Positions 1 through 64,000 of a DNA stretch of 64,000 nucleotides are shown one piece after another. Location of the stretch: the NCBI RefSeq assembly GCF_026151205.1, contig NC_087076.1:19275919-19339918 (forward strand), in the 5' to 3' direction. This DNA is from Bolinopsis microptera (lineage: Eukaryota; Ctenophora; Tentaculata; Lobata; Bolinopsidae). A program made the translations under genes and the position numbers. The notes under the pieces are model-generated. The model was given only the letters and a program-made list of their open reading frames with translations, did no database searches and was not told the origin of the DNA. Each line of letters starts with the position of its first letter. Positions within the stretch are counted from its first letter, which is position 1.

Positions 1-1370
1 ACATAGCACAAATTTTATGTGATTTACTATTGGTATATGCCTAGAAAAAGAAGTCATTTTAAGCTGAATAATGGCACACAGTGCAACAAAATTGTGCCAC
101 ATTAAACAAAAAAGGCACACCGCTCCCTCAAACAATATTCTGAACTAAAAGGAGTGCCATTTAGCAGTAAGAATGACTATTTCTGTCAAATAAGTCACTT
201 TTTACTGATTTTCAGGACACATTTGTTGTTTAAATTTTCAGGATATAACTAAACTAAGATTCGTATCTGCAACATAAACAATTTGGTGGTTTGAGATGAT
301 TAATAATTCTGATATTGACTTACAATAGTTGGTAATTCCCACGCTGGCTGCAGCAGTCACTACAGCTAATTAGTGGCACTCTAATATTATTATCTTTTTT
401 TGACCCCTTTATGAACACATTACTTTCCGAAATAGATGCTTAAACTAACACTTGTACACCCATGGATCAAGAAATAGACAATTTTTGTCTTTTTACATCA
501 TTTATCTATATGACTGATATGCTGAATTTGGGCACTCGGGACATAATTGAGTGTAAGCAGTACAGAGTTCAAGCCGTCTTTTAACTGATTAATGGCACCT
601 TCAATCTAAAAGTCAATAAGGTGACTGAAAAAGAGAACTAAAATTTCGATACTTATTTCATCAATTAAAAAAAGATAAATTTCAAGCTGATACATGTGTG
701 ACTTTTTGCTGATATCTCGCACATAGACATGTAAGAATAAGTTTAAAGACACAACCAAACATTATCTTATCCAGAAAATAGCACAGTTACGCCTTGATCT
801 TTTTAATATTTTGACAAGAACCATCAATAGAGCAGTCGTATTCAGATATAAAAATGACTTTTTGCTGGATTCTGTCACTTACTGGAATTGCTAATAATGA
901 CTAAAATGCTGAAAACAGTTACTCGCTCCAATCTACTAGTGTTATGTGAACAATATTTGAGCAAAATATGGCGAAATCAATGGAATTAGTCAATTGGAGG
1001 TTAAAATGGTTTGCTGATTTTTGGCACTCAGTTTAATTGCTCATAAGTCATATTCTGCTTGAGCCTGGAACTTCGTTTTTTCAAATCACAACTGCTGAAT
1101 ATTTTCACTTCATCCTATGTACAAATGTATGGTTGCACTTTAAAAAGCATTGCGACTTTTTCCTCATTTTGTGCACTCTACTTTGAAAAAGGTGAAATCA
1201 GCAACTCACCACACTTAAAAAAAAACGTGTCCTTATGCATAATTTTGCATATGCCCAATGCCCATAATATATTTTATGGGAGTAGCCGTAAGAAAAGCAT
1301 GAGCCTAAAATGGACAGTTTTGGTTATTGTGACCCTCATGGACGTTTTTGAGGCCTAAACACTGGTAGAA
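1..1370. repeat. Degenerate tandem repeat region, period about 150 bp
   Basis: No gene is visible. A loosely conserved core resembling GACTTTTTGCTGATTTT, followed by a GCACTC-like word, recurs near 203, 573, 703, 851, 1008 and 1151. The later copies are spaced roughly 130-157 bp apart. The open frame at 1059-1358 falls inside these units and shows no protein-like pattern, so I read the block as a decayed satellite. Confidence 0.4.
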
Positions 1371-2425
1371 ATATAGACTGAGGGAAATTAGCATGACAAA
1401 CGTGTCAAGTCAAAAATTTGGAAAAATCAGAAAAATTCGTTTGTCTATCATAGTCGCATCCAATGTCCTTCACATTTTCAAATGGCTTTGATGCGCAAAA
1501 AATTGAGTATTTGGTCTAAAAAATTAATCGGACTCCTGAAACCACAGAATGTGTTCACTATGGCAACGTGAAAGTTTTGCATTTTCAAAAAAGGAAAAAA
1601 TTTCACCTCACACGGTTGCCTGTTTTTATCAACGGGGAATAAAATGAACATAAAAACAGGAAGAGAGTGCAATGATCTCAGGGGATAGTTTGTTAAAAAT
1701 GAGAAAATGTTATGCAAATAAAAAAAGTAATCAACCAATCCCAAAATAGAGTGGACCGTGGCCAGTGCCTTCTTTTTGCAAACAAAATGAAATGATTTAA
1801 ATCACTACCGTAGAATGGGGGAACTTCGCAATTTAAATCACTACAATCTCAATTAATGCAGAATGATACCGAGAATTAAATCGGTTGCTCGCTTTTCACT
1901 GGCGACTGGCGACGGTCCACTTTACAGTTTACCCAATTTTTAATTATGCGATTGGTGATAAACGTTACAATTTGGTGATAAACGTTACAATTTGAAGTTA
2001 GAAACCTACCGTTTGCGCAGAGATACATCGGTTGGGCCAGGATGAATATCAATAAACACTTGATGCTTAACATCCTGAGCAGCCAACAGTTATTGGTGTC
2101 TTGTAAATTAATATTTATAATAATCTTTAACAAAATCTTCGTTTTCAAAAGTCTTATCGAATATCAGAAAGAGAGAATAGCGTGGTTTTAGTCCGCATTC
2201 CATCTTCCATCACATAAATAATTCTTTTCGATCGTAAATACAAGTCCTATTCCTAATAATCTTAAAAAATAAATGACTTCAAGCACTCAGTGCTTGACTG
2301 AGTATCGACTACTAACTCAAAGGAATTGGGGCTGACTTTTATAGTGTCCATCCTTCTGCTCGAGAAAAGAAGAATACGTAATTTAGCTTTATTTGAAATT
2401 CTAGCTCATTCTGAGGGAAAAATTA
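1371..2425. other. Non-coding stretch with short duplications
   Basis: No recognisable gene. A 20-bp direct duplication lies at 1954-1993. A segment at about 1749-1905 resembles 5319-5480 (shared words such as GCAGAATGATACCGAGAA and AGTGGACCG), so it is one copy of a dispersed repeat. Confidence 0.5.
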
Positions 2426-2503
2426 ATTCAGCCGATCGATCGATCTTAAAATAACACAATAGAGATTCAGCCGATCGATCAATCTTAAAATAACACAATA
2501 GAG
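2426..2503. repeat. 39-bp tandem duplication
   Basis: Two adjacent 39-bp units (2426-2464 and 2465-2503) start ATTCAGCCGATCGATC and differ at one base visible by eye. Confidence 0.85.
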
Positions 2504-2605
2504 ATTCGATGGCATTATGAAACGATTTCTATTAGTAATCTCAACCAAAGTGTTAAATCAAAAAGGTATGGACATCACGAGACCGACCAAACAAATCAAT
2601 CTGCT

Positions 2606-2770
2606 CCAAGGGATTGCAAACCAACAATGGATCAAACCACCTTGCTATTAATATCAAAACAAAGAACGGTGAAATCTGCCCCAAGGGATTGCAAACCAAC
2701 AATGGATCAAACCACCTTGCTATTAATATCAAAACAAAGAACGGTGAAATCTGCCCCAAGGGATTGCAAA
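2606..2770. repeat. 75-bp tandem repeat, about 2.2 copies
   Basis: Units begin CCAAGGGATTGCAAACC at 2606, 2681 and 2756. The copies are essentially identical. Because 75 is a multiple of three, the array is open in frames on both strands, which creates false repeat-protein ORFs. Confidence 0.9.
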
Positions 2771-2780
2771 CCAACGGTAA

Positions 2781-2939
2781 TCGTACTCTAGTGCGACACG
2801 TACTCTAGTGCGAAGTCCGACAAAAACACCATCTGTCACACTACAGTACGTGTCGCACTACGATCCAGGTAGCGTACTCTAGTGCGACAGTGTCGATCTT
2901 GGAGGTTTCGCACTAGGGTACGTGTCGCACTAGGGTACG
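2781..2939. repeat. Small inverted-repeat (foldback-like) element
   Basis: The left arm at about 2782-2812 contains two copies of a CGTACTCTAGTGCGA word. The right arm at about 2908-2939 is its reverse complement with roughly two mismatches (TCGCACTAGGGTACG twice). Partial copies of the same word lie between them near 2845-2895. No target duplication was recognised. Confidence 0.6.
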
Positions 2940-3756
2940 TGAACCCAAACCAACAATCCATTGAAGCATATCTGTAATATTTGAGCAGACTTAGAGGGAG
3001 TTTGAGGTGTTGTTCACTACCGTAAAATCAGTCTAAGACTTTCCTGGTTCTTACCCATGTAAACGTGTGTTAGGCAGTACCCTCGTCTCATTTGTCCCTA
3101 CTGTGTACCCAAACACACTTGAATACCCAATCATGCAGCTGCTGTTTGTAGACACCAGAGTTGCCCCTTAGGCTCAGAGACATTACCCGTTTTCTTACTT
3201 TGTATTTGTAACACTACATTATAGTGTAACGCATCATATTATGCCCGTAATGCTTTGGCTTTATATTAAATTCTAAATTCCCCTAGTTACTGTCTCGGTA
3301 AAATAGTTTGTATTATATTTCTGGTGTGACAAGTAACGACAATTTGGATTTAGACTATTGGTGCTGACATCATGAAACCAGAAACACACTGTTCGGGGTT
3401 TTCCAGATATAATGAAATCATATCATAATATACGGTATTCACGGTTCTGTCAACTCAAGAAGATTACTCAACCATTCCTAAAAGAATGATACTAGATCTT
3501 GATATGATCACCTGGTTGCAAGGTGCCCTCTAAAACACGATAATCAAATGATGTGTCAACCGTCCGGCGCCCTGGAGGCACAGTAAAGGTGAGGTGCGTC
3601 GCTAAAAACTAAAGAGTTCTCGTCTTGGTTGGCGACTCTTTTCATCTTGATGAAATTCATGATTCTATTAGCTGAATAGTTAAATGAAATGGAGGTTCGC
3701 TGTACAAATGTTGTAACACCTGATTGACACCATCTGGCTGGATTGCCATTTTAAGT
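2940..3756. other. Upstream region of the protease gene
   Basis: I see no gene or clear repeat. It is the probable upstream regulatory region of the gene at 3812. Confidence 0.4.
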
Positions 3757-3766
3757 ATATATAATA
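3757..3766 (+). promoter_or_regulatory. TATA box of the cysteine protease gene
   Basis: The sequence TATATATAAT lies 46 bp before the ATG at 3812. Transcription starting about 30 bp downstream would leave a 5' UTR of roughly 20 bases. The position and the lack of other TATA-like words nearby support it; the start site is inferred. Confidence 0.6.
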
Positions 3767-3811
3767 TTTAGACTGACCCAAAATCCACTCACTTCAGATT
3801 TAACCACAGCC

Positions 3812-4831
3812 ATGAACACTCTGCTCATACTAATCCTCTCACTAGCTTCCTGCTCGGGCTACACACTCCAGGCCGAGGAAGGTCTCCAGTCCCCTCGAGC
3901 TCTTTTCGCGCTCTTCCAGGAGTTTCAGGCTCAAGGTGGACGACTTTACAGCCTAGCTGAGGCACCAATGAGGATGAAACTCTTCAGGAAAAGCTTAAAA
4001 AAGATCGTAGAACTGAACTCGCAGCGCAACACATGGGAAGCTGGCCTGACACTCTTTGCAGACTTGACCGAGGAAGAGCAGGCCCAGTACAGAGGTATGA
4101 ACGACTCCCTGTACACTCCATCAGGCAGAACAGCTCCCTCCTCCTCGCCTGGTGCTCCCACCTCTCTGGACTGGAGAGCAACTGGTCACGTGTCACCGGT
4201 CAAACTACAGAAGGGCTCTTCCTGCTGGACCTTCGCTACCGTCACCTGTCTTGAGGGGCTCTACAAGGGTCTGACAGGAGATTTGATGGAGTTTGCTGAC
4301 CAGGAGCTCATGGATTGTGTATACCCCACAGACGATGACATTAGGAATGGAAGAGGGTTCTACACGGAGGCATTTGATTGGATCACGAAAACCGGACGAC
4401 TTGGTCTGAGAAGTGAAGCACCCCACACAGGTAGAGATGGAGCTTGTAACTACGGGAGGAAAACTAACGCGTTAGCTGGGTATAAGCTGACTGGGTACAT
4501 GGACACTGTGAGAAGTGAAGCTGGTGTAGTGGCTGGACTCTCTCAAGGTCCTGTTGCTCTTGCAATACAAATGTACAGGAGTAGCCTACAATATTACAAA
4601 AGAGGGATTTACAGGTACAGCACCTGCCCAGGGACTGGGGTAGACCACGCTGTGACTGCTGTAGGTTACACCCCGGAGGCTATAATCCTCAAGAACAGTT
4701 TCGGAACCAAATGGGGAGACCAAGGGTACATCTACTGGGCTCGAGGCATGGCCGGACACAATTGTCTTCTTTTCCAGGACGGGGCATATCCTCTTCTTGT
4801 CAAGGACAGCGAGGTGGAGATGGAGGAGTAA
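3812..4831 (+). CDS. Cathepsin L-like (papain family) cysteine protease, intronless
   Basis: This is a secreted or lysosomal endopeptidase precursor of 339 residues, typical in length for cathepsin L. Residues 1-16 form a hydrophobic signal peptide. Residues about 30-95 are an I29-type inhibitory propeptide with the LFADLTEEE signature. The mature enzyme starts near 117 (APTSLDW). The catalytic set is present: oxyanion Gln133, Cys138 in SSCWTFA, His279 in GVDHAVTAVGY and Asn295 in LKNSFGTKWGDQGY. Oddities: the loop before the nucleophile is one residue shorter than the usual QGxCGSCW, so the disulfide cysteine three residues before the catalytic Cys is missing, and the family's common CWAF is CWTF. 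The gene has no introns, unlike most animal cathepsin L genes, which may mean a retrocopy, but it has its own TATA box and polyA signal. The ATG context ccacagccATG fits a eukaryotic start. Confidence 0.93.
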   Translation: MNTLLILILSLASCSGYTLQAEEGLQSPRALFALFQEFQAQGGRLYSLAEAPMRMKLFRKSLKKIVELNSQRNTWEAGLTLFADLTEEEQAQYRGMNDSLYTPSGRTAPSSSPGAPTSLDWRATGHVSPVKLQKGSSCWTFATVTCLEGLYKGLTGDLMEFADQELMDCVYPTDDDIRNGRGFYTEAFDWITKTGRLGLRSEAPHTGRDGACNYGRKTNALAGYKLTGYMDTVRSEAGVVAGLSQGPVALAIQMYRSSLQYYKRGIYRYSTCPGTGVDHAVTAVGYTPEAIILKNSFGTKWGDQGYIYWARGMAGHNCLLFQDGAYPLLVKDSEVEMEE

Positions 4832-4887
4832 AGAATCCAAACTTTTGAAATTCAGTTTTTAAATTATGATGTGTGATGAAATATTTC

Positions 4888-4893
4888 AATAAA
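4888..4893 (+). terminator. PolyA signal of the protease gene
   Basis: AATAAA lies 57 bp after the stop codon at 4831, in an AT-rich 3' UTR. Confidence 0.75.
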
Positions 4894-5838
4894 ATCTTTG
4901 CTTTTTAATGGCTCATTGATTATATCTAGATGGTAGGTAAATGTAAATGGTCCAAAAGCTAAGCTAAAATAATTACCTTAGTCGGAAATATTATGGGGGG
5001 TCTAATTTGGTGTGAAAGCGGCAATGTGGTTATAATTGCGAAAAACAATGTATCAATATTTGAGATTTGAGATTTTTTCACGAAAGGAAAGTCGCAGTTA
5101 AAATTGTGGGGCGGTCGAATTTGTTTTTTTTTCGGGCCAAAGAACCATATTTATAACAGTCCATATTTTAACACCATATTGTTATTTATAACACCCATAA
5201 TTCGTGACCCGACGAGCTAATCGACCGTCCTCCCACTCAGCAACGTCCTCCCACTCAGAAGTAGAAGAGAACCTCCTCTATTATTTATATATACAATTAA
5301 ACCAAAACCCATACATGGGTAAAGTGGACCGCTGCTGGTGTCTCCCTTTCCCAAACAAAAGAGAATGATTTCAATTTGAATAACCGTCCTCGAATGCAGA
5401 ATGATACCGAGAAAATGGTATCGAACATTAATTTGTGTCTCAGAAAATGATACCGAGAATGGTCGCTTGCTTTCCCTGTTCTGTGTTCTCTCGTACTTTA
5501 TGAAAATGTCTCCCAAGAATGACAAAAAGAACAAATATTTAGTGAAAGCATTGTGCTCAAATCTTAGTGAACGTCATGATCTTTTCCCATTATTATTTTC
5601 GAACTACAGTCCAGGTAGCAACAAATCCGCACTTCCAGATGTGCGATTTAAACTATGTGTGTTTCACACGCACTGTCGAACTTCCTTCCACTACCTGAAC
5701 TGAAGTTAGATACGTACAGACGCTTATGTGGAAATCTTAGGTGTATTATACCCAACAATGACCGGCGAACTGATAGCTACTTCAGAAGCAATGAAACTAC
5801 GATCTTCTAAATAAAAGAAAAAAATCTTAGGTATAGTA
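4894..5838. other. Intergenic; holds a dispersed repeat copy
   Basis: No gene recognised. 5319-5480 is similar to 1749-1905 and carries the word GATACCGAGAA three times. The frames at 5217-5534 and 5401-5703 overlap this repeat and look incidental. A word AAATCTTAGGT occurs at about 5733 and 5822, just outside the inverted-repeat boundary at 5839. Confidence 0.5.
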
Positions 5839-6589
5839 TATATGGACACGTTCATTTGAGTTTGAGGATATTGGTAAATATAAGTGACCCTATTAAAAGG
5901 CACAGTGTAGTTGACTTTGTCACACTATGAAATTACACAAACCCTTGATGGTTAGGATAATCGTCTCATCCTCTAGGCTAACTTTGTCACATAACGATAA
6001 CTTAATCAGGTGATAAGATATCGCTTAAATACGGCCGGCACGGAAATGGTTAAATTGTCACACTATAAACATGTGACAGAGTAAATATGGACCCCTTGCT
6101 GCCGTTTTTGACCAAAATTTTGAGTGTCCAGTTGATTGGATGGGTACATATGACCATTACCTACATATTTCACGACTTTTTTCGTTAGATGGTGCACTCA
6201 GGTTTACTCTGTCACACATTTAAGAAAATATGTGAACAATGTTTAGGGAACCCTGATAAGCAATGCTGAGTAGTGTAGGTTTATTTAATGGCCAGGAAGT
6301 GCTAGGAATTGTTATTATATCATATAGTCGCAAGGAATTAAATTACAAAAGGCACAGACAAGTTTACTTTGTCACATAATCTTGATGATATCTGAACATG
6401 TGTGAAATTGAACGAATAATGATATACCTGCTTAAACCCTTTGTATTACGTACTATGGATCAAACAACACTGCTAGTACCATGCACCAGTCACATAAATC
6501 ATTATCGGGTGGTAATATGTTAACAGTGTCACAATTAAACTACCGCAACATGGTCAAAAATAGGGTAATTTCGTCACAAAAATTATTAT

Positions 6590-7184
6590 AACTCTGTCAG
6601 CTCCTTGCTGGAAAAATAACTAGTTTATCGAAATTTTGTTGATGATAAAGTTACATAATAGTATTCTAATAGAGGTATACTTCTTCAAAATAGGGGCAAG
6701 ACATGTTTACTTTGTCACATCAGTTATTATAAGAGTTAGGTAATCGTCATCAGATTAACCGATCTTTTTCGAAGTATGGATCGATTAATATAGGCAATAA
6801 AGCATCCTAATTCCTGTGCCAATTTTAACACACTATCTTGATATTGTTGGGGCAGGAAAAGTTAATTTTGTCACATTTTCAGTGTCTTTGACAAATTAAT
6901 CTAAAATTGTTAAACTTGAGCTCTGATGTTCTGGACAATATTCTACCAATCGCGAAATGTTGAATTCTAATAGAGTTATAGATCTTCAAAATAGGGGCAA
7001 GACATGTTTACTTTGTCACATCAGTTATTATTAGAGTTAGGTAATCGTCACCACATTAAAATATATTTTTTTGTAGTTTGGATTGATTTATTTAGGTAAT
7101 AAAGCAGCCTATGCTAATTTTTACACACTATCTTGAAATTGTTGGGGCAGGAAAAGTTAATTTTGTCACATTTTTAGTGACTTT
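6590..7184 (+). repeat. About 300-bp satellite units, left side
   Basis: Two tandem units. The second runs 6889-7184; the first ends at 6888 and is diverged at its start. Shared landmarks are CAAGACATGTTTACTTTGTCAC, a GTTAGGTAATCGTCA block and GGGGCAGGAAAAGTTAATTT. The second unit continues at 10922 on the far side of the inserted foldback element. Confidence 0.8.
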
Positions 7185-9836
7185 AGTCGGATCCCAACCG
7201 TTCTAAAAGGCTATCTCGTTAGCTTTTCGTGTTAAAAGCGATTTCTCAACGGTTATCACCTCTCTAGATGATTCTTAAAACATTTGGACTTCATTGCATT
7301 TTTGAAATAAATGCAATGAGGGCGTTTTCGGCCACACCCTTTTTCAGGGTTTCGCGGTCACTCGAATTTTTGTATTTCAGCCCAGGAAGGTCTTAAAGAC
7401 TATTCCGATACACCAAAATGTGCCTAATAGCCATATTTATATACAACTTATGAAGCCACATATACCTTAAAATGCTTCGTTTCGGAAATATGGCCGAAAA
7501 ACGATTTTTGGCTTGACGCAGTTCATAATTTCCGTGATTTTTGGCATTTCCGCCTAGGAAGGTCGTAGAGACTATTCTGATACACTAAAATGTACATAAT
7601 GGCCACATTTATATACAACTTATAAAGCAACATATACCCTAAAAGACTTATTTTCGGAAATGTGGCTGAAAAACGGATTTTTGCCGAGCGAACAATGACA
7701 ATATTCACAAATGGGCTATTGGACTGTTAACTAGAAAGGTCTTAAAGACTCATGAGCAACACAGCATTTGTCACAAGATGTAAGATGACTCACTTTGTGT
7801 CCAAAAACACCTACAAAAATCGGAGAATGATCTACTTTATTGGGCATCTCTCTTAATGGGCCAGGCCAGCAGCATATTTGTGTCTTACGAAAGGGCAATT
7901 TTTCAAAATTACGGTTTCTTTAGTAAAGTTCAATGGGTCAGTTTCTAACAGCAAATTGTTCGCAATTGCCGACTCATGCACATCATATACTCAAAAACGC
8001 TCACTTTAGGAGTCATTAATAAATAACTACTACAATATGATTTGTGAAAACTCCAACAATTTTTCCTTGGCACCAATTTAAATAAAATGTGTGAAGTGCC
8101 AGACCAAAATTCAACTTCAAACTTTTTATTCATTCATGCCATGAAACCATGATATATGTACCAAGAATACCGGACCTAAAATAAATCGGCACTGGATCCG
8201 GGCCAGATTGTTGCTTGACCGCTGACCAGTACCCCACTTTATAATTATGATTGATTTCGCTACCTCGACCAATATTGGTCTGTAATCCCTGGATTGAGAT
8301 CTGTTGGCCGCAGTTTAATTTAGCTAATTTCCTATAATACCGCAGTGGTTTGGTTCCCACTTCAGAATGACCCCATATTCTTTTTTTCAGTCGCATAGAT
8401 TTTCCCATCGTATGATAATGTGTGTCGTTCCCTCGTTTTTTAATCAAGTGGTGACTGGCTATTTCTTCTGTTATTTCAGCTGTGAGCTGCCTCGAGATCT
8501 TATCTGGGGCATGGGCACAAATACTAGAACATTAGAACTGTAATTCTAGAACCTCAGATTACATGTGAAATTTTTCCAGCTTTGGGTAAAGTGGATTTTA
8601 GAGCGGGAGGGGTCTAAATGACCAAAATCTGAACGATCTCTTACTGACGGGACACTAAGGGACAAGGGACGGATCTCGGGCCTAATAGCTGTTTTTTAAT
8701 GAGAGGCTGGAGTCTGGACCTAGATGGTCAACGTGAGGATAGCATGAGGATTTAGGATGCTCTGCCTGCCTTTCGTGGGGTCTTGTAACCCCGAAAGCTG
8801 GTATATCTTATCTAAATTAACCTTGGTTACATCCCGTGCTGTTTCGAATATATAATTAGATTTATAGGTCCAATATCAAGCAAAAAAGTCTGATCTCCGG
8901 TACTGATGTTACACTAACATAATCTCCGACGCGAGGATCTCCGAAGTCCGATCTTAAAGTTGGATCTCAGAGCCAAAAAGAGGAACGTAAGCCTTGGTTC
9001 CCCTCTTTGAGAGTCAAACAGGAAATTCGGTGTTATAAACTCAAACTCGGATTCGTAGCACAATTGAAAAACCAAAGAACAAAAATCTTAATGAATTTCC
9101 CGACATCCTAAAATTAATATCAGGTCGTATTCGATTCAGTGGCCCAAACTCCAGTAGGTTACAAGACTTAAGTTCAAGTCGAGGAACACTTTGATTAAGA
9201 ATGATCCTTGTCTAGTTGGAGTTTTCGCATATCAAGCAGTAGTTATCTACTAATCACTCCTAAACTGAGCGTTTTAGAGTCGAATATCGAACCCTGCCAT
9301 TCGGCCAAGTAATCTTAATCTGAAGTTCTAGAATAACAGTTCTAATGTTCTAGTACTAATGTATTGTGTCCTAGATAAGATCTCGAGGCAGCTGTAATAA
9401 CAAAAGAGCTAGCCAGTAACCACTTGATTAAAAAACGAGGGAATGACACACATTATCATACGATGGGAAAATCTATGCGAACCAAACCACTGTGGTATTA
9501 CTATTATGGTAAATGAGCAAAATTTAACTGCAGCCAACAGATCTCAATCCAGGGATTACAGACCAATATTGGTCGAGGCAGTGAAGTCAATTATAATTAT
9601 AAAGTGGGGTACTGGTCAGCGGTCAAGCAACAATCTGGCCCGGATCCAGTGCCGATTTATTTTAGGTCCGGTATTCTTGGTACATATATCATGGTTTCAT
9701 GGCATGAATAAATAAAAAGTTTGAAGTTGAATTTTGGTCTGGCACGTCACACATTTTACACCTCTGGGACGACTTTCGCAAATGCGAGAGGAATGACCCC
9801 GAGGAGGGCTCCATTGGTTTTAGTAGGTTGCATATT

Positions 9837-9873
<37 letters not shown>

Positions 9874-10916
9874 ATTATAATTATAAAGTGGGGTATTGGT
9901 CAGTGGTCAAGCAACAATCTGGCCCGGATCCAGTTCCGAGTTATTTTAGGTCCCGTATTCTTAGTACATATCATGGTTTTATGGAATGAATAAATAAAAA
10001 GTTGAATTTTGGTCATTACATTTTGGCTAAATTGGTGCCAAGGAAAAATTGTTGGAGTTTTCACAAATCATGTAGTAGTTATTTATTAATGACTCCTAAA
10101 GTGAGCGTTTTTGAGTATATTATGATGTGCATGAGTCGGCAATTGCGAACAATTTGCTGTTAGCAACTGACCCATTGACCTTTACTAAAGAAACCGTAAT
10201 TTTGAAAAATTGCCCTTTCGTAAGACACAAATATGCTGCTGGCCTGGCCCATTAAGAGAGATGCCCAATAAAGTAGATCAATCTCCAATTTTTGTAGGTG
10301 TTTCTGGACACAAAGTGAGTCATCTTACATCTTGTGACAAATGTTGTGTTGCTCATGAGTCTTTAAGACCTTTCTAGTTAACAGTCCAATAGCCCATTTG
10401 TGAATATTGTCATTCAAGTTCGCTCGGCAAAAATCCGTTTTTCAGCCACATTTCCGAAAATAAGTCTTTTAGGGTATATGTTGCTTTATAAGTTGTATAT
10501 AAATGTGGCCATTATGTACATTTTAGTGTATCAGAATAGTCTCTACGACCTTCCTAGGCGGAAATGCCAAAAATCACGGAAATTATGAACTGCGTCAAGC
10601 CAAAAATCGTTTTTCGGCCATATTTCCGAAACGAAGCATTTTAAGGTATATTTTGCTTCATAAGTTGTATATAAATGTGGCTATTAGGCACATTTTGGTG
10701 TATCGGAATAGTCTTTAAGACCTTCCTGGGCTGAAATACAAAAATTCGAGTGACCGTGAAACCCTGAAAAAGGGTGTGGCCGAAAACGCCCTCATTGCAT
10801 TTATTTCAAAAATGCAATGAAGTCCAAATGTTTTAAGAATCATCTAGAGAGGTGATAACCGTTGAGAAATCGCTTTTAACACGAAAAGCTAACGAGATTC
10901 CGTTTCGTCTCAGACT
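7185..10916. mobile_element. 3.7-kb foldback element with very long inverted arms
   Basis: The left arm (7185 to about 8563) and right arm (about 9323-10916) are reverse complements. Strong identity begins at 7213 and ends at 10898; the outer 20-30 bp at each tip are only partly matched, starting AGTC on the left and ending GACT on the right. It sits inside a satellite unit: the uninterrupted sequence GTGACTTTGACAAA is split to leave ACTTT at 7180-7184 and ACTTA at 10917-10921, a 5-bp target duplication with one mismatch. Each arm has two internal repeats of about 175 bp containing CCTAGGAAGGTC or CCCAGGAAGGTC. The central spacer of about 760 bp has no convincing ORF, so the element looks non-autonomous. 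Confidence 0.8.
9585..10015. repeat. Internal duplication with poly-A tract in the right foldback arm
   Basis: About 140-160 bp of the arm (9585-9745) is repeated at 9878-10015. Between the copies lie about 70 bp of foreign sequence starting CACCTCTGGGACG near 9759 and a 29-30 A tract around 9843-9872. The left arm lacks all of this, so it is a secondary insertion, perhaps a retroposed fragment. Confidence 0.6.
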
Positions 10917-10921
10917 ACTTA

Positions 10922-11410
10922 GACAAATTTAACCTGAAATTGTTAAACTTGAGCTCTGGTGTTCTGGACAATATTCTACCAATCGTTTCTGAAAGAATGC
11001 TGAATTCTAATAGAGTTATAGATCTTCAAAATAGGAGCAAGACATGTTTACTTTGTCACATCAGTTATTATTACAGTTAGGTAATCGTCATCACATTAAC
11101 ATATATTTTTTTGTAGTTTGGATTGATTTATTTAGGTAATAAGGCAGCCTATGCTGATTTTTACACACTATCTTGAAATTTTTGGGGCAGGAAAAGTTAA
11201 TTTTGTCACATTTTTAGTGACTTTGACAAATTTAACCTAAAATTGTTAAACTTGAGCTCTGATGTTCTGGACAATATTCTACCAATTTTTTCTGAAAGAA
11301 TGTTGAATTCTGATAGAGTTATGGAATATATAGATCTTCAAAATAGGGGCAAGACATGTTTACTTTGTCACATCAGTTATTATAAGAGTTATTATAAGAG
11401 ACTATTTCAT
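10922..11410 (+). repeat. About 300-bp satellite units, right side
   Basis: One complete unit (10922-11223, about 302 bp) and the first part of another (11224-11410), in the same orientation as 6590-7184. The match breaks near 11410, where a GAGTTATTATAA word is duplicated and the array orientation appears to switch. Confidence 0.8.
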
Positions 11411-12111
11411 TATGTAATCATTGTTTTTAACCTATTTACGATTTCGTATAATTTTTTGTGACAATGTAAACATCAACTGATCTTAACTTGCATCAACTAC
11501 ATTGTCATCATGTAAAGTTTTCCCGCCTTTCAAACCAAAATCAGATATAAATAATTCGCCCAAAATTTTAAATTCCATATATTGTGACAGAATTAACCTC
11601 ATTTCCCAATAACCAAGTGCCTGTATTAGCTAACTATTCAAAGCAATATATTTTAGGGCTATGATTGGTACTCCGTACTTTGTAGATCAACCATCAAATA
11701 ATGAGTAAAAAGGGTTTTGAGGACACCTCACAGTAGAATAGAGGTATGGTATTCTGAGTGTGACAAAGTTACCCAAATATTGCCTTGTAACCGTTCGATC
11801 CGTGCCCTTTAACCAATTTTGTATCATAATTGTTAGATTGACCTAATCTACTATGTTTCAGACCAAGGAATGATAATTAGACAACTGCAGTTAACTAAGT
11901 CACACAAAATGTGACATTTGAAACATTATAGTGCCTAACAACAATAGATTTTCTTTCTGAGCAGTGCATATGGGAGTATGGGTTACGTGGCTAATGTTCA
12001 GAACTTCTAAACGTGCTAGGTTAATAGATGTCAAAATTAAGCCACTATCGTCAAAAACGCTATTATTTTTGTTTACCAATATCCTCAAACTCAAATGAAC
12101 GTGTCCATATA

Positions 12112-13188
12112 GGAATACAAGGAACACAAGGAATACAAATTCAAAATCTTAAGTTACAACAGTAACTGTTAAGATAATAACAATATCATAAGATTTAGAT
12201 TTATAATATTTTTATTTTAATATAATTTACTAAAAAGAAAAAGAAAGATTTTTTAAATAAATATTTTGTTTACAGTCCCCTTGTTAATGCTTGAGCCAGA
12301 AAGTCCACATACCGATATAGATAATTTCAGTACTTTGCGCTTTTAACCAGATATATTCAGTTGATTCTAATTTAATTATCATTGAATTGCGGTTAGGTTC
12401 TTCCATATTTTTAAAAATTTTATGATTTTGGGCCCACAGGTTTCTTGATTTAATGTCCTCTAAGACTGATGAAATGTTAGCTCTGCACAACCAGTGAAAT
12501 AATTTCCCTACGATTCAACTGTCGGTGAATTAATGTCACATTTGAAGGCCTATTGCAAGTGCCTTAGGTATAGCACAAAACTCCAGGAGTCCAGGGGCTG
12601 GAAGTAAAATTAATGTCAAAATAAGACCCTGAGAGTTTAGGCCGAACTGAAGTTTATTCAGGTTTGTTAATGAGTCAGGCATTGACTCATTGAATTTCGA
12701 TCTATGCCTTTTCTCTCCAACACTACTCAGTCTAAATTTAGAAAATGTAGCAGACTTCATGTTTACGTGGAATGTTTACTCTCTTTAACACACCACACGA
12801 AAGTGTTCACATTCCATTCGAAAGTAGACACGTACGGAAAATAAATTGCGTGAGCCCGTTAGTTTGTGTAGGTTTAGTTGCAGAATCGGGTAACTTTCTG
12901 TATGCGAATAATTTTGCAGTTAAAATCAGAATAATTGCGTGATCACACAATTCGCGATATTATGTCAGACCTAAAAGTTCAAATATTGAAATACCGCTCT
13001 TGTACAGTTGTCCTTTAAAAGTAAAATACAATTTTTAAGTAAAATAAAATAAGAAAAACGGACCCTGAAAATATATCTACGCTATTATCAATCTACGAAA
13101 TTCGTCGCATGTCATCAGTCATGTCAAATCTTGATTAGGAGATACCTACCTTGAGATTAGCAAGTTATTATGTTTCTCAACATTTCAG
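12112..13188. other. Region upstream of the ABCB exons; no exon recognised
   Basis: I looked on the + strand for the expected upstream transmembrane exons of an ABCB protein and found none. The frames at 12284-12490 and 12536-12760 (minus) do not look like protein families I know. Confidence 0.4.
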
Positions 13189-16309
<3,121 letters not shown>

Positions 16310-16566
16310 CATACTTTAAAGAGCTAACATACTTCAAGATTTAGATTAATGAGATATTATTTGCTTGCTGTGCAGTTGGCTGGAGAGACTGGACTGTTGA
16401 GGATTGCACTTGTTCTAGAGAGTGTAGAAAAAGAGATTTGAGATGTCTAGGAAAGCAGGAAAATAGACGCAGTTGTCTGTAAGAGATGTAACTTAATGCA
16501 ACTTAATTTGTATGGTACCTGCAACTTAATTTGTATGGTACCTGTTATAGCAGGTATGTTTTGAGA
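16310..16566 (+). other. Probable 3' UTR of the ABCB gene
   Basis: It contains two short direct duplications: GAGCTAACATACTT at 16303 and 16320, and a 23-bp unit (CAACTTAATTTGTATGGTAC...) within about 16499-16545. No AATAAA is seen close to the stop. Confidence 0.4.
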
Positions 16567-16708
16567 CAGAAGTAACTACCCACACGCAACCTTTTAATAA
16601 CTCACGTAATTCGTATCAGAATTGTTCAAAAATTTCAGAGAAATTCTAATACGAATTACTTTAGTTATTAAAGGGTTGCGTGTGGGTAGTTACTTCTGGG
16701 CCACCCTG
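16567..16708. mobile_element. Mariner-type MITE
   Basis: Long terminal inverted repeats: CAGAAGTAACTACCCACACG starts at 16567 and its complement ends the element, followed by GGGCCACCCTG and TA at 16709. The right end CAGGGTGGCCCAGAAGTAAC (minus strand) has the look of Tc1/mariner termini; the outer 9-10 bp of the left end are lost. A half copy is present at 45845-45895. Confidence 0.7.
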
Positions 16709-16710
16709 TA

Positions 16711-19093
16711 TGATGAATTTTAATGAATTTATCGGAACCAAAAATGTTGGCAATATTTTATTGTATATCTAGTGCAACAGTTCAATACTTATGATAATAA
16801 TCCAGTTTCAATTAATTTCAATTTTAACTCGACAATTGTTTAATCGTTATTACCACAGAAAGACTGGTTGTATAAATTATAAAATTAAAAGTAGGATTTT
16901 ATAACGTTGAACTTGTATAGATGTTGAATGGATTATGTTTTTATATACTTGCTGTACAATTTAAAATTGACAATGTACATTTATCATGACTATGAAAAAA
17001 TATAGTTAGACTATAATGATTCTGGTGTGATGATTTGTCAGTGTTATTAACCACGGTACTAATTATAAGACAGGTGTTAGTTAATGCAAGTACCGGGCAA
17101 TAATCACCTTTCCCATGTCAATGATATTTAGTACTTTATTTCCTCCAAGAAATTATTAATTTAGAGCTCCTTTTGACTTGGCTAGAACTATACATGGGAG
17201 GCCCCGGTTATACAAAGAGAGTCTATCGAGCGCCTTAAAATTTGCTTTTAGGGAAATTCTTCATGCTAATTCGTATTTCATTCTTCATGGTATTGTGAAT
17301 TTAATCAAGACTTTCAATTTTGTTGGGTTGACACAAATTGATACAACAATGTAGAGCAAGAATATTGATCGACTAATAGTAGTACATTTAATGTACAAAA
17401 ACCTTATTACTAAAAAATTATCATATAACAATGGAAGTAAGATTTTTGTACTATACTAATTAATTGACACGGGAAAACATCTTCTCATAACCTATTTAAT
17501 GGAAATATCTTTGTCTCTAAATCTATGATGGTGCAATCACCTTTCAAAGTCTCTAAGCAATGGTGCAGGTGGAATGGAGTATCACAGTGTCTCGACCTTT
17601 AACAGGTTGGCCGTCACGAATTGTGGAGGAAGTCTGGTCTGAAAACAATATCTTTTAACTATCGTGTTCAAACAATTTATAACGTAGCCAACTGGAAAAC
17701 TACTTTAAACTTGCACGTGTAAATATTAATATAAAAGGAAATGTCGAGTCTTACTCTATAATACAACAATTAATTAATTAAAATGGAATATATCTATTAT
17801 AGCAAGTAACAACACGGTATTAGCAGGAATTTTCGTGGATATGTGACCTGGAAAACGACAACGTAATTTTGTACAATAGATATTAATTGAGAATAAGGAA
17901 CTACGATAATCAACTACATTTTTATTATTCTTAGATCTAGCATGCTGAGACTAATAAATTAAGACAAAGAACTTACTGGATTATTGCGACTAGCAAGCTT
18001 ATCAAAACATAACGTGGCCGGTCCAAGTATCTGAACAACCCTATCGACTGTGCTGACCTAAAACTGACTCTTTCTCCTATTGTCATCCCCATGTATCGTC
18101 TCCGAACCTCACAGAGTCCTGAGTCTGCTGCTCATTATCGTTAAACTCTGCCGCTCATTATCCATTTTTACGATCCATAGACCACCGTCTGAGACTGTGA
18201 TTATAGGCTGATCTGCTATCAGGTGTTCTTTTGTGGTGTTCTGATTGGACACCTCCATGGAATGTCATCAACCGTGTCGAATTGTCGCTTCGTTAAACAC
18301 AAAAATATTTGTTTGTTAATCAAACTTAAGCCTCTTCTCTAATTCAGTTACACTTCTTATATAAATGATCTGCTAAACTTAAAGAGACATATCTTAAACA
18401 TAAAATCATTCAAGCACAGAATGACTGCAAATTTTCGAGGTTCATTATACTAGATAAATATTAATGAACATCAAAAACTTTTCGGATAGAATCAATAAGT
18501 ATATTGATGATAATTATTAGACAGAACCCATGATCAAAATTCCCGTAATAATATGGCAACTATAAACATTCTGTTACTTAAATATCACACCAGTCATCGT
18601 TAATACATTTTAATAATGTATTTTAATGTAAATTTCCAATTTTCAAGACTACCCAAATTTGCTCACAAAAAAATTAATTTGGTACAATACAGTGAATGTA
18701 GTGGTCAGAATATCCACAAATTTGTTCATCTAAAGATAATACCCTAATATGTTATTGTACGCTTTAAGAACCCAAAATTAACATTAAATCATATTGTTCA
18801 CGTCCACTCCAGTGGTCACAGGTCAGGAATTTATCCGATAGGATGGTGTTGAGAGATGACCATGCTTTTATCTTCCTTGAAATTCCTTGGCGTACCCTGC
18901 TGACTGAAAATAAATAGGAATCAAAGTATAGCAGGAATAATAAAATCCAATCCAGTGCAAATATCGGCTACAAGTACAACAATGAACATAATATTGCTAT
19001 GAAGATAAGGCAATAGCGAAACGTTTCAATGCATACTTCTCTAATATACAATATAGCAACCAACCTCAAATCAGGTATAAAAAAGAAGCATCT
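16711..19093. other. Intergenic AT-rich region
   Basis: No gene that I can support. A minus-strand 49-codon ORF at 18258-18109 starts ATGG and ends next to a donor-like GTGAGG. Acceptor-like sites precede short minus-strand frames near 17640 and 18906. They do not assemble into one convincing protein. Confidence 0.3.
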
Positions 19094-19250
19094 AAGGGGT
19101 CGTTCACATATTACGTAATCATTTTTTGAAACATTTTTCCCCCCCCCCCCCCCCCTCCGTACTCAGTTTTACAAACAGCTATTATGTCAAAATTACACTA
19201 GCGTAATCATTCGGAAACCCCCCCCCCCCCTCAGCTGATTACGTAATATG

Positions 19251-21554
19251 GAATTAAACTGGAATTAAACTGGAATTAAACTTGAAATTACCAAGGAGAA
19301 CACTAACGGACTCGTTTTGGCTATACATCAATTCATAAATAAGTTCATATATGAAACAAAAGCCGAATAAAAGTATGAAAATAAAATCTTAAAATTTAAC
19401 CGCGTTACAATATCACGAAGTGGAAATAAAATCAAATATAATACTATAATTTAAATGCTAATAGAAATTCTGGATGTGTGCATAAAAGCAAGTCCAAGGA
19501 GATATGTTAAACTACATAAGGTGATGAGACGTTGAAGGAGATGAGTAGGGGACGTGAAGCGAGGATTAGGACTTAATCATAGGATTTCGAAGGTTTGAAG
19601 AGTCTGTTAGGTGGTGATTGCTAGGACTTCATAGGAGGTGATAACTAGGACTTCTTTTCAGGAGGATGTCGAAGGTGAAAGGATTCTGTGAGGTACTTTC
19701 CAAATTCAGTAGCATGGAATGAGTTCATGATGGCCCCATATTCTTTGAGCATTATGAGGCTTTTAAGGTTGTCTGAGAGGTTGGACCGGAGGGAGTTGTA
19801 GCTGGGGCATTCATTTATAACGTGGTCCTCGGTTTCAAGGATAGGTGTTTCAAAGAATGGTAGTTCTTCGAAGAACCGCATGACGTCGGTGTCTGAGGAG
19901 CAGCAAAAGCGACATGTTTTCAGTGCTGTGTTGTAGCGATCTCCAGTGTAGCGACCTTTCTCAATCCTCAGATCGTGACTGCTAGATCGAAGTTTTGCAA
20001 TGTTAGCTCTTTTGACCCTGCATGGGAGCTGTAAGTACAGTTCTTCACCAAACTCAGCTTTGACCACAGTGTAGAATGAAATTTTAGGCTGGTTGTGAAG
20101 ATCCTTCTTCCAGTGGTTGACAAATGTTTCGTGTATGTGTTCACGAGCCGCAAGGGTGTGGGGTAGGTGTGGCTTAGCGACAGTGCTCGTCTTGATGATA
20201 GTAGACCATGCATCATACCAGGTAAGGTTCAGTTGTTTCTGTTCCTGAAATGTATGGTGCAAGAGGGTGTTCACGTTACCTACAACCGCTTGTGATGCTC
20301 TACAGAAGTAGGCAATACATTGAGGGAGGACGGTTACTGTCCAGGGGGTTCTACCTGTATCTCCGTAGCAGAAGTTGTTATTTGCCTTTTTGTGGACACC
20401 CAATATCCATTTAAGAATTTTCAAGTGAGTAGTTTCAAGAGCATCTTTTGCTGCTGCTTTGGGAAGACTCGCTTCTTGATTTTTTGAGAGGATGGCTTTC
20501 ACGATGTTGGTTGATGGCAGCCAAATAGGGCATCCATATGTGGCCACTGGCTTGACTAAGCTATCAATGAGTTTTAGCATCGTGCTAGTGGTAAGGGCTC
20601 TCGTGTCAATAGTTCGTCTCAGAGAGAAGAATGAGCGAAGAGCTTTCTTCCTAAGTTCATCGATTGCTTGCTTGAAGGAACCGTTCAGGGAGAACTGGAT
20701 TCCTAGATAGCAGTATTTTCTGACGGGTGCGATGTCCAAGTTGCCTAGTTTGAAGCCGTAAGCACATTTCAGTATTCGTGAGCTTGTGTTAAAGACCATC
20801 ACGCTGGTTTTGTTGATATTCACAGACAGCTCCCACTTTTCAGCATAGTCATGCAAGCAATTGAGCAGTTTCTGTAAGCTGCCCGCATCCAGCGCTAAGA
20901 GTACCAGGTCATCTGCCCATAGGAGGTGACTTACTTTTACACCGTTTAATAAAGGTACATCCAATTCCTCGATTTGTTCAAGTCTGATCGAGAGCTCGTG
21001 GATATAGAGTTTGAAGAGCTCGGGAGACATTAGGTGTCCTTGTTCTGTGCCGATGGTGACGTCAATGGCTGCGGATAGCTTTTGAATCAGCTTGACTCGG
21101 GTTGAAGAGTTCTTGTACATGTGGCTGATGCAGTCGAAGAATTTGCCTGTTATGCCCATGTTTCCCAGCTTGAACAGGAGTGCTTCCCTGCATACGCTAT
21201 CGAAAGCCTTGCGGTAGTCGACAAAGCAGGCAAAAAGTCGCTTCTTCTCTTTCTTGGTGTATTTCTCAATAATGGTATTCAAGGTGAGTAAGTGGTCGTT
21301 ACATTGGGCTCCCCTCCTGAATCCAAGTTGATACGGTCGGTCCGGACAGGCTGTTTCTCTAAATTCGATCAGCCGTTTAAGGAGAAGGTTCGAGAAGAGT
21401 TTGCCGAGACAGCTCCCAATAGTAATAGCCCGATAGTTATCAGGGTTTTGCCGGTCACCCTTTTTATGGAGGGGAGTTGTGATCGAGTTGTTCCAGGGGT
21501 AAGTTCCATGCTGGAGGCAGGCATTAAAGAGTTTTACCACGACGAGTTGAAGTG
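19251..21554 (-). mobile_element. 5'-truncated LINE (non-LTR retrotransposon)
   Basis: Target duplications of 6 bp (AATATG) flank the element. Its 3' end (left side) carries three copies of GGAATTAAACT, a short tandem tail rather than poly-A. It encodes the reverse transcriptase ORF at 19645-21540 and lacks an endonuclease, consistent with truncation during target-primed reverse transcription. Confidence 0.85.
19645..21540 (-). CDS. LINE reverse transcriptase, C-terminal 631 residues
   Basis: The frame is open to the truncated 5' end, and its first codon is GTG, so no true start is present. RT blocks in order: HKKGDRQNPDNYRAIT (25-40), FVDYRKAFDSV (106-116), GTEQGHLMSPELF (164-176) and the catalytic box LLWADDLVLL (206-215) with both aspartates. 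A thumb and connector region follows. The C-terminus has a CxxC...H...C pattern (CRFC ... EDHVINEC, about 536-577), a zinc-knuckle-like motif common at LINE ORF2 ends. No stop or frameshift interrupts it, so the insertion is probably young. The clade was not determined; the box order and terminal zinc motif suggest the jockey/I/CR1 group. Confidence 0.88.
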   Translation of the reverse strand: MVKLFNACLQHGTYPWNNSITTPLHKKGDRQNPDNYRAITIGSCLGKLFSNLLLKRLIEFRETACPDRPYQLGFRRGAQCNDHLLTLNTIIEKYTKKEKKRLFACFVDYRKAFDSVCREALLFKLGNMGITGKFFDCISHMYKNSSTRVKLIQKLSAAIDVTIGTEQGHLMSPELFKLYIHELSIRLEQIEELDVPLLNGVKVSHLLWADDLVLLALDAGSLQKLLNCLHDYAEKWELSVNINKTSVMVFNTSSRILKCAYGFKLGNLDIAPVRKYCYLGIQFSLNGSFKQAIDELRKKALRSFFSLRRTIDTRALTTSTMLKLIDSLVKPVATYGCPIWLPSTNIVKAILSKNQEASLPKAAAKDALETTHLKILKWILGVHKKANNNFCYGDTGRTPWTVTVLPQCIAYFCRASQAVVGNVNTLLHHTFQEQKQLNLTWYDAWSTIIKTSTVAKPHLPHTLAAREHIHETFVNHWKKDLHNQPKISFYTVVKAEFGEELYLQLPCRVKRANIAKLRSSSHDLRIEKGRYTGDRYNTALKTCRFCCSSDTDVMRFFEELPFFETPILETEDHVINECPSYNSLRSNLSDNLKSLIMLKEYGAIMNSFHATEFGKYLTESFHLRHPPEKKS

Positions 21555-21590
21555 AATATGTGAACGACCCCTAATAGTTATGGATCCTTT

Positions 21591-21905
21591 ATGCCGAGGC
21601 AAAGTGAAAATGCTATCCACCTGAAAGCTGTAAGTACTGAAGAAGTATCTCAAATCATAGGGAAACCGAAAAACAAGACAACCCTAGACACTAAAATGTC
21701 TGCTCTCAAGTTAGCATCATCAAGTAGTTCCAGATTTAACAGTACACTAGCTCATATATTATCTGCCTCACTCAATGACATGAATGAGGGCATATTTCCT
21801 ACCCAGCTAAAGCTGGCGCGTGTCGTACCTATGGCTATTCACAAAGGTGGACTCACTTATAGAACTGATGTGGCTAATTTCGCTGTTTCCCTACAGTTCC
21901 CTCCG
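21591..21905 (+). pseudogene. LINE reverse transcriptase relic (N-terminal RT)
   Basis: The + strand frame resembles the start of a LINE RT domain: a KPKNKTTLDTKMSALKLA segment matching the usual K-x-x-GPDGI...LK region, then LKLARVVPMAIHKGG matching LKxAxVxPIxKKG, then a corrupted NYRPISL (DVANFAVSLQF). It then runs out of similarity. It is unrelated in orientation to the LINE at 19251-21554. Confidence 0.65.
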
Positions 21906-21929
21906 GAACAGTCTGACTCTCAATCCTAG

Positions 21930-22609
21930 CTCGCTGGTTGGAAACTGGTTTAGGTTAAAGTGTGTGGAGTAGTCTTTAACAGATACTGAAGTTAAGTGGA
22001 GCTGTTCAGGACGCCACTGTAGTCGATATGGCCTGCTGTTACGCAGCAAAGCAGCTGTAAAACCAACAGGTACATTTTAGAGTTTGAGAAATGTGATGGT
22101 TGAAGAAAGACTGCGCTTTTAAATTAAATGTATAAAACAATTGAAATATATTGTAGCAGATCTTTAGGAAATTAGTGTAAGATTTTGTATAAAGAATAGC
22201 AACTGAGGCCGAGGTGTCAAATCATGTCGGTTAAAATTTGATAATATTTAACCGCCCTACCATCTGCCGATTTGATAAATTAATCAACTTGGTGAACAAT
22301 CGTACCATTTCACCGTTGCTATGTGTTTTCATTGGGGACAGCTACATTACATAAAACGCTGAAGTAATATTTCAGCTATAATGCCTTTTAGTTTTACGGT
22401 TTTGGATTTTTTAAAATTTTGTCTCTACCAAACTGCAGTTTTACTGGTACTTCACCCATACTAAAATACTACAGTACTACTACAGTACTACTACAGTACT
22501 ACTATAGTACTACTACAGTTATACTACTACAGTACTACTACATGTACAGTACTACTACAGTACTACTACAGTACTACTACTACTGAGATACTAGTAAATA
22601 GGAAAGATC
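21930..22609. repeat. Intergenic with a CTACTACAGTA microsatellite
   Basis: 22469-22587 is an imperfect CTACTACAGTA microsatellite. The rest shows no recognisable feature. Confidence 0.8.
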
Positions 22610-23625
22610 AGTCTTGGAGGATGAAGGAGGTTTGGAATAGCTCATGTAATGTCCGCATAATCTCATAATACCTCTGCGCGAAGTGGGCAGTGGCTAACGG
22701 AGAGGAAGGGGCGTCTAAAATGACGTAATCTCATGTAAATGATCCCCAGGAATATTTTCTGCCGTCTTTATTGTGGCTCCAAAAAGGATAGCACAACTAC
22801 CTAAGGATAAAGCCGCATCAATGACCAAAAATACTCGCTTTATTCCACGACTAATGGTGCAGCACGATTCAGTATATCACTTTTCGTCCTATTCCTAAAA
22901 ATAGCCCTGCTTGAACATTGAAGAAACCGATCAGATTTTAGATCATTTTTATTTCTTGCCGCGCGCCAATAGCTGCCCCTCAACAAAAAATATAATGAGC
23001 AAAAAACTACATTATATTTATTATCTATATATTTATCTATATATTATAAATATATTTATTATATTATCTATATATTTATTTATCGCAGCTGCCCTCAGAA
23101 GCATCCGGATTAACTTGAATAACCCTGGAATAGTCTCCACGATGAGCCGTTCCTTCTCCGGACAAAAGACTTGGTGTATTTTGAATTTGAATTTAAATAT
23201 GCGTATATAGAGTGAGGGGCCTTGTGGCGGTTCGGTCTAGTTAGCTGGCATCATGAATAACAGCTGTGATCATTAAAATATGACCGCCTCCAGCAATAAT
23301 GACGACAACTCTTTAGCTTAGAAGAATATTTTTATTTTGCAGTAGTCTAACTTCAACTGTTCAAGAGTTTTCTAAAAACCGAGAAAAGGTGCCATTTCTA
23401 AAAAGGGTCCGTTCGTTTCGTTTGTCCAGCAAATGTCCAGACGTCCATATGACGTAACATCGATGAAGATTGAAGATTGTAGAAATAGAGTAGGTTCCAT
23501 GCCACAAAAATGAAAAAAAAGCTTATCTGCCCCAATACTTTCATTTTCTTTTGCATGGAAATTGATAGGGCTTAGATAAACAGCAGCTAGTGTTATTATT
23601 CCGGACAAGAAATCTGAGGTTTGTG

Positions 23626-23885
23626 CAGTGGCGTAACGAAGGGCCCCGCTGACCCCTCTGTGCGGGGGGGGGGGGGGGGGGGGGGGCCAAATCGTCGTTT
23701 GAATGTGGGACAATTTCGAAAACTTAACTAAAGTACTAGCAAAACTGTGCGTTTTGCTCTAGATATACACTATCTAAAATCACCTAATTTGTTCAATTTT
23801 AGGGAGGGGCAACAAAAGGGGAGGGGCGCCGACAGGGGGCGCTTTTTCGGCGGGGGTGGCGCCAACAGGCAACGTTACGCCATTG
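23626..23885. mobile_element. hAT-type MITE with 8-bp target duplication
   Basis: Ends CAGTGGCGTAACG and CGTTACGCCATTG are inverted repeats. The flanks GGTTTGTG at 23618-23625 and 23886-23893 are identical. The duplicate copy near 32200-32215 (CTTATCTTTGTGAGTGGC) lacks the element. The interior has a G-run and GC-rich repeats but no coding. Confidence 0.88.
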
Positions 23886-24561
23886 GGTTTGTGAGTGGCT
23901 GAGCTACTTCTTAGAGCGGAGAGGTGTGTTTTTAGTAGTTTTAAAGGTCACCACGACCGTTATTTCTACAGAATGAAAACCACTCGTATAAAACTTGGTT
24001 GCCATGAGTCTATAATATAATACGTATTGGACGAAGGGACACTCAGGGCGCTATAAATGTAGACTGAGGTCACTTGTCAGATACCTCTTTAACGAGAACA
24101 AGTCTTTAAACCAAGCTGTTGTTAATGTTACAGTTAAGCAGGAAAAACCGGCCTAAAGATTACTCAGCTGACTGTTAATATTATAAAGTGTGTGAGATCA
24201 TCATATTTTGGGAAGGACATTAGGCAACCCTTGCTTTAACAGAATAATGATTCTTGCTTTAATCATGTCTACGTAGAATTTGTTTTTCTTATCGGAGCAT
24301 TAGCTCACGCGATAGCTCACATTGTACTTGAAATGAACACATATCTATATCACATCAAATTCCGAAAACAAGGTCATTATATTTATTATCTTGGCTGTAT
24401 AATTATGAGCGTTACGTCGAATTTGGTTATATAAAAAGATAAAAGCTGAAATGTCAGAAATGATGTCAGTTAACTGTAATTTGTGATTTTTCCTTTTAAG
24501 GGTACATTGTCATTAGGGAACTTATGTGCAGTTATTGTAGAAATGTAGGTTACAAGATTCG

Positions 24562-25517
24562 ATGGTATTGACGGTGATCAAACTGACGATCAGTTTGAGG
24601 ATAATTCTCCAGCTTTCCTTCGCTAATTTTCTCGGTAAGAGAATTTAAAATAAGATGTTTTACAAACTTATGATCCGAGGTTATACCAGGCTAAGCCCTC
24701 CAAATATTATTAGAAATGCTTTATTTATATATAGGAAATTCTTATCAATGATGAAAGGGTCTTTCGAAAAAATAAGAAAAAGGATAACACGGGACCCAAT
24801 TGATAAATTATGATCATAAATTCCAATACCGTTTTTCAACTCAGAGTGGAAGGTTCCCAAGACGAAATTTTCTTATGACCAGCACTTAAAATATTTGGAC
24901 CAAACCACACTTGCTTCACTAGACTTGGTACCTATCAACATTAAGTCTATTCTACTGATGAAACTAGAACAAACAGGTCCCTACGATCCAAACGGCGGCC
25001 GCGGCGATCTAGAGATATATTTCACGTTGTACAATCCGGATGGGAAATATCTTGCCTTCGGCAACATTTACTACAGGTAAGAAAAACGAGTTATGTTGTG
25101 GGCTATTGGAATTATTTGTCTATTAGTATTGAGGAAAACTTCATTCTGATGCATAATGGTAATGTTAAAGAACTTTTAAAATTTGATTTACTACACAGAT
25201 TTCGGGAGCACGGCGTAGATGGTGGTGGAATAGCAATTGGGATTTCCCGATATAATCGAAGATATTATAACAGTTGTATTCGCGATTACCTGGCCAACAT
25301 GGTCGCCTGGAACTTTTCTGCAGAGTCATATCGGAATAATGTTGTGGCAAATGGAACTATCAAAGTATTTACTAAAGGGAATGGTGGGAGTTTCGACCGA
25401 GGAGAGTGGATTGCAGCAGTTAAAGGAGCTACCCAAGTCATCATATCAATAGAGAAAGGGCTGAGTTATGTAAAGACTCAATACAGACGCGTAACGCAAG
25501 GTTTTACAATAACTTAA
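24562..25517 (+). CDS. Unrecognised secreted protein, copy A (3 exons, 207 aa)
   Basis: Inferred exons: 24562-24634, 24845-25076 and 25199-25517, with donors CTCG|GTAAGA and CTACAG|GTAAGA and acceptors AACTCAG|A and CACAG|A. Phases 1 and 2 match across all junctions and give 207 residues. Residues 1-22 form a hydrophobic signal peptide (ATGGTATTGACG start). The mature part, starting about WKVPKTKFSYDQ, is rich in beta-strand-like segments (LEIYFTLYNPDGKYLAFGNIYYR; WIAAVKGATQVIISI) and has a single cysteine. I recognise no family. PolyA signal AATAAA lies at 25574-25579. The paralog at 39851-40815 has the same three-exon structure. The first and last thirds are strongly conserved between copies, while the middle of exon 3 differs heavily. 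Extracellular function is an inference from the signal peptide. Confidence 0.7.
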
Positions 25518-25573
25518 ATTGTATCATTTTGTCGCTTTGACATCTAGACTTAAACTGCAGTCATTTCAAATCC

Positions 25574-25579
25574 AATAAA
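25574..25579 (+). terminator. PolyA signal of secreted-protein copy A
   Basis: AATAAA 57 bp after the stop codon; the same site is kept in copy B at 40872. Confidence 0.7.
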
Positions 25580-25620
25580 TCATTATTTATTACCACGATA
25601 AGGCCAGTTGGTAGATCACC

Positions 25621-25663
25621 GACCGGCTATAAGCCGGCTACTAACCGGCTATAAGCCGGTTAG
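25621..25663. repeat. Short tandem palindromic repeat
   Basis: Two adjacent copies of ACCGGCTATAAGCCGG, each self-complementary (CCGGCTATAAGCCGG). The block is absent from copy B of the duplication. Confidence 0.7.
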
Positions 25664-26256
25664 TACGATAAGGATAACACTAACTCCCTTATCCACTAGG
25701 AGAGGAGGACTGTGTTGGTTACCCTGACGACTGCATAGCAGCACTGCTAGGTACAGAGAATAAATAATATCATGCAGTCGCTGTAAGATACAAAGGAAAA
25801 TACTAAAGTTAAAAAAGGCTAATTTAGGTTGGGGTAGTAGTAGTACAGGTGGTACAGGGTTCAGGGGTGCCGGTTTCCGGTGTATAGGCGAGGTTAACGG
25901 CAGGGCAGGGAAATTATTTTCAACCCACGGAACAAAAAAATTAAAAACAAAAAACAGAAAAGGAAAAACAGCTGATTAACTAAGATATCGTCAACATTAG
26001 AAACTCTAATCTCAGGACTAACTCTTATACCTGTCAGGATATCTCAATCTGTTCTCAGTCGAAATTGTGGATTATTCGAAAAAAAGGTAATTATATTCAG
26101 AACGATTATGTTTGTTTGCTTATAATTGAAACCCTAATTTATCATTTTATCAGTTCGTTAAACTTTGATCGTTACTGGGTGTTACAGCTGCTCTGGTGTA
26201 ATTTGTTTTTGTAAAATTTGTCAACAGTTGACAGTTTGGTAATCTCTATCTCATCA

Positions 26257-27127
26257 TATCTTAGTGAGGAGCCTATTTGAGCATTGCTCGGTTATATGGA
26301 GACCAGTCACAAAATCCCAGATAAGCAAGCTGGAGGGCCTCCAAAAGCGTGCTATTAAGTGGATTCTTCACGAGGAGTATATGAGTTATCCACCATCCAC
26401 ATACATTCAAAAATGCAGACAGCTGAAGATTATGCCGATTGAAGACCGCTTTGACTTCTTGGATCTCATCTTCTTCTTTAAAATTGTGAAGCAACATATA
26501 CCTGTCACTTTACCCTCATATTTGCAACCATTTCAAGGCCACTCAAGGCTCAGAAATAGTCACATGGACTCTCTATGTTTTGTAAGCTCTATCTCACCTC
26601 GAGCAAGCTCCAACGCTTTTGCCAAGAATTTCTTCTATAGGACCCACACTAAGTGGAATCACATTCCTCTAGATATCCGTGAGATAGAGAGTATCACTGA
26701 TTTTAAAAGTAAACTTTCCACTTACATGTGGGGGAAAATTATCCCGGTGGATTCGGACTCTGAACTTGACTATTCAATAGAAACAAATCCGTAAAATAGT
26801 TTATTCAAGATTATCTATTCTTGCTGTCTGCATTCACATATTTCTCAATTTCATCTCACAGCACAATATTTTATGAATTGATTGAATGGGTGTGTGATTT
26901 TGTTTAAAGTAACTTATTACAATTTTATAAGGGCCCATGCTTGTGCAGGAGCTGCATTTGCACTCAATATCTGTGTTTTGGTGACCCTCAGGTCCTTTGG
27001 TTACATACATTTTGTCCGAGACAATTTCAACTTTGACAATCCATGCTTAGAGGACAATATTATATTTAACTAATTCATTGTGTAAACTTGTATGTAATTG
27101 ACTGATTTGAAAGATTTCAATAAAAAA
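26257..27127 (+). mobile_element. 5'-truncated CR1-like LINE fragment
   Basis: Comparison with copy B (CTCATCAGACGATC at about 41644) gives the empty site. The insert begins after ATCA at 26253-26256 and ends before ATCA at 27128-27131, a 4-bp duplication. The 3' end is AATAAAAAA. It contains the RT C-terminal frame at 26264-26794. Confidence 0.85.
26264..26794 (+). pseudogene. LINE RT C-terminal fragment (176 codons)
   Basis: An uninterrupted frame matching the C-terminal domain of the LINE at 33145-34272: EHCSVIWRPVTKS against ENCSIIWRPCNKS, then GLQKRAIKWIL, YPPSTYIQKCR, FFYRTHTKWNHIPLDIREI. It is a truncated, non-functional piece but not otherwise broken, which implies recent insertion. 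Confidence 0.85.
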
Positions 27128-27620
27128 ATCAGACGATCTTATTGTCAGCCAGATTAATCCTCCGAAATGACATTTATTCAATCTTTATGAGATCGAGATT
27201 TTCACAATATCTTCACTCTTTGAAAGTAGTTGGTTAGCTTTAAAATTATAGTTTTGTGATAGATAAATAATCTTGTTAAATTTTTACTTTTTCTACCATT
27301 TATTTTGTTGAATTTTGTTAGTTTTTCGAATCAACTGATTTTATTAAAATTTAATCAATTAAACTTTCCGAATTTGGTAATGTATTGAGCATTAAATTGA
27401 TTTATGCGAAAATATTTATTTATTGATGTTATAACGAAACTATTAAGCCCTTTAAAGGATTTTATAATTAAACAATAAATGACGAAGTCACAGACCAAAC
27501 AAGGTCGAGAGAAGCAAAATTGAAATTTTTGAAAAAAATCAAAGTTGTATATTTTACCAATCAGCCAGGTCATAAGATACCGCTTCATAAATTCTTGTGA
27601 GTGTAGCTGATGATCATATT

Positions 27621-27935
27621 CCTGTAGTAAAGTACATTATAAACTATACATTCCTGTAGTAAAGTACATTATAAACTATACATTCCTGTAGTAAAGTACA
27701 TTATAAACTATAAATTCCTGTAGTAAAGTACATTATAAACTATACATTCCTGTAGTAAAGTACATTATAAACTATACATTCCTGTAGTAAAGTACATTAT
27801 AAACTATACATTCCTGTAGTAAAGTACATTATAAACTATACATTCCTGTAGTAAAGTACATTATAAACTATACATTCCTGTAGTAAAGTACATTATAAAC
27901 TATACATTCCTGTAGTAAAGTACGTTATAAACAGT
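27621..27935 (+). repeat. 32-bp minisatellite, about 10 copies
   Basis: Near-identical units starting CCTGTAGTAAAGTACATTAT. It is followed by a G-run (about 27966-27980). No spacers of independent sequence occur, so it is not a CRISPR-like array. Confidence 0.95.
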
Positions 27936-28329
27936 ACACACCTAGTAAGTGAGTAGTAAGTACAGGGGGGGGGGGGGGGGCAAAAGTTAGTACCCATACG
28001 TTGGGTCTTATACCACCGCCGTGTTTTATATTTGAGAGTTGTTGCTTTGCAGAAGGCATAATGTACCTACTTGTTCAAGGATTCCGTTGAAAAATTCGAC
28101 TTTTTGGGGCCACACCCAATCAACATTGAATTGCTTAAACTGGTGTTTGTGAACATGTTAGAGACTCCGTTGTAACATATTGCAATAGGTCATTTAGGCT
28201 GTAGGCCTAAATGAAAATGTTCATTAACTCCATGACTCTTTAATAAAGTTATCATCCTAGAATGTCATGACCATAATCAATCACGAGTTACAATGTATAA
28301 CTTAGCATCGTTGAGTGTTCAATCTTCTA

Positions 28330-28630
28330 ATTTTCAACCGCTATAGAGTCCTCATGTTATAGGAGGGTAACACTCTTGAGTCGCCGCTCTGCAGTCCTAC
28401 TTCCGACCTTCACCGGCCTACAGTCAACCGCTCAACAGTCCACCGCTCTACAGTCCTCATTTTAGGATCGTCCCGCTCTAAAGTCCTCATGTTATGAGAT
28501 CTATAAGGGCGGCCGCTCTAGAGTCCTACCCTGGCGATTTGACACCGCTCTACAGTCCTACTTCCGACCTTCACCGACCTACAGTCCTACGCTCAACAGT
28601 CCTCCGCTCAATAGTCCTGCTCCCGGTCAT
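28330..28630. repeat. Cluster of a CCGCTCTACAGTCCT word
   Basis: About eleven variants of CCGCTCTACAGTCCT (also CTCAACAGTCC, CTCTAGAGTCC, CTCTAAAGTCC) occur at irregular spacing with other short words repeated between them (CTACTTCCGACCTTCACCG twice, CTCATGTTAT twice). It is noticeably richer in GC than its surroundings. Confidence 0.7.
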
Positions 28631-28998
28631 TTAATCCGGAATATAATCTGAAAAGATGGTGCAAAACGGATTTTAAATGACGAAGTTATCAAGCAATTTG
28701 TTTATCTCGTTAGCAAAATTGATTGGGTACTCAATGATTACCCAATTACGACACCGTAATTGGGCTCTCTGTACGATTACCATAATGCAGATCTAGCATC
28801 GTTATACTTCATATCTCGGTCATCTGAGAAGCCAAACACCATTCAATAAAATTTGACTACCCAAACTATCAAATAAATAAATTTGCCAGGCATTTTTCAG
28901 AATTTGGCCGCCAAATTTTTTTAAAGGCCTAACTCAAAATTTCAATACAAGAGATAAAGTCGAAATGCGATTCTACGTTGATTCTGAAAATTTCATGT

Positions 28999-29422
28999 AA
29001 AAATATTAAAACCCTATTGAGTTCTATTGTTTTGAGCGAAATCAGTTTTGCAAATATCGCGAACTGAGATATGGACGATTTAGTTCATTTTTTGTGATTA
29101 TTTGAACACAGAATCCACAGTTAGGTAGATACTGAGCTGATAATCATAGAGAATGTGTAGTATAAGCTTACCTTTCATATAAAGTTAGTTTCATTCAAAA
29201 ATATTGATATTTGACCAATTTATGGGCCAAAATCGATCAAATTTGGTGCGTATGCCCAAATATGGTCATATGGTTTTTGGCTCATAACTCAGTCATTTTG
29301 TGCCTAATCTTGATGAAAATTCATATACTTGTTCAGGGGACCACTAGCTACAAGAAGAGGGCATGTCCAGGGTATTTGGCTAAATTGGGCCTAATTTGAA
29401 CCAAATCTGGGCGTGGCTGCCC
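28999..29422. repeat. Dispersed repeat, copy 1
   Basis: Direct-orientation match to 46950-47398 over about 420 bp, beginning CCCTATTGAGTTCTATTGTT and ending GGGCGTGGCTG. No coding potential is kept between the copies. Confidence 0.8.
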
Positions 29423-30023
29423 CGCGGGCACCGTTTGGCGGTTGGGGTCGGGGACCAGATACTAGATAGGAAAGTGTGTTAAAAATGAGATAGAGGTTGT
29501 TATATTGTCGTTCCTACGTTTTGACGTTTTGTATCCCTGTTACGTATGTTATACTGTAATCATCAAGGGACCTTTGAGATATTATTATTAATTAAGCCAG
29601 TCTTGGAGGATGAAGGAGGTTTGGAATAGCTCATGTAATGTCCACATAATCTCATAATACCTCTGCGCGAAGTGGGCAGTGGCTAACGGAGATGAAGGGG
29701 CGTCTAAAATGACGTAATCTTATGTGAATGATCCCCAGGAATATTTTCTGCCGTCTTTATTGTGGCTCCAAAAAGGATAGCATATGACCTAAGGATTAAG
29801 CCGCATCAATGACAAAAAATAATCGCTTTATCCTACGACTAATGGTGCAGCACGATTCAGTATATCTCTTTTCGTCCTATTCCTAAAAGTAGCCCTGCTT
29901 GAAGAAACCGATCAGATTTTAGATCATTTTTCTTTCTTGCTGCGCGGCAATAGCTGCCCCTCACCAAAAAATATCATGAGCAAAAAACTACATTATATTT
30001 ATTATCTATATATTTATCTATAT

Positions 30024-30352
30024 TTACGTCTTCAGTTTACAAATCAGTGAATCACAAACATACTATGCGGGGGGACTACAGACCCCTCAAAGTCCTTTAC
30101 AACGTTACTGCCAGGTTACATAGCACTGAAAATCAATATCATCAGAAATTCAAATTCAAAGCAATGCCGTCATAGTATTACAAAGCCCCAAAACGCAACA
30201 ATGCTTCAAACTCTATTATACCATGAGCATGCAAATAACATAAATCATCTAAAAACTAAAAAGGGTAAAATAAAATAAGAATATAAGAATATAAACTAGG
30301 TCAACTAAACAGTAATACAACAACTCATCTCACCAAAGAGATCCCTAGACAT
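30024..30352. mobile_element. Unclassified insertion of about 330 bp
   Basis: Absent at the same place in copy A (TATCTATATATTATAAAT near 23034). Here the sequence between TCTATAT and ATATTATAAAT is new. It has no ORF; read on the minus strand it resembles a retroelement 3' UTR. Confidence 0.6.
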
Positions 30353-31117
30353 TAGATATTATAAATATATTTATTAATATTATATTATCTTTATGTATTA
30401 TGTTTATTTATCGCAGCTGCCCTCAGAAGTCAGAATATCAGAAGCATCCGGATTAACTTGAATAACCCTGGATTAGTCTCCACGCATCAATGAGTCGTTC
30501 CTTCTCCAGAAAAAAGACTCGGTGTATTTTGAATTTGAATTTAAATATGCGTATAGAGTGAGGGGCCTTGTGGCGGTTCGGTCTAGTTAGCTGGCATCAT
30601 GAATAACAGCTGTGATCATTGAAATATGACCACCTCCAGCAATAATGACGACAACTCTTTCTTGTGACAGCTGGTATTATCCTCTGGTTTAAAGTAGAAC
30701 CAGAGTTGGATCAGAAATGGATCCTTCCCAGCCTACTATCCTTACCCACAGCTTCACCTCTACCTTCCTCCAACCTTGCCTGGAAGTTCATCCTACTACT
30801 GTGCTTAGTTCTTTTAGATCTGCGTTTAAATTATTATAACCGAGTTAAATTATTTTGAAGGTATTGAAGTATTGAATGATATTATGATTGATGTTGTGCA
30901 AAACTATTACTACCGCTTTATTACTGCCAATTGCTGTTACAATTTGTAGAAACTGATTTATACATTTATACATATGATATCAAAAAATCAAATCTCAAAA
31001 ATAACAAAGTAACAATCTGCTCTCTTTAATTATTGAAATCCATCCAAGTAAAAAGTTGTATTACCAGAGAGGTTAAATTTAAATTTCAAACAACCTTGTC
31101 TACAGCTTCTTGGAAGA

Positions 31118-31880
31118 AAATGGAACCGGATTCTAGTGGACGTTCTGAAACTGGTAGGGCTACAAAACTAAGTTGGAACACATCTTGTTTGAATACTGTT
31201 GAACCAAATTCAACTCTCTGCAACAACACAAGCAGACAAAATTTCTCAAAATCCGTTTTATCTGCTCAACTGGTTCTAAATTCTTGAATCCAGCCAAGGG
31301 TATAATGGGTGTTCTGGGAGTGCTAGGGCCACCAAACTTTGTGGGAACACTATTAGGGTCAATACCAAACGATTCCTACCAGTTTTGGGGCTTCCGACGA
31401 GTTTTAGAAAAATGTTCATTTTTGTTCATTTCGTTCATTCCATGACTCAGGGAGTCTTGGGCGACTATTTTGACGTCAAAATAGTTAGTAAACACATCCC
31501 CTACACCGTACAATCATCTCCAGCACTCTGCAGCCCCTTTAACAGACTGAAATGACCGTATCAATATCGGATACTCAGGCTTTTTGATACGGAAATGGAA
31601 TTAAGTCTCTAGTGGGCGTTCTGGGAGTGCTATGGCCACCAAACTTTGTAGGAACACTATAAGGGTCAATACCAAACGATTCCGACCTGTTTTGGGGCAA
31701 TCCGACGAGTTTTAGAAAAAATTTCATTTTTGTTCATTCCGTTCATTCCATGACTCAGGGAGCCTCTGGCGACAATTTTGACGTCAAAATAGTTAGTAAA
31801 CACATCCCCCTACACCGTACAACAATTTCCAGCACTCTGAAACTACTTTAAAAGACTGAAATGACCGTATCAAAATGCCT
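31118..31880 (+). repeat. About 308-bp tandem repeat, two good copies and a diverged partial
   Basis: Units start near 31298 and 31606 with GTGGGCGTTCTGGGAGTGCTA and share GACGTCAAAATAGTTAGTAA. A shorter diverged copy starts near 31128 (TCTAGTGGACGTTCTG). The frame at 31848-32237 overlaps this block and is not a credible gene. Confidence 0.8.
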
Positions 31881-32015
31881 CAAAAACCGTATCATCTGGT
31901 TCCACAATCTCGGATTCATCTTCTGTTCAGATGTAACACGCCAAAACCAAAGTATTAAAGCACTTTGGCAAGCATCGAGTACGATACGACGCGCAACTGT
32001 GCTTGAAGTGACGAC

Positions 32016-32082
32016 GCGCACGAGCGATAAGGAGCTACTTATCGCTCGGTCGACCGAGCCATAAGTCTTATCGCTCGTGCGC
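32016..32082. repeat. Hairpin-forming inverted repeat
   Basis: GCGCACGAGCGATAAG at 32016-32031 is exactly complementary to 32067-32082, and the loop contains a second palindrome (CGGTCGACCG). It may be a tiny MITE core. Confidence 0.75.
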
Positions 32083-32470
32083 GCCACCCGACTACCATGA
32101 GCCTTACACCAGTGGGCCCCATTAGACATCCATATGACGTATCCTCCATGTAGATTGTAGAAATAGAGTAGGTTCCATGACACAAAAATGAAATAAAACT
32201 TATCTTTGTGAGTGGCTGCGCTACTACTTAGAGCCAAGAGGTGTGTTTTTAGTAGTTTTAAAGGTCACCACCATCGTTATTTCTTAAGAATGAAAACCGC
32301 TCGTATAAAAATTGGTTGCCATTGCATGAGTCTATAATATAATACGTCTTGGACGAAAGGTCACTCAGGGCGCTGTAAATGTAGACTGAGGTCACTTGTC
32401 AGAAATCTCTTATGCTAATGTTATGAAGCATAATATAATAATAATAATTTAAGTCATTTAAGTCATTTAA

Positions 32471-32690
32471 TATGCATTTTGTGTTTGTTTCTCCCGTTTT
32501 TCTTCCCTGCGTTGCAAGCCCTGTCTCTTGTAAAAACAACCACTTTTGTAGATACACACAGTCTCTACGCTTTTATCCTCTGGTCCCTAGGGTCAGCTGA
32601 CTCCGGGCCAGAGAAAAATTACCGATTGCCAAGGTTTGATGCCTAGGCAGTCGAGACCTCTTATTGAGACCCGATACAATAATAATAATT
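32471..32690 (+). mobile_element. SINE-like element, copy 1
   Basis: Matches 37911-38126 (same strand) and 48511-48703 (opposite strand). Shared landmarks are GCAAGCCCTGTCTCTTGTAA, CTCTGGTCCCTAGGGTCAGC and an end GAGACCCGATA followed by TAA repeats. GGTTTGATGCC inside a TGCC...GGCA stem resembles a polymerase III B box / tRNA T arm. No clear A box was found. Confidence 0.6.
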
Positions 32691-33144
32691 TTTTTATTTT
32701 ATTTTTTATTACGTAAATTTTTTATTACGTAAATACTTTTCAAATTTTACAGAGTACAGCAATAGATGAATATAAAATAGAATCGTTCAAAATATCACCC
32801 CCATCTGTAAAATATGATGGGCACCCAAACACGGTAAACACATAGTGAACTATGTCCGCAGTAACTTGGACCCATTACATCGAATCAATCTAAATCCAAA
32901 AATTTATGAAAAACTATTTAATAACAAACAAATCCATGGTGAATAACTGTGGATATATTAATATAGTCAAAATTGGTATTTCAATACGTCAAATTCCAGA
33001 TACATTAGATACAGGTCTGATATGGTCATTAATGTGTGAGAAGGTGTGCGGGTGAAGTGTGATATGATGTTGAAAGTATAGGAAGGTAGATAAAAAAATT
33101 AATAAAACAAAAATAATAATAATATGGGGAGCAAAGAGACTAGG

Positions 33145-34272
33145 CTAGGCTGTTGTTTCACTATCCAATAAACATTTCCATAGATGCTTAGTGACCTCAG
33201 CTTTGAAAAGACTAGTAAACACAATCTGTCTTACCTGTAAAGGGAGTCCATTCCACAGTATATGAGTTCTGTAGAAAAATGATTTTGCCAGTGGGCTATT
33301 TGAGGTACATAAGGTGTGTGAATTCTGACTTAACTTAGGTAAAATTGATGACACAATAGACAGACTGTCGAGGTGGCAACGTCTTAGTCGAGAAGTCCCC
33401 TGATATAAAGAGAGATAGTGAGGCAGCGATACAGGAATTAAATTGTTCAGAACTTTGTGGAAAAAAATAAGATCATTCAAGTCAAACTTTTGAGACAAAG
33501 GGAGAATGTCGACAAGCTTGCACTTTTTGACATATTGCTCAGGTGGATAACTGCGGCCCTCTTCAGACAGAATCCATTTAATAGCTCTCTTTTGGAGACT
33601 TTCTAATTTATCACTAAGTGATTTATTACAAGGGCGCCAAATTATGGAGCAATTTTCGAATTGGCTACGAACCAGGGAGAGGTAAAGCGCCCGGCGACGC
33701 TTCTGATCAATGACAATATGGCCATTTCTTCTGACCATACCAAGTTGTTGGCAGGCCTTAGTATAAATTCTGTCGCACTGACTATTCCAACTTAGCTTAG
33801 GAGTAACATCGACTCCAAGATCTTTTTCTAACTCTACATACACAAGAGGAGAGCCATCAAGATTATATGCGAATGGAGGAGATAAAGATGGTTTTCCTGA
33901 AACAATAAGCACTTTACATTTTGCTGGATGGAATCGCATTTTGTTTCTTAGTGCCCAGTCAGAGAGATAGTCGATATCCATTTGCAAATTAGTATTATCA
34001 GAAGATGAATGTATTTTACGCCAGATTTTTGTATCCTCGGCATACAAAACAATATCAGTATTATCCGAAAGGCCAAGAGGAATATCATTGATAAACAATA
34101 CAAAAAGTAAAGGACCAAGGATAGAGCCCTGGGGGACACCAGAATTAACTGAGAGGGTAGATGACATCTCATTACCAATAACCACTATTTGGTAACGGCA
34201 TTGAAGGTAATTGGTAAGAAATTTGAGAAGTGTACCATCAATGTTATATAAGCTTATGAAGAAAGATATCAT
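33145..34272 (-). pseudogene. LINE ORF2, second half of RT and C-terminal domain
   Basis: Continues the RT of 34244-35377 after a frameshift. GVPQGSILGPLLFVLFINDI (45-64) is the CR1/jockey-type box. The catalytic motif is YAEDT (77-81) instead of FADDT, so the first catalytic aspartate is a glutamate (codon near 34036). The C-terminal domain matches the fragment at 26264-26794. It is interpreted as inactive. Confidence 0.88.
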
Positions 34273-35377
34273 GATTTACAGAATCAAATGCCTTAGCAAA
34301 ATCAAAATACACAACATGATTGATAATGTTTTCGTTAAGAGACAATGCCAGGCTATCACAAAAGTCAACCATATTGGTTGTGCATGACTTGTGCTCTAAA
34401 AAACCATGCTGTCTGGGATCAAGAAGGGTACTTGTCAAAGAAAGCAGTTTACGTTTAACAATGCGCTCAAAAATTTTCATGACTAAACAAGTAAGGGATA
34501 TTGGTCTATAGTTTTCAACCTCACTTTTCTTACCTTTCTTAAATATTGGGACAACATTTGCAAGTTTCCATTCTTCTGGAATGTAGCCGCTGTTGTAGGA
34601 TCCACGAAAAATGCATGTTAGAGGGTAAGCTAAACCTACGGAACAATTTTTTAGAATTTTACCGTGTATGCCATCTGGTCCCTGGGCTTTATTTGAATTA
34701 ATATTTGAAAGAAGCTTACGAACATCCCGATGATCGAAGTCAATATCAAAATCAACATCATTGACATAGAAGATGTCAGTGTCATAAAGTGAAGGATCCG
34801 AAAACTGGTTATAAAAGAAAGAATTGAAAAGTTCAGCTTGATCTTTTGGTTTGAACCGAAGCTGTCCAGAATAACTAACACAATTAGGAATACGGCAGGA
34901 GTTAGATTGATACTTAACATGTGACCAAAACTTCTTAGTTATAAGCGCTGGATCATCACTATTGAAAAGATTGTCTCTTATTTTGGCTGATGAAAGCCTC
35001 TTAAAATCTTTACGGCTAGTAACAAACTTTAACTCATCAGAAATAGAACCAGAAATTTTAAATTTAGCTCTGAGTCTATCTTTTTTACGGCATGAAGAAA
35101 AAAGTTCACTATCGAACCACGGGGGTTGGAACTCTGATTTAATAGTTGCTAAATTCATAATGCAGTCTTTAACTAACTTCCAAGACGAATCAGGATCTAT
35201 GCATTCTAGGACTTGCCAATTAATCGAGCATAATTCACGATTAATCATGTCCCAGTTTGCTTTCTTAAAATTATAGATTTTACGTTTAGGAGTTTTCTTA
35301 CGGGAAAAGGAGCTTTTAATTAAAAAAAGTGACAGGAAAACGATCAGATTTGCACACGGAATGAGGATCACAGACAT
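34244..35377 (-). pseudogene. LINE ORF2, linker and first half of RT
   Basis: Contains NKAQGPDGIHGKILKN, EEWKLANVVPIFKKGKKSEVENYRPISL and YFDFAKAFDSVNHD, the early RT blocks, with a long linker before them (FWSHVKYQS, FNSFFYNQFSD). It joins the endonuclease frame across a T-run near 35322-35328, where a one-base length change accounts for the break. Confidence 0.88.
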
Positions 35378-36353
35378 TCAAGTTATCGATTGTGTTATCA
35401 TAATTACTGAGAAGAATGTCTAATGTATTACCACTTTTATGGGTGGGTGATGTGATCAACTGGGAGAGAGAAAGATCACTGAAAGAATCTATGAAGGATT
35501 GCTCGATAGGTACGGTACTGGATGAAGATAGCCAGTCAGTATGGGGAAGATTAAAATCACCAATAACATAGATTTTAGGGGGATTCTTTTTGGAAACTAG
35601 CTTGCGAATATAACTAACTATGACATCATGATTAGGTAACCCAAGAGTTCCTACTCTATAACAAGTACAGATTACAATACTCTCTTTGTTAGGAAAAGCA
35701 ATTTTAACGGCAAGCATTTCGGCACCTAGGCTAACTGGTAGTCGGGTTGTAGTGGCGTCGAGATCAGACCGAACAGCCAAAAGAACACCACCTCCATTTT
35801 CCCTAAACTTTTTAGGGTTATTAGGATCTTGAGGATGAGTCTTTCTCGTGCGGTCATTGCGGAAGATTTCATATTGAGAAGAAGGAAAGATTTCGTTGCT
35901 AGAAATAGACTTTTTGAGCCATGTCTCATTTAGGGCAATTATGTCAGGCTGCTCTATGTTAGCAAAGGATTGAAGTTCGGAAATCTTATTACCATCAAGA
36001 AGGGGATGGGAGGAGCTTAGATTACTGAAAGGAATAAGACCTTGGACATTTTGGTAGAGTACAGATAGGGAGTTGGGACCTGGATTAAGCATAGAAGGAT
36101 TAACAAGAGTTATCAAAAGAAAGTTAAGAGAGAAAACCCAAAGAATGAATAAAGAGACTAGACGCCTGAGGCGGCTGGAATACTTGACTCTATTCATCTT
36201 ACCAGGGAGAAGGACATTTCTTATAAACCATGATGAGATAATTACAAAGAAAAGTTTGATGTGGGAGCAAGCAAGAAATGGTATAAGATAACGTGGGCTG
36301 TCAAGGAGTAGAGAGGAATGAATATTAGAATCTAGGGGGAATACGGTGTTCAT
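35316..36353 (-). pseudogene. LINE ORF2, AP-type endonuclease domain
   Basis: The hydrophobic N-terminus is followed by an apurinic-like endonuclease: YQNVQGL, LNETWL, RNDRTRK, GGGVLLAVR, CYRVGTLG, YVIGDFNLPHTDW, LDILLSN. The last motif is SDRFPV where active enzymes have SDHxPV, so the catalytic histidine is replaced by arginine (CAT to CGT type change near 35341). Confidence 0.87.
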
Positions 36354-36743
36354 GGACCTAGTTATAGTCGTGGAGAGAAGAATTGGGAGAAAGTATCAAA
36401 GTAAGTCATGATGAGAGAATAGAAGAGAAACATATGATTATGAGAATTGTGGTTGATGTGTGGAGTGTATGGGGACTTGAATGTGTAAATTTTGTTAGGT
36501 ATAAACGTGTTGATATGTATATGTGCATTTCTTGACTATGTACGAGGCCTTTTGCATGCAAAAAGACCTATTCTAAGTCTAAACGATTCATTGTCTAACA
36601 TATGGGAAAATGGGCAGTGACCGAATGTACCTGAAATAGGAGGCATAAAATTGAGAAAAAGATTAAATCAGAGGTTTGTTTGAGTTTTAATTTTAGGCAC
36701 AACGTCTTAATCAAAATATTAAATGAAAGAAAAGATCCAAGAT

Positions 36744-37838
36744 TTAAATTCCCAGAAGATTATTTACAACCCTGTCAAAACTGTGTTCGTTTACAACAAA
36801 CTTAAGCCAAGTGGACAGTAAACCTACTCCTCTCATGTTGAGATGAAGCCAATCATGGTATAGAAGTTCATTACAGGATCTAAAGTCTCGAGTTAAAAAG
36901 TCTGAGAAACAGTCTAAGAACACGCAATTATTATTTAGGCATAAGTCTTTAAGTAGATTATTAAAATCTAGAACATTCTTTGCTATGTAGGAATATAAAC
37001 ACTTAATAGGAAGACAACATTGGATAATTATAATTGCAGCGGGAAATAACTGCTTAGTGGTGTCAATTAAGACAGTAAGATACTTCCTAAGGAACTGAAC
37101 CCCATACTTAGAATGTTTTATGTCATTTGTACCAACACTCAATATAATTTTTTCAATATCGTCAGCTTCTGCAGCTGCATGAGTTTTATGAAAATGCTGA
37201 ATGTTTTCAGTGATGTCTCTAATTTTTGCACCACTTTGGGACACATTGATTACTTTCCTTCCCCGGAATCCCAACTTATTTGTCCGTACGAATTTTGTCA
37301 TTGACGTACCAAACAGGACAGTGGTTTTCCTGCTCTTCGGTTTTCTTGGAGCATTTCGGTAGTAAAGCGGGGTTGGTGTTGAGGTTGAGGTGGTGGTGGG
37401 CGGCATAGGAATTGTAGTGAGGACAAACTGCTCCCTGACTACATTTGTATCTGTCTTCGGTATCTGGCAGCGAAAAGATAAGCTATACCGAGTCTCCTTA
37501 GCTGATCTCTCTGCACAAACCTTGTGAAGACAATATTCCTGACACCCCGGTTTCATAATATACAAACTACAGTCCTTTGGGGTGATATAGCATTTACTGT
37601 TACATCGCTTATCCCCATTTTCTGGAATTATGTCGAGGGTCCTCTCAGCTCCAAATAAAACTACATAAATACCTTGCGACTGGTCAAGAGACACCTTGTC
37701 GTCGTTGTGGTACCTAGTTGCACAAGAACCAGACTTGTACATGCTTGCTAGGCATGAGTTTAGCTTGCAGCCAAACTTGGAGTTGATATCATGCATAAGT
37801 TCTGATATCCCAGGATAATTTAAAATATTATACAACAA
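36744..37838 (-). CDS. LINE ORF1: AlkB-like dioxygenase fused to SGNH esterase
   Basis: The frame of 364 codons has no ATG at its left limit and stays open to about 37892, so the true N-terminus is lost. Residues about 25-125 fit the AlkB branch of 2-oxoglutarate/Fe(II) dioxygenases: LNSCLASMYKSGSCATRYHN then DDK with H44 and D46, GIYVVLFGAERTLDII, SLYIMKPG, a third metal ligand H105 in YCLHKV, and ETRYSLSFR (R117 and R123) like the family's RxxLTFR. A Thr/Pro linker (140-165) leads to an SGNH hydrolase-like domain: VLFGTSM (block I), SVGTNDI (block III), DWLHLNMRG (block V, D329 and H332). An SGNH esterase in ORF1 is known for CR1-type LINEs; the AlkB-like part is the unusual addition. All key residues are kept although the element's ORF2 is dead. 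Function (repair or demethylation of element RNA) is inference only. Confidence 0.8.
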   Translation of the reverse strand: MLYNILNYPGISELMHDINSKFGCKLNSCLASMYKSGSCATRYHNDDKVSLDQSQGIYVVLFGAERTLDIIPENGDKRCNSKCYITPKDCSLYIMKPGCQEYCLHKVCAERSAKETRYSLSFRCQIPKTDTNVVREQFVLTTIPMPPTTTSTSTPTPLYYRNAPRKPKSRKTTVLFGTSMTKFVRTNKLGFRGRKVINVSQSGAKIRDITENIQHFHKTHAAAEADDIEKIILSVGTNDIKHSKYGVQFLRKYLTVLIDTTKQLFPAAIIIIQCCLPIKCLYSYIAKNVLDFNNLLKDLCLNNNCVFLDCFSDFLTRDFRSCNELLYHDWLHLNMRGVGLLSTWLKFVVNEHSFDRVVNNLLGI

Positions 37839-37910
37839 ATTATAATTGTGTAATAAACATTTATTGTAGTGTAGGATTGTTTGAATTTCTATTTGCTAAT
37901 TCATATATTA

Positions 37911-38126
37911 TGCACTCTGTGATTGTTTCTCCCATTTTTCTTACATTGCATTGCAAGCCCTGTCTCTTGTAAAAACAACCACTTTTGTAGATACACAAAG
38001 TCTCTACGTCTTTATCCTCTGGTCCCTAGGGTCAGCTGACTCCAGGCCAGAGGAAATTTTCCGATTGCCAAGGTTTGATGCCTAGGCAGTCGAGACCTCT
38101 TATTGAGACCCGATATAATAATAACT
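37911..38126 (+). mobile_element. SINE-like element, copy 2
   Basis: Same family and orientation as 32471-32690; it ends GAGACCCGATATAATAATAA. It abuts the truncated 5' end of the LINE. Confidence 0.6.
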
Positions 38127-38299
38127 AGAAATTTATACATCGCTTTATAGCCAAAAAGAACTCAAAATCCAAAGATTCAGTTAAGCGATCTCAAGCGACT
38201 CATGAACATGTACATGAGAACTTAGAATTTTATGAAGTATGGTTTTCATGAGAAAGATATTAATATTATATATTTATATGATACTTATATGAACACTAT

Positions 38300-38420
38300 T
38301 TCAAAGAGATGAGTCTTTAGTCTCTTTTTAAACAAGACAATATCGGTCAATGTTTTCCATTGATAAGGAAGCTGATTCTATACTGAGGGTCCGCAGTAAC
38401 TAAAACTTCTCTCAGTTTTA
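38300..38420 (-). pseudogene. LINE RT C-terminal relic
   Basis: The minus-strand translation gives RSFSYCGPSV, stop, NQLP, DIVLFKKRLKTHLFEI, matching the usual CR1/Rex-like ending (RAFxxxGPxxWNxLP...FKxxLKTHLF) with the tryptophan replaced by a stop. Confidence 0.65.
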
Positions 38421-38516
38421 CTATAATTTGAGACAGGAGGAACATTTAGGAGGAAATAGTCTTGTTCAGTTCGTAGCACACGTACAGGTTGACTCTTGGT
38501 GTCGATGCATCATATA

Positions 38517-39030
38517 TGTGTGAGATCATCATATTTGGGAATGACATTAGGCAACCCTTGCTTTAACAGAATAATGATCCTTGCTTTTATGTCTACGTAG
38601 AATCTGTTTCTCTTATCGGAGCGTTAGCTCACACGACTAATCTCACAGCTCACATTTAAAGGGACCCGCATACAGAAACCATTAACTACTCTGTCAAGAT
38701 GCTTGCAGGGAGCTTAGACGAGCCATATAAGCAGGCAAAAACCGGCCTAAAAATTACTGAGGTTACTGTTATGCTAATTTTATGAAGCATAATATTAATA
38801 TGTGTGAGATCATCATATTTTGGGGATGACATTAGGCAACCCTTGCTTCAACAGAATAATGATCCTTGCTTTAATGTCTACGTAGAATCTGTTTCTCTTA
38901 TCGGTGCGTTAGCTCACGCGACATCTCACGCGACTAATCTCGCAGCTCACATTTAAAGGGACCCGCATACAGAAACCATTAACTAGGTACTCTGTCAGGA
39001 TGCTTGCGGGCAGCTTAGACAAGCCAAATA
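38517..39030. repeat. About 285-bp tandem doubling
   Basis: Blocks starting TGTGTGAGATCATCATAT at 38517 and about 38800 are near identical. A single copy exists at about 24189 in duplication copy A. Confidence 0.8.
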
Positions 39031-39381
39031 AATCATGTGTTATTCGGACTGAGCTTGTTTTTAAGTTTAGCTCAATTTTGCTAATTCCAATTGAGCGAGT
39101 TGTTTGTTAAAATTATGTTTTAATGTCCTATGACCTATACCCCTTTGGAATGGTGTAAATACTGAATAGTGAAAACACTTATTCTATGTCACTCACTAAC
39201 TGGGTTCGTCGAACTGAGCGCTGAAAAACCATCAAAAATTTGAAAATTTTACCAAAACTGCCGCACATCCAAAACGATGTCTAGCAATCAGCATTCAGAT
39301 TCCAAAACCAACTTCAAATCATCACTTAGTACATTATACATTGTTCACAACACATATCACATAAAATTCCGAATACAAGGT

Positions 39382-39581
39382 CTGGATCCCCGAAACTCTT
39401 AAAATATGATGTCTTTGACTGGCGACTATTAGGCCACCACGGCCATGCTACCCCCTCCCAATCGCCCCGTCCCTCGGGCGCACCGGCGCAACCCAATTCA
39501 CAGTCACCCAATCATGGTAGAGACAAGATCTCAACAGTCAACATGCGCTCAGTTGCAGAGGTCGTGCTATAATGGTATATC
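39382..39581 (-). mobile_element. 200-bp insertion, possibly a tRNA-related SINE
   Basis: Absent at the matching place in copy A (near 24372). On the minus strand TGGCCTAATAG fits the polymerase III A box TRGYNNARNNG, and GAGTTTCGGGGATCC about 45 bases later is a weak B-box-like word. It is GC-rich compared with its surroundings. The frame at 39326-39511 is not credible. Confidence 0.45.
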
Positions 39582-39850
39582 ATTATATTTTTTATCTTGG
39601 CTATATAAGTATATAATTATAAGCGTTACGTCGAATTTGGTCATACCAAAGCTGAAATGTCGGCAGTGCTAACAGATAGCTAACACGTTGATTATTCTTA
39701 ACTTAGCTTAAATATATCACCATCTCTAGCTTAGCCTACTTGACAGAAATAATGTCAGTTAACTGTAATTTGTGATGTCTCCTTTTAAGGGTACATTGTC
39801 ATTAGGGAACTTATGTCTAGTTATTGTAGAAATGTAGGTAACAAGATCAG

Positions 39851-40815
39851 ATGGTATTGACGGTGATCAAACTGACGATCAGTTTGACTTTGGGGATAAT
39901 TCTCCAGCTTTCCTTCGCTAATTTTCTCGGTAAGAGAATTCAAAATTATATGTTTTATAAACTTATAATCAGAGGTAATACCAGGCTCTCCAAATAAAAT
40001 TAGAAATATATTATTTATATAGTAAATTCTTATCAATGATGAAAGGATCTTTCGCAAAAATAAGAAAAAGGATAACACGGGACCCAATTGATAAATTATG
40101 ATCATAAATTCCAATACCGTTTTTCAACTCAGAGTGGAAGGTTCCCAAGACGAAATTTTCTTATGACCAGCACTTTAAAGATTTGGACCAAACCACACTT
40201 GCCTCACCAGACTTGGTACCTATCAACAAAAAGTCTATTCTACTGATGAAACTAGAACAAACAGGTCCCTACGATCCAAACGGCGGCGATCTAGGGATAT
40301 ATTTCACGTTGTACAATCCGGATGGGAAATATCTTGCCTTCGGCAATATTTACTACAGGTAAGAAAAACGAGCTATGTTGTGAGCTATTGAAATTATTTG
40401 TTTATAGAGGAAAACTTCATTCTGATGCATAATGCTAATGTTATAAGGACTTTTAAAATTGTGTTTACTACACAGATTTCGGGAGCACGGCGTAGAAGAT
40501 GGTGGAATATCAATTGGGACTGCCCGATACAAATATATCATTTGGCGAGATTGTTGTTTTAACAAATACCTGGCCAACATGGTCGCCTGGAAATTTTATG
40601 TGGAAGGATATTCTGGATATGAGGACATGCTTATGGCAAACGGAACTATCCAAGTATTTCTAGAAGGGTATTCAGAACTGGTAGGGGATTTAGAATTTAT
40701 GCATTGGATTGCAGCAGTTAAAGGAGCTACCCAAGTCATTATATCAATAGAGAAAGGGCTGAGTTATGTAAAGACTCAATACAGACGCGTAACGCAAGGT
40801 TTTACAATAACTTAA
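39851..40815 (+). CDS. Unrecognised secreted protein, copy B (3 exons, 214 aa)
   Basis: Paralog of 24562-25517. Exons: 39851-39929, 40133-40358 and 40476-40815; the same splice sites and phases give 214 residues. The signal peptide is two residues longer (an extra LTLG-type stretch). Exon 2 differs by a 6-bp deletion in the Gly/Arg-rich turn. In exon 3, residues around RYKYIIWRDCCFNKYLANMV and YSGYEDMLMANGT differ strongly from copy A and add two cysteines, while the last 36 residues (from WIAAVKGATQ) are identical. Introns and 3' UTR are also highly similar. No family recognised. Confidence 0.7.
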
Positions 40816-40871
40816 ATTGTATCATTTTGTCGCTTCGTCATCTAGACTTAAACTGCAGTCATTTCAAATCC

Positions 40872-40877
40872 AATAAA
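40872..40877 (+). terminator. PolyA signal of secreted-protein copy B
   Basis: AATAAA 57 bp after the stop, as in copy A. Confidence 0.7.
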
Positions 40878-42027
40878 TTAGAATACATACCCCATCATTA
40901 TTTATTACCACGATAATAATGATGATAAGGACAACACTAACCCCTAACAATTATCCAATAGGAGAGGAGGAATGCATTGACTACCCTGACGACTGCATTG
41001 CACTACAGAGAATAAATAATATCATGCAGTCGCTAGGTACAGAGAATAAATAATATCATGCAGTCGCTGTAAGATACAAAGGAAAATACTAAAGTTAAAA
41101 AAGGCTACTTTAGGTTGGGGTAGTAGTAGTACAGGTGGTACAGGGTACAGGGGTGCCGGTTTCCGGTGTATAGGCGAGGTTAACGGCAGGGCAGGGAAAT
41201 TATTTTCAACCCACGGAACAAAAAAATTAGGAAAAAAAACAAAATGTAAGGAAAAACAGCTGATTAACTAAGATATCGTCAATATATCATTAGAAACTCT
41301 AATCTCAGGATTAACTCTAGTACCTGTCAGGATAAAACATCTCAATCTGTTCTGAGTCGAAATTTTGGATTATTCGAAGAAAGGTAATTACATAAACGAT
41401 TATGTTTGTTTGCTTATAATTGATATCCTAGTTTATCCTTTTATCATATTATCGTTAAAATGTTGATCGTTACTGGGTGTTGTAATTGCTCTGGTGTAAT
41501 TTGTTTTTGTAAAAGTTGTATTTACCACGAAACTCATCACATTAAACTCAGGTATAGTACGATGATAAGTGAATATCTGCAGCGAAATACACTGGATACG
41601 ACGGGTAACACCTGATGACGGGAGACAGTTTGGTAATCTATCTCATCAGACGATCTTATTGTCAGCCAGATTAATCCGCCGAAATGACATTTATTCAATC
41701 TTTATGTGATTGAGATTTTCACAATATCTTCACTCTATGAAATTAGTTGGTTGGCTTTGAATTGGAGTTTAATAACCTTGTTAAATTTTTACTCTTTCTA
41801 CCATTTATTTTGTTGAACTTTGTTAATTTATCGAACCAACTGCAATTCTATTAAAATTTAATCAATTAAACTTTCCGAATTTGGTATTGTATTGACCATT
41901 GAATTGATTTATACGAGCATATTTATTTATTGACGTTATCACGAAATTATTACGTCTTTTAATTTTATAATCATAATTTTATGGTAGGACTGTTTAGTGC
42001 TTATAAACACTAAAAACTATATATATA

Positions 42028-42123
42028 AGCGTGACAAAGTAAACGATGTTTTCGTCAAACTAAAAGTTTCATGGATGTGTGAACAACAATCTTCAGTGAA
42101 AACATCGTTTACTTTGTCACGCT
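42028..42123. mobile_element. 96-bp MITE with perfect 26-bp inverted ends
   Basis: 42028-42053 and 42098-42123 are exact reverse complements and contain GTTTACTTTGTCAC, the same word that recurs in the 5839-12111 block. The flanks are AT-rich, and a target duplication is not certain. Confidence 0.85.
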
Positions 42124-42176
42124 AATAGATAGCTCCTATCCATTACGGCATTAGTTGAGCACTTTGCTAAAAAGAG

Positions 42177-42223
42177 AAAGAAACACCGTTGTATATATAT
42201 ATATACAAGTTCGGTGTTTCTTT
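42177..42223. repeat. Hairpin with TA-repeat core
   Basis: AAAGAAACACCG and CGGTGTTTCTTT bracket TTGTATATATATATATACAA. It is followed by a second TA run to about 42242. Confidence 0.8.
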
Positions 42224-42244
42224 GTATATATATATATATATTTC

Positions 42245-43404
42245 ATTGCTGAACTTTTACACAATAAAAAAAGCGGTTTTGACTAGATCCTCGTAATTCT
42301 TTGCATCATTTATTAACATAAATTCTGAGAAATTATATCATTAAAGCAACTATAACAAATACGAATCATATACAATTGAAAATATATACAAACTAAAAGA
42401 AGTGGGAAAATCTGATGAACGGAAATTTAAAAAAGAAACTAAAAGCTTTTTACACACGTCTCTGGAATAATGGTATACCTTAAGAACGACAAATTTAGTC
42501 TACCATAAATTTACTCAAACTTTTGACTAAAATTGTTGTAAACCAAATTTCACGTGACTAAATTTTTCGGCGACTAATTTTGAAGTATACCAAAATTTTA
42601 GTAGAGCATTATATATGAATTACATTTTAGTGATCTTACATTCTTTATCATATGTTCATGATAAAATATCGCTAACTGTACATGCATGGGTCGCTACTGC
42701 GTGTAATACAAAATTGTATGCTATGATAATATGTAACTAATGTATGTAATGTTGGCTCGCCGTTAGCATGGTTAGAATATTACCAGATCGAGAATATTCC
42801 TCCTTACCAAAATACGGGCGTATGGTGTAAGTTACAGGATCACGAGGTTGATATTTTGTCCACGTGACCGTTTGGCAGGTAGTGTGCACGTGGGCCCATG
42901 GGAAATTTCTGATACACGTGTTCCTTTGTCTGTACTTAGTTCACTATAACAGTGAACAGTGTATAAAGTACAGTGTATAAAGTATGACTTTACATTAAAA
43001 AACTAGCTTAATAATGGAAAAATCGAATAAATGGAATCGAAAATGGCCTCAAAAAGTCAAAAAATTCGACTAAAATTGTTGTAGACTAAAAATTTGCGAA
43101 ATTTGTGCCCAAAATTATGGTAACCAAAATTATAGTAACCAAATTTATTGTGACCCAAATTTGTTGGCCCTAAGCTCCTAAGGTATGTTGTTATAATTTG
43201 CTCTCAAAACAATGCGATTATAAACTAATCGTACTGTTTTGAGAGCACCGAGCAGCTGATATTTTGATTTTCGGAGTGTTCTCACAAACAAATGAAACAG
43301 TCATTAGATAAACAAATTTCAAAACTAGATTGACGTTTCATATTTATATATAAATATTAAATAATAACGTTTGCAAACGATCTGTTACATGATATGCATA
43401 GAAC
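42245..43404. repeat. AT-rich region with dispersed CAAATTT-type repeats
   Basis: 42520-42605 and 43060-43185 share strings such as GACTAAAATTGTTGTA and repeated ACCAAATTT/CCCAAATTT words. Similar text lies at 46120-46165 and 46750-46885. No gene seen. Confidence 0.5.
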
Positions 43405-45055
43405 CAGGGGTGTAGGGGGCCAACTTTTTGGCCTATCCCAACTTTTTAGCCTATCCTGTCTAACTCTTACTGCAGTCTAACTGCACGATAGTTGCCGATT
43501 TATAAATTTCAAAAAACATTGCTAGTTACTCTTCTGTGCCGTGTTCAGTATCTTCAAGTAAATTAGCAGGATACAATCCAGCTGTGAGCTGGCATGAACC
43601 AGAAATCTGATAATTTATATTACATATTCCGATATTACATGTCAGGATTCATCAGAAGTTCAGGAACCAAGGATTAAAAAAGTTTCAGTTGTATATCTTT
43701 TACGGTTTTTGCGGAAATTCGTGTTAAAGTTGATGCCGTGGTGTCAGTAAAATGGTACGGATATATCTATATATATCGTCTCGCTTTATATATAGTAAGA
43801 TAAGAGACGTATATATTAGGACATTTGTAATTTGATCAAATTAAAAGTTTTGGTGTGTGAATCAAAGGTCTTTAAATTTTAAAACAAAACATATTACATG
43901 TCAGGATTCATCAGAAGTTCAGAAGCCTAGCGATCTTAAAATTCAGATAACATTACTGATTACATTACAGGACACAGTTTGCCCCTTGAAGTCCAAATTT
44001 ACATTACCTCATTGCTAGAATTCATTCCTTAAAACAAATTTTCAAAGAATTCTTCCCGCTGCTCCATCTTTGCATGTTGTACCCTCTTTGTGAGTAAGAT
44101 CTATTACTGTAAGCATATTTTTCGAAATTTGTAGGACTTTTCCTTTGACTATTAATAAAATTGGCACAACAACATCTTTCTGGATTTATCATTTCACATT
44201 GCTACTTGCTAGATTTCGATTCTGGAAGGAAATTTCCTGTAATTTGTTTCGAGAGATTGCAATATGCATCCCTTTTTCGAGCTAAACTTATTTCGCAAGA
44301 GATGCTTGCAGGCAGGCACGTAGCCAGGGGGGGGGGCTAGGGGGGCGGCAGCCCCCCCGGAAAAATCGAACCCCAGAAAAAAGATAAGCCTCCTAGTCCC
44401 CATGGTCGCCTGGTAACTGGGCTGTGTTTATGACTGCAGTCAGTCAAAGATTTGAACTGTGGATTAGTAAATATATGTCATTAAATCCAAGCAAACATTC
44501 TAGAAGACTTCTATAATTATAGTCAATAGTGTCCCCTAGACCGTAGGAAATGTAAAAATCTTAAGACGATGAGGCCTGAGTAAGTCGTAAATTCTGATTG
44601 GAGAATGCAGATTGCTGTTGTGAAGTTACCAAATTTACGTGAGTACTTGATTCTTTTCAATCCCAGTTTATTGCTGTCCTACAAATTTCTTTAATGCCAA
44701 ATGTCGTCTAAAACACCCTGTTTCGCAAAAAATTTCCGGGGGGCTGCGCCTCCCTAGCCCCCGCCAAGGGGCTCCGCCCCTGGACCCCGCTGGGGGCTGC
44801 GCCCCCAGACACCTGCCACAGCTTGATTGGACGCGTCGGCTCACTTCGCTCGCCGACAGCCCCCCTCAAAGAAAAATCCTGGCTAAGTCCCTGCTTGCAG
44901 GCTCTAATACGCATTTAAAATCGTATTATTATACTAGTTATTGAAACTGTGTTTGAAAATGATATCTATTGCCAAATTGTCCAGCTAGGCCTTTTACACG
45001 TTTTGCTGTTTTTGAAATTCAGGCTGTGGCCAAAGCGTGTGCTAAATTTGAAAAA
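43405..45055. mobile_element. hAT-type non-autonomous element, copy 1 (right end lost)
   Basis: The left end CAGGGGTGTAGG equals that of 49987-51265, and the bodies match (for example TACAATCCAGCTGTGAGCTGG and CATGTCAGGATTCATCAGAA). The match stops near 45055 before the right terminal repeat. A second hAT element is nested at 44313-44893. Confidence 0.75.
44313..44893. mobile_element. Nested hAT-type element, 581 bp
   Basis: The termini CAGGCACGTAGCCAGG and CCTGGCTAAGTCCCTG are inverted repeats with two mismatches. CTTGCAGG flanks both sides (44305-44312 and 44894-44901). The intact host copy at about 51061-51075 shows a single CTTGCAGG. No ORF. Confidence 0.9.
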
Positions 45056-46359
45056 CTCCGATTTCGGTGCAGATGTGATATGACCTGGTTTCAGTTTTCG
45101 TTTTGGGATTTAAGCTGATTGGTCAGTGGTCACCCAACTCAGCTGATTGGGTGTCTCTTAACTGCGTGGGAACTAGGTTCATGAACCCGATTGCAATTGG
45201 GTTCAGTTGTCGGTCACCCGTTGGGGGTGCACACGCCATGTATGCTTGAAGATGATTCGTTCTGGTGACTCGTACGCAGTGGTCACGTGAACCTACTATT
45301 TCACGTGACACCGGCCCATATTACTGATTTCGAGAAATAACTGTCACGTGACACACTGATAAGGATATTAGCCCCCGACACCGTGAGAAATCTGCCCTTG
45401 CTTCATACTGTGTTGTATTATATCAATGTAAGGATTGACTTTATATCTCAAACACAAACAAAGTTAATGAGTGTCACCATCTTACTTACTGTCGTCAATC
45501 TACCTCGGGTAGTTAAGTTAATACCTAATATATAAATCGGCACCTCAAAGTAGTAACGTATGCGGTTTGAGATAGCTCGTCATTTTATATCGAGCTCTCT
45601 TTAACTATCTGCCTGACTTCATGCCGAGGCAAGTAATGCTAATACTGCTTTCCTGCTGAATATGGCTCGAACGTGTGATAATAATACACTAAAGCATCTT
45701 TTAGGGAATCAGTGCAATTAGTTTAGTAACCATACCCAATAAATTTTCGGTCACTCTCAAAACAGTGCAATCTCATCCCCTGAAAAAAAAATCGGTGCGC
45801 CGCCAAATAGGTCAAAAGTGGAGTTATATAAGAAGAATAACGTGAAGCTAGTTATTAAAAAGTTGCGTGCGGGCAGTTACTTCTGGGCCACCCAGCACCC
45901 TGCATATAATTACTCGTGACTTGCAGTTACCTGGGGACCTCAGGCTATCATGTTTATAAACCGAATAGAGATTAGGCGGAATGACTGGCTGAGCGCGGCC
46001 CAGTAAGACTTGCAGTCGCAAAAATAAAAAACAAAGCAGTGTTGGTTCTGGGTTTACTTTTAATTTTAAATGTTATCAAAGAATATTTTTTGCAGACCAA
46101 ATTAATTGCATAAATCTTTTCCGTCTGCTAAATTTTTTGCTAACCAAACTTTTGGCAATTGGCCTGTGGCCCTGAAATCTATAGAAAGATGGCTTTTTCT
46201 TCATATCCAAGTGAAATAATATTTGAAATTTTAGTTTTCTAATCTGTCATTCATGGCTTGACCAAGTAAAAAGGCTTATATTTTAAATGAATAGAAATAA
46301 CTGGAATAGCTAACAGCTACTAATAAAACAAATGGCTAGAGGTACGGATAGCTAGAGAT
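45056..46359. other. Intergenic; E-box group and MITE remnant
   Basis: CACGTG occurs three times between about 45284 and 45351. 45845-45895 is a half copy of the mariner-type MITE at 16567-16708 (GTTGCGTGCGGGCAGTTACTTCTGGGCCACCC). Nothing else recognised. Confidence 0.5.
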
Positions 46360-46665
46360 TTAAACAAGATCTGCAAATGGATTATCATCCTCCGTAAAGT
46401 CTGATCTACAAGCATCAGTTAAACCCGACTTCTCAAAGCCTTTCCTTATGTCATCTGGCCTCCCTTTTAAATATACAAAAAGTTCGTTGATCCAACGAGC
46501 GTGTACTTCACGGATCACTGTCAAGCAGGTATCAATTTTCACATTGTCTGATGAAACTCCTCCATTGAGCTGACACACTAATACTATGTTTTTCGCGTAC
46601 CAATCTTCGTACTTATTGTGCATGAATTTTTTAGCCAGTCCATTGATAGATATGTCCAGGGGCTA
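46360..46665 (-). pseudogene. DDE transposase C-terminal relic (pogo/Tigger-like)
   Basis: The open frame at 46623-46360 (87 codons) continues upstream as PLDISINGLAKKF to a TAG at about 46663. This fits the pogo/Jerky-type QPLDVxVN...YEDWYA block with the glutamine codon turned into a stop, followed by the usual tail (VHARWINELFVYL, IRKGFEKSGLTDA, DDNPF). The catalytic region is absent. Confidence 0.65.
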
Positions 46666-46949
46666 CCACCTACATGCTTAAAATTGAAAGCAAAATGACT
46701 AGAATAATAAGGAATAATAATAATGAACTAAGGCAAATAACTAACTGAAATTTTAGTGGAAAATCGTTCATTTTTCGAAGAATTTGTGCCCAAATTTTCG
46801 GCCGCCCAAATGAGTTCAAATTTTCTGCCCAAATTTTTCGGGCTCAAATAAATTGTGCTCAATATAATGGCACACAAATTTTTGGGAACTAAGGTAACAT
46901 AAGTTTTAAGTTTTAACCTAAAATCTTAAAAACGGAATTTACCTTTTCA

Positions 46950-47398
46950 TGAAAAAATATTGAAACCCTATCGAGTTCTATTGTTTTGAGCGAAATCAGT
47001 TCCGCGATTATCGCGAACTGAGATATGGGTAATTTTGTTAATTTTTTGCGACTATTTGAACACAGAATATACATGTGTTGGTGGATATTGAGCTGATAAT
47101 CATAGATAATGTAGTTCAGGCTTACCTTCCAAATAAAGTTGGTTTCATTCAAAAATATTAATATTTGACCAACTTATGGGACAAAATCGATCAAATTTAG
47201 TGCGCATGCCGAAATATGGGCATATGGTTTTTGGCCCATAACTCAGCAATTTTTGTCCAATAATCGTAATGAAAATTCATATACGAGTTCGAGAGACCAC
47301 TAGCTACAAGTAAAGCACCTAAAATCAGGGGGTTTGAGCATTTTAAGGTAATTTGGCAGAATTGGGCATAATTGGGACCAAATATGGGCGTGGCTGAA
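46950..47398. repeat. Dispersed repeat, copy 2
   Basis: Direct match to 28999-29422 with a short insertion near 47305. Confidence 0.8.
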
Positions 47399-48510
47399 AG
47401 AAAGAGAAATACGCTGAAGAGAAGTGATGCAGTTTCCTACTCTTCGGTGTGAATGAAGAACATGTCGGAGAGGGAGAGGACAAGCAATGGCGAGACAACA
47501 TCAGGTGCTTGACGTGCTGTCAGAATGTAACGTGACGACGGGTGAAATCGTCAAGTGGGAAAAAGTTGGTCGGGCAGCCAATGCTCCGATCAAAGTTACA
47601 ATGAGCAGTCCCTCAGTCCCTCAGTCCCTGAGTACGTCCAGAGAATTTTAAAAGACATCCCAAAATTCCGCATGCGTGGTGACCCCTGGACAAAGATGTT
47701 GGCTTCGCCAAACAGGAACAGCAGGAGGCTCACCGTAGTCTTGTTAGCTTGTTGAAAAGCTGAGGCAGACAATTGAGGAGGAATCGAGCAGGCGTTGGGT
47801 GATAAGGAGCGGGAAGATTATTGACGTTGGACACTTTCGTCGCGTTCGCAAGACGCCTCCATGTCTAAACAGGACTTTGAGTGCATATCTTAGAATCGTG
47901 GACTAAATGTAGCCTTATAGTTATAGAGGACTCATAATGTCTGATAACAACTTGATTAACAAGAAATGCGGCCGCTTTTCTATTGTGGATGGCCGCTCAA
48001 TTTCCCGATCTGTGATGGCGTATTTATTTGACATACGTTGCATGCCACTTTTCGCGCGCGAAGCGCGCGCCGCCGAAGGATCTGTGCAAAATAGTAATAC
48101 TAACTCAAAATAATAATAATATGCTATTAATTAGTGCCTAGTGTGCAGTGGGATACGTACATGATGAAATTAATAATGCACTTGGTTGGTTCAGCGCCGC
48201 GCGCCAACAATTATATAATTGAGATTGTCACGCAAAATAACTTTGCGCAGGTAGTCACGTGGGCGATAACAGTGCTTGCAGACACGTACGGTCGCACACT
48301 CGCAGGCACGGTCGCAAAGCTACCATATAAAAAAAAACCTCGATCGCTAACCCTTGTCCTTGACTCTTTTGTGCCTTCGGCACTTTGAGTCATGGATCGG
48401 GAAAAAATATGTAAAAAAAAACAAAATGTAGTGTGTAGACACTGATTTGAGGCTGTCCGCCAAGAGTTGAGTTTGTATAGAGTTCTATATAGCTGACAAA
48501 ACAATTTATT
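47399..48510. other. No gene recognised
   Basis: 47440-47890 reads like degraded coding sequence in places (a 66-codon frame at 47555-47755) but matches no family I know. CGCGCGCGAAGCGCGCG at about 48053 is a short palindrome. The frames at 48134-48388 and 48211-48552 overlap each other on opposite strands and are not credible. Confidence 0.3.
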
Positions 48511-48703
48511 ATATCGGGTCTCAATAAAAAGTCTCGACTGCCTAAGCATCAAACCTTGGCAATCGGTGATTTTCCTCTGGCCCGGACTCAGCTGACCCTA
48601 GGGACCAGAGGATAAAGGCGTAGAGACTGTGTGTATCTACAACAGTGGTTGTTTTTATAAGAAACAGGGCTTGCAACGCATCAAAAAAAATCACAAAGTG
48701 CAT
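48511..48703 (-). mobile_element. SINE-like element, copy 3
   Basis: Reverse-strand copy of the family at 32471 and 37911, from TATCGGGTCTC to the GTTGCAAGCCC region near 48670. Confidence 0.65.
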
Positions 48704-49986
48704 ATTAATATTATATGACCTAGCAAATAGAAATGTATTATTATATATACCTTATCGGACCTTATTTTGACGAAAATTTGCATTAAATGAACGGACATAA
48801 TAATGAACGGACATGAATATGAACGCTGAAAGTGAAAGGCATTCAAAACCATTAAAAATCCGAATTTTTTCATTTTTTTGACGTTTTTTATTTCAGCAAA
48901 TGATTTTTAAATCAATTTTTTATAATTATACAGTAAGTAAAAAAAGCAGTCGTTAAGCAGTAAAAATGTTAGAATATATTATATATATATATGTATATAT
49001 GTACATGATCAGTGTATAATATCACATGTCATCTTCATCGAATGGGTTTTTGTGCATAAAATAGTCGGCCATGCATCAGTGATTTCTATAGCTTTATGGA
49101 AACCTTTTTTTATCAAACTAACCCAGTCCTGCATTTCAGTGTTAACTTTTACAAGCCATTCGGCATGAAGTGGTTTTATCTTAGACAACGTTTGGCTAAC
49201 CTTAACATCACGTGGAGCTTTCCTAGCACTGTTTCATTACCTCCCCTGAGTAATATGAACTATAACAACGTCGGACAATGTCCTTGGCAACACGATTTAT
49301 TGTTATTGATCACGTATTTATACGGAAATGTTACGTAGATACTTTACTCACTAGCCAGGGTGATATTAGGAAGCGAATTACAGAGTTTATTTTTTTACTT
49401 TTGATTATCGTTTGTACGAGAAAATATAATTTAAAATGGAAGTGCGTGATGGTTCTGTAGACGTGTTTGGCCGCTTTATTTTTTCCCTTTGTCTGATGAT
49501 CAGACAGACAGTTCAGTGTACACGTTGCTGTATAGAGTTGTTTGCTACTGCCAATTTAAATAGGTCGTTGATAACCCTCTAGTTCCATGGCCAATTTTTC
49601 ACTGTATTAATACGCTCAAAAAAATATATCCGATTTTTTGGCTATCTCTTTTCGATTCACACAGATTTCAGGCACAGCTTTTAAAAAAAGGTAAACATGT
49701 TTACGATTTAATTTTTCTCACTGTACTAATACCGTCGCTGCGGTCGTTATCGATATTATAATCGCATTTTGTTGTCCCGCAAGTTTCTGGGATCAACTAT
49801 ATTCCGTTAAAACTCGTGTGGCCGCAGTCCTGATCTTGCCCAACACCAACAATAGTATTTGAATACGCGTATCGATTACTGCGTGCAAATTAATACGGGC
49901 ATGGAGCTTTTCTAGCACTGTTGTCCATTTCATTACCTCCCTGAGTAATATGAACTATAACAACGTCGGACAATGTCCTTGGCAAC
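48704..49986. repeat. Intergenic with an internal duplication
   Basis: 49218-49300 and 49902-49986 are near-identical (TAATATGAACTATAACAACG, GTCGGACAATGTCCTTGGC). The first copy is the uninterrupted version of the target of the hAT element at 49987. 48753-48835 shares GAACGGACAT words with 53046-53142. No gene seen. Confidence 0.6.
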
Positions 49987-51265
49987 CAGGGGTGTAGGAA
50001 GAGTGGGGGCAGGGGGGGCGACCGCCCCCCCATAAAATCTGGAAAAGGGGCGAAAAGGGGCCAACTTTTTCAAGTAAATTAGCAGGATACAATCCAGCTG
50101 TGAGCTGGCATGAACATGAAATCTGATAATTTATATTACATATTCCGATATTACATGTCAGGATTCATCAGAAGTTCAGGAACCTAGCGATTATAAAATT
50201 CAGATAACATTGCTGGTTACTCTTCTATGCCGTGTTCAGTATTTTCAATACCAGAATCTTTCAATGAACCAGAAATCTGTTAATTTATATTACACATTCT
50301 GATATTAAACGGGTAGCTGATTTTGATAAAATAACATCGTGATCCGGCGTGATCAATTATTTTAATTGAAGTACAACGGCTGCACCCCTGACTTTTTAAC
50401 TTAATAAGAGACGTATAATGTATATATTAGGGCATTTGTAATTTGATAAAATTTAAAGTTTTGGTGTGTGAATTAAAGGTCTTTAAAACAAAACATATTA
50501 CATGTCAGGATTCATCAGAAGTTCAGAAGCCTAGCGATTATAAAATTCAGATAACATTACTGATTACTCTTTTATGCCGTGGGAGTAAATTAGCAGGACA
50601 CAGTGGCCCTCGGGTCTTTAAAACAAAACATATTACATGTCTGGATTCATCAGAAGTTCAGACGCCTAGCGAGTATAAAATTCAGATAACATTACTGATT
50701 ACATTTTTATGCCGTGTAGTGGGAGTAAATTAGTAAGACACAGTTTGCCCCTTGTAGTCCAAAATTACATTACCTCATTGCTAGAATTCGTTCCTTAAAA
50801 CAAATTTTCCAAGAATTGTTCCAGTTTCTCCTTCCTTGCATGTTGTACCCTCTTTGAGAGTGAGACCTATAACTGTAAGAATATTTTTCAAAATTTGCAG
50901 GACATTTCCTTTGACCCTTAATTAAATGGGCACGACAAAATCTTTCTGGATTTATCATTTCACATTGCTAGATTTCAATTCTGGAAGCAAATTTCCTGAA
51001 ATTCTTTTCCAGAGAATGCAATATGCACCCCTTTTTCGAACTACACTTATTTCGCAAGAGCTGCTTGCAGGCCCTAATAATTAATATGCATTTAAAATCG
51101 TATTATTTTAATCATTCTTGAAACTGTGTTTGAAAATGATCTCTATTGCCAAATTGCTCAGCTAGGCCTTTTACACGTTTTCAGGCTGTGGCCAAAGCGC
51201 GTGCTAAATTTGAAAAACTCTAAGATTTTGGCCCCCTCATGAAGAAAATCATTCCTACACCCCTG
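49987..51265. mobile_element. hAT-type non-autonomous element, copy 2
   Basis: The ends CAGGGGTGTAGG and CCTACACCCCTG are perfect inverted repeats. TTGGCAAC is duplicated at 49979-49986 and 51266-51273. The empty site is visible at 49288-49295. The interior has a tandem pair of about 140 bp near 50470-50720 (CATATTACATGTCAGGATTC) and no transposase. Confidence 0.92.
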
Positions 51266-51405
51266 TTGGCAACACAATTTACCGTAATATCTGGAGGCTG
51301 GAATAAGTTTGTAATGTTGGCGGGGACTAGCTCATGAACTACAGGGTATGTTGTTGAGTGGGCATTATTTCGTTGACTTTTTTGCAAAGTGCCCCTTAAA
51401 AACAT

Positions 51406-52944
51406 TATATATCCACCAGCGTGCGCTTTTTCGCATAGCGGGCTCTCACCAGCCCGCTGTCAAAGGGCCCGATATCTCTACAGCCCGCTCATGATATAGC
51501 CCGCTAACAAGTGACATTTAATTTGACCAGTAGCAATATAGCCCGGAGTTCTCTAAAATATTTTCAGTTTCTGTATCGTCTCCATGTGAAATTCCTTATT
51601 ACACTGACTATATATACATTTTATTTTTGTGTGCGGAAGGGCTGCTCATGCAGCTCGTGAGCAGATGACATGATACTTTGATTTATATCAAAGTTGTTAT
51701 AACACACTAGGTACATAATACACATCAGCACTATAATCCCCCTATATTATTGATATTCATCGTCACTGACATTACATTCATTATTCCCACGGCCCAGGAA
51801 TGCAGTGCATCTCCAGCCCCTATATACGACACAGCCCTTTATGATTGGCTTACAATGAACACGTGACGTGTTACCATGGTTACAACAATTAGTGGCGACC
51901 TTTTCTAGAGTTGACTTTTATACAAGCTCCATTGTTTATTTATAAAATTATATATTAACTGTAATACGCCCCGCTGGTGGATATAATCCACATCACCTCG
52001 ACCCGCGGGCGGAAAAATCGTATAGCACTCGGGCCCGATGGGCCCTCCGTGCTATACGAAAATATGTCCTCCTCGGGCTAGCGCCCTCGGGGACATATGA
52101 AATATTGCACGCGCGTGCGCGTGCAATATTTTGTTCCGCCCGCGAGTCTCCGGTGATATGTATATATATATATACATATCACCCATATATATATATATAT
52201 ACATATCACCGGAGACTCGCGGGCGGAACAAAATATTGCACGCGCGTGCAATATTTCATATGTCCCCGAGGGCGCTAGCCCGAGGAGGACATATTTTCGT
52301 ATAGCACGGAGGGCCCATCGGACCCGAGTGCTATACGATTTTTCCGCCCGCGGGTCGAGGTGATGTGGATTATATCCACCAGCGGGCGTATTACAGTTAT
52401 TATATAATTTTATAAATAAACAATGGAGCTTGTATAAAAGTCAACTCTAGAAAAGGTCGCCACTAATTGTTGTAACCATGGTAACACGTCACGTGTTCAA
52501 TGTAGGCCAATCATAAAGGGCTGTGTCGTATATAGTGGCTGGAGATGCACTGCATTCCTGGGCCGTGGGAATAATGAATGTAATGTCAGTGACGATGAAT
52601 ATCAATAATATAGGGGTATTATAGTGCTGATGTGTATTATGTAGTGTGTTATAATAACTTTGATATAAATCAAAGTATCATGTCATCTGCTCACGAGCTG
52701 CATGAGCAGCCCTACCGGACACACAAATAAAATGTATATATAGTCAGTGTAATAAGGAATTTCACATGGAGACGATACAGAAACTGAAATATTTTAGAGA
52801 ACTCCGGGCTATATTGCTACTGGTCAAATTAAATGTCACTTGTTAGCGGGCTATATCATGAGCGGGCTGTAGAGATATCGGGCCCTTTAACAGCGGGCTG
52901 GTGAGAGCCCGCTATGCGAAAAAGCGCACGCTGGTGGATATATA
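51406..52944. mobile_element. Compound 1.5-kb palindrome (foldback-like element)
   Basis: The whole segment is an inverted repeat with arms of about 770 bp and only scattered mismatches. Each arm has two parts. The outer part (51406-51985 and 52371-52944) begins TATATCCACCAGCG and ends CGCTGGTGGATATA, so it is itself bounded by inverted repeats. The inner 385 bp (51986-52370) is a second palindrome containing several hairpins: CGTATAGCAC...GTGCTATACG, ATATGTCC...GGACATAT, AATATTGCACGCGCG...GTGCAATATT and GGTGATATGTATAT around the axis near 52180. The left inner arm has an extra 6 bp in the GC-rich hairpin. No ORF. A target duplication is not certain. Confidence 0.85.
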
Positions 52945-53045
52945 CTAGTAGAGTTTTCTGTGCCTCCGGCAGACCAAGGAGAACCTTTCCGTCGTTAACT
53001 TACTGCACAATTAAGTTCTCATAGTTGTCATATTCTGGACAAAAT

Positions 53046-53142
53046 GCACGGACTTTAACTTGGACGGACTTTATTTGAACGGACATTATGATGAACGTTA
53101 GGGCCTCCAGCGTTCAATTAATGTCCGTCCAAATAAGGTCCG
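53046..53142. repeat. Inverted repeat next to the LTR
   Basis: CGGACTTTATTTGAACGGAC ... GTCCGTCCAAATAAGGTCCG form an imperfect inverted repeat. Related words are at 48763-48835. It may be a small MITE. Confidence 0.5.
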
Positions 53143-53146
53143 ATAA

Positions 53147-53641
53147 TGTTGTAAGCGTACTTTTGTGCTTTAATTTCAAGTGGGTCTTTAATTTACAATA
53201 AGAACTTTCTCTCTTTGTATTTGATTTACTTTGGATTTGGGTTTGACAAGGTATACAGTTGGATAGAAATTTACAAAATATATTATCAAAGTATAACTCT
53301 CAATCGATTGATCCAACTCCGTTCTGAGCCCTTCGATCAGCATCCCGGCTTTACAAACTGCAGTGATCACGTGCTTTCTTCGTCACCACCGTCCTCCAAT
53401 CACCGAGCTCCGCGACCAAGCTGCTTTCTTTCGAACTGTTGTTTTGTCCTCCGGGGTTAAGCCGTCAAAACAACTCTGTCTCGTCGCTGTGATCTGGAAG
53501 GGTGTTTTGGCTGTCTCTGTTTAACTGCGTGAGAAGGAGTGAACGGCTGAAATCGGATAACGGTTAATATTAACACAAAATCAAAATCACTGAATAATTT
53601 GAACTCGAGTAGAGATACCTAAATAGCTTAGGGATATAACA
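53147..53641 (-). repeat. Putative 3' LTR
   Basis: On the coding strand it starts TGTTATATCCC, directly after the purine-rich GGGATGGGATT, and ends CGCTTACAACA, giving TGTT...AACA ends. The 5' LTR is not in the window for comparison, so the limits are inferred. Confidence 0.55.
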
Positions 53642-53858
53642 AATCCCATCCCAAAAACAAAAAAGAATAATCAATACTTGGATTATTCTTTAATTATGCA
53701 GAATGAGCCGAAAAACAAATTTAGAGTCTTCCTCTAAGGGAGGCCAGTTACTGAATTAAATACTTCGAAATGGTTATTAAAACCAATTTGACAAATAAAA
53801 CTCATAATTTATAATACAAGTTGATCAAAACAATAACTTGACTAGATGATGAAAGTTT

Positions 53859-55772
53859 TTAATCACAGTGGTAATGCTGCACTGGTTTGAGATCGACTTT
53901 GTTGTCGATTGTTCTATCCAAGTGGGTTATCCACCAGAGTCTGCTCAATAGACCCTGCATGGCTGGCACAAATCTACTCAAGTGTTGAGCTAAACGGTCC
54001 TGTTCATCGTGACTGTTTAATCCGAGGATCATCCGCTCAACGGCTTTTATGAACTCATTTGAGCGGTTTCTCACGAAGATTGATGCCACCCGAATGCGAT
54101 GGCGGTGTGCCCTAGAAGGTTTCGCTTTTGAAACTTTCAAAGGAACCAACTCTTCAATCTGAGTAGTGCGAGATTCATTAGTTAGTTTCCTGCATGTTTC
54201 ACAACCCAGTAGTTGCAGCACCGTTGCTAGCCTACGGAGGACGTTTACTGTCTCCCTTATGGTTTTTGGCGCACAATCTAGCACGTCAGCAACAGCCCGA
54301 TTTACCTTGCGTGCTGTGCTCTTAGCTAGGTCGTTAGGGAACTCGTTTGCCTTCATTAGACCCTCATCCGTCCTCTGGAGGTCAATCACCAAATAATCTG
54401 GTGCGGGAGGGAGTTTGAGTGACAGGAGTGCGTTCATCTCCCAGCCAGTCACTTCCAGCAGATTGGTGGTGCCACTTGTGTAGTTACATTTCTCCACCAA
54501 TTCTGCCATCGTTGCCCTTAGATCCCGAATCTTAGCATCCAAACCCTCCGATTGATTTGGTTCGGGGGTCTGTGGCAAAGATGTGGTGTCTGGAGAAGGC
54601 GTTGAAGGTTGAACGGCCGCTCGTTTAGCACGCTCAGTAACTTCCCGTCTTTTCTCGAGTTGAGCCTTCTTGAGGTCCTTTTCTAGCCTCTGTTCCTGAT
54701 CATCGAATTTCATTTGAACACTGATTCTTTTGGTTTTGAGCACCTTAAGATTTCGGTCTATTTCATCCAATTTCTCAAAGTGGTTCGTCTTTAGTTCAGC
54801 GATTTTGCTCAACATATTACCGATCCTATGATCGAGTGGATCAGGGTTTCGGGCGGTGTGGGTTCGCTTTGAACCCGAGGGGATGTTATCCAGAGTGATA
54901 TCCAGAGTGTCGTTATTGACAGCTGCTCTATAACCCCTCCCAAAACCTGGTAGAGGGGAAGTGGATCGTGTTTTAAATCCGTTTGAAAGGCGAACAAGAC
55001 CGGGGGTTCTAGGCTGTTTATAGCGGGGTTGCTCATAAAACCCGTCTAAAATGCGTGCCCAGTTAACAGGGATGGCGGAGTCGGTTTTTATCATGTCACT
55101 GGTCAAGGAATAAAATCTTGCGATTTTCTTCGGCATACTAATCGACGGATCAAAACTCAAAATCCTGGATATAGCCCCGTCTCTTTCTCGGAGAAAAGAC
55201 TCCCACATCGCCGCTCTCCTCCACTCCAGACCGGGATATTGATCCCCCATGGTAGACATGTCCATGATGAGTTGACCCCATACATCCGTCTCATGCCGAT
55301 CAATTTTCCCCGGGTGTATCTTTCTAACCCGAACTAATTGGTCGGCTAAAGCCAACAATTCTGCTCTGTTAGCTCTGCAGGGTCCCCAAGTAATGAGATT
55401 CAGTAGATAACTTGATAATATATCTAGATCCTCCTTGGCCGTGATAGAACCTGCCAACTGTTCCGCGGGCTTTCCCACATCTGGTTGTTGGTCATCATCC
55501 ATTGATTTTAATGAAAGCCCATCGGAGTCCTCTTGTAGTTCCGTTTCACCTTGCAGTATTTCTTTCATGTCAATGGTGTTGGGAAGTATGTCCACCGCTG
55601 TGTCCCCCAGGAGACTTTCCTCCTCATCACCAGTAATTGTGACAGATTCAACTGTGCAAACCTGTTCCACGGTGTCCATCACCTCGACTGTCGGTTTTAC
55701 AACAGATTGCGATTGAAACTGGTTTTCAATGGTACATCCCGAATTAGAATTAGATTGAGGTTCACAATCCAT
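53859..55772 (-). CDS. Extra ORF of the LTR element, function unknown (637 aa)
   Basis: Located downstream of the envelope-like ORF and before the 3' LTR, an uncommon place for a long gene in Gypsy elements. The frame is open to 55805; I take the first ATG at 55772 (context aaaATGG). Layout from that Met: an acidic, Asp/Glu-rich N-terminus (1-110), a helical Trp-containing region (115-250), a basic Ser/Pro linker (255-310), a strongly charged probable coiled coil (about 315-388), a Pro/Thr spacer, and a helical C-terminal region with a basic SKAKPSRAHRHRIR stretch (about 548-561). There is no signal peptide, membrane segment, zinc knuckle or enzyme motif that I recognise. It could be a structural, regulatory or nucleic-acid-binding accessory protein; this is open. 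Confidence 0.75.
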   Translation of the reverse strand: MDCEPQSNSNSGCTIENQFQSQSVVKPTVEVMDTVEQVCTVESVTITGDEEESLLGDTAVDILPNTIDMKEILQGETELQEDSDGLSLKSMDDDQQPDVGKPAEQLAGSITAKEDLDILSSYLLNLITWGPCRANRAELLALADQLVRVRKIHPGKIDRHETDVWGQLIMDMSTMGDQYPGLEWRRAAMWESFLRERDGAISRILSFDPSISMPKKIARFYSLTSDMIKTDSAIPVNWARILDGFYEQPRYKQPRTPGLVRLSNGFKTRSTSPLPGFGRGYRAAVNNDTLDITLDNIPSGSKRTHTARNPDPLDHRIGNMLSKIAELKTNHFEKLDEIDRNLKVLKTKRISVQMKFDDQEQRLEKDLKKAQLEKRREVTERAKRAAVQPSTPSPDTTSLPQTPEPNQSEGLDAKIRDLRATMAELVEKCNYTSGTTNLLEVTGWEMNALLSLKLPPAPDYLVIDLQRTDEGLMKANEFPNDLAKSTARKVNRAVADVLDCAPKTIRETVNVLRRLATVLQLLGCETCRKLTNESRTTQIEELVPLKVSKAKPSRAHRHRIRVASIFVRNRSNEFIKAVERMILGLNSHDEQDRLAQHLSRFVPAMQGLLSRLWWITHLDRTIDNKVDLKPVQHYHCD

Positions 55773-56078
55773 TTTATCCGTTTGAAATAAGATTCCTTGC
55801 GTCAATTCGGTACAGTTACAAATTCGAAACTAATTGCAATTTCGAACAATTTGAAAATGAACAATCCGATAGCGTAGACACTGCTGTGCTGGCACTGTTC
55901 ACGTGATACCTCGTTCAATGTTAAACGAGGTGGTTAAACAAGTAACTGCAGTAGTCAAAACATCTCTTGACCTTTAACACAGCCTTACGTGCTAAAGTGC
56001 AGTCTCTTGACGGGAATGGGAACAATACGTGAAGCGAAATTGCCCTTTTTGACAATTCGCAAACGGAATTAAAGAATC

Positions 56079-57821
56079 TCAAAAGGAAGCACACCTCGGT
56101 GAGCCCAATTTAACGAGCTCAACTTGACTTCCGCTTTGCCGTGCTCCAACCTGCTGAGGAGTTTGCAATTTCTTTATCCAAAATTGCAAGTATCCCAGCC
56201 AAACTAAAATTGCCACAACCAATACCAGCAAAATAGTCAATGTGACCCAGTCAATCGAATGTTGCTTCTTCTCTGCGAACAATCTTTCGAAAACTGGGTT
56301 AATCAAGTCTTCCAAAGATTTGTTGTATTTGTCACATACGTTCTTGAACACATTTGTAACATTATGACTGTCCAAGTAGCTCATTAAACTTTTGGTGTCT
56401 GGTGACAAATTGGAGATCTTTAGCTCGACGTGTTCCATGTTTGGAGACAAGATTTTCTTGTTGCCTATCTGTACGGAACTTAAACCCTTCCAATACAGGT
56501 ATGTAGTACCGTATTTAGACAGTTTAACGTTTGAAGTCATTCCGTCTAAATCGGCCGAAAAAGTTTTGCCCTCCATGTTGTTGCGGAGTAAAATGCCAAC
56601 CTGCGACATCACAAACTGATAGCTGTGCAGACAACTATGCCTCTCAGCGACACAGCTGTTACTATTCTCCTGAATGCAGGACGTCTCGTTTGAGAAGTCT
56701 TCGTATGGACACACATATAAATCATTATGTTTATTGCATCTGTCCAACGATATAGGCAAAAATTCTGCCTGATCTTTCCTCTTATACAGAAAATCAGGAA
56801 ATTTGTGATAAACACAAGTTTCCCCAACCAAGTGGGTACCAACTTGTGATACTCGATATAAATTTACAGTATCCACCTCTCTGACCGTGGGTATCATTAG
56901 TACAAAATGAGCGTACAAGAGATTTTCTTCTACCTCAATTAGGCTCATCTTAGCCAACGAGTATAGAAAGGTAGGACTTTTTTCAAATATGGTACCCTGA
57001 AGATCTCTGCTTTTTAGGATTATCTTCTTCAGTAAGTCCAAATTGAGCATACGCGGAGAGAGGAGTAAGGAATTTTCTCCATTGATGGCAGTCCATAACG
57101 TGTCATCGATCTCCTTCGTATCGTCCATAAATCCTTGCCTAAGTTTGGCGCTCCATTGGTTATAGAAAACTGAGCAGGTTTCCTCTCTATCCACTACTAA
57201 AGTCAAAGCCATAGTAGTGTCGCGCATGAACCCTACAACATGCTCACTGAGACTTTTTATCTCAGATTGCTCTTGCAAGATTCCATGGCGGAGAAGGTCG
57301 ATCGCATCGCTGTTACGGTCGACATGCTTGTTTAGTCGATAAATCTGAGCCTCAGAGATACCCCCCATGAACAAGGTTAAACCCATATTTCCAAGGAAGC
57401 TTAGAAGGCCCCTTTTTGACCTCCGAGTACTCCCTTCAGAAGTTCTGTTCAGGGGCGTGATAAATGGTTTCAAGAGTGCCTTTTTACTCTTAAGAAACGC
57501 CTCCGATCTTATCCTGTAGTACTTGTTGTTGGTTTCCCAAACTGTTTGGTAAAATTTTGAGGTGGAACACTTCTGGTGTAATCTGTGAACCACAGGATTG
57601 GAGAAAGCAGCTTCCACGTCTCCAATCCTGCTAATGTTAGGGAACTTGATAATGACAGAAATCATAATTTCATTCTCTGAACTGACTGACTTACCCAACT
57701 TTTCAATTTTGGCGCCGATATCCCTGAATACAACGTCCTCTGGCGACCCGGTGGCACGATGTGTTTCTATGCGTGTCAGCTGGCACACGACGATGAGGAA
57801 TACATAAGGAGCATATGTCAT
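56079..57821 (-). CDS. Envelope-like fusion glycoprotein ORF of the LTR element (580 aa)
   Basis: A type I membrane protein layout: hydrophobic signal peptide (about 1-14), ectodomain, a basic furin-like site RRSKR at 133-137 followed at once by a Gly/Leu/Phe-rich fusion-peptide-like segment (138-155), a heptad-like helical region after it, many cysteines in the second half, a membrane span at about 525-548 and a 31-residue tail. A cleavage site directly before a fusion peptide near the N-terminal third resembles the F-type envelope proteins shared by insect errantiviruses and baculoviruses; that family link is inferred from layout only. The frame is uninterrupted. It starts 300 bp after the pol stop, so expression probably needs a spliced subgenomic RNA. 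Confidence 0.82.
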   Translation of the reverse strand: MTYAPYVFLIVVCQLTRIETHRATGSPEDVVFRDIGAKIEKLGKSVSSENEIMISVIIKFPNISRIGDVEAAFSNPVVHRLHQKCSTSKFYQTVWETNNKYYRIRSEAFLKSKKALLKPFITPLNRTSEGSTRRSKRGLLSFLGNMGLTLFMGGISEAQIYRLNKHVDRNSDAIDLLRHGILQEQSEIKSLSEHVVGFMRDTTMALTLVVDREETCSVFYNQWSAKLRQGFMDDTKEIDDTLWTAINGENSLLLSPRMLNLDLLKKIILKSRDLQGTIFEKSPTFLYSLAKMSLIEVEENLLYAHFVLMIPTVREVDTVNLYRVSQVGTHLVGETCVYHKFPDFLYKRKDQAEFLPISLDRCNKHNDLYVCPYEDFSNETSCIQENSNSCVAERHSCLHSYQFVMSQVGILLRNNMEGKTFSADLDGMTSNVKLSKYGTTYLYWKGLSSVQIGNKKILSPNMEHVELKISNLSPDTKSLMSYLDSHNVTNVFKNVCDKYNKSLEDLINPVFERLFAEKKQHSIDWVTLTILLVLVVAILVWLGYLQFWIKKLQTPQQVGARQSGSQVELVKLGSPRCASF

Positions 57822-58121
57822 CCTGTCCTACCCTGTGCACAGAGTGTCATGTCCAAGTCATACGTGAATCGCTATAGCTGGTAATACTTAAAGTCTGTTA
57901 ATTAACTTGAAAACCTGAAATTCCGGCCGGAAGGTTATCAAATAACAAACATTAGTATTGATTTTAGAATTGGAAACATGATCTTATGCACAGTAGTAAT
58001 AACAACACCGGGATCAGTAAGTACAGTGCAGTACGGGTGGTTAGTGAGTGTTCAGTGAGGCTCGTGAGTGCCATATTATAATTTGCCTCCAGAACCTCTT
58101 GCATCTACGAGGAGGTAAAAT

Positions 58122-61100
58122 CTACTTTTTTGACTTGACTTTCTTCTCCTTGGATGAACTATCCTTTGTGTCCGAAGCCTTGCTACCAACATTCGTTCTA
58201 GGCCGAAGGTTGTAGCCAGTCTTGCTCCTATCCGAGCTAACGCTATCAGGAGCAGTTGAATTATTGGACTTATCACCGTCCTTGCTGGCCTTGGCACCCC
58301 CGCTAGTCTTTTTAGCGGCACTACTCTTATAGAACAACCCTGATCTGGTTGTACCAGATGTAGGATTAGAAGAAGATCTATTTCCCCTTCTAAACCTCTC
58401 CTGGTCTGTGATATCCTTCAAGGAGATTGGTGTGTCAATCCCGCTGAAGTGCAATCCTGATCGGCTAGGGCCAGGATTATCTGATTTTCCCGCATCCAAA
58501 CTACCGGCAGATGTTGAAGGTTGCACTTCTCCTGCAGTATCCTCAACCTGTCGGTCAACCTGTCGGTCAGTATCCTCAACCTGTCGGTCAGTTTGAGCTT
58601 CATCAAGAGCTTCCTGAGCATCTCCAAATTCTTGCTCGCTCATTCCGGAAGTTTCCAGATCTGCTGAACTTAAAGCAATACTTTTATCACTTACAGTGTT
58701 CTCTGAGAGGTCAATCTCAGTTGCTGTAGTAGCTTCACTTTCAATAGCTGTTGTGGCTCCTGAGCTGGGATTAAGTGAAGTCTTCTCGAACTTCTGTCTC
58801 TTCTCAGCTATTCTACGGCTTTTTCGCCGTGGCGGAGCTTCCCAGGTAAGAATAACAGAGCCCTCGTCTGAAGAGCTATCATTTTGACGAGATTTTTGTT
58901 TCACTGGCTGTATTTTCTCCGAAATGACAGTCTTATCTGGGTTGTAAGCAATTTCAGAATGCTTGTTGATCCGATAAGGCTTCATCTTTGAGATGCTAAC
59001 AACCTTTTCCTTACCCTCAACTTCAACAACATAATTGTGGTCATTTAAAGACTTCACAACTTTGTACGGACCTCTCCACGTATCAGCATACTTGTGCTTC
59101 GGCCATAGTTCAAGCAGAAAGCACCAGTCTCCTGTTTTGTAGTATGGACCCCGCACTCTCTTGTCATACTGAGTAGCCATATACTTGGCTCTACGCTGAG
59201 AATTGTCTCTTGCAGTTCTCGTAATATGAGACACCTTTTTGTACAAGTCATAGGCTGCCTTTTTCACGTGATAGTCTTGATCAGTGTCATTTAATAACAT
59301 CTGATTTATTCTATCCTTGTCTTTGATGAACAAATCTCTAGGCATATGAAGTTCTCTTCCATAAACCAAAAAATTTGGTGACAGGCCAGTTCTTGTACAA
59401 GCCAAGCTATTCAGAGTAAATACAATGTATTTTACATATACATCGTAATTTTTCCAATCAGTGTCAGTTAGGGTAACTCTGAAGCTCTGATTTAGCTTAC
59501 GATTCATGGCTTCAGCTTTTCCATTTGATTGGGAAAACTTAGGGGTAGTTTTCAGGTCCTTGATGTCAAAAGCTTTCATGACTGCCTTCCATAGACCACT
59601 AGTAAATCCCGAGCCCAGATCATGCATGACGGCTCCTGGCATGCCATTTTTTAACACCCAGTGTTCCAACACCGCTCTAATGCTAGCCTCAGTACCGGTT
59701 GACCTCACCGGTACACACACTAGGTAATTTGTAAAGTGGTCACATATCGTTAGAAGTGCGACAGTACCCCTAGCTGTTGGAGTTTTGCTTGGCTCTAAAT
59801 GGTCGATACTTATACACTGGTTAAATTCAGTGTATACTATTGGTTTTAGAGGGGCCCGCGAAAATGTGGTAGGCTGCTTTGCCCTACCACATGTGACACA
59901 ACTACCAATGTACAGTTCAAACTCTCTTTTGAGTTTGTAGAAATAAAAATGTTTCATACATCTCTCTATACACGGTTGTACACCGGCGTGGCAGGTGTCT
60001 ACAGTGTCATGAAAAGAGTATAAAACACGTTCAACTAATGTACAGGGCACCACGATAAGAGACCTCATATCTCTTGATACCGTGTCATACCACTTCCTGT
60101 AAAGAACTCCGTCTTCCATTTTTAGAAGCTCAAAGTCTTTCCAGTAGTGCTGTAATTCACTGGGCTGACTACGAGGGTTGAACTCTCGCTCATTCGGTTT
60201 CCCATCGTCGTCCTTGATCCAACTGATGACAGTAGAAAGAATACGATCATTCGAATATTCTTCCTTGATGTCCTCAGATGACACAGGCTTGCTGCCATCA
60301 GCTTGAGTGATCCTCAAGATCTCATTTACCTGAGAATGCGATTCATTCTCCGTTTGAGTTGCTGATTCCTTAGTAGCGGTTTCATAACCGTGTCTGCTAA
60401 GAAAGTCAGCCATACCCATTTCGGAGCTCTGCCCTGCCTGGTGCTGAATTAAAAAATTGAACGAAGCAAGATCTGCTAATCTCCTCTGAATATACGAATT
60501 CTCGTTTCTGAAAATCTTTGATAATGACAGTAGAGCTTTGCAATCTGTGTACACAACAAACCTGGTTCCCTGAAGATAGATCCTCCAGTGCTTCAAAGCC
60601 CCATGAAGCGCTATTAGTTCAAGTCTGGTTGCACCAAATTTCTGTTGGTGCTTGGGCACAGCTCTCGACCAGTAAGCGATTACACGACGGGTGCCGCTAA
60701 TCTCTTGAGTGAGAACTGCTCCTTGACCCCGCTTTGAACTATCAATAGTAACCTGATAGCTCCTATTTTTATCAGAGACATCAGGTACCCCAAGAACTGG
60801 ACTACTTGTCAAAGCTGCTTTTAGCTTATCGAAGCTTTCCTGGCATTCCTTGGTCCAGTTGAATTTTTTCCCTTTTTTGAGCAAATCATACAGTGGTGCC
60901 GCCATTGTAGCAAATTGTCTCAAAAATCGGCGATAATAGTTCATGCTTCCAAGGAATTTCTGTACCTGTTTGACTGATGTAGGGGCTGGGAGGGATTGGA
61001 TTGGCTTTATCTTTTCTTGATCCAGTTTAACACCATGTGAACTGACCTTGTATCCAAGCCAGAGGACTTCAGTCTGGAACATTTTTGACTTGTCCGGATT

Positions 61101-62771
61101 GAGCTTCATATTCCCCCAGGAGAGGCGCTCTAGGACATATTTCAACTGCATGAGATGTGATTTTTCATCTGGAGACCATAAAAGGCAATCATCGATGTAC
61201 AGGATGATTCTGCTGAAAGGAATTTTAGTCATCAATAACAAATTTAATGCCCGACTGTACTGAGCACTTGAATTAGTCATACCCATTACCATACGTTTCC
61301 ACATGTATTGCTTACCCTTGTAACAAAAGCTTGTTAAATCTTGATCTTCACGTGACAAACCGATCTGTGTAAAAGAACTCTGAAAATCAAGATTCGATAA
61401 CCACTTACATTCTGACATGTGATCCATAATAGTATTTATTCTGGGTAATTCATAACAGTCTTGTATAGTTTGACTATTCAAAGCGCGCGCGTCCTGGACG
61501 AAACGGAATTTCCTTCCACTTTGTCCATCTGGTCCACCATGTCCACTTTGTCTTCCTGGGTTGCCTTTTTCCACAAGAAACGTCTGTGAGTTCCACAAGG
61601 AGAATGGACATGGAGTTATGTGATCTGCTTTCAACATACTCTCGATCTCCTCGTCCATTTGATCCTCTAACTTGTAGCTCACAGGCCGAGACGGTATCCA
61701 TTTTGCCTCATAATCATGCTTCAGTTTAATTTTAGCTTTGTAAAACGAAGCCTCCCCGAGGTCAAACCGATTTCTCGCAAAACAGTGGCTAAACTCAGAG
61801 ATGAGTGATTTCAAATCATTTTTATATGACTGCGAAATTTTCATCTTGTCTATACCCAACTTTTCGTAAAGAACATTTATGTCCTCCCATCTACCCCTTT
61901 CAATTGTTTCTTCGACTGAAATCGCGTCAGGAAGCCTGGGAATGTCAACGTGGTAGTCATGGGTAACGTAATGCTGCGACACTTTGTTTACCCTTTGAAC
62001 CCCCTGGGAATTGCACAGTGGTTCAAGAAAAGCTACCAACTGATTTTTATACAATGTAACGTCGTTTTCCATGACGTTCACATAATGTATTGGGATTAAA
62101 TTCTTTCTTGAATAAGAAATTGTCCCAGTTACAAAAACACCATCTCTATTGGATAACTGACGGTAAGGCTCCACAACTCCTTCATAGTTGTTTTTAGCGT
62201 TACATATAGCGATTTTTCCCCATATGTAACCCGTCGAGTTAGCTTTAAGAGTAACATTTTTGTTACACCTTATTTTATGACGACCTTTTAAACTTATGGG
62301 TTTGTCTATAAATTCAACAACTCCGCTAGGTAGACATAACTTTTTCTCTGGCAAGTTTATACGAGCCTGAACCTTATTCAGCAGGTCCAAACCTATTAGA
62401 AATTCGTTGTCCAGACTATCACATACTCCGTAACAATGGGAGGTCACCTGCTCACCAATTGTTACGAGAAGATCTATTTCACCTCTAAGTGGTATGAGAT
62501 TTTTTCCTATACCCGCTATGAGTGTGCTTGTAGGCTGTATCTTATCCATCAAGTTAGACTGTCTGATGAAACGTGTGTTCACCAAACTTATACCAGCTCC
62601 AGTGTCAACCAATAAGTTTACTGGTTGTTTAGCACACCAAGCGTTGACAATGATCTGATTCACACAGTCAGGCTGTAAAGTCTTATTGTTCATTCCTTTG
62701 TTAGCTAGCTTTACTTGTTTCTTGCTAACAATAGGAAGTAACTCTTTACCGGCACTAGTATTTTTACTCAT
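58122..62771 (-). CDS. Gypsy-type pol polyprotein (1549 aa)
   Basis: Aspartic protease with active site LLVDTGAG (D56). Reverse transcriptase about 345-575 with first catalytic Asp at 462 and YIDD at 525-528. RNase H about 670-795 (D677, E718, D743, D789). Integrase zinc finger H921, H928, C958, C961 and catalytic core D990, D1051, E1087. GPY/F-type module near 1230-1265 (RGPYKVVK). A Ser/Asp-rich tail of about 280 residues follows, with DRQVEDT repeats (coding for them lies at about 58535-58590) and a Lys-rich end. All catalytic residues are present. Oddity: a 14-18 residue Gly/Gln-rich insert sits between two conserved RT strands (about 404-420). The ATG at 62771 lies 26 bp after the gag stop in another frame, so pol is translated by reinitiation or by frameshifting that would need the upstream frame. 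Confidence 0.93.
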   Translation of the reverse strand: MSKNTSAGKELLPIVSKKQVKLANKGMNNKTLQPDCVNQIIVNAWCAKQPVNLLVDTGAGISLVNTRFIRQSNLMDKIQPTSTLIAGIGKNLIPLRGEIDLLVTIGEQVTSHCYGVCDSLDNEFLIGLDLLNKVQARINLPEKKLCLPSGVVEFIDKPISLKGRHKIRCNKNVTLKANSTGYIWGKIAICNAKNNYEGVVEPYRQLSNRDGVFVTGTISYSRKNLIPIHYVNVMENDVTLYKNQLVAFLEPLCNSQGVQRVNKVSQHYVTHDYHVDIPRLPDAISVEETIERGRWEDINVLYEKLGIDKMKISQSYKNDLKSLISEFSHCFARNRFDLGEASFYKAKIKLKHDYEAKWIPSRPVSYKLEDQMDEEIESMLKADHITPCPFSLWNSQTFLVEKGNPGRQSGHGGPDGQSGRKFRFVQDARALNSQTIQDCYELPRINTIMDHMSECKWLSNLDFQSSFTQIGLSREDQDLTSFCYKGKQYMWKRMVMGMTNSSAQYSRALNLLLMTKIPFSRIILYIDDCLLWSPDEKSHLMQLKYVLERLSWGNMKLNPDKSKMFQTEVLWLGYKVSSHGVKLDQEKIKPIQSLPAPTSVKQVQKFLGSMNYYRRFLRQFATMAAPLYDLLKKGKKFNWTKECQESFDKLKAALTSSPVLGVPDVSDKNRSYQVTIDSSKRGQGAVLTQEISGTRRVIAYWSRAVPKHQQKFGATRLELIALHGALKHWRIYLQGTRFVVYTDCKALLSLSKIFRNENSYIQRRLADLASFNFLIQHQAGQSSEMGMADFLSRHGYETATKESATQTENESHSQVNEILRITQADGSKPVSSEDIKEEYSNDRILSTVISWIKDDDGKPNEREFNPRSQPSELQHYWKDFELLKMEDGVLYRKWYDTVSRDMRSLIVVPCTLVERVLYSFHDTVDTCHAGVQPCIERCMKHFYFYKLKREFELYIGSCVTCGRAKQPTTFSRAPLKPIVYTEFNQCISIDHLEPSKTPTARGTVALLTICDHFTNYLVCVPVRSTGTEASIRAVLEHWVLKNGMPGAVMHDLGSGFTSGLWKAVMKAFDIKDLKTTPKFSQSNGKAEAMNRKLNQSFRVTLTDTDWKNYDVYVKYIVFTLNSLACTRTGLSPNFLVYGRELHMPRDLFIKDKDRINQMLLNDTDQDYHVKKAAYDLYKKVSHITRTARDNSQRRAKYMATQYDKRVRGPYYKTGDWCFLLELWPKHKYADTWRGPYKVVKSLNDHNYVVEVEGKEKVVSISKMKPYRINKHSEIAYNPDKTVISEKIQPVKQKSRQNDSSSDEGSVILTWEAPPRRKSRRIAEKRQKFEKTSLNPSSGATTAIESEATTATEIDLSENTVSDKSIALSSADLETSGMSEQEFGDAQEALDEAQTDRQVEDTDRQVDRQVEDTAGEVQPSTSAGSLDAGKSDNPGPSRSGLHFSGIDTPISLKDITDQERFRRGNRSSSNPTSGTTRSGLFYKSSAAKKTSGGAKASKDGDKSNNSTAPDSVSSDRSKTGYNLRPRTNVGSKASDTKDSSSKEKKVKSKK

Positions 62772-62797
62772 GCTGGTAGATGATTTACAACCTCTTA

Positions 62798-63919
62798 TTA
62801 GTTTAAACGGTCCCTATGCCCTGACGAAGAAGTATTTGTTATACTACTTTTTGCGTAACAGTTCCTCTTCAGGTGTCCCTTGCGATTGCAAGCCCAGCAC
62901 CTTCTCATTTCAGAACGAAAAGAGTTCGACTGTCGCCCTTCCACCATGGTATCCCTCCTCTGGCCCCTCGTTACTGATGGACTCCTAGCACGTTCTAGAG
63001 ACGTTCCTCTTTCTCTAGGCCGGTAATTGGAGGTACGTGGCCAGCGGTCTCTGCTACTCCGCCAAGGTGAGGAGGACCTGTTTGATCCTCGACTGTCATC
63101 ACTTCCGTGTCGTGGTCTATTCCACTGTGAAGGACTGACAGGGACTGGCTCACCTTGTTTCTTTTGACTTTCATTGTCAATGAAGAAAACCTTAGAGCCT
63201 TTCAAGATTGAAGCTGTGCTGACTTCACCTTCGAACATATTACTTATTTTCTCGAGTTTCTTGGCCAACTTTAGCGCTTCACTGAAAGTTGTGACTGAAC
63301 TCTCATTCAACTTTCGTCTTACCTCATTGTCTTTAACACCACGCATCAGTGCCAAAAGACAGTTTTCGTCTATTGAGTCCTCGCTGGTGAAAGCAATTGT
63401 AGCTTTCTCCCTGAGACGATGAGAGAAACTTGTTATACTCTCACCGGCTGCCTGTTTACACTCAAGGACCTCGTTTTTTAATGGTACGCTATCTGTACCA
63501 TAAACTGCTTCCTTGTAAATCTCACAGAAAAGAGAACAATTACGCTTCTCGTCATCCCCGAGATTTACAGATTTCAACGTCGAGTAAGTTTCATCATCGA
63601 CGTGTTGAAGAAAGAAAAGATGCAACTGGCTATCATTAATCTGAGTAATCTGTACATACTCCTGAAAACGTTCACAAAACCTTGAGAAATTTTCTCCTTT
63701 CTCAAACTTCCTGAGTTTTGTGACCTGTCCTAGTTTAATTCTAGACAGGGCACTTGAGATTTCGGTGGCACGACTTGCCTCATGCTCCCCCGATTCCACC
63801 TTCACCTCTGGTTCTGGCAGTAACTGGGCTATGCCAGTTTTAAACTGCGTTGAGGTTTCATCCTCCTTTTCCAGCAACGCCTTGACTTTTTCCAAAAGTT
63901 GCTCAACTGATTCTCCCAT
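62798..63919 (-). CDS. Gag-like protein of the LTR element (373 aa)
   Basis: An alpha-helical capsid-type region (about 75-235: KFEKGENFSRFCERFQEYV ... LMRGVKDNEVRRKL) is followed by an Arg/Ser-rich nucleic-acid-binding stretch (about 265-335) and one CCHC zinc knuckle CX2CX4HX4C at 341-354. This is the usual layout of Gypsy gag proteins that package element RNA. Start ATG at 63919. The frame is intact. Confidence 0.9.
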   Translation of the reverse strand: MGESVEQLLEKVKALLEKEDETSTQFKTGIAQLLPEPEVKVESGEHEASRATEISSALSRIKLGQVTKLRKFEKGENFSRFCERFQEYVQITQINDSQLHLFFLQHVDDETYSTLKSVNLGDDEKRNCSLFCEIYKEAVYGTDSVPLKNEVLECKQAAGESITSFSHRLREKATIAFTSEDSIDENCLLALMRGVKDNEVRRKLNESSVTTFSEALKLAKKLEKISNMFEGEVSTASILKGSKVFFIDNESQKKQGEPVPVSPSQWNRPRHGSDDSRGSNRSSSPWRSSRDRWPRTSNYRPRERGTSLERARSPSVTRGQRRDTMVEGRQSNSFRSEMRRCWACNRKGHLKRNCYAKSSITNTSSSGHRDRLN

Positions 63920-64000
63920 TCACAGCTGCTAATTATGGTCTGAAAAAGGAGACAAATTAACAATCAAGCAAATAGATGTACAAAGAACACGATGTCGCCT

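Follow-up and report, generated by a model that had tools for sequence, protein, structure and literature searches.

A LINE family in the genome of the ctenophore Bolinopsis microptera encodes an ORF1 protein in which an AlkB-type Fe(II)/2-oxoglutarate (2OG) dioxygenase domain precedes an SGNH esterase domain, and AlkB domains with SGNH-like companions of unequal clarity recur in further LINE types and in a Helitron. The family came to light in a stretch of 64,000 nucleotides of contig NC_087076.1 (the window), in which a preliminary description had noted this combination; the observation is confirmed and extends beyond what was claimed, and its interpretation is supported, with protection of the element's RNA or cDNA as a possible function. 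That the first domain is an AlkB domain is practically certain, and it is probably catalytically active. The full explanation that we prefer, namely a demethylase fold closest to ALKBH2 and ALKBH3, joined to an esterase and serving repair, has about an even chance of being correct.

The window copy lies on the minus strand, as do all of its parts given below, at 32730..37828, and it is 97.1% identical over 5128 columns (blastn) to an uninterrupted relative in locus L031. Of an element of about 5.6 kb, it lacks roughly the first 500 bp. Residues 1-22 of its 383-amino-acid ORF1 frame (36744..37895) are therefore flank and not element, and its AlkB domain lacks the N-terminal part; in the family, ORF1 has about 460 amino acids. 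The earlier designation as a LINE ORF1 thus holds in that an ORF2 with endonuclease and reverse transcriptase (RT) adjoins, but the frame as described included flank and a 5′-truncated ORF1. The AlkB domain (residues 27-146, 37458..37817) contains the whole HxD...H...RxxLxFR set described earlier: the iron ligands H63 and D65 (37701..37709; each in 95 of 95 database rows, 6 gaps), the third iron ligand H124 (37524..37526; 99 of 99, 2 gaps), and R136 (99 of 100) and R142 (100 of 100) in RYSLSFR (37470..37490), which we take to be the 2OG-binding motif. The Thr/Pro linker was likewise correctly recognised (37332..37457; modelled with low confidence, pLDDT below 50 at residues 157-173 and 175-179), and is followed by the SGNH domain (residues 189-371, 36783..37331) with S198, G222, N257, D348 and H351. 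ORF2 is broken into three overlapping open frames, which hold an AP-type endonuclease (35316..36395, PF14529 3.2e-11) and the N-terminal (34244..35377, PF00078 4.1e-11) and C-terminal (33145..34275, PF00078 2.4e-10) parts of the RT. The split ORF2 and Lys67 (37695..37697), in place of a Glu that is shared by all 28 near copies and by 94 of 95 database rows, mark the copy as decayed, and it is probably inactive.

Both domains were recognised by sequence and by structure. Searched against the PDB as a single sequence, the window ORF1 matched human ALKBH3 with residues 27-146 (E 8.6e-8; ALKBH2 only at 1.1), the esterase of ZfL2-1 ORF1 with residues 193-361 (2e-4) and a bacterial esterase with residues 248-358 (1.4e-5). 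An ORF1 profile matched the ZfL2-1 esterase structure 4c1b at 1.5e-12. Among Pfam families, PF13472 (SGNH) was found at 6.3e-12, and the only dioxygenase family was PF03171, below cut-off at 1.7e-4. The predicted model contains an AlkB and an SGNH fold as well as N-terminal helices at residues 3-10 and 15-35, and the modelled AlkB fold of the transposon ORF1 resembles ALKBH2 and ALKBH3 over 178-182 residues, with the HxD...H...RxxxxxR ligands that define the AlkB family. The ALKBH2/3 class ranked above the m6A class by both fold and sequence. The Ser, Gly, Asn and Asp-x-x-His blocks of an SGNH esterase are present together with the fold, the Asp in only 80 of 96 database rows. By hand count, PF13532 (AlkB) and PF13472 occur together in 70 of 101 database proteins; phage records searched with tblastn gave no match. 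Ligand counts refer to the 101 database rows only, as rows from the own genome had been picked by a ligand-containing pattern, through which L029, L036 and L038 fell out; alignment A1 comprises the window ORF1 and 100 of the 101 rows (P0047 omitted), and A2 comprises 73 of 101.

At an E-value limit of 1e-3, the window ORF1 has at least 108 matches in the 264.7 Mb genome, a lower bound with 107 of 843 candidates scored. Among the matches listed, 31 other copies, 94-98% identical, span AlkB as well as SGNH with no stop codon, and in 26 of these the open frame has at least 472 amino acids. An ORF2 start lies downstream in 28 of the 29 stop-free copies inspected with flanks (L028 being the exception), and in 27 of the 28 this ORF2 stays open for at least 440 amino acids to the end of the flank, that of L019 being shorter. 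Two copies combine a full ORF1 with an ORF2 frame of 1178 amino acids, and in a third the ORF2 frame runs uninterrupted as far as the locus extends. The family has moved recently, since two of its copies share 99.3% identity over 5.1 kb. With ORF1 directly 5′ of ORF2, dispersed copies, 5′ truncation and an A-rich 3′ end, these elements have the hallmarks of LINEs, and an AP-type endonuclease together with an RT was found in the window pieces and in L033, L034, L036, L052 and L054. The genome contains many copies in which ORF1 is joined to ORF2, and with the AlkB matches in sequence and structure neither of the two outcomes that the preliminary description named as refuting it came about. Potential target-site duplications amounted at most to 6-base matches at the window copy and L039, and none was seen at L031. 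The label CR1-like given earlier was not adopted because the 3′ ends are A-rich: a short A-rich tail closes the element in both copies read, L031 and L039. The tandem octamer TTCTGTGA, which CR1 carries instead of poly(A) in birds according to the accessible part of PMC2612034, is absent from the same two ends, a narrow test given the avian origin of the octamer.

Four further LINE types encode an ORF1 with AlkB and SGNH parts and, downstream of it, an ORF2 frame with a length of 1162-1184 amino acids; they are represented by L033, by L034 (with L037, in which ORF2 is broken), by L035 and L038, and by L036. PF13532 exceeded its cut-off in the related ORF1s of L033 (4.6e-15), L034 (1.8e-13), L035 (4.4e-17), L038 (4.8e-16) and L047 (5.7e-23), which agrees with the AlkB-like domain proposed earlier, and stayed under the Pfam cut-off in L032, of the window's own type, and in L036. 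PF13472 was over cut-off in L032, L033, L035, L036 and L038, and below it in L034 (5.3e-6). The pair is unequally clear across types because several of them match SGNH only below cut-off or not at all. In the L047 type (with L057; ORF2 frame of 998 amino acids, RT recognised by eye) SGNH stays below cut-off at 8.3e-6, as it does in the L052 type (ORF2 frame of 1003 amino acids) at 3.7e-4, next to AlkB at 1.1e-18. In L054 and L055, AlkB exceeds the cut-off (2.1e-21 and 5.6e-19) and SGNH has no Pfam match at 0.01, SGNH-like motifs being visible by eye or sub-threshold. A PHD-like finger precedes AlkB in both, sub-threshold in L054 (0.0059) and seen by eye in L055, where none was matched; the L055 ORF2 matched an RT and gave no endonuclease match at 0.01. 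Wherever both domains matched in the LINE ORF1s read, AlkB comes before SGNH. In a tree of ORF2 (without L057), a single group unites the window type with L033, L034, L035/L038 and L036, at 44-48% identity between types, L035 and L038 being 90% alike, and L052, L054 and L055 are distant from this group (23-30% identity). A 3′ ORF2 fragment of the L035/L038 type was seen by eye in the window at 26243-26794 (plus strand). Other AlkB frames listed genome-wide, with lengths such as 593, 611, 676, 777 and 843 amino acids, are perhaps more element types.

The most surprising part is a related AlkB domain in a Helitron. PF13532 has at least 151 matches in the genome, over cut-off in all those listed and again a lower bound, with 150 of 587 candidates scored. 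Among them, L045/L051 holds a frame of 2459 amino acids with an SGNH-like part (4.2e-7, just below cut-off), AlkB (2.1e-22), DUF6570 (2.8e-14), Helitron_like_N (2e-22) and PIF1 (6.6e-21), the rest of its helicase seeming to lie in another frame. In a second copy, L053/L056, a single frame of 3388 amino acids comprises AlkB (3.2e-21), Helitron_like_N (7.3e-23) and PIF1 (4.7e-22), with an SGNH-like match of 1.2e-4 on a cut-off part. Both copies thus have the Rep (Helitron_like_N) and PIF1 helicase of a Helitron, and their order, SGNH then AlkB, is the reverse of that in the LINEs. The L056 frame (2-5149, plus strand) seems by eye to have a cysteine-protease-like end, for which there was no such Pfam match. 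Separately, L043 contains a host-like AlkB frame (1063-1950, plus strand, 2.9e-28) and, 0.7 kb 3′ of it, a weak SGNH-like frame (2662-3438, plus strand, 3.3e-4); these neighbours could be another element or a coincidence.

A branch with support of 100/98 separates 40 transposon rows from three host rows in the AlkB tree, which comprises 142 domains and draws on 28 of 101 ORF1 rows and 99 of 120 listed domain matches (165 found); the bootstrap had not settled (0.975), L036, L055, P0085 and the host ALKBH2 row have long branches, and the host names ALKBH2 (L041) and ALKBH3 (L042) were assigned by eye. Twelve database rows fall on the transposon side and are taken for putative ORF1 fragments. The AlkB domains of the Helitron and of L034 are sisters (100/95) and stand outside the AlkB group of the window type, L033, L035/L038 and L036 (100/99), whereas the L034 ORF2 lies within the window-type ORF2 group, adjoining L036 (88/98). 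Because its AlkB sides with the Helitron and its ORF2 with the window group, L034 points to an exchange of ORF1 modules among elements. The SGNH tree is weak, with long branches meeting and a host row placed with the Helitron row, and we therefore draw no inference on a joint arrival of both Helitron domains. A Ser occupies, in 12 of 12 transposon AlkB domains (A3), the position at which the three host rows carry the Asn of RxNLTFR; over the 40 transposon rows it is Ser in 35 and Cys in 5. At the sequence level this residue sets the transposon AlkB apart from ALKBH2/3, but it is no mark of transposons because 77 of 99 database AlkB rows share the Ser.

Purifying selection on AlkB is seen in two related pairs of elements. 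Between L035 and L038, dN/dS was 0.17 for AlkB (bootstrap 0.10-0.27) and 0.105 for ORF2 and, with other domain limits, 0.19 for AlkB, 0.11 for SGNH and 0.50 for the linker; the two Helitron copies gave 0.19 for AlkB (0.09-0.36). Within the window family, AlkB values of 0.60, 0.74 and 1.50 rest on 1-2 synonymous changes, too few to speak of constraint, and dS was saturated in the pair with PHD-type fingers.

Plant RNA viruses carry AlkB domains and offer a parallel case; our structure search matched viral AlkB proteins, among them one of the giant virus Pithovirus LCPAC304 (E 3.6e-11), and viral replicases or polyproteins, for example of Grapevine virus T (2.9e-8), the large polyproteins with low TM-scores. 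A second parallel is the ALKBH5-like AlkB of the orchid element Gypsy_Pa_2799, also retrotransposon-encoded with conserved ligands, which the accessible text of PMC9289625 places in an additional ORF of a plant LTR element and on the ALKBH5 branch. In contrast to that case, the domain described here resides in LINE ORF1s and a Helitron, is accompanied by SGNH and is closer to ALKBH2/3, from which it differs by its own side of the tree and by Ser or Cys for the Asn of RxN. The closest known LINE proteins are the esterase-type (type IV) ORF1s of CR1, L2 and RTEX elements such as ZfL2-1, with a C-terminal SGNH domain and an EN-RT ORF2 downstream; they are not known to have the AlkB domain found here upstream of the esterase and, as far as PMC3905857 was accessible, have coiled coils and linkers and no structural RNA-binding domain. 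The accessible text of PMC5408684 describes a GDSL ORF3 in bdelloid Vesta LTR elements and Athena PLEs, an esterase ORF common to unlike retroelements, whereas here AlkB is joined to the SGNH part in LINEs and a Helitron. The available sections of PMC4120745 name PHD, RRM, CCHC, Tnp22 and esterase as ORF1 domains and contain neither 'alkb' nor 'dioxygenase'; among other papers on ORF1 types and accessory domains, 'alkb' is absent from the accessible parts of PMC5408684, and 'alkb' or 'dioxygenase' from those of PMC6431247 and PMC6338049. Among the matches listed from the open-access literature, a scope outside of which lie RepBase, most subscription journals and bioRxiv, the orchid LTR element was the sole case of AlkB in a transposon, and none concerned a LINE or a Helitron. 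The AlkB-SGNH plan of a LINE ORF1 was thus not found in print within this scope, in line with the earlier remark that no AlkB partner was well described for LINEs.

ALKBH2 and ALKBH3 act on m1A and m3C, and Helitron transposition passes via single-stranded DNA. In the model that we propose, ORF1p would travel with the element RNA in an RNP, AlkB would supply the nucleic-acid binding absent from other esterase-type ORF1ps and would strip pairing-face methyl lesions (m1A, m3C type) that block reverse transcription or copying of single-stranded DNA, and the esterase may mediate contact with membranes or lipids, a role suggested for ZfL2-1. A LINE and a Helitron would both gain because of a reverse transcription of 5-6 kb and a single-stranded DNA stage, respectively. 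A repair-class substrate is an evenly balanced proposition; a benefit to the element through template unblocking is somewhat less probable. We only tentatively suggest that AlkB and SGNH form an exchangeable cassette of retrotransposons and rolling-circle DNA transposons, with AlkB as a transposon-encoded template-repair enzyme that would clear the element's single-stranded RNA or DNA of methyl lesions that block copying.

Packaging of LINE RNA is the presumed role of ORF1 proteins, and how esterase-type ORF1ps without a structural RNA-binding domain bind RNA is an open question in the accessible part of PMC3905857. AlkB might accordingly be mainly a nucleic-acid-binding, gag-like part of ORF1p with catalysis secondary, and its location 5′ of the esterase is one where a binding domain could act. 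We consider this rather unlikely: across divergent proteins the iron and 2OG ligands vary hardly or not at all, more strictly conserved than the SGNH Asp, and binding alone would not demand such constancy. Slightly less probable still is an m6A eraser that conceals element RNA from epitranscriptomic surveillance by the host, a role proposed for the orchid Ty3/gypsy AlkB, which demethylates m6A in vitro (accessible text of PMC9289625). The ALKBH2/3 class came first by fold and sequence, a related AlkB also sits in a DNA transposon, and human L1 is aided by m6A and suppressed by ALKBH5 according to the available part of PMC7873242, which makes concealment less likely. 2OG oxygenases are versatile, and the constant order of AlkB and SGNH in LINEs would suit a joint action with the esterase on another substrate such as a protein or lipid; this is improbable, as the best matches are nucleic-acid AlkB homologues and the reversed order in the Helitron speaks against tight coupling. 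A chance motif match or an assembly chimera is refuted by the independent proteins with both domains, the ligand conservation and the PDB and structure matches.

A nucleic-acid-acting enzyme fold in esterase-type ORF1ps makes the RNA-binding question testable with purified protein and one point mutant. As the Helitron also carries a related AlkB, mobile elements may bring along their own means of clearing methyl damage from their single-stranded copies, and their propagation may be limited quite generally by damage to, or methylation of, such intermediates.

The window contains other elements and genes. An LTR retrotransposon with separate frames (53859-63919, minus strand) has a 373-amino-acid frame in gag position without Pfam match, a pol with protease, RT, RNase H and integrase, an env-like protein with a weak match to paramyxovirus Fusion_gly (E 2.8e-4), and another frame of 656 amino acids without Pfam match. 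An RT of a different lineage lies at 19645-21570 (minus strand, PF00078 1.9e-26; 23-28% identity to the LINE ORF2s), and an uninterrupted papain-family cysteine protease with an I29 propeptide at 3755-4831 (plus strand, PF00112 1.8e-39). Two related frames at 24945-25517 and 40447-40815 (plus strand) share by eye the end IAAVKGATQVIISIEKGLSYVKTQYRRVTQGFTIT and are perhaps a local duplication, and a direct duplication of about 200 bases was seen by eye at about 38519 and 38804.
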